This document shows, piece by piece, positions 1 to 30,472 of a DNA stretch of 30,472 bases (the first letter of the stretch is position 1; each line of letters starts with the position of its first letter). Position numbers and translations under genes: made by a program. Location of the stretch: positions 1 through 30,472 of IMG/VR virus record IMGVR_UViG_3300050821_001459. One strand, written 5' to 3'. Under the pieces are notes generated by a model. The model did not search any database and was not told where the DNA came from. It saw only the letters and a list, made by a program, of their open reading frames with translations. Source of the DNA: a virus.

Positions 1-707
1 TCCCGAATCTGTCCGGCGACACTCTGGTACTGCCGGACACGATCGCCACGGGCGTTGTGCTCCAGGCCGCACCCGAGATTCACGGCAGCGTCGTCGACAT
101 TCCGACTCTGGCTGTCGCCTGGACGTGGAACGACGCAGCCAACGCGGCAACTACAGGCTGCAGCACTACGCAGTTCACGCTGATGTACCGTACCGAGCCT
201 GAGGACTCCGAAGGGCCAATCGCTCCCGGCGACCTCTTGCCAGTACTGAACGGAAGTAGCGGTACTCACGAAGGCATCTGCGCGAACCCGGGCACCTCGC
301 AGTACACTGAGGCGCACTGGTCCACCGCTACCGACACGCTGGCCGTCGTCGCGTCGCCGTTCAACGGCCTGGAGGCCGATCAGACCACGGTTGCGTTGTA
401 CCCTTGCGCGTTCTACAGCAAGGTTACGTTCCTGGACGCGGGTATTGGCGTGGACGCTACTAACGGTACCGACGCAGGGAACCTGCCAACCGGAACCGTA
501 TTCGGCTACACCCGCAACGGACTGACCGAGCCCGCTGGCTTCAACGTTGGCGGTAAGGCTGGCTCGCGAATTCCGTTCGACCTGTTCCCGACCGTTGACT
601 TCCTGGCGACCACCAACGGTGGCGCTCCTTCGGTCACCAACCCGGCCACGATGACTCCATCATCGCTGCCGAAGCCCAGCTCGGACTTTACGGTTACCGC
701 ACCGTAG
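1..707 (+). CDS. Unknown protein, 3' part only (5' end outside window)
   Basis: The reading frame is open from base 3 to the TAG at 705-707 with no stop upstream, so this is the C-terminal part (about 234 residues) of a longer protein. An internal GTG at 57 is available but there is no reason to prefer it. The protein is rich in Thr, Ala, Gly, Pro and Asn, has few charged residues and ends in a Ser/Thr/Pro-rich tail, which is the composition of an exposed beta-sheet structural or secreted protein. No catalytic motif or membrane segment is visible. It lies upstream of a cell-wall enzyme on the same strand and far from the minus-strand tail genes. A virion decoration or fibre protein is possible, but I do not recognise the family. 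Confidence 0.6.
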   Translation, partial: PNLSGDTLVLPDTIATGVVLQAAPEIHGSVVDIPTLAVAWTWNDAANAATTGCSTTQFTLMYRTEPEDSEGPIAPGDLLPVLNGSSGTHEGICANPGTSQYTEAHWSTATDTLAVVASPFNGLEADQTTVALYPCAFYSKVTFLDAGIGVDATNGTDAGNLPTGTVFGYTRNGLTEPAGFNVGGKAGSRIPFDLFPTVDFLATTNGGAPSVTNPATMTPSSLPKPSSDFTVTAP

Positions 708-937
708 TGCTAGCTGTAGCAGTGTGGGACGTAGTAGCACTGGTCCTAGTGCTGCTCGCAGCAGGACATGGCCTCTGGGCCACACTCACAGAACAGTATT
801 AGTCCTTCTAGGTCGAGCTGGGAACTGATCAGCCCAGCTCGGCATAGAGGTCCTAATAATGGAGGTGATGCGTATCGGCAAGTATAAACGGGGGCCCGCC
901 TGGTTGGCAGGCGGGAGGCTACAGTTAGGAAGAGGTA
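708..937. other. Non-coding stretch with several hairpins
   Basis: No convincing gene is seen in these 230 bases. They hold an inverted repeat at 736-741/748-753, a long hairpin at 797-858 (listed separately), and a perfect 8-bp stem with a 5-base loop at 895-902/908-915. None is followed by a T run, so classical terminators are not supported. A 28-codon ORF (868-954) begins at an ATG only two bases after GGAGG and runs into the next gene. It could be a leader peptide, but the spacing is too short for a good ribosome site. The stretch probably separates the transcript of the first gene from the next one. Confidence 0.5.
797..858. repeat. Long imperfect hairpin before the LysM gene
   Basis: A perfect 9-bp inverted repeat (CGAGCTGGG at 814-822 with CCCAGCTCG at 833-841, loop of 10) is extended outward by TCTA/TAGA and by TATTAG (797-802) with CTAATA (853-858), with internal loops between. 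It sits about 80 bases before the start codon at 938, ahead of a GGAGG at 861-865. It could be a transcript-end or 5'-leader structure. There is no T tract. Confidence 0.5.
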
Positions 938-1747
938 ATGTCTTCCAATGGTAAGCATGCAAAACCCGAAGCAAGGCCACATCGCGGCAAATCGTTCAGT
1001 AACGCGCTCAAGCAGTACTCTGTCTTCAGCGTATTCCCACTCGCGCTAGTCGCCATTGTCACGCTAGCTGCCACTCTCCTTAGCCCTGAGAGTCAGACGC
1101 CAGTCGCTCCGCACGGTATCGAAACCGTGGCAGTGAGCACACCGGCTCCTCTAACGTGGAAGCACCCTCAGTTCCATCAGCAGATCGCGATAGCTCCGAT
1201 CCGCTACCCGTACACCTACGTAGTTCGGAAGGGCGATACGCTTGACGGCATAGCCAAGAGAGTTTACGGCCGTGCAGATGCGTGGACGCTGATCTACTTC
1301 AGCAACCACCTGCACGGCATTACGATCTTCGTCGGCAACAAGCTCAAGATCGTTAGGCTCGTAGGCAGTCCACCCGCGCCCCCCGTACTGGCACAAGCTT
1401 CCACAGGGCACAAGGCTACCCAGGCAGTGACAGCGACTGTACAAACCTCGGAGCCGCCTGTCGGCTCGGTTGAGTCGTACGCGGAGGGAATAGTAGGCGC
1501 AGCGCAGTTCTCATGCTTGCTCCCTCTCTGGAATGAAGAAAGCAGCTGGAACGTATACGCAAGTAATCCTGGCTCTGGAGCGTACGGTATACCGCAAGCG
1601 CTTCCGGGGAGTAAGATGGCCTCCGCAGGAGCGGACTGGGCCACGAACCCCTATACGCAAGTGAGGTGGGGCATAGGTTACATAGATAGTCAATACGGCA
1701 GCCCATGTGGAGCATGGGAACACGAACAGGCGGACGGATGGTACTAA
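938..1747 (+). CDS. Membrane-anchored LysM / transglycosylase-like cell-wall protein
   Basis: A 269-residue protein starts at ATG 938 behind GAAGAGG. Residues 1-28 are polar and basic, and 29-49 form one hydrophobic segment (signal anchor). A LysM peptidoglycan-binding domain follows at about 94-140 (VVRKGDTLDGIAKRVYG), then a Pro/Ala/Thr linker. The C-terminal domain (about 185-269) has the WNEESSWN core with Glu200 as likely acid, followed by AYGIPQALPGSKM and CGAWEHEQADGWY. That pattern is typical of secreted actinobacterial transglycosylase or aggregation-promoting-factor-like proteins. Cys193 and Cys257 could form a disulfide. It probably cleaves or remodels host peptidoglycan from outside the membrane. 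A virion-independent lysis accessory, or a captured host gene, are both possible. The domain call is firm; its role in infection is inferred. Confidence 0.8.
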   Translation: MSSNGKHAKPEARPHRGKSFSNALKQYSVFSVFPLALVAIVTLAATLLSPESQTPVAPHGIETVAVSTPAPLTWKHPQFHQQIAIAPIRYPYTYVVRKGDTLDGIAKRVYGRADAWTLIYFSNHLHGITIFVGNKLKIVRLVGSPPAPPVLAQASTGHKATQAVTATVQTSEPPVGSVESYAEGIVGAAQFSCLLPLWNEESSWNVYASNPGSGAYGIPQALPGSKMASAGADWATNPYTQVRWGIGYIDSQYGSPCGAWEHEQADGWY

Positions 1748-1748
1748 T

Positions 1749-2243
1749 TTGAGTTGGGACAAGCAGAAGAACGTAACAGTCGACACAACCGAGCACCCGG
1801 GCAAGGACGCGTTCGAAATCGAACCTCCCCCTCCGATTGATGAGGAGGCAGAGAAGGCTTCGACCGACGCGTTCTCACAGGCTGAAATTACAGCTCTTCG
1901 ACGGGTCGTCGACGAGAAGAACGAGCGAATTCGGGAGCTTGAGGGCGACGCTCTCCGGGTCGACAGAAGGGTCCAGACTCTCGAACAGCAGCGCAATCAG
2001 TACAGTGACGAGATCAGTCACCTGAGGCTAGCGTGGACCAGGTTCAGCCAGAAGATTTGGGACGACGTCACACACATCGTTAACAACCAGCTAATGGAAG
2101 CGCTCGACGAGCGTGATGCTGGTCATGTTCAGCAGCTCTGTCTCAACATCGCAATTCCCGTTGGCGTCCTCGGCGTTGGCGAGAACATCATGAAGACAGA
2201 GGAGGCGCACGCCGCAGGCGCCACGCGTAGCGATCTTTTCTGA
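1749..2243 (+). CDS. Coiled-coil protein of unknown function
   Basis: About 164 residues, with TTG 1749 chosen as start because it clears the end of the previous gene at 1747. A GTG at 1707 would add 14 residues but overlap by 41 bases, and neither start has a strong ribosome site. The N-terminus is acidic and Pro-rich (FEIEPPPPIDEEAE). A long heptad-like helix follows (EITALRRVVDEKNERIRELEGD onward) and runs through two arginine- and glutamine-rich turns. The C-terminal part has a short hydrophobic patch (IAIPVGVLGVG). No enzyme motif is seen. Immediately after the stop comes the structured element at 2247. Confidence 0.6.
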   Translation: MSWDKQKNVTVDTTEHPGKDAFEIEPPPPIDEEAEKASTDAFSQAEITALRRVVDEKNERIRELEGDALRVDRRVQTLEQQRNQYSDEISHLRLAWTRFSQKIWDDVTHIVNNQLMEALDERDAGHVQQLCLNIAIPVGVLGVGENIMKTEEAHAAGATRSDLF

Positions 2244-2246
2244 TTC

Positions 2247-2326
2247 CTGAACGTCCGGTGCTGCCAGTTAGCTACCCCCGAGCGAAGGTAGCAGGCGAGC
2301 TACCGTCTGACAGCACCGGGCTTTGA
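2247..2326 (+). ncRNA. Structured intercistronic element, copy 1
   Basis: It begins four bases after a stop codon. The outer stem CCGGTGCTG (2255-2263) pairs with CAGCACCGG (2311-2319), extends downward by T-G and G-C, and continues inward past one mismatch with CAG/CTG. Inside, GGTAGC (2287-2292) can pair either with GCTACC at 2271-2276 or with GCTACC at 2299-2304, so two exclusive inner hairpins are possible. The left flank CTGAACGTCCG and the right flank CGGRCTTTGA also occur around the hairpin at 8443-8509, although the stem and loop sequences differ. No T run follows. It may be an RNA processing site, an attenuator or a terminator; the function is unknown. Confidence 0.55.
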
Positions 2327-2343
2327 AGGATCAAGGAGGAACC

Positions 2344-2538
2344 GTGAAAATTGTGTGTGTAGTATTCGGCCTAGTCGAGTTCGTTATTCGCATTGCACTC
2401 TGCATAGTTATAACACCATTCTGTCTCCTAGGACTCATTATACTACTTGTCGCAATGGCCGACGTGAACATAGACACTAGCGAGGAACTGAGGCTGCTAC
2501 TCACTCCCATACTATGGAGCAAGTCCTGGCTAGGCTAA
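2344..2538 (+). CDS. Small membrane protein
   Basis: A 64-residue protein starts at GTG 2344, four bases after a strong AGGAGG (2334-2339); a TTG at 2323 would read through the ribosome site and was rejected. Most of residues 3-42 is hydrophobic (VCVVFGLVEFVIRIALCIVI, then TPFCLLGLIILLVAMA), giving one long or two close membrane helices. A short polar C-terminus ends in a second hydrophobic stretch (LLLTPILW). Its size and topology would suit a small holin-like or superinfection-type membrane protein, but no family is recognised. Confidence 0.6.
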   Translation: MKIVCVVFGLVEFVIRIALCIVITPFCLLGLIILLVAMADVNIDTSEELRLLLTPILWSKSWLG

Positions 2539-2550
2539 GGAGGAGGAGTA

Positions 2551-2781
2551 ATGAAAGTTGGCAGATGGACAAACCCACTAGCAAAAAATCACAATATCGC
2601 CGTTCCTCCAAAACATAAGGAGCTTTGGCGTGACTTCTGCTTGTACGTCTTGGACCAAGACTGTTCGGTCACGGAGCTAGTTACCGAAGCGATCAATGCG
2701 TATGAACCCTTTTGCGAGTGGCGTCGCATGCTAGAGAGTCTAGGAGACGGCAGTGCCATACCACGCAGCCATTCCCGCTAG
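2551..2781 (+). CDS. Small hypothetical protein, possible DNA-binding fold
   Basis: A 76-residue protein follows a very strong AAGGAGGAGG site. The middle part (PPKHKELWRDFCLYVLDQDCSVTELVTEAINAY) reads like the helix-helix of a ribbon-helix-helix type regulator, with a basic N-terminus (MKVGRWTNPLAKNH). This is a resemblance only; no clear family signature is present. Its end overlaps the start of the next gene by 29 bases, which suggests translational coupling. Confidence 0.5.
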   Translation: MKVGRWTNPLAKNHNIAVPPKHKELWRDFCLYVLDQDCSVTELVTEAINAYEPFCEWRRMLESLGDGSAIPRSHSR

Positions 2782-3055
2782 AAGTATGGGTGACTTTACC
2801 ATAATGGTCAACTCGAAACAGCCGGACCGCAAAGAACGTCACCACTCTGGACAGATCAACTTCAAGGACTCTGGCGTATCATCTATTCTATCAGAACAGG
2901 ATGGCTACGACACACAAAGAGTCCTTGCAGGCATCGCGTTTGAGCTAGTCAGTTTCCACTGTAAAGGAACCCTTAACGCAGACAAGCTTATGACCATCCA
3001 ACGTGTTAAGGCCGTCCTTGCTACGGTCGGTCTCGACCAAGTCTTGACACCGTAA
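2753..3055 (+). CDS. Hypothetical protein
   Basis: 100 residues from GTG 2753, chosen because AGGAG (2742-2746) lies six bases upstream inside the preceding gene. ATG 2786 and ATG 2804 are possible later starts without such a site. The protein is soluble and mixed in charge, with a C-terminal helical stretch (LNADKLMTIQRVKAVLATVG). No motif is recognised. Its TAA overlaps the ATG of the next small gene by one base (TAATG). Confidence 0.5.
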   Translation: MPYHAAIPARSMGDFTIMVNSKQPDRKERHHSGQINFKDSGVSSILSEQDGYDTQRVLAGIAFELVSFHCKGTLNADKLMTIQRVKAVLATVGLDQVLTP

Positions 3056-3222
3056 TGGACGTACCAAGGTGTCCGCGATGCGGAGGCGTACATCCAGAAA
3101 TGTACGAACCTGCCTGGTACGACGATTACGATGACGAGAATTACCCACACGACCCGCCAGACACAAGCCCTGTGGTTTCTCTTGCTATTCAGGGTACCGG
3201 TCTTACAGTGTCGGGAAAATAA
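3055..3222 (+). CDS. Small zinc-ribbon-like protein
   Basis: A 55-residue ORF begins at the ATG in TAATG, coupled to the gene before it. It starts MDVPRCPRCGG, with a CxxC knuckle at residues 6 and 9. A very acidic, Tyr/Asp-rich stretch follows (WYDDYDDENY), and the end is a short hydrophobic tail. Only one CxxC pair is present, so a metal site would need His13, His32 or a partner. I do not recognise it. Confidence 0.5.
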   Translation: MDVPRCPRCGGVHPEMYEPAWYDDYDDENYPHDPPDTSPVVSLAIQGTGLTVSGK

Positions 3223-3242
3223 GGAACATGGGTGGAACGCTA

Positions 3243-3272
3243 TTGACTTTCCTATGTTACCCGCGGTATAAT
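3243..3272 (+). promoter_or_regulatory. sigma70/HrdB-type promoter
   Basis: TTGACT at 3243-3248 and a perfect TATAAT at 3267-3272 are separated by 18 bases, in the only real gap (3223-3298) of this part of the window. The first start codon downstream is GTG 3299 with AAGGAG at 3284-3289. This promoter could drive the long plus-strand unit toward 22 kb. The sequence from the -10 (TATAATTAATCTA) recurs almost exactly at 22346. Confidence 0.75.
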
Positions 3273-3298
3273 TAATCTATCAGTAAGGAGCAAACAAA

Positions 3299-3481
3299 GT
3301 GGCTGACGTGAGCGAGAAGTGTTCACTGACCGAGCTCAAGGAGTACTTCGAGTCAGATGGAGGTCACAAGGTAGTAGCCGCCGAAGTTATGGCGCTCAAG
3401 CAAGATCCGCACACCAAGGAAAAGCTTCCAGACTACGACCAGATCGCCATTGGCATTGGTAACGGCTCGTTCACGTACTAG
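3299..3481 (+). CDS. Small hypothetical protein
   Basis: A 60-residue, mainly acidic protein is the first gene after the promoter at 3243-3272, started by GTG 3299 behind AAGGAG. The sequence (SLTELKEYFESDGGHKVVAA onward) suggests a helix followed by a mixed region ending in GIGNGSFTY. No membrane segment, Cys cluster or family motif is visible. As the first gene downstream of a strong promoter it is probably highly expressed. Confidence 0.6.
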   Translation: MADVSEKCSLTELKEYFESDGGHKVVAAEVMALKQDPHTKEKLPDYDQIAIGIGNGSFTY

Positions 3482-3489
3482 GAGGACAC

Positions 3490-3957
3490 GTGTCTACTGT
3501 TCCCATTCGTATCGTTAACGACAGCGTCGTAATTCGCGGCCTTGTCGACAACGAGGCAACAGTGTTCGTTCTCGATACAGGCGATGCAATTGGTCCCGTC
3601 TTTAATCAGGCGGACGCGTTCCGGCTCGGCTTGGAAGAGGGAACAGAGGAAGGCGTCTCGGGCGCTGGTGGTGCATCTAACGTCTATCAGACGACCGCTA
3701 GCATAACGTTTGACGACATGCACTTCCCGTTCGAGACTTGTGCGATTGACACTAGTCTTCAAGGTCAGTCACTTATGGGACTTCCCTTCTTCCTTCGGAC
3801 GTGTAGCAAGATGGAGTTCGACTTTGACGCACGCAAGCTCACGCTCACGTCGAAGCCTACTCCGCTTCCGAAGTCACAGCCACTTCCCGGCGCACAGGAA
3901 AACTTTCAGCCCGCCCACGCAGCCGAGCCTCCAGAGCTCGCCGAACCCACTGCGTGA
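3490..3957 (+). CDS. Retropepsin-like aspartic protease domain protein
   Basis: 155 residues from GTG 3490 behind GGAGGA at 3481-3486. The N-terminal half reads VRGLVD-like beta strands followed by VFVLDTGDA, the Asp-Thr-Gly active-site motif at residues 29-31. The later SLMGLPFF matches the hydrophobic-Gly psi-loop partner motif of single-domain retropepsin-like proteases, which work as homodimers. Residues after about 120 form a Pro/Ala/Glu-rich tail. The likely role is proteolysis of a phage or host protein, but the substrate is unknown; the fold may also be used only for binding. A membrane protein gene follows at once. Confidence 0.65.
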   Translation: MSTVPIRIVNDSVVIRGLVDNEATVFVLDTGDAIGPVFNQADAFRLGLEEGTEEGVSGAGGASNVYQTTASITFDDMHFPFETCAIDTSLQGQSLMGLPFFLRTCSKMEFDFDARKLTLTSKPTPLPKSQPLPGAQENFQPAHAAEPPELAEPTA

Positions 3958-3982
3958 GTTCCTCAGGACAAGGAACGCTTCG

Positions 3983-4468
3983 ATGGCTACAACTAGTGCC
4001 CCCGTTAGTGGTAAGGCCTACGGCGCCTTTATCGGAACAGCTCTTCTTGGCGTAGTCACGTTTATTCTGACTACGTATGTTCCCTACTTCCACCATGTAC
4101 TTCCTCCCACTCTCGCGCAACTGCTTCCGGTACTCTGCGGAGCTATAGGTGCATTCGCAGGGGCCTGGTTCGTCAAGCACCAAGTCACCCCAGCAGAACT
4201 CGAAGTGGCCGTTACAAACCTGGAAAAGATGTACGCTGCGGTTCATCCTCTGACTGAGGTCAAGGGCGAGCTAGTAAGCTTTACACCTCAGCAGCCAGGC
4301 CACTATAAGTTGGAGTTCTCTCGCGGTGGTGGCGTAGGTGGCGCTACAGGTAGTCCTAGCCGTGTATCAACTCAGTACCCGTACGCTGACGATCCAATTC
4401 CGCCTGAGCTCACCCCGAATCCGATCACCACTTCTGGCGGTGCTACTCCTCCGGATTCAGGCCAGTGA
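3983..4468 (+). CDS. Two-helix membrane protein, holin candidate
   Basis: 161 residues starting at ATG 3983 (MATTSAPVSGK) with AAGGA eight bases upstream; the frame is open further left but that part overlaps the protease gene and is shadow sequence. Two hydrophobic helices lie at about 10-33 (AFIGTALLGVVTFILTTYVP) and 43-63 (LLPVLCGAIGAFAGAWF), separated by a short turn with FHH. A soluble C-terminus follows that is Gly/Pro/Thr-rich and ends in low-complexity sequence. This topology fits a phage holin or holin-like protein. It is not next to the main endolysin, so the role is inferred. Its TGA overlaps the next GTG. Confidence 0.55.
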   Translation: MATTSAPVSGKAYGAFIGTALLGVVTFILTTYVPYFHHVLPPTLAQLLPVLCGAIGAFAGAWFVKHQVTPAELEVAVTNLEKMYAAVHPLTEVKGELVSFTPQQPGHYKLEFSRGGGVGGATGSPSRVSTQYPYADDPIPPELTPNPITTSGGATPPDSGQ

Positions 4469-5679
4469 GCGACGCGTACGTCGAAGACCTCCTCGCCCGT
4501 AAGGTTACGCACGAGGTACACACTTCTGTTCGGAGATCCTTTCGCGGCTGTCGTAGACGCTGGAACTGGATTTTCCAAGACAACCTCTACCCACCCACTA
4601 CTGCTAAACCTCTCGAATTTGGTGTTGCGTTTCACGTCGCCATGGAGGTACTTTTCTGTCCCACGACGTGGAGATTTAATCACATGGTCCTTGGCGCTCT
4701 TGCCGAAAAGGCATTCGTAGAGACCTGTGAGAAGCAGCGCCAGGAGTACCTCGCAAACAAAGACCTCTACGTGCTTGAGGACGATGAGCAACACGACTAC
4801 GACGAACGGATAGCTCTCGGCCGAGGAATGATCAGGTACTTCGTCGAGAAGCAGCTCCCAGCAATTCAGAGAGAATTCGTACCTACTCACGTGGAGGTTA
4901 GCTTCGATGTACCGCTCTACGGAGACGACGGTAAGATCCTACTATGCAAGTGTAAGTCGTGTCGCGTGGCTTTTGCTAAAGCAGGTGGGGGCCGATGGAA
5001 AGGCAACCCGGTTGTTTTTTCTGGGCGTGTCGATCTCATTGTTCACGATATGGCAGGCTACTACTGGGTCTGGGATTGGAAGTCCGCAGCAAGTCTAGTT
5101 TCCGATATTGAGATGTACCTAGAACTAGACGATCAAGTCGTTGGCTACGTATATGCACTCCGAAGAGGACTAGGTCTTAACATACGAGGATTCATCTATC
5201 ACGAACAGCGTAAGGCATTTCCAGAGCCTCCAGAACAGAACAAGTTCGTACGCCTGGGTCGCAAGTACAGCATAAGCAAGCAGCAAGCAACTGACTACGA
5301 CACCTACAGCGAATACGTTGCTGAGCATGATAAAGAAGCATTCGAAGTAGGATTGTACGACGAGTTCCTAGACTTCCTTAGGAACGAAGGAATCATTTTC
5401 TATCGCAGATTCAAAATCTACAAGTCCGACTTCGAGCTAGAACAGTACGAGAAGAACCTAGTCGCTGAAACCCTAGACATGATTGACCCAAACGTTAGGA
5501 TCTACCCAACACCGGGTCGCTTCTCTTGTGGCGGATGCGCCTACAAGGAACCCTGTCTCAGTATGAATGCAGGACAGGACTATGAGTATACGCTCCAGAC
5601 TATGTTCGTACAACAGGAACCCTACTACAGACGTAACTTGCCACTCAGCACCGAAAGAGGATCCTTGAGTGCAGATTAA
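4465..5679 (+). CDS. Cas4/RecB-like PD-(D/E)XK nuclease with Cys cluster
   Basis: 404 residues, GTG start in a GTGA overlap. The N-terminus has SFRGCRRRWNW (Cys29), the hallmark first Cys of Cas4/AddB-type iron-sulphur nucleases, then FGVAFHVAME (His57, Glu61). The active site is GRVDLIV (Asp190) and WDWKSA (Asp204-x-Lys206). Cys355, Cys358 and Cys364 near the C-terminus complete a four-Cys Fe-S set with Cys29. An extra Cys triplet (161, 163, 166) in the middle may form a small zinc knuckle. Such enzymes resect double-strand ends for recombination and replication, and the Sak4-like ATPase and ssDNA-binding protein downstream fit that role. Confidence 0.85.
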   Translation: MSDAYVEDLLARKVTHEVHTSVRRSFRGCRRRWNWIFQDNLYPPTTAKPLEFGVAFHVAMEVLFCPTTWRFNHMVLGALAEKAFVETCEKQRQEYLANKDLYVLEDDEQHDYDERIALGRGMIRYFVEKQLPAIQREFVPTHVEVSFDVPLYGDDGKILLCKCKSCRVAFAKAGGGRWKGNPVVFSGRVDLIVHDMAGYYWVWDWKSAASLVSDIEMYLELDDQVVGYVYALRRGLGLNIRGFIYHEQRKAFPEPPEQNKFVRLGRKYSISKQQATDYDTYSEYVAEHDKEAFEVGLYDEFLDFLRNEGIIFYRRFKIYKSDFELEQYEKNLVAETLDMIDPNVRIYPTPGRFSCGGCAYKEPCLSMNAGQDYEYTLQTMFVQQEPYYRRNLPLSTERGSLSAD

Positions 5680-5881
5680 ATGGTCGGAAGAGGCTACCCG
5701 AGAACTACTTCGAATAAGTAACATAGATCAGGATGCTGCACTGGAGGTGCTAACACGCCTGCAGGCAGGGCAAGGAGCCAAGGATGCCGCTGGACAGAAT
5801 CTTCTCAGCAGGAAGCCTAGCCAAAGCGTACGTCGAAATAGCCGAGTGGTACGGAAAGCACACTCTCGACGTGGACGCTAG
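5669..5881 (+). CDS. Small protein with RelE/ParE-like N-terminus
   Basis: 70 residues from GTG 5669, seven bases after AGAGGA. It overlaps the nuclease by 11 bases and the next gene by 98. The N-terminal 35 residues (MQIKWSEEATRELLRISNID onward) read like the first strand and helix of a RelE/ParE toxin fold. The rest, which lies mostly in the overlap, is Ser/Arg-rich and does not continue that fold. No antitoxin gene is adjacent. It is either a truncated relic or an unrelated small protein; the good ribosome site argues that it is translated. Confidence 0.4.
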   Translation: MQIKWSEEATRELLRISNIDQDAALEVLTRLQAGQGAKDAAGQNLLSRKPSQSVRRNSRVVRKAHSRRGR

Positions 5882-6665
5882 AGAGATCCTAGTTCCATTC
5901 TCTGGCTTCGGACGCATGGCTTCTGCTATGTGCACTGACAATGCTAACACTGTAGTTTGTGACTACCAGCACTTGCACACCGCAATTATCCTTGGCATCT
6001 TTGCTGCTCCTAACTACGTGACGTATGTAGACAAGCCGCGTTTCCATATGGGCCAAGCAGTTAATGGCAACCTGCGAATTAGAGACATTGATCAGCGCAG
6101 TGCAGGCTTTATCGACTGGGTAGTCAAGAACGGCTCGCTACTAGACAAAGCGTGTCTTGGAATGTCAATTCCAGGACAGACCATGCGTGGGTGGCTTACA
6201 CAGTGGACAGGAAGCTTCGACAAGTTTTGGACCAAGTTCGAGAAGACTCGAGAGGAGTGCAAGCCCTACATTTCGATGCCAGGTAAGTGGCATTGTGTTG
6301 AGAATGACTTCTTCAGGATGGACAGTATCCTCGAAGACGCGCACTTCGACGTAGTAGCTATAGACCCGCCACGTCTCACTAGTGGCAAGGATGGGTACAC
6401 AACAGGCAGCTGGGCTCGACTAAACCAAGTTCTAGGTGGTCATGCTGTTGTTAAGCCTTGGACGAGGAGAAACTACTTTAGCCTCCTACACCTAGTCATG
6501 AACGTTGACTGCAACTACGTACTATTTAGCTGGACAAAAGGCGATCCAGCAACTGAGGACGTTAAGAAACTTGTACTCTCGTATGGAACTTTGGAAGACG
6601 AACAACGCTGGGATGCGTACCAGAAGGAAATCTACAGCTGGCGGATTAAGAAAGGCGAGAAGTGA
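5784..6665 (+). CDS. Divergent DNA methyltransferase-like protein (paralog A)
   Basis: 293 residues from ATG 5784 behind AAGGAG (5770-5775). An AdoMet-binding-like motif I, VPFSGFGR (37-44), is followed by an acidic residue after the next strand (VVCDYQ, Asp60). A catalytic-type motif IV appears as AIDPPR (192-197). The order I then IV and the F-x-G-x-G form recall D12/Dam-type adenine methyltransferases, but DPPR lacks the aromatic residue of DPPY. It is clearly related to the protein at 11581-12465 (shared blocks AGFxDWV, DKACLG, RRN and EDVKK). Probable target is DNA; N6-adenine methylation is the default guess, but action on a modified base is open. Confidence 0.6.
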   Translation: MPLDRIFSAGSLAKAYVEIAEWYGKHTLDVDAREILVPFSGFGRMASAMCTDNANTVVCDYQHLHTAIILGIFAAPNYVTYVDKPRFHMGQAVNGNLRIRDIDQRSAGFIDWVVKNGSLLDKACLGMSIPGQTMRGWLTQWTGSFDKFWTKFEKTREECKPYISMPGKWHCVENDFFRMDSILEDAHFDVVAIDPPRLTSGKDGYTTGSWARLNQVLGGHAVVKPWTRRNYFSLLHLVMNVDCNYVLFSWTKGDPATEDVKKLVLSYGTLEDEQRWDAYQKEIYSWRIKKGEK

Positions 6666-6841
6666 CACAGAAAAACATTCAGGCACTAATCACGATTCAC
6701 GTCGACGAGTCTGACGTGAATGGCATCCGCGCAAGAGAAGAGCTTCGAACACCCATTGACGAGATGGCATACGGCTGCACTCTAAACGCAGGTGACAGTG
6801 AGTTCGAGGTTAGTAGGATTCACCTGCTGGAGGAGCAGTGA
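6662..6841 (+). CDS. Small hypothetical protein
   Basis: 59 residues from GTG 6662 to TGA 6839-6841, overlapping the gene before by four bases and the gene after by four bases (GTGA at both ends), so it fills an otherwise unexplained gap. The protein (MTQKNIQALITIHVDESDVN onward) looks like a small alpha/beta fold with one Cys and an acidic C-terminus. No family is recognised. The double coupling is the main evidence that it is real. Confidence 0.6.
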   Translation: MTQKNIQALITIHVDESDVNGIRAREELRTPIDEMAYGCTLNAGDSEFEVSRIHLLEEQ

Positions 6842-7110
6842 GTATCCTAGACACAAACCTCGCTGTCATTCTCGATATCGCCACGGCTCGCCGTCTCGGT
6901 CTCACTGACGAGCAAATGTTCGCACAAGTCGCACGAGAAATTCGACACATTCCAGGAGTCAGACAAGTCTACGAGTATCAACTCAACAGTTCAGAAGTAG
7001 CCGTAGAAGATCTAAGACACGACACGAAGAGAATGCAGAAACTGTCTAGCGAAAACCTAGAAGATGATTACGAAGGTGAACACCGGTTCAGAGGAGACAT
7101 CTGCACGTGA
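6838..7110 (+). CDS. Hypothetical protein
   Basis: 90 residues, GTG start and TGA stop both within four-base overlaps with its neighbours. The N-terminal half is helical (ILDIATARRLGLTDEQMFAQ), followed by a strand-like GVRQVYEYQLNSSEVAV and a charged C-terminus. No motif is seen. Its position just before the Sak4-like ATPase suggests a recombination or replication accessory, but this is context only. Confidence 0.6.
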   Translation: MSILDTNLAVILDIATARRLGLTDEQMFAQVAREIRHIPGVRQVYEYQLNSSEVAVEDLRHDTKRMQKLSSENLEDDYEGEHRFRGDICT

Positions 7111-7925
7111 CAGCTGATGTAGTACTAAGTCCAAAAACATTCGCAGGAATACCGTACGCTCCAGTACACGAAACAAGAGCGCACATCAATGTACTAATCT
7201 ACGGCAAGCCAGGTGTAGGAAAGACTCAGCTAGCTGCTACCTCAGACCACGTACCCGCGATGCGTCCCGTTCTCTACCTCAACGTCGAGGGTGGAGATAT
7301 GACGCTGAGGCATGTCGCTCCGGAGATTAGAAAGATCCCCGAAGAGGGTAGCCTATCGTGGGGCCAGCTCGAAGCGGTCTACGACCAGCTAGCTAGGCAG
7401 TGCATCAACGGAGTCGAGCCAGGCGAGTTCGCTCCTCGCACGGTTATTCTGGACACTGTAACTGAGTGCCAGAAGATGAACATGAATCAAATTATGGCAG
7501 AGCTTCTGATGGCGGAACCAGAGAAGCACTGGGATCCCGACATTCCAGACGTTCGGCGGTGGGGTAAGAATATCGAACAGATTAGGAAGTGGGTGAGGAA
7601 GTACAGGGACCTGCCCCTCAACGTGATCATGACAGCGCATGAAGTCGAAGACAAAGACAACATGACTGGCCTGGTCTCTCACAAGCCTCAGCTGTCTGGC
7701 AAGCTCAGCAACGAGGTTGCAGGATTTTTCGACGTCGTTACCTACCTCTACGTGAAGGCAGAGATGGTAGACGGAGAGAGTAAGCCAGTTCGAAAACTAC
7801 TCACAGGCTCCCTCGAAGGCTACGTCGCAAAGGACCGCTCAGGAAACCTGCCTCTGGTACTCGAAAACCCGACTATGGCGGAAGTATACCGCTACATAAC
7901 CGAAGGGATAAACAAGAATGACTGA
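7107..7925 (+). CDS. Sak4-like RecA-fold ATPase
   Basis: 272 residues. Walker A is GKPGVGKT at 33-40 and Walker B is VILDT at 113-117. A sensor-like strand VIMTAHEVED follows, and TYLYVKAE with a conserved RKLLTG region lies near the end. Length and motif order match phage Sak4/AAA_24 single-strand annealing or recombinase-mediator ATPases, which act on ssDNA with a cognate SSB. The next gene, overlapping by eight bases, encodes such a ssDNA-binding candidate, and a Cas4-type nuclease is upstream, so the three look like a recombination module. A strict RecA is less likely because of the short length. Confidence 0.8.
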   Translation: MTADVVLSPKTFAGIPYAPVHETRAHINVLIYGKPGVGKTQLAATSDHVPAMRPVLYLNVEGGDMTLRHVAPEIRKIPEEGSLSWGQLEAVYDQLARQCINGVEPGEFAPRTVILDTVTECQKMNMNQIMAELLMAEPEKHWDPDIPDVRRWGKNIEQIRKWVRKYRDLPLNVIMTAHEVEDKDNMTGLVSHKPQLSGKLSNEVAGFFDVVTYLYVKAEMVDGESKPVRKLLTGSLEGYVAKDRSGNLPLVLENPTMAEVYRYITEGINKND

Positions 7926-8436
7926 CGTAGATGGCATCAGGGTCAATCTCAGCGACGAAGAGGCCAGGAGCCAGGACCGCGAACCCCTCCCTTCGGGAAA
8001 GTTCCACTACAAGATTACCGACATGGATCTCATGTTCGTGAAGGCCGGCGGCAAGAACGAAGGCAAGCCCTATATCAACTTCGAGTTTACAGTCCAGGAC
8101 GGCAACTACACGACCCGTAAGGACTGGACGAACGCGATGTGCTTCGAGGGAGCCCTCTACACGATTAGTCAGATCCTGAAGGCGCTCGGCCATCCGATCA
8201 ACGTCGGTCCGGACGGCAAGTTCAAGGGCGGAGAGCTCGTCATTCCTACCGCCAGAGAATTCTACATCGGCAAGGACATCTGGGGCCGACGCGGCACGAA
8301 CAAGAACGACAGGAACGAAGATGGTACGCTGCGTATCCAGCTTCGCGGCTTCTCCAAGTACGAAGGCGGAACTAGCGACTCGTCTGCGGCTACGCCAGCT
8401 AGCGCTGCCAAGCAGCCCGCTTCCGTTCTACCGTAA
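7918..8436 (+). CDS. DUF669-like single-stranded DNA-binding protein
   Basis: 172 residues from ATG 7918, overlapping the Sak4-like gene. The core (SGKFHYKITDMDLMFVK, then KPYINFEFTVQDG and IGKDIWGRRG) has the strand pattern and charged loops of DUF669-type phage ssDNA-binding proteins. The C-terminus is a flexible Ser/Ala/Pro/Gln tail. It likely coats ssDNA for the annealing ATPase and for replication. The usual acidic SSB tip is missing. The stop codon is followed six bases later by the second structured element. Confidence 0.7.
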   Translation: MTDVDGIRVNLSDEEARSQDREPLPSGKFHYKITDMDLMFVKAGGKNEGKPYINFEFTVQDGNYTTRKDWTNAMCFEGALYTISQILKALGHPINVGPDGKFKGGELVIPTAREFYIGKDIWGRRGTNKNDRNEDGTLRIQLRGFSKYEGGTSDSSAATPASAAKQPASVLP

Positions 8437-8442
8437 GGTCGT

Positions 8443-8509
8443 CTGAACGTCCGACTCGAGTACAGATTGTCGAAGGCGCCACGTGACACATACTCGAGTC
8501 GGACTTTGA
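8443..8509 (+). ncRNA. Structured intercistronic element, copy 2
   Basis: A perfect 14-bp inverted repeat (8449-8462 with 8491-8504) encloses a 28-base loop containing GGCGCC and a short TGTC/GACA stem. The flanks CTGAACGTCCG (left) and CGGACTTTGA (right) are shared with the element at 2247-2326, while the upper stem and loop are not. It starts six bases after a stop codon and ends 22 bases before the primase-helicase start. There is no T tract. As a double-stranded RNA stem it would suit RNase III-type processing or attenuation; function unknown. Confidence 0.6.
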
Positions 8510-8531
8510 GACTATCTTCGGGAAGGAGAAT

Positions 8532-10739
8532 ATGCAGACGGAGACTAGCGACCGCAAGGTAATACCCGCAGGAGTCTTCTTCAAGACTATATTCGGGTCA
8601 GCGAGAGGATACGTCTGCATTGCGATTAAGAAGAGGGAATTCAGAGAGGTCTTTTTTACCTACCCAGATCAGCTACAGGAGATGCACGACTATGTGGAAC
8701 GTACAAAATACTCCGGGAACGTATACTTTTGCCCCCAACTACTTGCCGAGCCACGCAGGGTTAAGGCTAATGTTACTGCAACGACATGCGCATGGGCAGA
8801 CCTGGACACTTGTCATCCTCGAGTACTACTGGTACGACCCACTGTCGCGCTCGAGACGAGCCCTAACCGCTATCAGGCGTTTTGGGTCTTCGAGGATAGC
8901 CAGGACCCTACCGACTCGGAGGACTTGGCTCGTCGCATTGCATACAAACACGCGGACGACGGAGCCGACAGAAGCGGTTGGGATCTCACACAGCTGCTCC
9001 GCGTGCCCGGAACACGGAACTTCAAGTATGGTGAGGGTGCATCTGCCCCTGAGGTAACAGTCGTAGAGCACAACGAAGTCCGTTATCGCCTGAGCGATTT
9101 CCACGAGTACCCTGTAGCTGAGGGGTACGAGTATACAGCAATACCTTTTCCGCAGCTAACAATCGAAGACGGCATCACAATCCTAGAGCGTTACAGCTTC
9201 AGACTCAGTGGCGCAGCACATACGTTGTTCCACCAAGTAGCAGACGAAGGAGACAGAAGTCAACAACTGTTCAGACTAGAAATGACATGTGCCGAAGCTG
9301 GCATGTCACCCGAAGACACGTTCCAGGTAGCCAGAGATGCAGCATGTAACAAGTGGCAAGACCAGCCAGGCCTACTCTGGCGTGACGTTTGTAGAGCCTT
9401 CGCAGTACATAAGCAGAACGAAGAAGCTGGCCGAATAACGGAACAAGATGGGCCAGAGCTAGTTACCGATCAGGAAAGACAAGACATCGAAGGCAATCCC
9501 TGCTTCATAGAAAGGTACATAGCATGGGCATCTACGCTGGGCGATGCTGCAGTACAATACCATCAAGCGGGTGCCTTTATTGCCCTTTCGGCGCTGCTCG
9601 CTGGGTCTATAGTACTCCCGACGTCATTCGGCCCTATAATTCCCAATCTGTGGTTGATGGTCTTGGCCAATACAACATTGAGCCGCAAGTCAACAGCAAT
9701 GAACATAGTGATGGGTCTGATTGAGGAAATAGACGAATCTCTACTTATGGCTACAGACGGAAGCATAGAAGGGTTCGCGAGTGCACTTGCGTCCAGGCCA
9801 GACAAGGTATCCATATTCTTCCGCGACGAATTTACAGGACTCTTGGAGTCAATGACCAAGAAGGACTACATGGCTGGTATGCCAGAGTTCTTCACCAACT
9901 TGTACGATGGAAGGAGTCAACTACGACGCCTACGCAAGGAAGAGATTAAGATCAAGAACCCACGCTTGATCATCTTCGCAGGTGGCATCAAGGATCGGAT
10001 GCAGAGCCTAGTCACCTTCGAACACGTAACCTCAGGGTTCCTACCTAGGTTTATCTTCGTCACAGCAGACACTGACCCAATGAAGGTTAGGCCACTAGGA
10101 CCACCTACAGAAGAGAACTGGGGAGCGCGAGACGTAATCAGGAACGAGCTTAGCGACCTATACGAACGATATCGATCGCAAGTACCCGTTGTCCTGAACG
10201 GCAAAGTCGTAGGAGTTACAGACAAGCACATCGAAGCCGCGATGTCGAAGGATGCCTGGAAGCGGTTCAACCGTATCGACCAGACACTCATGCAGGTAGG
10301 AATGGACAGTGGCGATCTTAAGAACGTACTTACACCACTGTATGCACGTCTTGGTTTTAGCATGCTAAAGGCAGCAGTATTGATTGCAGCGTCTAGGACG
10401 CAAGAAAGCACAGTCACTGTAGAAGAAGAGGATATAGTTAGAGCAGCCTACTACGGCCAATCATGGAGACGCTACGCTCACGATGTCGTGTCCAACATTG
10501 GCAAGGGTCCCATGGAGCATAAGATTGAACTAGTAGGCAACGCCATTCACAAGCGCGGGCGTGTTGCTAGGTCCGCTCTCATGCAACGGTACCATCTGCA
10601 GTCGCAGGAGATGACACTTATAGTTCGGACCCTAGAGGAACGAGGTCTGATCAATACTACGGTACACGGCAAGCAGCAAGTGTACCAGAGTATGCTTACC
10701 GAGGCAGAAACGACGCTGAAGGGAATACGTGTCAAGTGA
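8532..10739 (+). CDS. Primase-helicase (RepB-like AEP primase + SF3/DUF3987-like helicase)
   Basis: 735 residues from ATG 8532 behind GGAAGGAG. The N-terminal domain has WADLDT (Asp90, Asp92), PNRYQAFW and LRVPGTRNFKY, which are the metal-binding and substrate motifs of archaeo-eukaryotic-type primases of the RepB/D5 sort. The C-terminal half is a helicase with Walker A-like ANTTLSRKST (379-388), where the usual Gly before Lys is Arg. Walker B is SIFFRDE (427-433), and sensor-like strands (RLIIFAGG, RFIFVTAD) follow. The last 80 residues look like a winged helix. It should unwind and prime at the phage fork, working with the PolA-type polymerase at 17235. Confidence 0.85.
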   Translation: MQTETSDRKVIPAGVFFKTIFGSARGYVCIAIKKREFREVFFTYPDQLQEMHDYVERTKYSGNVYFCPQLLAEPRRVKANVTATTCAWADLDTCHPRVLLVRPTVALETSPNRYQAFWVFEDSQDPTDSEDLARRIAYKHADDGADRSGWDLTQLLRVPGTRNFKYGEGASAPEVTVVEHNEVRYRLSDFHEYPVAEGYEYTAIPFPQLTIEDGITILERYSFRLSGAAHTLFHQVADEGDRSQQLFRLEMTCAEAGMSPEDTFQVARDAACNKWQDQPGLLWRDVCRAFAVHKQNEEAGRITEQDGPELVTDQERQDIEGNPCFIERYIAWASTLGDAAVQYHQAGAFIALSALLAGSIVLPTSFGPIIPNLWLMVLANTTLSRKSTAMNIVMGLIEEIDESLLMATDGSIEGFASALASRPDKVSIFFRDEFTGLLESMTKKDYMAGMPEFFTNLYDGRSQLRRLRKEEIKIKNPRLIIFAGGIKDRMQSLVTFEHVTSGFLPRFIFVTADTDPMKVRPLGPPTEENWGARDVIRNELSDLYERYRSQVPVVLNGKVVGVTDKHIEAAMSKDAWKRFNRIDQTLMQVGMDSGDLKNVLTPLYARLGFSMLKAAVLIAASRTQESTVTVEEEDIVRAAYYGQSWRRYAHDVVSNIGKGPMEHKIELVGNAIHKRGRVARSALMQRYHLQSQEMTLIVRTLEERGLINTTVHGKQQVYQSMLTEAETTLKGIRVK

Positions 10740-11563
10740 TGGCAACACCTACTACCTACTCAGACCAGTCGAAGTATATGTCCGAATCTGAGTTCGCGAC
10801 TCACCTAGCACAGAGGAGGCTAGAGTTGCGACAGGAACACGAGTCAGACGGCGTCGCAATCGTCAGTGGCGGCCTAGACAGCATCACAACTGTCTACTAC
10901 CTTGTCAAGCATCTCGGTCTCCATCCTCATATGGTCTCGTTCGATTACGGTCAGCGTCACAAGACAGAATTGAATTACGCCCTGTGGAATGCCGAGCAAC
11001 TGGGGCTGCGGTGGAGCCTGATCGATCTGTCAAGCATCACCGAGCTGATCGGTAACTCAGCTCTCACGCACGGCGCAGATGTCCCAGAGGGACACTACGC
11101 AGAAGACAACATGGCCATCACCGTCGTTCCCAACCGGAACATGATGATGATCAGTATCGCAACTGCAATCGCAGTCAACTACAAGTACACGTACGTAGCT
11201 GCTGGTATGCATGCAGGCGATCGTGCACAGTACCCAGACTGTCGCTCAGAGTTCATGGCTTCGATCTGGCAGACCCTTATGCTAGGCAACGAAGGCTTCA
11301 TCTCACGCGACTTCGATCTGCTCATTCCGTTCCAGGACAAGAGCAAGAACGACATAGCCCGCTGGGCCTACGAACTACAAGTTCCAGTCCATATGACCTA
11401 CTCATGCTACAAGGGCGGCGACATCCATTGTGGCAGATGCGCCACTTGCGTAGAAAGGCTTGAGGCGATTAACTCCGTAGGAGAGCCTGACTGGGACCAG
11501 ACACGATATATGGACAGAGTATACTGGCGTACGGTCGTAGACGACTGGAATGCCACCCACTAG
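10736..11563 (+). CDS. queC: 7-cyano-7-deazaguanine (preQ0) synthase QueC
   Basis: 275 residues; GTG 10736 overlaps the stop of the primase, and ATG 10739 is equally possible. The PP-loop SGGLDS at 44-49 binds ATP. Conserved blocks SFDYGQRHKTEL and VPNRN follow. Zinc is held by Cys224, Cys232, Cys235 and Cys238 (CGRCATC). The family turns 7-carboxy-7-deazaguanine (from QueE) into preQ0 using ATP and ammonia. It opens the seven-gene-plus deazaguanine island and is in one frame-coupled run with DpdA. The N-terminal 35 residues are an extra lead relative to typical QueC. The call is firm. Confidence 0.95.
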   Translation: MMATPTTYSDQSKYMSESEFATHLAQRRLELRQEHESDGVAIVSGGLDSITTVYYLVKHLGLHPHMVSFDYGQRHKTELNYALWNAEQLGLRWSLIDLSSITELIGNSALTHGADVPEGHYAEDNMAITVVPNRNMMMISIATAIAVNYKYTYVAAGMHAGDRAQYPDCRSEFMASIWQTLMLGNEGFISRDFDLLIPFQDKSKNDIARWAYELQVPVHMTYSCYKGGDIHCGRCATCVERLEAINSVGEPDWDQTRYMDRVYWRTVVDDWNATH

Positions 11564-11580
11564 AACTACAAGGCGGATAC

Positions 11581-12465
11581 ATGGCGGAAATTTTTCGTAC
11601 GGGCTACGTTGGCGGAGCGGTGCCCGAAGCAATAGACTGGATGGTCGAACAGTCAGAGGGCGCCAAGACCATCTGTGTTCCGTTCGCTGGCATCGGCCGC
11701 TCGATTGTAGCTATGGCACGGCCCGACACGACCATCGAGTCGTTCGATACTCAGCACTACACGAAGTGCATCTTCGAGGGCGTCTTCAGAGCCAAGGAAG
11801 CAGAGACCAACGTCGACGGTATTCACTACCGTAAGGGTTGGGCGTTCGAGAACAGGCCATACAAGAACCTGGACGATCGCTGTGCGGGCTTTATGGACTG
11901 GGTTGCTCAAGAGGGAACGCTTTACGACAAGGCGTGTCTTGGATCAGCCATAACCAGAAGTACGCTCATGGCTCGTATGATGCACTGGAAGTCGAACGTA
12001 GAGCAGTTCTACAACAGGTTCCAGAAGCAATTCGAGTACAACAAGGACTGGCTTAATCAACCAGGTAAGTTCGTCCACCACGAAGACAACTTCTTCAACT
12101 GGAGCGTCGCTACCGATCTTATAACCGAAACCGGAGTAGGATTTTCATACGACTTCATCGAGATCGACCCTCCCAAGGTAGTCAACTACAGTGACACCTA
12201 CTCGCTCAGATTCGAAGGCTTCAACCAAATCCTAACACAAGGCGTAGCAGCAAAACTCCCCAAGTGGAACAGACGTAACGCCATGGGGTACATGAGAAAG
12301 GCCCTAGAGACTCCAGCACCTAAGGTTGTCTTCATGTACGTGAGCGGTGTCTTTCCTCCGTACGAAGACGTCAAGAAGATGCTAGCAACTACAGGTACGA
12401 TCGAAGAGGAACGTGAGTTCTTCCACCAAGGCAGGACCGACTACGGACTAGTGATAGCAAGATGA
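11581..12465 (+). CDS. Divergent DNA methyltransferase-like protein (paralog B)
   Basis: 294 residues from ATG 11581. Motif I is VPFAGIGR (33-40), an acidic residue follows the next strand (ESFDTQ, Asp56), and motif IV is EIDPPK (194-199). It shares AGFxDWV, DKACLG, GKF/GKW...NFF, RRN and EDVKK blocks with the protein at 5784-6665, so the two are paralogs. The missing aromatic in DPPK sets both apart from normal DPPY/NPPY enzymes. It sits between QueC and the DUF6884-like protein, so a role in tailoring or guarding the modified DNA is plausible. Ordinary adenine methylation against restriction is the alternative. Confidence 0.6.
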   Translation: MAEIFRTGYVGGAVPEAIDWMVEQSEGAKTICVPFAGIGRSIVAMARPDTTIESFDTQHYTKCIFEGVFRAKEAETNVDGIHYRKGWAFENRPYKNLDDRCAGFMDWVAQEGTLYDKACLGSAITRSTLMARMMHWKSNVEQFYNRFQKQFEYNKDWLNQPGKFVHHEDNFFNWSVATDLITETGVGFSYDFIEIDPPKVVNYSDTYSLRFEGFNQILTQGVAAKLPKWNRRNAMGYMRKALETPAPKVVFMYVSGVFPPYEDVKKMLATTGTIEEEREFFHQGRTDYGLVIAR

Positions 12466-13022
12466 CTTACACACTGGCGATCATTCCCTGTACTGGTGTG
12501 AAGGACCCCTACATGGAAGAGGGTCCAGCACAAGAAATTTGGGTCGGAGCACACTTCCAGTACACGCTCATTTACGTAGAGACGTTCTTCGACAAGGTAC
12601 TGGTTATGTCGTACAAGTACGGACTGATCAGTCCTACCGACACTATTCAGTCCTACGACATCGACATGCGCGTAGCCAAGCCGCGTGAACACATCAGATG
12701 GTGGTACTTGCTCAAGGCACAAATTGACAAACTTGCAGACGAGGATCCGCCAGCACTAGTTGGACTCTTCACTGGCAACTTCGAGAGAGACCGTGTAGTT
12801 AGAGAATTTGTCAAGCACGGAGTAGACCAGCTTATCGTTCCCTGGGAAGGCAAAGGTATAGGCTTGCGCCAGCAGGCAGTCTTTGATGCCGAGCCTCCGT
12901 TCGATCCAGAGAAGGTAAAAAGAGGCGAGTACAAGGTCGAGTTGAACCCTACAGGATCAGCAACAGCTAACCGCTACCTACCGCCGCCAACGAAGATCGA
13001 GGAGCCAATCGAGTGGGAGTAA
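12462..13022 (+). CDS. DUF6884/YaaA-like protein in the deazaguanine island
   Basis: 186 residues, ATGA overlap with the methyltransferase-like gene. The N-terminal strand LAIIPCTGVKDPY carries Pro-Cys, Lys14 and Pro-Tyr. Next come a helix, the strand VLVMSYKYGLISP (47-58) and SYDIDM. This Rossmann-like pattern (PC...K, then S-x-K/Y-Y-G-L-x-x-P, then YD) is that of DUF6884/YaaA-type proteins. The Pro-Cys-x3-Lys-x-Pro-Tyr start also resembles the PC-x3-KPY motif of archaeosine synthase, with one inserted residue. The C-terminus is disordered and ends in KIEEPIEWE. Membership of the operon suggests a step in base insertion or tailoring; the reaction is unknown. Confidence 0.55.
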   Translation: MTYTLAIIPCTGVKDPYMEEGPAQEIWVGAHFQYTLIYVETFFDKVLVMSYKYGLISPTDTIQSYDIDMRVAKPREHIRWWYLLKAQIDKLADEDPPALVGLFTGNFERDRVVREFVKHGVDQLIVPWEGKGIGLRQQAVFDAEPPFDPEKVKRGEYKVELNPTGSATANRYLPPPTKIEEPIEWE

Positions 13023-13235
13023 GAGTTCCCGTGATACCAGGGAGTCTCAAGCCAACAGTTACACCTACAAAGGCACCTAGGATACCGTCCAATCACGACT
13101 CACTACACAACTTCAGTATCTTCAAGTACTGCTGGTGTATGTGCCCTAAGTGCTGGTTTCCAGTGCCAGTCTCCAGCGTAGGAATACTGGGAAGCTGCAT
13201 CTGCAGAGAGTGCCCATGTAGGAGCCAATCGAATG
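13000..13235 (+). repeat. Near-perfect 16-base direct repeat of a ribosome site and start codon
   Basis: AGGAGCCAATCGAGTG at 13000-13015 and AGGAGCCAATCGAATG at 13220-13235 differ at one base and lie 220 bases apart. Each comprises the Shine-Dalgarno and start codon of the gene that follows (13013 and 13233). The repeat frames the small cysteine-rich ORF, which could have entered by a short-homology duplication or insertion. Confidence 0.75.
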
Positions 13236-13249
13236 ACGTACAGTATTAG
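13013..13249 (+). CDS. Small cysteine-rich (zinc-ribbon-like) protein
   Basis: 78 residues from GTG 13013, eight bases after AGGAG. The N-terminal third is basic and Pro-rich. The second half holds eight cysteines in two clusters, CWCMCPKC (40-47) and CICRECPC (62-69), about 15 residues apart, matching a zinc ribbon or a double metal site. It overlaps the genes on both sides and fills the gap before QueD. It may bind nucleic acid or a partner enzyme of the pathway. No family is recognised, and its ribosome site duplicates that of queD. Confidence 0.55.
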   Translation: MGVRVPVIPGSLKPTVTPTKAPRIPSNHDSLHNFSIFKYCWCMCPKCWFPVPVSSVGILGSCICRECPCRSQSNDVQY

Positions 13250-13640
13250 CAAGGAATTCTCGTTCTCGGCAGCGCACCGCCTATCAGGACTATATCCAGG
13301 TCACCCGTGCGGGCGAGTACACGGACACAACTACACTGTCAAAGTCGCACTCACAGGACCTCTCAGTGAAGTAGGGTTCGTTCGAGACTATGGCCTGCTA
13401 AGTCCACTTAAGGCATATCTCGATGAGGAACTAGACCACCGCTGGCTCGGAAAGGGTATTCTCTTCGACCCCCAGCAAGGAACTCTACCCGACCAGATTC
13501 AGCCAGTGTTCGACTGGAACCCGACAGCTGAAAACATGGCAGAGCACCTCTACCGCTGGTGCAAGGGAATGTGGCCAGAAGTAGCTGGCGTAGGTGTTAG
13601 CGAGACGCCCAAAACCTGGGCCTGGTACGAAGGATTCTAG
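13233..13640 (+). CDS. queD: 6-carboxy-5,6,7,8-tetrahydropterin synthase QueD
   Basis: 135 residues, with AGGAG eight bases before ATG 13233. The T-fold signatures are intact: SAAHRL (His15), Cys26 as nucleophile, HGHNY (His30, His32) completing the zinc triad, ELDHRWL (Asp68, His69), and VSETPKTWA with Glu124 anchoring the pterin. The enzyme converts 7,8-dihydroneopterin triphosphate from FolE into 6-carboxytetrahydropterin, the QueE substrate. Normal length for the family, with no missing key residue. Situated between two small Cys-rich ORFs in the deazaguanine run. Confidence 0.95.
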   Translation: MTYSISKEFSFSAAHRLSGLYPGHPCGRVHGHNYTVKVALTGPLSEVGFVRDYGLLSPLKAYLDEELDHRWLGKGILFDPQQGTLPDQIQPVFDWNPTAENMAEHLYRWCKGMWPEVAGVGVSETPKTWAWYEGF

Positions 13641-13757
13641 ATGGAAGACGTAACGTTCGGATGCACGTGTGAAAAGGGTAACGACGCTTCACATGTTACC
13701 TCTACAGTCGAGGACTGTGTCGTACACGGAACAAGGTTCGGAGGCCCAGTATGTTGA
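13641..13757 (+). CDS. Tiny Cys/His-rich protein
   Basis: A 38-residue ORF starts at ATG 13641 directly after the queD stop, with AAGGA six bases upstream inside queD, and overlaps queE by seven bases. It reads FGCTCEKG (Cys8, Cys10), a His at 18, then EDCVVHG (Cys26, His29) and a final Cys38. The spacing suggests a small metal-binding knuckle. The ribosome site and tight fit between two enzymes support it; the size keeps confidence moderate. Confidence 0.45.
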   Translation: MEDVTFGCTCEKGNDASHVTSTVEDCVVHGTRFGGPVC

Positions 13758-14485
13758 GGCTAGTAGAACACTACGTCAGCATGCAAGGCGAGTGCGATCG
13801 CACCGGCACTCCGACGCAGTTCATACGCTTCGCAGGATGCAATCTCAAGTGCACTGGCTGGCCATGCGACACACCGTTCGCTATCTTCCCTAGGCAGTAC
13901 CTGAAGAAGCAGTATCTACTTCCCGTTCACAATCCAGGCAGTGCCTCCCTCATGGGAGACATTATAGACAAGTATGACGAGACAGGTGCAGGGAACATCT
14001 GCCTTACTGGAGGCGAACCGCTACTCCAGCTCAACGATGACCTCGACGACCTAATCACGAACGCTCTACATCTACAAAGCAGAATTAAGTCCATCGAGAT
14101 GTTCAGCAACGGAACGCTTAGATACACGCACACCATGTTGGAGAAGTGCTCAATCCGAATGGACTGGAAGCTGCCAGGGTCGCACGAAGACCAGTCTGGT
14201 CCAAACTGGGACGTTCGTATCGAGAACTACTGCAACATGGGTGAGTGGAACCATCACACGATCAAGTTCACTATCAAGGACCAGTTCGATTTCGAAACAG
14301 CCATGTCTATATTCGACAAGTACGGCCTAGAGACATGGCCAGGCACGGTCTACGCAGGGCCAGTCTGGGACTCCGAGTACACCGCAGCAGATATTAGTGC
14401 AGGTATCCTAGCCAACAAGCTACCCTGGCGCCTCAACGTTCAGACGCATAACTATATCTGGCCAGCCCAGGAGCGTGAGCGGTGA
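13751..14485 (+). CDS. queE: 7-carboxy-7-deazaguanine synthase QueE (radical SAM)
   Basis: 244 residues from ATG 13751. The N-terminal VEHYVSMQGE, FIRFAGCNLKC and WPCDTPFA blocks are those of QueE. The Fe-S cysteines are 30, 34 and 39, a CX3CX4C spacing in place of the usual CX3CX2C because of an inserted Gly-Trp-Pro. TGGEPLLQ (86-93) is the AdoMet-binding GGE motif. It rearranges 6-carboxytetrahydropterin into 7-carboxy-7-deazaguanine for QueC. Its end overlaps folE by four bases. Function is well supported; the cluster spacing is a lineage variation or a real oddity. Confidence 0.92.
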   Translation: MLRLVEHYVSMQGECDRTGTPTQFIRFAGCNLKCTGWPCDTPFAIFPRQYLKKQYLLPVHNPGSASLMGDIIDKYDETGAGNICLTGGEPLLQLNDDLDDLITNALHLQSRIKSIEMFSNGTLRYTHTMLEKCSIRMDWKLPGSHEDQSGPNWDVRIENYCNMGEWNHHTIKFTIKDQFDFETAMSIFDKYGLETWPGTVYAGPVWDSEYTAADISAGILANKLPWRLNVQTHNYIWPAQERER

Positions 14486-15066
14486 AGCCGATGAGTGATC
14501 AGTCCATAGCTATCCTTCTCGAGCAAGTAAGCAACGAGAAGCTAGCGGAAGAACTCCTTGTCCGATGCGCGGGCCTCGATCCGACAAATCCACAGGAAGC
14601 GAGAACTGCGCAGAGATACGTTCATGCACTAGTAGAGTTGACAACGCCAGAGCCGTTCGAGTTCACGACGTTCAAGGCAGAGTCGGACGAGATGGTCACT
14701 ATGTACAACATTCCGTTCAGCTCGCTGTGTCGCCATCATATTCTGCCTTTTACTGGTGTGGCGCACGTAGCCTACGTACCAAAGTTGGAATGGGCTGGCG
14801 CCTCTAAGCTAGCCCGAACAGTACAGTGGTACTCCAGGTTCCTGCAAACACAAGAGGAACTGACGAAGGGAATAGCCGACAAGATCTACACCAATCTCGA
14901 CCCGGCGGGCGTAGGCGTCATTCTAGAAGCAGAGCACTTCTGTATGACACTTCGAGGCGCACGAACGCATGGCACTAGAATGCGCACCGCATATATGTGG
15001 GGCGTGTTCGCAGATCATGACAGGACAGCCAAAGCAGAATTCCTGTCGGGCATTAACGGGAGATAG
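14482..15066 (+). CDS. folE: GTP cyclohydrolase I FolE
   Basis: 194 residues; GTG 14482 sits in a GTGA overlap, with ATG 14491 as a second choice. Zinc ligands are Cys83 and a His of SLCRHH, with Cys154 in AEHFCM. ASKLARTVQWYSRF and QTQEELTKGIADKI are family blocks, and GARTHGTRMRT ends the core. It opens GTP to dihydroneopterin triphosphate, the first step of the deazaguanine route, so the phage does not depend on host folate flux for it. Length is normal for the bacterial type. Confidence 0.95.
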   Translation: MKPMSDQSIAILLEQVSNEKLAEELLVRCAGLDPTNPQEARTAQRYVHALVELTTPEPFEFTTFKAESDEMVTMYNIPFSSLCRHHILPFTGVAHVAYVPKLEWAGASKLARTVQWYSRFLQTQEELTKGIADKIYTNLDPAGVGVILEAEHFCMTLRGARTHGTRMRTAYMWGVFADHDRTAKAEFLSGINGR

Positions 15067-15067
15067 C

Positions 15068-15436
15068 ATGGACATGAATAGCAGAGCCACACAGGCTCTA
15101 GCAGACAGTGACATCTGGTTCCCAAACTGTCGTGGAGACATAGCTCACCACCTTATCTCGCTTGCAGGCGAGGTAGGCGAACTCTGCAATGTCTACAAGA
15201 AGTGGGATCGTTCAGACGAAGTCAGTATTCCAGACGTAACTCTGATGAAGATGAAGGACGAAATAGTCGACGTACTCGTGTACCTGTACAACCTAGCTGG
15301 CGAGCTCAACATGGATGTGGAGGCGCAGTACGATGACAAGCGACTCAGAAACCACTACAGGTTCGCCCCAGTCGGAGTCCCGCTTGCCGGAACCGGAGCT
15401 GACGTCGGAGCAACTAGAGCTCATCCGAGTGGCTGA
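15068..15436 (+). CDS. MazG-like nucleotide pyrophosphohydrolase
   Basis: 122 residues from ATG 15068 behind GGGAGA; the frame is open further left within folE but that part is shadow. The all-alpha NTP-PPase core shows AGEVGEL (Glu35, Glu38) and KDEIVDVLVYL (Glu65, Asp68), the ExxE and ExxD magnesium sites. Such enzymes hydrolyse (d)NTPs to monophosphates. In phages they may lower (p)ppGpp or reshape nucleotide pools. The last 30 residues overlap the next gene and look like low-complexity tail. Its place in the que run may be about nucleotide supply. Confidence 0.8.
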   Translation: MDMNSRATQALADSDIWFPNCRGDIAHHLISLAGEVGELCNVYKKWDRSDEVSIPDVTLMKMKDEIVDVLVYLYNLAGELNMDVEAQYDDKRLRNHYRFAPVGVPLAGTGADVGATRAHPSG

Positions 15437-15695
15437 CGCAGCCTTCGACCAGATGTGCCAGGCTCGTCACGATACAGGCAGAACAAAGTACGGCATCTTT
15501 ACGTTCCTGGAGATGCCAACACTCGAAATGGCCCTAGAGGAGCTAGCTGACCTAGCTAACTACGCCAGGTACACATTCATCAAAGTAGTACTACTTCGTC
15601 AGAGCATTAAGCAAGTGCAAGACCAAGCCCTCGGCGCTGTCGATGGGTTCTTTACTACCCAAGACATTCTAGGTGTCAAGAAGGACATTGAATGA
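15333..15695 (+). CDS. Second MazG-like protein
   Basis: 120 residues from ATG 15333, with GGAGG ten bases upstream inside the first MazG gene, so the two overlap by about 104 bases in different frames. GTG 15430 would remove most of the overlap but has no good ribosome site. The N-terminal 30 residues are acidic and disordered. The core has KYGIFTFLEMPTLEMALEEL with ELADLANYARYTF, an ExxxD-type helix pair like phage MazG-like proteins. The full metal-binding set is not evident, so activity is uncertain. It ends in an ATGA overlap with the transglycosylase gene. Confidence 0.6.
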   Translation: MTSDSETTTGSPQSESRLPEPELTSEQLELIRVADAAFDQMCQARHDTGRTKYGIFTFLEMPTLEMALEELADLANYARYTFIKVVLLRQSIKQVQDQALGAVDGFFTTQDILGVKKDIE

Positions 15696-16462
15696 AGATA
15701 GCTCTCATTACACCCGCAAGTCAACTGCACCACTGTATGAACCGCAAGTTCCAAATGCTCATTCCAGGATTCGAACACAACCTGGAATACAAGAGGTACT
15801 TCAAGGTGTTCGGAACAAACAACGGTAACTTCGTCATGCTAGACAACGGCGCCTTCGAGGGCAGCCAGCTCAACGATCGCGACCTGCTAGACATGGGGCG
15901 AGAGTACAAAGTCGACGAGCTCTGCATCCCTGACACTATGGGCGATAGCGTAGGCACGCTAGAACAGCTCGGCAGATTCGCCGCTGTGCTTAGGCATCCC
16001 TCGAGAGGTGATACTTGGAAGCCCCCAAGGCTTATGGCAATCGTTCAGGGAGAGACCGAAGATGAGCTTATAAGTTGCATCGACGCCTTCGCAGCAGACC
16101 GGTTCACGAACGTCATCGACACTATCGGAATCCCCAAACACCTGCCCGCAACTACAGGCTGGGACGATATTAGGATTCGACTAGCCAAGTGGACTCAAAC
16201 CAAGTACCCGCACAAGTGGGATCTTCACTTCCTAGGTTTCGTAGCTCCAGGCGAAACCATGGGAGCAGCTCAGCTAGGAGTCCGAAGTATGGACACGTCC
16301 GCACCGTTCGTTTGCACTGCAGACAACGTTAGCATCTCGCTGCATCGAGTCCCGCCACGGCAACGCTGGTTCGCCAACCTGGGACCAGAATACTTCCATC
16401 CCCACCTAGTGAGGCAGAACATCGACGACCTCGATCTCTGGGCAGTTAAGGAAGATGACTAG
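15692..16462 (+). CDS. dpdA: DpdA-like DNA guanine transglycosylase
   Basis: 256 residues from ATG 15692. It is a compact TGT-like barrel: VMLDNGAFEG (Asp51) and CIPDTMGD (Asp81) bind the base, AIVQG (118-120) is the TGT VQG strand, and TIGIP and LHFLGF are barrel strands. SMDTSAPF supplies Asp201, the likely nucleophile (counterpart of the TGT FDxxxPTR Asp). Phage DpdA enzymes exchange guanine in DNA for preQ0 or relatives. The short length recalls the DpdA2 type of actinophages rather than full tRNA enzymes, and no tRNA-binding zinc site is seen. With FolE, QueD, QueE and QueC upstream, dPreQ0 in DNA is predicted. Confidence 0.85.
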   Translation: MKIALITPASQLHHCMNRKFQMLIPGFEHNLEYKRYFKVFGTNNGNFVMLDNGAFEGSQLNDRDLLDMGREYKVDELCIPDTMGDSVGTLEQLGRFAAVLRHPSRGDTWKPPRLMAIVQGETEDELISCIDAFAADRFTNVIDTIGIPKHLPATTGWDDIRIRLAKWTQTKYPHKWDLHFLGFVAPGETMGAAQLGVRSMDTSAPFVCTADNVSISLHRVPPRQRWFANLGPEYFHPHLVRQNIDDLDLWAVKEDD

Positions 16463-16463
16463 C

Positions 16464-16994
16464 ATGAACATCTTCGAGGGCCTGCTTATCTCACTCTATG
16501 CCTTTTTCATCTGCACTCTAGTCTTCCCTAGGTCTAAGACTAAGCACAAGAACGTACTTGTAGTCAAGTCCGAACCCGTAGCACCTAAGGTGCTCGACGC
16601 TGACTGGCACAAAGTATGGGACATGGAAAAGTACTGCTACGTCGCTCCATGGCCCCACGCACAGCATCCCGACCTAGCAAAGACAGAGCTTGGCAAGAAG
16701 CACCTAATCGGTGCAGGACCCCCTGGCTGGTGGGAGAAGCAACGTCAGAGCGAACTAGCCAAGCTCGAGCTGGATGCCAAGCTGGAAGCAGTAGTCGCGG
16801 CCGCCGAGGCTCTTCGGGCTCAGGACGAAAAGATAGTCCAGACAGTCTTGTCAGACTTTATGTCGCTTGGCAAAGCCGGTATGCTTCCTGCAGCCGTTGG
16901 TACTGCCTTTCTCTCTGGAGCAGGAGCGCTAACCGCAGACAGCATCGACGATGACTGGCTCAGCTACCCCCGCTACTCAGACGACGGCATCTGA
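16464..16994 (+). CDS. Membrane-anchored hypothetical protein
   Basis: 176 residues from ATG 16464 (AAGGAAG nine bases upstream); ATG 16455 would add three residues. One hydrophobic segment lies at the N-terminus (FEGLLISLYAFFICTLVFP), then a basic stop (RSKTKHK). A Trp/Pro-rich stretch follows (YVAPWPHAQH, PPGWWEKQR), then a long Ala/Glu/Leu helix (LAKLELDAKLEAVVAAAEAL) that is likely a coiled coil, and a Gly/Ala-rich hydrophobic patch (AAVGTAFLSGAGAL). A type II-like anchored cytoplasmic protein is likely. Function not recognised. Confidence 0.55.
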   Translation: MNIFEGLLISLYAFFICTLVFPRSKTKHKNVLVVKSEPVAPKVLDADWHKVWDMEKYCYVAPWPHAQHPDLAKTELGKKHLIGAGPPGWWEKQRQSELAKLELDAKLEAVVAAAEALRAQDEKIVQTVLSDFMSLGKAGMLPAAVGTAFLSGAGALTADSIDDDWLSYPRYSDDGI

Positions 16995-17290
16995 TGGCAC
17001 TCTTCGACAAAGTCACATGTGGCATACATGGAGTGATGAAGTACCGAGCTGCCATGAAATGGTGGGAGTGCGTTGGCTTTGACGGCGAGGGCTGCTGTAT
17101 CCTTACAGACGAGGATATATATCTTCTCGTACGCGGTAGACCATTCGACCCTACGTCAGAAATTCTACCCGTTTACTACGAGCACAGCATAGACGGCGAA
17201 CTTAGTCGAATTCTCGTGAAGGGTACAGCTGACAGTGACATCGTCAGAAACGCTTGGGGTGGTACGGAAGCACCCCCAAGCGAAGTGTGA
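16994..17290 (+). CDS. Hypothetical protein
   Basis: 98 residues from ATG 16994 in a one-base TGATG overlap. The N-terminus (ALFDKVTCGIHGVMKYRAAM) has Cys and His pairs, with WECVGFDGEGCC next, suggesting a small metal-binding alpha/beta unit. The remainder is strand-rich (DIYLLVRGRPFD, EILPVYYEH). It overlaps the polymerase start by about 56 bases. No family recognised. Confidence 0.5.
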   Translation: MALFDKVTCGIHGVMKYRAAMKWWECVGFDGEGCCILTDEDIYLLVRGRPFDPTSEILPVYYEHSIDGELSRILVKGTADSDIVRNAWGGTEAPPSEV

Positions 17291-19634
17291 AGAATGTCCT
17301 TTGTACGAAGATGGTCAGTTCGTTCCCAGTAACGGACCAGCAAAGGCCAAGCTCGCCATCGTAGGCGAAGCACCTGGTGTGAATGAAGCCAAATACGGTA
17401 GGCCGTTCGTTGGCGAGTCTGGCCAACTGCTTAATTCGGTCCTTAAGCACTACGACATCAGCAGAAAAGAGGTATTCCTTACCAATGCAGCCCTTTGCAG
17501 AGATTCCAGCGGCGCCACCCCAACAGCTAGTGCACTCCAAGCGTGTAGGCCCCGTCTCATGGGCGAGCTCCGAGAAAGGGAGCCACAAGATATTGTCGCT
17601 CTCGGTAACTCTGCCGCGCAGTCGATACTTGGCACTAAGACTGGAATCACCTCGCTCCGTGTGGGTCAGGGGCATACCAATGAGGACGAGCTACCTAACG
17701 TGCGTGTTCTACCGACCTTCCACCCCGCCGCCTGTCTTCGGCAACCAGACTTCTTCCCGTCTCTAGTCACTGACTTCGGCAAGCTCAAAGGCTTCACTGG
17801 TATCTGGTACGAGCCTAAGTGGAAAGCATACGAGGCCCCAGAAGAGGCACTGGCCGCACTAGCTGAGCTGCAACAGATACAGGGGCCTGTTGTAGTTGAC
17901 ATCGAGTCAGGCATTGAGAAGGACGTGTCTTTCGAACATCCTAACCGACATACCCTTCTCTGTGTCGGACTCGGCTACCAGCGTGGCAAGATAGTTGTCA
18001 TAGGCGAAACAGCACTGAGAGACGAACGAGTCATTGAAGCACTTGCACTGTACCTAACAACGCACCCAATGAAGGGACAGAACCTCAAGTTCGACAACAA
18101 GGGCCTCTGGGCTAAGCTCCACGTTGCCCTGACGGTCTACGCAGACACCATGCTCAAGTCCTATTGTCGAGACGAGCGTCAGAGAGTTCACAGCCTTGGA
18201 TACCTAGGCATAGAAATGCTAGGTACTCCAGACTGGAAACACGCACTCGACAAGTACAAGAAGCCCAAGGACAGCTACGCAGTTATTCCTCGACCAATAC
18301 TGTACCAGTACAACGCATGGGACGTGCACGTCACAGACCTAGTTGACGAAGTCCTAACCAAAGAACTCGAGACCCATCCAGAACTAGTCAAGCTTCACGA
18401 GTTCCTTTGCCGCGCATCTGACCAGCTAATGTTCCCGGAGCTCAACGGCATAGGTGTCGACCTGAAGTACAACGAAGAACTCATGATCCAATACCAAGCC
18501 AGTCTAGCTATCCTAGAAGAACGAATAGCACAAGCCATACCGGACCCCGAATGGACAAACTTTAATCCGCGCTCGTGGCAGCAAGTTCAGAAGGTAGTCA
18601 AGGGCACCTTTGGCCTGAAGCTACCTATGAAGATGAACACGAAAAGAGAGTACGTTGAGACTACGGACGTCACTGCACTCACGGCGCTATTGGAAAGAAA
18701 CCTTGGCGAACCTTCTGAAGAGTTCTTCAGGCGCATGCTGGAGCATCGAAAGGAAGCCAAGCTCTACGGAACTTACGTCAAGGGACTACGAAAGCGAGTA
18801 TACCGAGGCCGAGTCTATCCTACTTTCCTACTCCATGGTACCACGACGGGACGGCTCAGTTGTCGTAACCCTAACCTTCAAAACATCCCCCGAGATAGCA
18901 CAATGCGTAAGCAGTTTGTACCAAGCAAACCGGAAAACGTGTTCCTTGAGGGTGACTACGGCCAGAACGAAGGACGAGTTCTCTGCTGGCTAGCACAGGA
19001 CGAATACCTACGAGGCCTGTTCAACGATCCAACGCGTGACATCTTCGATGAGCTAACCCCAGTCCTGTACGGCGATTGTTCAGGACTAAGTCCAGCCGAA
19101 ATGAAGGAGCTGAGAATTCGTGTCAAGGCCTACTTTTACGGACTTGCTTACGGACGAGAAGCGCGAAGCATTGCGCTCGAGTATGGTATCCCTATGTCAG
19201 AAGCTGAGCGAGGCATGCGAGAGTTTTTCAAGGTCATTCCAGCAACTGTCGCTTTTCGTGAGCGTACTCGGCGACAAGTTCTCGAAGGAAACGACCTCAT
19301 CACAGCCTTCGGACGGCACAGAAGATTCTACCTAATTACCAACAGCAACAGAAAGGACGTACTCAATGAGGCTCTTGCATTCCTGCCTCAGTCAACTGCC
19401 AGTGATATCTGTCTTGATGCATTCGTGCATACTCGTCCACGCCTTAAAGGCATTGGGTTCATCAGGAACATCGTCCACGACTCGCTCCTAGCCGAGACGC
19501 ATCCAGATAACCTCATGGAGGTAATGACAATTATGAACGAGGAAATGCTCGCAGCAGCTGCGCGAGTCGTAGGCGACTACGTCAGATTCAAAGTCGACTT
19601 CAAGTCCGGCCCAAGCTGGGGAGAGCTGTCGTAG
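17235..19634 (+). CDS. Uracil-DNA glycosylase / 3'-5' exonuclease / family A DNA polymerase fusion
   Basis: 799 residues from GTG 17235; GTG 17259 is a weaker option. Residues 18-185 are a family-4 UDG: Fe-S Cys18, Cys21, Cys88 and Cys104, motif GEAPGVNEAKYGRPFVG and HPAACLR. Residues 218-370 are a DEDDy exonuclease: DIES (Asp222, Glu224), KFDN (Asp287), YNAWD (Tyr359, Asp363). The polymerase follows: GDYGQNEGR (Asp574), Lys631 with Tyr635 in KAYFYGLAYG, and VHDS (Asp749). Tyr stands where E. coli Pol I has Phe762, and the second motif C acid is Ser. It is the phage replicase. A similar UDG-polymerase fusion is known in phage SPO1. Confidence 0.92.
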   Translation: MTSSETLGVVRKHPQAKCEECPLYEDGQFVPSNGPAKAKLAIVGEAPGVNEAKYGRPFVGESGQLLNSVLKHYDISRKEVFLTNAALCRDSSGATPTASALQACRPRLMGELREREPQDIVALGNSAAQSILGTKTGITSLRVGQGHTNEDELPNVRVLPTFHPAACLRQPDFFPSLVTDFGKLKGFTGIWYEPKWKAYEAPEEALAALAELQQIQGPVVVDIESGIEKDVSFEHPNRHTLLCVGLGYQRGKIVVIGETALRDERVIEALALYLTTHPMKGQNLKFDNKGLWAKLHVALTVYADTMLKSYCRDERQRVHSLGYLGIEMLGTPDWKHALDKYKKPKDSYAVIPRPILYQYNAWDVHVTDLVDEVLTKELETHPELVKLHEFLCRASDQLMFPELNGIGVDLKYNEELMIQYQASLAILEERIAQAIPDPEWTNFNPRSWQQVQKVVKGTFGLKLPMKMNTKREYVETTDVTALTALLERNLGEPSEEFFRRMLEHRKEAKLYGTYVKGLRKRVYRGRVYPTFLLHGTTTGRLSCRNPNLQNIPRDSTMRKQFVPSKPENVFLEGDYGQNEGRVLCWLAQDEYLRGLFNDPTRDIFDELTPVLYGDCSGLSPAEMKELRIRVKAYFYGLAYGREARSIALEYGIPMSEAERGMREFFKVIPATVAFRERTRRQVLEGNDLITAFGRHRRFYLITNSNRKDVLNEALAFLPQSTASDICLDAFVHTRPRLKGIGFIRNIVHDSLLAETHPDNLMEVMTIMNEEMLAAAARVVGDYVRFKVDFKSGPSWGELS

Positions 19635-19873
19635 TGACACTAGACCCAAAAAACTTCAAGCAGTGGGAGCCACTCCCTGACAAGGGTGACTTCATTCGAT
19701 GCTACTACAAAGATGGCCATACAGTAGACGGACAGATCGTACTCGTGTGGCTAGCCATGGATGAACTAGTCTTTAAGATCCAACCAGTAAACGGAGAAAA
19801 GTTCGACTTCCTTCCAGAACTCGAAGACGGCTGGGGTACCTACACCGAACTCTCACGTAGGAGGATACATTGA
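19634..19873 (+). CDS. Small hypothetical protein
   Basis: 79 residues, GTG start in a TAGTG overlap with the polymerase. Strand-rich, with DFIRCYYKDGHTVDGQIVLVW and LVFKIQPVNGEKFDFLPE, reading like a small beta-barrel with Asp/Lys turns. The C-terminus is Arg-rich. No membrane segment or known motif. Coupling to the polymerase hints at a replication accessory, by context only. Confidence 0.5.
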   Translation: MTLDPKNFKQWEPLPDKGDFIRCYYKDGHTVDGQIVLVWLAMDELVFKIQPVNGEKFDFLPELEDGWGTYTELSRRRIH

Positions 19874-20445
19874 TCGGAACCCTAGGAGTCGGCGACGTTA
19901 TCGCAGTCGACGGAGCCGGCTGGGCAGCTGACCTTATCAGGTTCGGAGCAATTCTAGAAGGAGAAAGTACTCCAGCCTCCCACGTAGTTGTAGCAACTCG
20001 TATCGACAGACGCGCTCGCTGGTGGGGCATCGAAGGCCGACCAGGCGGGGTCGGCTGGGTCGACATGGCCAAGTACACTACAGGCAAGCTAGCTCCACTC
20101 TCCAACTCAAACGAGCTACAGCCGCGTACAGATGCAGAACGTGCACTAATCGCCAAGGTAGCAGAAGGTCTGCTAGGTACAGACTACGACTGGTTCGGAG
20201 GCATCACAGGCGACGGACTAGACGACATTCACCTCAAGGACCTAACAGACATTATCGATCACCTCTGGGGCTGGAAAGACCAGAACAATATCGACGTAGC
20301 ACCTGGTCACGTCGTCTGCTCCTCGGCAGCAGAGTGGATCTATCGTGCGCTACACCTCAAGGCACCACAACGTCACATAACGGAATCGGTCCAGCCCGCA
20401 GACTGGTGGATCTTCAACCATACAGAAGGATGGATGAATGACTGA
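19870..20445 (+). CDS. Permuted NlpC/P60-like (YiiX/YebB-type) papain-fold protein
   Basis: 191 residues from TTG 19870 in a TTGA overlap. ASHVVVATR (His38) comes first, with IEGRPGGVGW next, and the catalytic-type GHVVCSSAAEWIYRA (Cys150) near the C-terminus. This His-before-Cys order is that of circularly permuted NlpC/P60 enzymes, unlike ordinary cell-wall endopeptidases. DYDWFGGI is a further family feature. Family members cleave amide or acyl bonds in diverse substrates. There is no signal peptide, so it should act in the cytoplasm or on a phage or host protein, lipid or peptide. It lies among replication genes, away from lysis genes. The substrate is unknown. Confidence 0.65.
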   Translation: MIGTLGVGDVIAVDGAGWAADLIRFGAILEGESTPASHVVVATRIDRRARWWGIEGRPGGVGWVDMAKYTTGKLAPLSNSNELQPRTDAERALIAKVAEGLLGTDYDWFGGITGDGLDDIHLKDLTDIIDHLWGWKDQNNIDVAPGHVVCSSAAEWIYRALHLKAPQRHITESVQPADWWIFNHTEGWMND

Positions 20446-21088
20446 GTCGGAACTGATTCACAACAACCCCTGGAACCCAGCTTCGCGCTGGGGTGGCTGG
20501 AGTTGGAGTGAACCTAGGCACGACGAGTTCTTCCGAAGGTGCAGCTTCTGCGGAAGCATTCACCCAGAAGACCTAGCAGCCGAACCAGCTAGTTCAGGGT
20601 CCTGCCTAATATGTGGCAAGGTAGGTTGGTCTGCCTGCTTCAACAGGTTCGACAGAGAAGCCGAAGACGAACACTCATACACGACAGACGGCTGGTACGC
20701 AAGCTGGGCCGACTTCAAGTATGGCTGGCCTCACAAGTTCTACATAGAAGCTCTCAAGCCTCACGACCCAGACGTACTCAGTGTCCTATCAGCAACCTCG
20801 AGTGTCAAGAACATAAACCAAGACAACCGCTGGGTACTCATAGAGGACCTAACGCCCGAACAGAAGAGAATCATAGAAATCAGCGGCTGGGGCAGAAGCA
20901 GAGAGACCGACTACGTCGCATTCCAGTTCTGGCACAGGCCTAACTGTTTCGCCAAGTTCTACACCGAGCATCTCAAGGACCCGAACATTAGTCAAGAAGC
21001 CAAAGACACAATCGAACGAGTCTCAGGACTACACTTCGAGTGGCTGGAGGACGGTCGTGTTGCGTGGAGCAAGTACCAGGTGCATTAG
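20438..21088 (+). CDS. Zinc-finger hypothetical protein
   Basis: 216 residues from ATG 20438, overlapping the papain-fold gene by eight bases. The N-terminal part is Trp-rich (RWGGWSWSEP), and CSFC (35-38), CLICG (56-59) and Cys67 make a treble-clef or zinc-ribbon-like site. The rest is alpha/beta with a Trp/Phe-rich middle (SWADFKYGWPHKFYIE) and a strand-like EDGRVAWSK end. No catalytic motif seen. It might bind nucleic acid or protein; no family recognised. Confidence 0.6.
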   Translation: MTESELIHNNPWNPASRWGGWSWSEPRHDEFFRRCSFCGSIHPEDLAAEPASSGSCLICGKVGWSACFNRFDREAEDEHSYTTDGWYASWADFKYGWPHKFYIEALKPHDPDVLSVLSATSSVKNINQDNRWVLIEDLTPEQKRIIEISGWGRSRETDYVAFQFWHRPNCFAKFYTEHLKDPNISQEAKDTIERVSGLHFEWLEDGRVAWSKYQVH

Positions 21089-21157
21089 AGCCTGCCGCAC
21101 AGCATGGTTCTACGTTTTCCCAGACGCAAGAAGAGAAATGCGTGCAGGAGACAAGCA

Positions 21158-21469
21158 ATGGGTAGAGGACAGCGAGCGCAGGTCGGAGACAGACAAGTCA
21201 ACAAAAACGGATACGAGTACGTCAAAACCAAAGACGGATGGAAAGGATCCCACATCCTAGTAATGGAGGAGCACCTAGGTAGGCCACTTCTCCCAGGCGA
21301 ATATGTAGCTTTCCTGAATGGTCACAGACCTCCAGTAACGCTCGACATGATCGAGCTCCGCAAGCGTGGCGACAGGAAGAGTAAGGCTGCACGCCTAGCA
21401 GCCATAGACGCACGCATAGAAGAACTCCAAGCCGAAAGGCAAGCGCTCCTGGAGGAAGATGATGGGTAG
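21158..21469 (+). CDS. HNH-like protein with degenerate active site
   Basis: 103 residues; ATG 21158 is seven bases after CAGGAG. Residues 15-70 (GYEYVKTKDGW, HILVMEEHLGRPLLPGEYV, FLNGHRPPVTLDMIELRKRG) follow the layout of phage HNH endonucleases (H-x-L-V-x-E then lGrpL, E-x-V-h-H-x-N-G, then N-L-x-L). The central His pair is replaced (VAFLNG) and the last Asn is absent, so cleavage looks unlikely. A C-terminal helix (RLAAIDARIEELQAERQALL) is a short coiled coil. It may be a DNA-binding or regulatory derivative of a homing-type nuclease. Confidence 0.6.
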   Translation: MGRGQRAQVGDRQVNKNGYEYVKTKDGWKGSHILVMEEHLGRPLLPGEYVAFLNGHRPPVTLDMIELRKRGDRKSKAARLAAIDARIEELQAERQALLEEDDG

Positions 21470-22049
21470 ACAAAATAAACGCAAGCCAATGGGCACCACA
21501 CTGTCCACAGTCGGAACCGGGCCCCACAACGGACAAAGCTCCACAGGAGCGCCGCTTCAGGTGGACATGCAAAGGGAAGCTGAGCTTCGTGAACTCTTGG
21601 GTAAAATCGAAACCGTTACCAGAGAGGCTCACGAGGTTCTTAAGGACCTGAGAATTGAAACTCGACAGGCACGTCGCATTCTGCCTATGATTGTAGCCAA
21701 GCAAATAAAGGCCGAATGCGAGAAACAAATGCGAGCACTAGCCGACGAAACAATAGCAGCAGCAAACGCGGCAGCCGAAACAGTAAACCGACGCTTCGAT
21801 AGGCTATCTGATCTTCTTCTGGGTAAGGATCGCATGGCCCGGAAAGAAGGCCTTCGACCTATACCGGACGTCATCGAAGACATTGTGGAACTAGGAATGC
21901 AGCTACCTCTCGGAAGGGAATCGGAAGATGGTGAAGGAAACAGCATCCCACCGGCGCTACATGGAAAAGTACCGAGCACGCCGCAACTCCAAGCGCCTAG
22001 CACAGGAACGAGTCGACCTCTCGGAAGTCCTACTCGAGATTCCCGATGA
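21462..22049 (+). CDS. Coiled-coil hypothetical protein
   Basis: 195 residues; ATG 21462 is six bases after GGAGG, while ATG 21459 is only three bases away. The central part (LRELLGKIETVTREAHEVLK through TVNRRFDRLSDLLL) is an almost unbroken amphipathic helix, typical of a coiled coil or an oligomeric scaffold. The last 40 residues are Pro/Ser/Gly/Thr-rich and overlap the next gene, where the next gene's frame looks more like real protein. No enzyme motif seen. Confidence 0.55.
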   Translation: MGRQNKRKPMGTTLSTVGTGPHNGQSSTGAPLQVDMQREAELRELLGKIETVTREAHEVLKDLRIETRQARRILPMIVAKQIKAECEKQMRALADETIAAANAAAETVNRRFDRLSDLLLGKDRMARKEGLRPIPDVIEDIVELGMQLPLGRESEDGEGNSIPPALHGKVPSTPQLQAPSTGTSRPLGSPTRDSR

Positions 22050-22242
22050 CTCCGAACCTGTACACACTCCTAAGCAGAGTCAGCTTCTGGTAGAGGGTCT
22101 CATGGACTTCCTAGCAGGTCATCCGGACAAGAAGTCTAGGGATTACATACACATTATCGAGATGACAGGACGAGAAGTTTGCATAGCCATTGGCTGGGTT
22201 CCTTGGCCTGCCAACTGGAGTCCACGAGCTTCACATCGCTAA
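21928..22242 (+). CDS. Small basic hypothetical protein
   Basis: 104 residues from ATG 21928 behind GGAAG, overlapping the coiled-coil gene by 122 bases. The N-terminal third is strongly basic (HRRYMEKYRARRNSKRLAQE), like a DNA- or RNA-binding helix. An acidic linker follows (EVLLEIPDDSEP) and then a short domain with DYIHIIEMTGREVCIAIGW. No family recognised. Last gene before the non-coding gap at 22243-22381. Confidence 0.55.
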   Translation: MVKETASHRRYMEKYRARRNSKRLAQERVDLSEVLLEIPDDSEPVHTPKQSQLLVEGLMDFLAGHPDKKSRDYIHIIEMTGREVCIAIGWVPWPANWSPRASHR

Positions 22243-22263
22243 GCTCAACGAGCGCTAAGTACA

Positions 22264-22311
22264 TTGTTAGACACTCTGAGCTAACGTCTAACAAAGCTTT
22301 AGAGGGCTCAG
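22264..22311 (+). ncRNA. Perfect inverted repeat with possible pseudoknot
   Basis: TTGTTAGAC (22264-22272) and GTCTAACAA (22286-22294) form a 9-bp stem with a 13-base loop. CTGAGC in the loop (22276-22281) can pair with GCTCAG at 22306-22311, which would make an H-type pseudoknot. An alternative short stem GTTAG/CTAAC competes within the loop. No T run follows. It lies between the operon's last small gene and the promoter-like site before the RuvC gene, so a transcript-end or processing role is possible. Confidence 0.45.
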
Positions 22312-22345
22312 CGTATCCTTATATAGGGACAGATCGCGTCTCGTC

Positions 22346-22351
22346 TATAAT
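22346..22351 (+). promoter_or_regulatory. Probable promoter (-10 box) for the RuvC unit
   Basis: TATAAT at 22346-22351 is followed by AATCTAAC, nearly the same as TATAATTAATCTATC at the strong promoter at 3267. No good -35 is seen 16-18 bases upstream (only TATAGG-like sequence), so activation or a weak promoter is implied. It lies 31 bases before the ATG at 22382, in the only gap in this part. Confidence 0.4.
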
Positions 22352-22381
22352 AATCTAACTTCGATTAGAGAGGTCCAGACT

Positions 22382-22855
22382 ATGCGCTATCTAGCGCTCG
22401 ATCCAGGTGGCAAAACTGGATGGGTCGTCTACGAGAATGGCATAGGCTCTTACGGTCAGCTGGGACCAGAACTCCACCACTGGAAGCTCTGGCGCCTCCT
22501 ACTGCAACAGGACGACTACATGTCAGGCAGGCTAGTAGTCATATGCGAACGGTTCGATAACCGTAATGCGGAGTTTGCTGTCCTAACCAGCAACGAGTAC
22601 ATTGGCGTAGTTAGGCTGTTCGAGCAGTGCCAGATGTCCAACGGTAACCCTCCGCAAGTCTACTACCAGGGCTCTAACGTCAAGAGGTGGGCGACCAACG
22701 AAAAGCTCAAAAAGTTTGGCGCCCTCATCGAGCCTGTCATACTGAACAAGGACGCGAACGATGCCATGCGACACCTATTCTATTTCCTCTGCCACCACGA
22801 GAGCATACCCTACCAGGAGCGCAACGCCATGCTCGAGCTGTTGAAGGAGACGTGA
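22382..22855 (+). CDS. RuvC-like Holliday junction resolvase
   Basis: 157 residues from ATG 22382 with AGAGAGG upstream. The RNase H-like core shows LALDPGGKTGW (Asp7), VVICERF (Glu56) and KDANDAMRH (Asp124, Asp127), the four acidic metal-binding positions of RuvC-type resolvases. YQGSNVKRWA lies between them as in the family. It should resolve branched phage DNA before packaging. Normal length for the family. It begins a short two-gene unit after the promoter-like site. Confidence 0.85.
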   Translation: MRYLALDPGGKTGWVVYENGIGSYGQLGPELHHWKLWRLLLQQDDYMSGRLVVICERFDNRNAEFAVLTSNEYIGVVRLFEQCQMSNGNPPQVYYQGSNVKRWATNEKLKKFGALIEPVILNKDANDAMRHLFYFLCHHESIPYQERNAMLELLKET

Positions 22856-23044
22856 GTGTCCACTGAGCCCGAGTGGCCATGCCACATAATGCCTACTCGC
22901 GAGTGTCTAGGAATATGCAACGTGACAGGCTACTGCTTCCGCTTCGACGAACCGCTTGACACAGACGAGAATGGTGACCGTGAGTATATAAGTCAGCTCC
23001 CGGAGGGCTGGCTGCGCGGCGGACGACGCAACACCGGGAGCTGA
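22856..23044 (+). CDS. Small hypothetical protein
   Basis: 62 residues from GTG 22856, directly after the RuvC stop, with AAGGAG six bases upstream. Cys9, Cys17, Cys21 and Cys27 are spread over the first half (WPCHIMPTRECLGIC), followed by acidic residues (EPLDTDENGDRE) and a basic Gly-rich end (GWLRGGRRNTGS). A small metal-binding protein is possible. The last 17 codons form the left part of the hairpin at 22992-23045. Confidence 0.55.
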   Translation: MSTEPEWPCHIMPTRECLGICNVTGYCFRFDEPLDTDENGDREYISQLPEGWLRGGRRNTGS

Positions 23045-23045
23045 C
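22992..23045. terminator. Hairpin between convergent transcription units
   Basis: GTCAGCTCCCGG (22992-23003) and CCGGGAGCTGAC (23034-23045) are a perfect 12-bp inverted repeat with a 30-base loop containing a small TGCG/CGCA stem. It ends the plus-strand unit and lies 25 bases from the end of the minus-strand endolysin gene, the right place for a two-way terminator. Neither side has a T tract of the intrinsic type, so stem-dependent blocking or Rho is implied. Confidence 0.55.
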
Positions 23046-23070
23046 GATCTTGGGTAGTCCGCCGTATTGA

Positions 23071-23778
23071 CTAGCCTTCCAGATACTTGACAAGAAGCTG
23101 TGCAGCCGCTAGAGCTTCTGCCTTTGTCGGACCCGCAGGCTGTGGCTTCGGTGTCGGTAGGGGGGCGCCGTACCGGTACTGCCCGAAGTCCCTACGCGTA
23201 GGAACGTCGAGATCAGCCTCGTTGCCCAGCTCGGTAATTGCCATCTGCCGAAGCTGTGCGCGTGAGTCCCACTGGTTGCCAGACCACGCTACGGTCTGAA
23301 AGCCCCAGGTAATAAGCTTGGCATCGAACAGGCGCTTGATGAGCCAGTACCCACCATAGCCGCCAGAGTTGTCTCCGAGCTCGGCACGAACGACTTGCCA
23401 GTACTTACCAGCCTCACCCAGCTTGGCTAGAGAGTTCTCTGGTGTGTCTGGAAGACCCGGCGCGTAGTCTGGAATGTCGAAGTCCGCTGCGAAGAACACT
23501 GGCCTGTCGGGAACGCCTATTGCTTTGGCTTGTTCCTTGAACAGTGCAACATCGATCTGAGCCTGGTTCGCTCCTCCCAGTACCTGGTTTGCGCCGTACT
23601 CGAAGAGGTTGAAGATATCGATACCGTTGGCTCCGAGGAGCTCGGCTTCTGCCTTGGTCAGGTTCTTCGGAGGACTGCCTTGACCGAAGTACCTTCCTAC
23701 TGCAGTGACTCCAGCTGCTTTGAGCATGGCCAGCGAGGGATGCACCACTGAGTAGTCGATGACTAGAATTTTGCCCAT
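23071..23778 (-). CDS. DUF1906-type (Rv2525c-like) glycoside hydrolase, endolysin
   Basis: 235 residues on the minus strand, ATG at 23778 with GGAGAGAAGG upstream. Residues 1-205 are a TIM-barrel of the DUF1906/GH25-like group: VIDYSVVHPSL (Asp8), AVGRYFGQ, FNLFEYGANQ, FFAADFDIPDY and TELGNEADLDVP. A Pro-rich linker follows and ends in a short helical C-terminus (TKAEALAAAQLLVKYLEG) that may bind the wall. These enzymes attack glycan strands of actinobacterial peptidoglycan. It is probably the phage endolysin; the next gene encodes a membrane coiled-coil protein that fits a holin-like partner. Confidence 0.75.
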   Translation of the reverse strand: MGKILVIDYSVVHPSLAMLKAAGVTAVGRYFGQGSPPKNLTKAEAELLGANGIDIFNLFEYGANQVLGGANQAQIDVALFKEQAKAIGVPDRPVFFAADFDIPDYAPGLPDTPENSLAKLGEAGKYWQVVRAELGDNSGGYGGYWLIKRLFDAKLITWGFQTVAWSGNQWDSRAQLRQMAITELGNEADLDVPTRRDFGQYRYGAPLPTPKPQPAGPTKAEALAAAQLLVKYLEG

Positions 23779-23792
23779 GTCCGCCTTCTCTC

Positions 23793-24506
23793 CTACTTCA
23801 GGACGAGTGCTATAATGACGTTGACCACTATGACAACTAGTGATATTGCAACGCCCATAAGTACGAGTCGGTTGTTCGTCTCGCGCTGCTCGTCTTCACG
23901 CTTATCTCTGGTACCTTCCTTACCTCCTTCCAGACCTGCAGTCTTACTCTCTAGTGCACGAATACGCTCTTCCTGCTGACTGTCCTGTATCTTAAGTCCG
24001 TCAGCAATTACAGCCAGATTGCTCTCGAACTTGTCAATTAGTGCTGCGCGCCATGCATCTGTCTCTTGTCGAGGCACTACCGTCCCAGACAGCGCCGCCA
24101 GCTGCTCACGAGCGACACTAAGCCCATCGAGAACTGTCTGGTGTGCAGATGCGTATTCGGCCTTAGTCAAGAACCCAGCAATTAGGTCTCCTTGCTGAGC
24201 CCTGAACTCGTTAACGGCTGAAAACTTTGACTCGTTAGCCTTGTCGGCCTTCTCAGAAGCTTCCTTGGCAGCAGCTAGTGCAGCACTAAGCGCCTCTGCC
24301 GAAGCATCAAACCTGGTGAACGTCAGTTCCTTCAGACTACTTATTCGTAGCTCTAGAAATTCCTGCATCGTTGACAGCTCACGACGAAGCTGCTGCGTAG
24401 TGAGTGCAGTAGGGTCTGGTACCGGAACCCAGCCACCGCCAGGTGTAGCCGACAGGCCAACTGCGAAAGGCTGCTGCTGCTGCTGCTGCAGAGGATCTTC
24501 TGCCAC
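23793..24506 (-). CDS. Coiled-coil protein with C-terminal TM helix (XhlA-like)
   Basis: 237 residues, GTG start 24506, three bases from the previous stop. The N-terminus has a run of six Gln (from six CTG repeats on the plus strand). The middle is mostly helical, with LRRELSTMQEFLELRISSLK and a long Ala/Glu/Lys-rich coiled coil. Residues about 212-236 (LVLMGVAISLVVIVVNVIIALV) are a single membrane helix. This coiled coil plus terminal helix resembles XhlA-type holin accessory proteins, and it sits beside the endolysin. A tail-associated role cannot be excluded. Confidence 0.55.
   Translation of the reverse strand: MAEDPLQQQQQQPFAVGLSATPGGGWVPVPDPTALTTQQLRRELSTMQEFLELRISSLKELTFTRFDASAEALSAALAAAKEASEKADKANESKFSAVNEFRAQQGDLIAGFLTKAEYASAHQTVLDGLSVAREQLAALSGTVVPRQETDAWRAALIDKFESNLAVIADGLKIQDSQQEERIRALESKTAGLEGGKEGTRDKREDEQRETNNRLVLMGVAISLVVIVVNVIIALVLK
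24471..24488 (+). repeat. (CTG)6 triplet repeat
   Basis: Six perfect CTG units encode the poly-Gln stretch near the N-terminus of the minus-strand coiled-coil protein. Repeat length could vary between isolates by slippage. Confidence 0.85.
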
Positions 24507-24509
24507 TAC

Positions 24510-24797
24510 CTACTCACCTGCCCAGAGCCCACTAAGTGCATTATCGAAGTTGAACGTCGTGCCTTGCGTAAGAGTTCCCTTGTACACACCGGCAATGGTG
24601 TTCATGTACGAGAACATCGTAATCACGTTCGCTGCATCTCCAGAGGAGAAGCCTAGAGCCTCCAAGCCAGCAAGACCAAGGTCTGTGATGCCCTCCTGGT
24701 CGTCGAGTATCTGCTGCATAAGATTTCGCATTGCTAGTGCATTCGTAGTAAGCGTCTGATTGATTCCTGCAACTGTTCCTTGGTCACCTATAGCCAT
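24510..24797 (-). CDS. Small hypothetical tail-region protein
   Basis: 95 residues, ATG at 24797 (MAIGDQG) with GAGGAGAG upstream; an upstream in-frame start would overlap the fibre gene by 153 bases in shadow sequence and was rejected. The protein is helical in the first half (NALAMRNLMQQILDDQE) and Gly/Ala/Asn-rich afterward. No membrane segment or motif. It lies between the fibre and the lysis genes, so a minor virion role is possible. Confidence 0.6.
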   Translation of the reverse strand: MAIGDQGTVAGINQTLTTNALAMRNLMQQILDDQEGITDLGLAGLEALGFSSGDAANVITMFSYMNTIAGVYKGTLTQGTTFNFDNALSGLWAGE

Positions 24798-24807
24798 GGG
24801 ACTCTCC

Positions 24808-27636
24808 TCATACGGGCATGATGTCCATCCAGGAGCCAGCCTGAATAGTAAAGGTGTCAGTAGCGACACTAGTAGACGTCTGAATGGTAAACAGGGCACT
24901 TGCAGAGAACGTTGCGAAAATCTCAAATTCGAGCTTAACGCTGTTACCATTAACTAGTGGCGCACCTGCATAGCTACCCAGCGAACCAGAGTTCCAGTAG
25001 GGGATAGGCTGAGTAGCAGCACCATCCGTATTCGTGAACTCAGCGTCCACGCTGGCTAGGCTTACTGCACCTCCGTGAATAGCAAAGGTAGGAGTGCCAG
25101 CACTCTGGTTGCCGACGTAGTTTATACAACCCCTGATCCGATAAGACAGAGCGGCCAGAGTAGCGGAGAGGCCCGTAATTACAGCGGGCGTAGTCGAGTT
25201 GATTGTCTGCGTGCCCGAAGTCCACAGGTGCAGTACCTCAATGGAGTACAGGTTGCCATCAGGAGCAGTTTCAGCTAGATGCTGCAGACCGCCGTTTATC
25301 GCAAGGGTGGTAACATGTGTTACGTTGCTGAACCCAATGTTGTCTGCATTGTGGTTGATAGAGGCGCCGAAGGTTAGGTCGTACGCCTTAAACCCAGCAG
25401 GGTAACCTTGACTAGTAATAGGGTCAATTCCTGAAGCCGAGGCCATAGAGAGTGCCAGGCCCACAGAACCTGAAGTAGCGTAGACCAAGTTTAGGCGGCC
25501 ATTCCCACCTGCAAGTGCAGTATGGATGCCGCTGCCATCGCCGCCAGCGCCACCGCCATAGTTGTTACCAGCTAGGCCAACAGCACCGTTAGCACCGCCG
25601 TTGCCGCCGTAACCGCCAATCCAGAAGCCGGGACCTCCCTTGCCTCCCTGACCTCCGACTGCACCAACAGCAGCACCGCCTGGTGCGCCTGAGCCGCTAA
25701 TTCCTGCGCCGCCGCCGCCTCCACCGCCGCCAGTGGCAGAGCCGTGGCCGTAGCCGCCCTTGCCACCATTATAGTGCCAGGCGTTAGTACTCCCGGTACC
25801 CGCAAGGCCTGGAACGCCAGATACGTTTGCTTGTCCACCGCCATGCGCAGTAACGGTAACGGTGTCACCAGCAAAGGTACAGTTACCGCCATTTCCTGTT
25901 CCACCAGTAGGAACAGAGTACGCATAGAGGTTTGTAGGCGTCACAGCTACTGAAGGATCGCCTGCAGACTCACCACCGCCTGCTCCGCAGTTGTAGTTAC
26001 TATTTATTCCACCGCCAGCAGCCTGAGCAAACACACTTACCGATGTAACACCTGCAGGACATGTCCAGTTGCCAGCACCTGACAGAGTTACAAACGTCTG
26101 TCCGGCTTGGCCGTACATTAGCAGAGGGCCAGGATTCAAAGACATAGACTGAGCGTTTATACCAGTACCATCAACAATGCCACCGACAATAGTACCTGCA
26201 ATAATTTGCAGTGCTGTAACAGTCCCAGCCTGTATAAGCGAGCCAGGCACCTGAGGGAAGCACAAGATTGCGCACGCATAGGTCGTGCCGCCTAGGTCAT
26301 TAGACCCAACCGTAGGAGCACCAGAAACTGCATTAAGGTCGGTCAGTGTTTGGACGGTAGTTATCTGCGTCCACGTATTGACAGGAATAGTGAATTCCTG
26401 ATTGGACGACGACGATACGCCTCCAGTAGATAGCAACCAGTCAAAGCCTAGGACAACGTCACCAGTAGTAGTATACACCCAGGCCGAGACTGCATACTCC
26501 TGGTTCAGTATAACAGGGAAGGCCTGATTATCCTCGTTCATGTAACCAGCAGTAACGCCGTTGTTAACATACTGGCCAGCGTACGAGAATGGAATTCCAG
26601 TAGGCGGAGTGACAACCGCAAACGTGCCATTGATTGCGGACCACCCTGTTGCGTCCCCGCCTAGGAAGTACGGGTTAGCATTAAGCAAGCCCAAGTAGCC
26701 CAGCATAGATGCCGTGACAGCATGAGGTGCGATTGCACCTGTACCTACTTGGTAAGGCACCCAACCGTTTGCAGGAGCCTCTTGGTAGTTCGCAAGCACC
26801 TGCGCAGCTGACAGCGCAGTCGAGTACACTGCAACTTCAGCCAAGTTGCCGTTTAGGTAATCACCACTGTACGTGACGCCGTAGCCCATTCCAATGCCAC
26901 TTGCCGACCCAGCAGTCATTGGCCCAGCAAACGGCGTGCTCCCTATAGGCTCGCCGTTCTGGTACAGCCAGAGGGTCGAGCCATCCCACACTGCAGCAAT
27001 GTAAGTCCAGCCTGTTCCGGGTATTACGTCACCCGTAACCGAGACGGAAGTAGATCCAGTACCTACGGTAATCCTAGGAGTAGTTCCGCCATTGAGAAAT
27101 AGTTCAAATCCGTTATGGTCTGTATCGGAACGTGAATTAGCAACTAGCTTCGAGTTGCCAGCTTGGGTCAGACCGTTTAGGTCAACCCAAGCCTCAACAC
27201 TAAAGGCACTAAACGGACCAGGATCGTAGGTAGTGGTTATTGTAGAACTGGTCCCGTTGAACGCAGCAGTGGTATCATTTAGTACAGGGCCAGATTGTCC
27301 GTACACAACATTAGTCGCGACACCAGTATGAGTAAAGCCTGAAGCATCTAGCGCAACAGTCGACCCGAGAGTATCTGCTAGCTTCCACCAAGCTATCGGA
27401 GCTAGCCCTCCAATTGTCGTATCATACCCTATGCCAGTCCACTGACTAGCTACGTTTCCTTCCGAAGTGTTGTACCAAATATCGCCAATGATAGGATTCA
27501 GCGGAGCAGTTGCAGCGTAGGTAATAGACGACCCAAAGGGCTGAGCAGGAGGACCGACCGCAAGCGCCTTAGTTGCTTTCTGCAATGCTTTAATATCACG
27601 GATGATGTCGTACGTTCGCGCCTGCGGATACTTCAT
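24808..27636 (-). CDS. Tail fibre with LamG-like, carbohydrate-binding-like and Gly-rich domains
   Basis: 942 residues, ATG at 27636. The N-terminus (about 1-40) is a short helical attachment region. Residues about 80-290 are a LamG/concanavalin-like fold (PIAWWKLADTLGSTVALDAS, FSVEAWVDL, NGNLAEVAVYSTAL). About 320-460 is a second beta-sandwich of carbohydrate-binding-module type (FLGGDATGWS, YAVSAWVYTT). Residues about 540-712 are extremely Gly-rich (GGGGGGGGAG with Gly-x-Gly repeats), like the polyglycine-II bundles of some phage adhesins. The last 200 residues are a beta-rich receptor-type head. It probably binds host surface sugars. Confidence 0.75.
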   Translation of the reverse strand: MKYPQARTYDIIRDIKALQKATKALAVGPPAQPFGSSITYAATAPLNPIIGDIWYNTSEGNVASQWTGIGYDTTIGGLAPIAWWKLADTLGSTVALDASGFTHTGVATNVVYGQSGPVLNDTTAAFNGTSSTITTTYDPGPFSAFSVEAWVDLNGLTQAGNSKLVANSRSDTDHNGFELFLNGGTTPRITVGTGSTSVSVTGDVIPGTGWTYIAAVWDGSTLWLYQNGEPIGSTPFAGPMTAGSASGIGMGYGVTYSGDYLNGNLAEVAVYSTALSAAQVLANYQEAPANGWVPYQVGTGAIAPHAVTASMLGYLGLLNANPYFLGGDATGWSAINGTFAVVTPPTGIPFSYAGQYVNNGVTAGYMNEDNQAFPVILNQEYAVSAWVYTTTGDVVLGFDWLLSTGGVSSSSNQEFTIPVNTWTQITTVQTLTDLNAVSGAPTVGSNDLGGTTYACAILCFPQVPGSLIQAGTVTALQIIAGTIVGGIVDGTGINAQSMSLNPGPLLMYGQAGQTFVTLSGAGNWTCPAGVTSVSVFAQAAGGGINSNYNCGAGGGESAGDPSVAVTPTNLYAYSVPTGGTGNGGNCTFAGDTVTVTAHGGGQANVSGVPGLAGTGSTNAWHYNGGKGGYGHGSATGGGGGGGGAGISGSGAPGGAAVGAVGGQGGKGGPGFWIGGYGGNGGANGAVGLAGNNYGGGAGGDGSGIHTALAGGNGRLNLVYATSGSVGLALSMASASGIDPITSQGYPAGFKAYDLTFGASINHNADNIGFSNVTHVTTLAINGGLQHLAETAPDGNLYSIEVLHLWTSGTQTINSTTPAVITGLSATLAALSYRIRGCINYVGNQSAGTPTFAIHGGAVSLASVDAEFTNTDGAATQPIPYWNSGSLGSYAGAPLVNGNSVKLEFEIFATFSASALFTIQTSTSVATDTFTIQAGSWMDIMPV

Positions 27637-27639
27637 AAC

Positions 27640-28788
27640 TCACCCCCCTGTAGTATCCGGGACAATCGTGTCTGAAAGAACGAGCGTTATCTCTTCAGCA
27701 CCCTGACCCTCGTCTGGCGGGGTAATAGACCATCCAATCACACGACGCGAATATGTAGCACCTAGAGGGAACCTTCCATCCTTAGCGTGCATGACACAGT
27801 AGTCGCCCATGCTGTACGTACCGAACACAGGACTTCTTGCACCAAATACCAAAGGACTATTCACTGTATACAGGACGGGAAGTGCAGCTAGGTCTGCTTG
27901 CGCGTACTGGTCTAGGGTAACTGTACTAGTTACACCAGAGTAGGAATTAACACCCTCCAGCAAGGGGAAGCCTGCCTGCAGAGACGCTGTATCCTCTGCA
28001 GCGCCGACCCACTGCTGTGCACCCGATCCATCGCCTACTGCCCACCAGACAGTATTTCCCGTAGACGCATTCTCGTTGTATATGTAGTCCGCAACAGATC
28101 CAGGAAAGTCAATTACCAAGTCTGTCGAAGCAATAGGGTTACCAATAACAGGTGCAACCACTAGCTGCTTTATCGGTAGACTGTTTCCGTCTTCTAGCCA
28201 CTGAATAGTGTAGTCTGGACTATTAGAGTAGGCCAGCTGAGCCTGAATAATGTCGTCGAAAGAAGTCGACAGATCCCAACCGTTAACAAGAACCTGCCGC
28301 ACAAAGTCGTTAGGTGGGAAGCTAGTCATAGGGCGAACACCAATGTCGCCGTACGTCACCCGTTGTAGCTGCAGCCAAAGATCGTTAATTATAAAACACT
28401 GGCCTGCGTTGTAGTTGTACATGGCAGAGCCAAGCCAGGACTTTGGGAACCTACGAGTCGCATACGACTCAAAAGTCTGCCCCGAAAAAGTAAATGTCTT
28501 ACCCTGAGCTTCCCATTGACGCGTCCATATAATTCCTCCCCAAACGATCTTGTTCTCGCGATAGGCCCAGAAAGCAGTTCGACCGGGAATAGTTCTAGAA
28601 ATAAAGTCAGCGTCAGCTATTCTAGGATCATCGAGATTCGCGCCAGCAGTCATGTTACCCGGCGTATTGAGCTGACAGTCTAGAGTTACTCCATGAAGCG
28701 GAATTTCACCCAGCACTGTATTAGTTCTGAGGTCCGTTGTCAAGTAGGTGTAATGCGCCTCGTTGTACGACGGAAACGGATATGTCAA
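27640..28788 (-). CDS. Minor tail protein, Gp37-like
   Basis: 382 residues, ATG at 28788. The N-terminal half (GVTLDCQLNTPGNMTAG, then TAFWAYRENKIVWGGIIWTR and FTFSGQTFESYATRRF) has the layout of the siphovirus tail-associated Gp37-like family. In that layout a beta domain reports a position and value at a binding surface, and a helical part follows. The C-terminal half is beta-rich and ends in a strand-rich RRVIGWSITPPDEG. No peptidase motif. It is likely a baseplate or tip protein of a siphovirus tail. Confidence 0.55.
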   Translation of the reverse strand: MTYPFPSYNEAHYTYLTTDLRTNTVLGEIPLHGVTLDCQLNTPGNMTAGANLDDPRIADADFISRTIPGRTAFWAYRENKIVWGGIIWTRQWEAQGKTFTFSGQTFESYATRRFPKSWLGSAMYNYNAGQCFIINDLWLQLQRVTYGDIGVRPMTSFPPNDFVRQVLVNGWDLSTSFDDIIQAQLAYSNSPDYTIQWLEDGNSLPIKQLVVAPVIGNPIASTDLVIDFPGSVADYIYNENASTGNTVWWAVGDGSGAQQWVGAAEDTASLQAGFPLLEGVNSYSGVTSTVTLDQYAQADLAALPVLYTVNSPLVFGARSPVFGTYSMGDYCVMHAKDGRFPLGATYSRRVIGWSITPPDEGQGAEEITLVLSDTIVPDTTGG

Positions 28789-28797
28789 GTCGCCACC

Positions 28798-29832
28798 TCA
28801 GTTCAAGGGAATGCTCCCGTAGAAGTCCATTCTAGTGGTGGCCGTTCCACTTACACCGTAGACAGTAATTGATCCGTCGGTGTTAAATCGCCACGCGGGC
28901 ACTTCAGTACCCTGAATTGCGGAGTACACGTTCCGAGTGTAGGTGCGTATAGGCCTGTACCCCGTAGGCAGTCCATTAGCTATGACCCAGATAGTTGTAC
29001 CGTCTGCTGGCGGGGAGCCTGGAGGAACGATATTGTTTAGGTCAATGAGAACTTCGTTGGTTGGCATAAGCCTATAGCGCGCAACGCCAGAGACCGTCCA
29101 TCCTGACAGGATGCCGCCGAAGTTATGCCATGGGTCCGTCGCAACGACCGAGTAGTACGGTACGTAGTTGTACGCGCCACTGACAATGATGCCCAGAAGG
29201 TTAGTGTCGTTCTCCCACCACATCGTACCTTCAGGAGCCGACAGTGACGGCCTTGCAGAACTTGTCGTAGGCCATGGACCATCCATCGGCACGTAAACTC
29301 TAGCATCAACGACAGTTCCGCCACCGTTCGTAACTGTCATGTTCGGTGTAACACGAACGAGTGCTAGAGGTACAGCATTGCTAGGCAGTGCAGGTGTAGC
29401 ACCAGGTGAACTAGAAGAGAACGTTCCTTCAACAGCTACGATATCCCAGCCATCGACACCTGTCGTCACACCTGCGTAGGAAGTACTAGTTGCGCTGTCG
29501 TTCTGCACTGCAGCAATAACGTCAGTTCGCCACTGCGTCGAAGAAGCAGCAGCTAGGCTTATGGTATACGACGCTGTGTTGTATCCCGCATACATACCTG
29601 ACCAAGCAGTACTCGAGGGCATGTAGACAAGACCGGTAGCTATAGTGACCGTCATAGCTGCATTGCCAGTAACTGCCATTACTCCGCCGAAGGTAGCGTG
29701 TACGCCCCCAATCGGTGAAGTCGCCCCTACGACAAAGGGAGCGGACATTATTCCGGCTTGTGCCATTCTGAACAAGGCAGCCGAATGAGTAGTCTGGTTC
29801 TGCAAACAATACGACGGTTGCTGCGGTGCCAT
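28798..29832 (-). CDS. Minor tail protein, unknown
   Basis: 344 residues from ATG 29832 behind GAGAGG. The composition (Ser/Thr/Gly/Ala/Val) and alternating strand pattern mark a beta-rich virion protein. The middle contains RTDVIAAVQNDSATS and VDGWDIVAVEGTF, similar to phage tail or receptor-binding proteins that have a domain with repeated Gly/Asn turns. The C-terminus is strand-rich (VLIDLNNIVPPG, NTDGSITVYGVSG). Adjacent genes are all tail components, so a tail-tip or fibre role is the best guess. Confidence 0.6.
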   Translation of the reverse strand: MAPQQPSYCLQNQTTHSAALFRMAQAGIMSAPFVVGATSPIGGVHATFGGVMAVTGNAAMTVTIATGLVYMPSSTAWSGMYAGYNTASYTISLAAASSTQWRTDVIAAVQNDSATSTSYAGVTTGVDGWDIVAVEGTFSSSSPGATPALPSNAVPLALVRVTPNMTVTNGGGTVVDARVYVPMDGPWPTTSSARPSLSAPEGTMWWENDTNLLGIIVSGAYNYVPYYSVVATDPWHNFGGILSGWTVSGVARYRLMPTNEVLIDLNNIVPPGSPPADGTTIWVIANGLPTGYRPIRTYTRNVYSAIQGTEVPAWRFNTDGSITVYGVSGTATTRMDFYGSIPLN

Positions 29833-29841
29833 AGCAGCCTC

Positions 29842-30472
29842 TCAGTAATAGGTATTGTACAGCAAAGCGGTGTAGTAACCAGACCCTGCACTGGCGCCAA
29901 GATAGATGGTATCGAGAGTAGCTGCTGGTACCGAGAACCAGGACAGTCCGTTGTACGAGCTTCTCTTGCTTGTAGTACCGTTAAGAATGATTGACTTGTT
30001 CCTACAGTCAATGACGCAAGTATCTGAAGCCACCATTGTCATTGACAACGCCATCGTAATACTACTGATCGAGTCAGTTATTACCGGATTGGTCAAAGGT
30101 CCATGCAGAGTAATAATTGGGTAGGCCGTGTGCGTTCCGTAGTTCGCAAGTGTCTCTTCATTCAGGACAATACTCGAACCAAACCCTGTAGGGAACGACC
30201 AGTTAAAGCCTCTACCGAACGGGTTGATAGCATTAAGGTTCGAGGAAGCGAAGTTAGGCGGGTAGTCATAGATGTAAGGGTCACCGCACAGCAGTGTCAG
30301 CATGACGTTCGTTATACCCAGACGCCTATTAACATCCACGTCATACTTGCAGCCCCCGCCCTGTGCATTGCAAAACTGCAGCGACTGACTGGGGTGCTTA
30401 AAGTAGAACGGCGCAACTGCAGGGTTACCATAGGCAGCTCGCAATGCCTTGACTAGGGTGTCGGGATCGTTT
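29842..30472 (-). CDS. Distal tail (Dit)-like protein, partial at window edge
   Basis: The minus-strand frame is open through base 30472, so the N-terminus is outside the window; a TTG at 30444 is within the open frame and need not be the start. The visible 209 residues include DPDTLVKALRAAYGNPAVAP, a Cys-containing loop, DVDVNRRLGITNVMLTLLCG and DPYIYDYPPN, then beta-rich sequence with a C-terminal LYNTYY. The pattern matches siphovirus distal-tail proteins, which link the tail tube to the baseplate. The order with the following minor tail genes is typical. Confidence 0.55.
   Translation of the reverse strand, partial: NDPDTLVKALRAAYGNPAVAPFYFKHPSQSLQFCNAQGGGCKYDVDVNRRLGITNVMLTLLCGDPYIYDYPPNFASSNLNAINPFGRGFNWSFPTGFGSSIVLNEETLANYGTHTAYPIITLHGPLTNPVITDSISSITMALSMTMVASDTCVIDCRNKSIILNGTTSKRSSYNGLSWFSVPAATLDTIYLGASAGSGYYTALLYNTYY

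Follow-up and report, generated by a model that had tools for sequence, protein, structure and literature searches.

Phages CP220 and CPt10 are reported to have 100% of the dG in their DNA replaced by dADG (PMC8306585), and both carry a DpdA of the same family as the protein described here. Enterobacteria phage 9g, CAjan and Rosebush have the preQ0 enzymes of the present locus together with a transglycosylase, but theirs belongs to another DpdA family, and 9g moreover has Gat-QueC and makes dG+ (PMC6884629). The type called DpdA2 was established with the protein of Vibrio phage nt-1 (PMC6884629), which is 464 aa long. The bacterial Dpd system (DpdA, DpdB, DpdC) shares a TGT-like insertase with these phages; its DpdC, a DUF328/PF03883 protein, hydrolyzes dPreQ0 to dADG (PMC12839542).

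The locus analyzed here is a preQ0/DpdA island within a 30.5-kb IMG/VR virus fragment (the whole stretch is called the window). The system is of a known kind and its gene content is a variant. From its genes and a structural model, the phage very probably makes preQ0 and inserts a 7-deazaguanine base into its own DNA by means of a CP220/phiST-family DpdA.

Organization of the island and its preQ0 enzymes

The initial annotation placed four preQ0 enzymes and a DpdA in one coupled run. All five genes are present and the coordinates are exact, but the run also contains four more genes (the Dam-like orphan MT294, a DUF6884 gene, a MazG-like gene, and a small conserved gene) and is interrupted by gaps at 13022-13233 and 13640-13751. 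A near-identity search with the island DNA found no match among phage records.

Features of the island and of the flanking replication module
Feature	Coordinates	Strand	Basis or context
Primase-helicase	8532..10739	+	PHROG DNA primase 4.2e-93; directly upstream of island; replication module
preQ0/DpdA island	10736-16462	+	in 30.5-kb IMG/VR virus fragment
QueC, 7-cyano-7-deazaguanine synthase (CDG to ADG to preQ0)	10736..11563	+	PF06508 2.8e-53; TIGR00364 over cut-off
MT294, methyltransferase-like orphan, FAG...DPPK motifs	11581..12465	+	homologue in L112/L113
DUF6884 protein, candidate DpdC-like tailoring enzyme for DNA-borne preQ0	12462..13022	+	PF21818 3.8e-14
QueD, 6-carboxy-tetrahydropterin synthase	13233..13640	+	PF01242 (PTPS) 1.4e-27
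QueE, radical-SAM 7-carboxy-7-deazaguanine synthase	13751..14485	+	PHROG QueE 2e-26
FolE, GTP cyclohydrolase I	14482..15066	+	PF01227 9.3e-47
MazG-like nucleotide pyrophosphohydrolase candidate	15068..15436	+	PHROG MazG-like 2.5e-6
Small conserved protein	~15315..15695	+	phmmer matches in L010-L013
Compact DpdA, CP220/phiST type, predicted DNA guanine transglycosylase	15692..16462	+	fold match, family profile, tree, context
Family A DNA polymerase	17235..19634	+	PHROG DNA polymerase 6.1e-86; downstream; replication module

The primase-helicase neighbor is common to the related loci L010, L012, L013, and L112, and a neighboring family A DNA polymerase is also found in Youna2, BSTP8, StAshley, immuto, and L010-L013. 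The order primase-QueC-QueD-QueE-FolE-small gene-DpdA-PolA is identical in L010, L012, and L013 and nearly so in Weizmannia phage Youna2 (primase-QueC-QueD-QueE-FolE-DpdA-PolA); Bacillus phage BSTP8 has QueD-QueE-FolE-DpdA-PolA within the stretch examined. In Youna2 and BSTP8 the DpdA is annotated as hypothetical and has H in place of Q119, and both differ from the window in having no DUF6884 or MT294.

Alignment with known phage proteins located the motifs of all four preQ0 enzymes, which bears out the statement that key residues are visible. QueC scored 166.7 bits against TIGR00364 (cut-off 150.3) and has SGGLDS plus the zinc cysteines Cx8CxxCxxC; at 275 aa it is not a Gat-QueC fusion. QueD has the C-x3-HGH motif and a match to TIGR03367 (3.8e-21) that is below the model cut-off, as is that of QueE to its best NCBIfam QueE model, TIGR03963 (2.8e-28). 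The radical-SAM cysteine motif of QueE is CX3CX4C rather than CX3CX2C, a variant also present in L010, L012, and L013. FolE has the zinc residues CxxH...C. QueF (PF14489) was found neither in the window nor in two long relatives, one of 53.0 kb and the other of 51.6 kb, and no QueF, ArcS, or YaaA-family gene exceeded cut-off in the window. As the window is a fragment, little weight can be placed on a gene being missing from it, and these absences are provisional. The same proviso applies to the minimal dPreQ0 gene set: FolE, QueD, QueE, QueC, and DpdA were found without an amidotransferase, QueF, or ArcS. The predicted gene products support a pathway complete from GTP to preQ0, encoded next to a compact transglycosylase of the DpdA type.

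The remaining genes of the run are less readily named. The MT294 homologue in L112/L113 is 45% identical and likewise paired with DUF6884. Only the L112 homologue matches the phage Dam-like family PF22555 (E 0.019, 14.7 bits versus a cut-off of 27); apart from this sub-cut-off match MT294 has no named relative and it did not attain membership of that family. The single MT294 protein, used as a query for related loci, gave no confirmed relatives, and its single-sequence fold had a pLDDT of 37. The MazG-like candidate matched PF12643 at 0.0016, below cut-off. Homologues of the small protein lie immediately upstream of DpdA in each of the closest relatives, L010-L013; its start is uncertain, since the ATG at 15315 overlaps the MazG-like gene and a GTG near 15430 is possible.

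A compact transglycosylase of the CP220/phiST family

Pfam, PHROGs, and NCBIfam gave no family name for the 256-aa protein. Its model (pLDDT 92.0, pTM 0.90) retrieved arcTGT (E 7.1e-8) and the bacterial DpdA 7ui4 (E 2.5e-6) in Foldseek, and as modeled the protein is a TGT-superfamily enzyme. The description of a short DpdA-like transglycosylase was therefore upheld by the TGT fold and also by context: at least one preQ0 gene lies near 74 of the 84 DpdA-family loci, and all four near 32. Residues D51, D81, Q119, and D201 are invariant across 65 family members. In profile alignment D201 falls in the nucleophile region of 7ui4 and TGT, in agreement with its earlier designation as likely nucleophile, and by alignment D51 and D201 are the catalytic aspartates. 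By sequence, family profile A1 matched the 7ui4 DNA-guanine transglycosylase at E 0.0015, and the larger profile A2 only at E 0.054. The Pfam DpdA model PF23859 did not match the window, but was uninformative: the phages with proven DpdA on which it was tried likewise gave no match.

Related DpdA loci were retrieved with an alignment query, the single window DpdA having given no confirmed relatives. A family profile built without the window protein still scored that protein at 149 bits (E 5.5e-43, Z=100000), with 228 bits for CP220 and 146 bits for phiST. In a tree the window DpdA lies within the CP220 family, which is separated from the 9g type by a 100/100 split. By profile and tree the protein belongs to the family of CP220, Cellulophaga phage phiST, and Flavobacterium phage immuto, which we take to be the DpdA3 named by Cui et al. 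2023. The CP220/CPt10, phiST, and immuto proteins are 256-266 aa long with the same invariant residues, and preQ0 genes lie near most family members, as in the window. However, the window DpdA is only 20-35% identical to members of this family, its gene order differs from that of CP220, and the window has additional DUF6884 and Dam-like genes and a QueE with the CX3CX4C motif.

Two other assignments of the protein were weighed. The initial annotation had likened it to the DpdA2 type of actinophages, a reading that its short length, the preQ0 neighbors, and the QueC sequence (40-46% identical to its nearest counterparts, which come from Gordonia and Mycobacterium phages) might seem to favor. 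We consider this extremely improbable: nt-1, on which DpdA2 was defined, scored only 3.2 bits (E over 100) with the family profile and 9g DpdA 3.7 bits, mycobacteriophage DpdA was matched neither by the profile nor by the window protein in BLASTP, and the tree also contradicts it. Alternatively, the preQ0 pathway could supply host tRNA queuosine and the 256-aa protein be a phage tRNA transglycosylase. The fold and catalytic residues cannot distinguish a DNA from a tRNA substrate, the VIA Z values being tied (arcTGT 17.5; 7ui4 17.2, over 232 residues; TGT 17.0), and a boost of host queuosine was once suggested for phages that have preQ0 genes but no recognized DpdA (PMC6884629). This role is nevertheless very unlikely. 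The protein is only 256 aa, Pfam TGT did not match it and matched only 1 of the 65 family members (at 0.001), and the TGT zinc motif CxCxxC was not found after D201 in its sequence. Grouping with tRNA TGTs by sequence, which the initial annotation had named as refuting its reading, thus did not occur. Moreover, no QueA, QueG, or QueH-type gene was seen, and family members lie among the replication genes of phages for which DNA modification has been reported.

DUF6884 and the final base

The initial annotation took dPreQ0 as the default product in the absence of QueF. That absence held for the window and the two long relatives, and excludes dPreQ1 only as far as these sequences show, but the default is not safe, as the same DpdA family yields dADG in CP220 (PMC8306585) and the island contains a tailoring candidate, DUF6884. 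The window DUF6884 protein matched PF03883 (DUF328/YaaA) at 7.1e-4 (19.6 bits against a curated cut-off of 29.6) and thus was not assigned to the DpdC family; those of L061 (1e-4), L112 (1.1e-4), and L119 (0.02) were also under the cut-off. A weak match to YaaA 5caj (E 0.34) ranked second. In comparison with the bacterial Dpd system, DUF6884 weakly resembles the DpdC family, but the window has no restriction genes and its DpdA of 256 residues is shorter than the 436-residue chain of 7ui4. As a single query the window DUF6884 protein gave no confirmed relatives, whereas an alignment query did retrieve loci; this query included DpdA phages, and the association is thus a biased count.

We rate dPreQ0 and dADG as about equally probable final bases. 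A product of the CAjan and Rosebush kind, plain dPreQ0, is given nearly an even chance; DUF6884 and MT294 would then have unrelated roles. The lack of a QueF, ArcS, or YaaA-family gene over cut-off argues for it, but CAjan and Rosebush use another DpdA family (9g- and Rosebush-type proteins were compared) and the window is a fragment. It is also quite conceivable, if somewhat short of even, that the phage ends up with dADG or some other derivative of preQ0, DUF6884 acting as DpdC does on dPreQ0 (PMC12839542) and MT294 perhaps adding a mark such as adenine methylation. The repeated PF03883 matches and the YaaA match point this way, as does gene position: DUF6884 adjoins QueC in L112 and L119, as a DUF6884 fragment does in L118, and in Fusobacterium phage phiFN37 the gene lies in the run DpdA-DUF6884-YhhQ (YhhQ being a transporter) beside a ParB-like gene. 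Adjacency to DpdA or preQ0 genes, as looked for in a DpdC-like protein, is seen in the window, L112, L119, and phiFN37 but is not general: in many phages DUF6884 has no preQ0 genes near by. Against the derivative also stand the uniformly sub-cut-off PF03883 matches, the absence of DUF6884 from the close relatives L010 and L012, and CP220 and CPt10, in which no DUF6884, PF03883, or PF17884 was found despite their dADG. On this last ground DUF6884 was rejected as a general explanation of dADG. The nt-1 ArcS was likewise rejected as a DUF6884 protein because it is PF17884. Tentatively, DUF6884 proteins of 7-deazaguanine phages might be viral counterparts of DpdC that act on the nitrile of DNA-borne preQ0, the window island giving a high-occupancy derivative and MT294 providing a second modification.

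Proposed pathway and extent of replacement

The best explanation, in which we have high confidence taken as a whole, is that the island is part of the lytic module of a tailed phage that would synthesize preQ0 and insert a base after replication through its CP220/phiST-family DpdA. FolE, QueD, QueE, and QueC would convert GTP to preQ0, and the compact DpdA would exchange guanine in replicated phage DNA for a 7-deazaguanine base. D201 is predicted to attack the deoxyribose C1', upon which guanine would depart and preQ0 (or ADG) enter, with D51 as the putative acid/base.

By analogy, extensive guanine replacement is plausible in the window phage. High occupancy is expected over scattered marks because CP220, the sole family member with a reported level in the literature consulted, has all its dG replaced, although this link comes from a single lineage and long branches, many of them, separate CP220 from the window. 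Resistance of the DNA to restriction or other host defense is a reasonable inference from known systems (PMC6884629).

An unannotated 256-aa protein and its many uncultivated-virus relatives are now placed in a DpdA family tied to the complete guanine replacement of CP220. The window DpdA is not of the branch first proposed but of one that has been studied less, and the final base may be altered by the product of a small gene near by: DUF6884 is a candidate for a step that the known phage pathways do not account for, the processing of DNA-borne preQ0 in phages without QueF, ArcS, or Gat-QueC.

The preQ0 island and its setting

The 30,472-base IMG/VR record is classed as linear and is probably a viral genome fragment; no tRNA genes were found in it. 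The island is real and of a known kind, and the boundaries proposed in the initial annotation proved exact. The QueC, QueD, QueE, and FolE proteins named there were each recognized by Pfam, PHROGs, or NCBIfam, and aligned residues support all four; QueD, QueE, and FolE did not reach NCBIfam strict cut-offs, as can be the case for divergent phage members. Four further genes, encoding MT294 (a 294-residue orphan), a DUF6884 protein, a MazG-like protein, and a small conserved protein, lie among or after the preQ0 genes. The island sits within a replication module, being flanked by genes for a primase (upstream) and a family A DNA polymerase (downstream).

The window QueE has the radical-SAM motif CX3CX4C (GCNLKCTGWPCDT) in place of CX3CX2C, a spacing seen only there and in its three closest relatives (L010, L012, and L013). 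QueE of nine DpdA-phage loci (including L058, L055, L078, and L080) has CX3CX7C, and that of many large DpdA phages (L005, L072, and others) has a ~40-residue insertion between the second and third cysteines. A recurrent neighbour of the compact DpdA in different phages is a nucleotide-kinase-like or pyrophosphohydrolase gene.

Coordinates of features in the window and in related viral loci
Sequence	Feature	Position	Strand
Window	protein combining LysM and transglycosylase domains	938-1747	
Window	preQ0 island	10736-16462	
Window	QueE	13751-14485	
Window	nucleotide-kinase-like or pyrophosphohydrolase gene	15068-15436	
Window	256-residue DpdA	15692-16462	
Window	endolysin-like, large laminin-G-like, and minor tail proteins	23071-30444	opposite
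L003	nucleotide-kinase-like or pyrophosphohydrolase gene	2920-3483	
L005	nucleotide-kinase-like or pyrophosphohydrolase gene	5225-5749	
L093	nucleotide-kinase-like or pyrophosphohydrolase gene	8819-9361	
L126 (Fusobacterium phage phiFN37)	ParB-like, DpdA, DUF6884, transporter run	2709-5018	

The compact transglycosylase and its family

Pfam, PHROGs, and NCBIfam gave no family name for the 256-residue protein. Searches by tblastn gave weak links to Youna2, a Weizmannia phage, and to phages of Bacillus; from the Youna2 homologue they reached phages of Brevundimonas and Flavobacterium, one of whose copies carries a DpdA annotation. All these homologues adjoin preQ0 genes and most adjoin PolA. A five-sequence profile matched the bacterial DNA-guanine transglycosylase 7ui4 (E 0.0015), with TGTs ranking below, and viral contigs scanned with the five-sequence alignment yielded 80 loci. 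At least one preQ0 gene was present at 74 of 84 compact-DpdA loci and all four at 32, minimum counts because some loci are incomplete. The structure model (65 sequences; pLDDT 92.0, pTM 0.90) was closest to solved arcTGT, TGT, and DpdA structures, with tied VIA Z-scores (17.5, 17.0, and 17.2, respectively); a DNA substrate therefore cannot be told from a tRNA substrate by fold alone. Residues D51, D81, Q119, and D201 are invariant in the 65-sequence family alignment.

The protein had been likened to the DpdA2 type of actinophages, but the type was established with Vibrio phage nt-1 (PMC6884629). The proposed subtype was incorrect: a family profile built without the window scored the window protein at 149 bits, CP220 at 228, phiST at 146, and Youna2 at 147, and 9g DpdA and nt-1 DpdA2 at <4 bits each. 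The maximum-likelihood tree placed the window in the CP220/phiST family, with 100/100 support for the separation from six proteins of the 9g and mycobacteriophage types; L010-L013 were nearest, the finer placement being unsure because several branches are long. Cui et al. (2023) reportedly named the CP220/phiST-type group DpdA3 and tied it to complete replacement. One family member matched 15 Campylobacter phage records by tblastn. A 2019 publication recorded the pathway, but no DpdA, for CP220 and CPt10 (PMC6884629). The whole record of Cellulophaga phage phiST (L094) encodes QueD, FolE, and a compact DpdA and gave no QueC match, and thus its DpdA may insert an intermediate earlier than preQ0.

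DUF6884, MT294, and the final base

QueF was not found in the window or in two long relatives (53.0 and 51.6 kb), and ArcS (PF17884) was likewise absent. Taking dPreQ0 as the default product, as in the initial annotation, is unsafe. That the five genes by themselves yield dPreQ0 is a rule derived from Rosebush and CAjan (PMC6884629), whose DpdA is of a different family, whereas CP220 shares the window's DpdA family and, like CPt10, is reported to carry dADG in place of all dG (PMC8306585). Bacterial DpdC, of the PF03883 family, hydrolyses dPreQ0 to dADG (PMC12839542). Matches to PF03883 recur among DUF6884 members, all sub-cut-off, and when a six-member DUF6884 profile was compared with the PDB, YaaA (5caj) came second, with an E of 0.34 that is not significant.

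A wider search for DUF6884 gave the orders MT294-DUF6884-QueC-QueE (L112) and FolE-DpdA-QueC-DUF6884-QueD-QueE (L119, with a 9g-type DpdA), and a 50-residue fragment beside QueC (L118). In phiFN37 a single run encodes ParB-like, DpdA, DUF6884, and queuosine-precursor transporter proteins; no preQ0 synthesis genes lie nearby, and the run looks like salvage of preQ0 from host or environment. DUF6884 adjoins DpdA or QueC in at least three separate settings and with two DpdA families. It is absent from CP220, CPt10, CAjan, 9g, nt-1, HVTV-1, and Dp-1, and occurs in many phages with no annotated preQ0 gene close by. Its link to 7-deazaguanine modification is a lead, given without a probability because the query alignment included DpdA phages.

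Relatives of MT294 were found only in L112 and L113, two copies of one virus sequence (99.96% identical across the shared part), where the homologue (45% identity) likewise directly precedes DUF6884. A methyltransferase role for MT294 is suggested by its conserved segments (PFAG, DTQ, and DPPK) together with a single match, below cut-off, to a phage Dam-like family.

Gene content, fold, residues, and context were observed, whereas the model that follows infers substrate, product, occupancy, and protection. Most likely, FolE, QueD, QueE, and QueC would convert GTP to preQ0. Once replication is over, DpdA would form a covalent intermediate at D201, excising guanine from phage DNA and inserting preQ0 or ADG; the nitrile may subsequently be a target of DUF6884. 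Guanine-containing sites would thereby be hidden from host restriction enzymes, as shown in other phages (PMC6884629). The two extra genes in the island, those for DUF6884 and MT294, make the final product a testable question.

Follow-up and report, generated by a model that had tools for sequence, protein, structure and literature searches.

What does a protein resembling a methyltransferase do among phage genes for 7-deazaguanine synthesis, when the aromatic residue expected in its catalytic motif IV has been replaced by a basic one? This question is raised by two proteins encoded in a viral DNA stretch of 30,472 nucleotides (the window), both on the + strand: P0001 (11581..12465, 294 aa, with DPPK at motif IV) and P0002 (5784..6665, 293 aa, with DPPR). 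An earlier note, made on the sequence by itself, had regarded the two as paralogs and had suggested that they could methylate adenine, act on a 7-deazaguanine base, or be catalytically altered. Here, we describe the relatives, predicted fold, and genomic surroundings of these proteins, and weigh what P0001 may do.

Two Paralogs and Their Conserved Motifs

P0001 and P0002 are 32% identical across 284 aligned residues (E 7e-46), a likeness that therefore does not arise from chance; on this comparison the two are judged to be true paralogs, in agreement with the earlier note. Motif I of P0001 is PFAGIGR (residues 34-40), with D56 at the place of motif II, and its motif IV is D196-P197-P198-K199; the corresponding motifs of P0002 are PFSGFGR and DPPR. 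The loss of the aromatic residue after DPP that had been pointed out is thus seen in both proteins.

Relatives of P0001 and P0002 were found in 12 IMG/VR contigs, of which 10 came from a search with the two-row alignment and two more from a search for DUF6884, a domain discussed below. The F-x-G-x-G form of motif I, which had been noted for both window proteins, is present in each of them and does not hold as a strict rule in the family, because L009 and L016 have PFAGSCK and L017 has PFAASGK; what stays constant across this motif in the 12-row alignment is PF plus the R or K that closes the loop. DPP is invariant in all 12 rows and D56 nearly so, and the full set of invariant residues comprises D98, A102, D106, W136, D196-P-P, D205, Y207, N215, and W229. 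Lysine follows DPP in every P0001-side relative (11 contigs with nine distinct sequences, down to 31% identity in L017), and DPPK is kept in L016 and L017 despite identities of 31-40%. The P0002 branch, a supported clade of P0002 and its sole ortholog in L010, has DPPR in the former and DPPS in the latter. A basic residue at this position is therefore a constant feature of the DUF6884-linked group, whereas the P0002 branch does not maintain it.

The dN/dS ratio is about 0.09-0.10 for the L002/L003 pair and 0.05 for L006/L007, and the P0001-like gene is therefore under purifying selection. An invariant DPP, a near-invariant D56, and a dN/dS of about 0.1 may be taken as signs of a working active site. 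At positions 108-959 of L006, an in-frame TAA interrupts the P0001 homolog, whereas the next gene, for DUF6884, is intact; this stop codon would be a sequencing error or recent decay.

Searches of Pfam, PHROGs, NCBIfam, and PADLOC gave no match above threshold for P0001 or P0002, and 50,697 phage records contained no match to either protein. When cultured phages and plasmids were searched by tblastn, with divergent relatives as additional queries and E values up to 10, only chance matches were obtained; a match in Mycobacterium phage Fruitloop was dropped because it runs antisense to an annotated gene. No P0001/P0002-type protein was found in the cellular genomes that were scanned. The search against Dam/D12 proteins that the earlier note had proposed placed neither protein in that family: PF02086 (MethyltransfD12) matched neither at E 1 nor at E 10, at which controls did match, and hhalign against ten Dam/D12 proteins returned a probability of 3% with the wrong regions aligned. 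DAM-like-phage1 (PF22555) matched only L009 (residues 8-65, E 0.019, 14.7 bits, below the cutoff of 27). The libraries searched contain no description of the P0001/P0002 family, whose fold is one already known.

Predicted Fold and Comparison with Dam

AlphaFold2, supplied with the twelve-row alignment, predicts a class I methyltransferase fold for P0001, complete and with its full strand order (pLDDT 83.3, pTM 0.84), and this confident prediction supports the methyltransferase-like character proposed for the protein. In the model, beta1 (30-33) leads into motif I and is followed by beta2 (51-55), beta3 (163-167), beta4 (192-195) with DPPK directly after it, beta5 (248-254), and a beta6/beta7 hairpin (273-293). 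Between beta2 and beta3, at the place of the target-recognition domain of Dam, lies an insert (about 87-157) that is mostly helical. This order of motifs is that of alpha-class enzymes such as Dam.

Among solved structures, Foldseek found Escherichia coli Dam to be the best match to P0001 (E 5.6e-5), with a TM-score of only 0.4-0.5 and an rmsd of about 10 Å. Among viral models, the best match was M1I2V4 (BFVD; TM 0.69/0.63), a protein without a name, and the next two were giant-virus proteins named as adenine- and cytosine-N4-specific DNA methyltransferases. M1I2V4 is much nearer to P0001 in fold than is any solved structure.

P0001 and the Dam/MethyltransfD12 (PF02086) proteins exhibit considerable similarities, including the class I fold, motif order, insert, FxGxG, and DPP, but there are also clear differences. 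Dam/MethyltransfD12 has no detectable sequence homology to P0001 or P0002, the TM-score is low, and motif IV is DPPY in 10/10 aligned Dam proteins versus DPPK, DPPR, or DPPS in 12/12 rows here. The model would thus give P0001 a Dam-like plan, without D12 membership by the tests made.

A basic residue after DPP is also found in alignments to PDB entries, as DPPK in YccW/RlmI (3c0k) and as DPPR in 8vyd, a UPF0020 methyltransferase. The latter shares with the P0001 profile a local pattern, DPP[KR]...YS..F, around motif IV (E 0.0021); the match to these two proteins spans only about 50 residues and carries no sign of a common function, and 8vyd is regarded only as a lead. The basic residue is therefore abnormal for D12 but not among other methyltransferases, and by itself it is no proof of lost activity.

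Deazaguanine Gene Neighborhood

The placement of these proteins in a run of DNA-metabolism and deazaguanine genes is confirmed by the genes around P0001, all of which lie on the + strand. QueC, the preQ0 synthase (10736..11563; TIGR00364 E 4.7e-49, above cutoff), is directly upstream, and P0001 starts 17 bases past it. The stop of P0001 overlaps, as ATGA, the start of a gene for a DpdC/YaaA-type DUF6884 protein (12462..13022; PF21818 E 3.8e-14, 53.4 bits vs. a cutoff of 30), so that the P0001-DUF6884 pair sits between QueC and a QueD-like protein of the 6-carboxytetrahydropterin synthase family (13233..13640; PF01242 E 1.4e-27; TIGR03367 below cutoff). These are followed by a QueE-like radical SAM protein (13751..14485; phrog_2076 E 2e-26; TIGR03963 E 2.8e-28, below cutoff), FolE, which is GTP cyclohydrolase I (14482..15066; PF01227 E 9e-47), and a TGT-superfamily-like DpdA candidate (15692..16462). 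The DpdA label is weakly suggested by a conserved place and by the TGT matches of relatives, three of 26 of which match PF01702 (best E 0.00098); the window protein itself does not match PF01702, and a search of the PDB with the profile of the candidate found no TGT. Further along, at 17235-19634, a single ORF combines an N-terminal uracil-DNA-glycosylase superfamily domain (PF03167 E 8.6e-28) with DNA polymerase A (PF00476 E 8e-58).

A preQ0 pathway and the base dPreQ0 have been reported for Mycobacterium phage Rosebush (PMC6884629). Pathways of this type resemble that of the window in having FolE, QueD, QueE, and QueC plus a DpdA, but they differ in that the window has the P0001-DUF6884 pair inserted between QueC and QueD. 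Cultured phage Youna2 likewise has QueC, QueD, QueE, FolE, and a DpdA-like gene but lacks the pair, in agreement with the 49 contigs lacking it that are described below.

A DUF6884 domain has been reported for dpdC (PMC11888242), and DpdC hydrolyzes dPreQ0 to dADG (PMC12839542). The PADLOC model for DpdC matches 12462-13022 at E 0.001, and this protein is a distant and short DpdC relative; its family suggests that it hydrates dPreQ0 to dADG. The gene that is paired, and in one case fused, with P0001 is related to bacterial DpdC (Dpd system; DUF6884/DUF328). To our knowledge, no methyltransferase partner has been described for DpdC or for the bacterial dpd islands. In Streptomyces phage Ponzi, a stretch distantly resembling DUF6884 occurs in surroundings where no deazaguanine genes are annotated.

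P0002 is located between a PD-(D/E)XK nuclease (4465-5679; PF12705 E 1.6e-18) and an AAA_24 ATPase (7107-7925; E 1.8e-23). The nuclease and ATPase genes are adjacent in relatives without P0002, and P0002 therefore looks inserted there. In L010, its ortholog comes after PolA, and because these places differ, P0002 is without conserved neighbors. It is a second, separately placed copy, and the proposed connection with 7-deazaguanine is not supported for it; for P0001, this connection is supported by co-inheritance with, and one fusion to, a DpdC-type DUF6884 protein.

Co-inheritance of P0001 and DUF6884

A scan with an alignment of the DpdA-like protein yielded 80 contigs, which have in common the layout primase-helicase, QueC, QueD, QueE, FolE, DpdA-like protein, and PolA. 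Across all scans, QueC and QueD are both visible in 55 contigs; six of these contain a P0001-like gene together with a DUF6884 gene, 49 lack both, and no contig has just one of the two. The naive chance of this 6/49/0 split is 3e-8, a value not to be taken at face value, since the six positives, among which L004/L005 and L002/L003 are near-duplicate pairs, amount to about four lineages and the count, drawn entirely from metagenomic contigs, includes some brought in by the P0001 or DUF6884 queries themselves. Trees were therefore built. The pair, treated as a label, needs six changes on the PolA and primase-helicase trees, in which some of the unlabelled rows are truncated contigs, and five on a PolA tree restricted to contigs that show the slot or contain the gene. 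In the primase-helicase tree, the window, L009, L016, L017, L005, and L002/L003 each sit with QueC-QueD contigs that have no pair. These repeated changes indicate that the pair comes and goes as a unit, and it has been gained or lost together at least five to six times.

All 11 DUF6884 contigs with upstream sequence visible have a P0001 homolog directly upstream or fused. In L009, QueC has been relocated and the pair is still together. In L016, a single ORF of 424 aa holds both proteins, with DUF6884 at residues 272-404 (E 6.9e-21) and a methyltransferase part that stops before the last hairpin; L016 could be a chimera. As to co-occurrence with DpdA, the check that had been proposed, the 49 contigs without P0001 indicate that the DpdA-like gene does not need it; P0001 instead follows DUF6884. 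This pairing of a methyltransferase-fold protein with a DpdC-type gene appears to be new.

Other genes occupy the same slot elsewhere. In the six sister contigs L042, L043 (6556-7574), L056, L072, L080, and L085, the QueC-QueD interval encodes a protein of the DJ-1/PfpI family (PF01965, E 1.6e-16 in L043) together with a small unknown protein, and L056 is the tree neighbor of L017, which has P0001-DUF6884. The DJ-1/PfpI gene in this slot may be an alternative tailoring module.

Possible Functions of P0001

Paralogy, predicted fold, co-inheritance, gene overlap, fusion, and purifying selection are the direct observations on P0001, and the protein probably helps to make a further-decorated DNA base. 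The reading that we favor, at somewhat less than even weight, is that P0001 and DUF6884 form a two-protein tailoring module in which P0001 is SAM-dependent and acts on the same deazaguanine base. Judging from their families, FolE, QueD, QueE, and QueC would make preQ0, the DpdA-like protein would exchange guanine in phage DNA for preQ0, and the DUF6884 protein would hydrate the nitrile to the amide, giving dADG. P0001, with its Dam-like, alpha-class layout, would then methylate the 7-deazaguanine, most likely at the new amide or at the exocyclic amine. We infer SAM use, methyl transfer, the target atom, and a role for Lys199; SAM-dependent methylation is favored because even deeply diverged members retain DPP and the motif II acid. 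On the other side, no known methyltransferase family was matched above cutoff, and the replacement of a motif I glycine in L009, L016, and L017, along with the L016 fusion lacking the last hairpin, argues against SAM use. We know of no methylated dADG. A bolder form of the same idea, possible but doubtful, is that P0001 founds a new family of DNA methyltransferases that methylate 7-deazaguanine already in DNA (for example, at the dADG amide), with the Lys that replaces the motif IV aromatic holding the base and its side group, and with the pair being swapped through the QueC-QueD slot.

The tight pairing with DUF6884, including one fusion, might suggest that P0001 does not methylate at all and instead acts as a subunit that binds DNA, flips bases, or reads sequence and in this way offers dPreQ0 (or guanine) to DUF6884. 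The consistent substitution of Lys for the motif IV aromatic and the missing C-terminal hairpin of the fused L016 copy fit such a role, and the motif I glycines lost in L009, L016, and L017 are a real argument for a base-flipping partner. However, a scaffold would not need a DPP that is invariant, and a motif II acid that is nearly so, at about 30% identity, and bacterial DpdC has not, as far as we know, been described with a partner of this kind; we consider this explanation rather unlikely.

The position of E. coli Dam as the best solved fold match, the adenine- and cytosine-N4-specific DNA methyltransferases named among the top viral models, the Dam-like motif order and insert, and the weak N-terminal match of L009 to DAM-like-phage1, below cutoff, would lead one to think of an ordinary m6A or m4C DNA amino-methyltransferase, divergent and of the alpha class, that adds a second layer of restriction protection beside deazaguanine. 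This is unlikely in view of the failure of D12 to match even at E 10, the very low hhalign probability, and the missing DPPY aromatic; moreover, nothing would tie the occurrence of a general methylase so exactly to that of DUF6884. Adenine methylation, as initially suggested, thus retains the fold match to Dam but not the sequence support of D12/Dam. Finally, P0001 may use the fold for a different reaction on the modified base, for instance by transferring some group other than methyl taken from a SAM derivative. Consistent with this, every P0001-side sequence keeps a basic residue both at the close of motif I and in motif IV, and CmoX, a phage cytosine C5-carboxymethyltransferase (PMC12783734), provides a precedent for methyltransferase-type phage enzymes that can transfer such groups. 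However, the window contains no recognized gene for an unusual SAM derivative, and such chemistry seems very unlikely here.

Concluding Remarks

The 7-deazaguanine bases of phage DNA form a growing set, and knowledge of the enzymes responsible for their decoration is incomplete. A methyltransferase-fold protein that is inherited together with a DpdC-type enzyme, and in one case is fused to it, is a candidate maker of a newly decorated base. The genes between QueC and QueD differ among contigs, and this interval may therefore harbor other tailoring enzymes as well. If the bolder reading of P0001 as a methyltransferase of 7-deazaguanine in DNA were true, phages would alter their DNA base by swapping a pair of genes at this slot.
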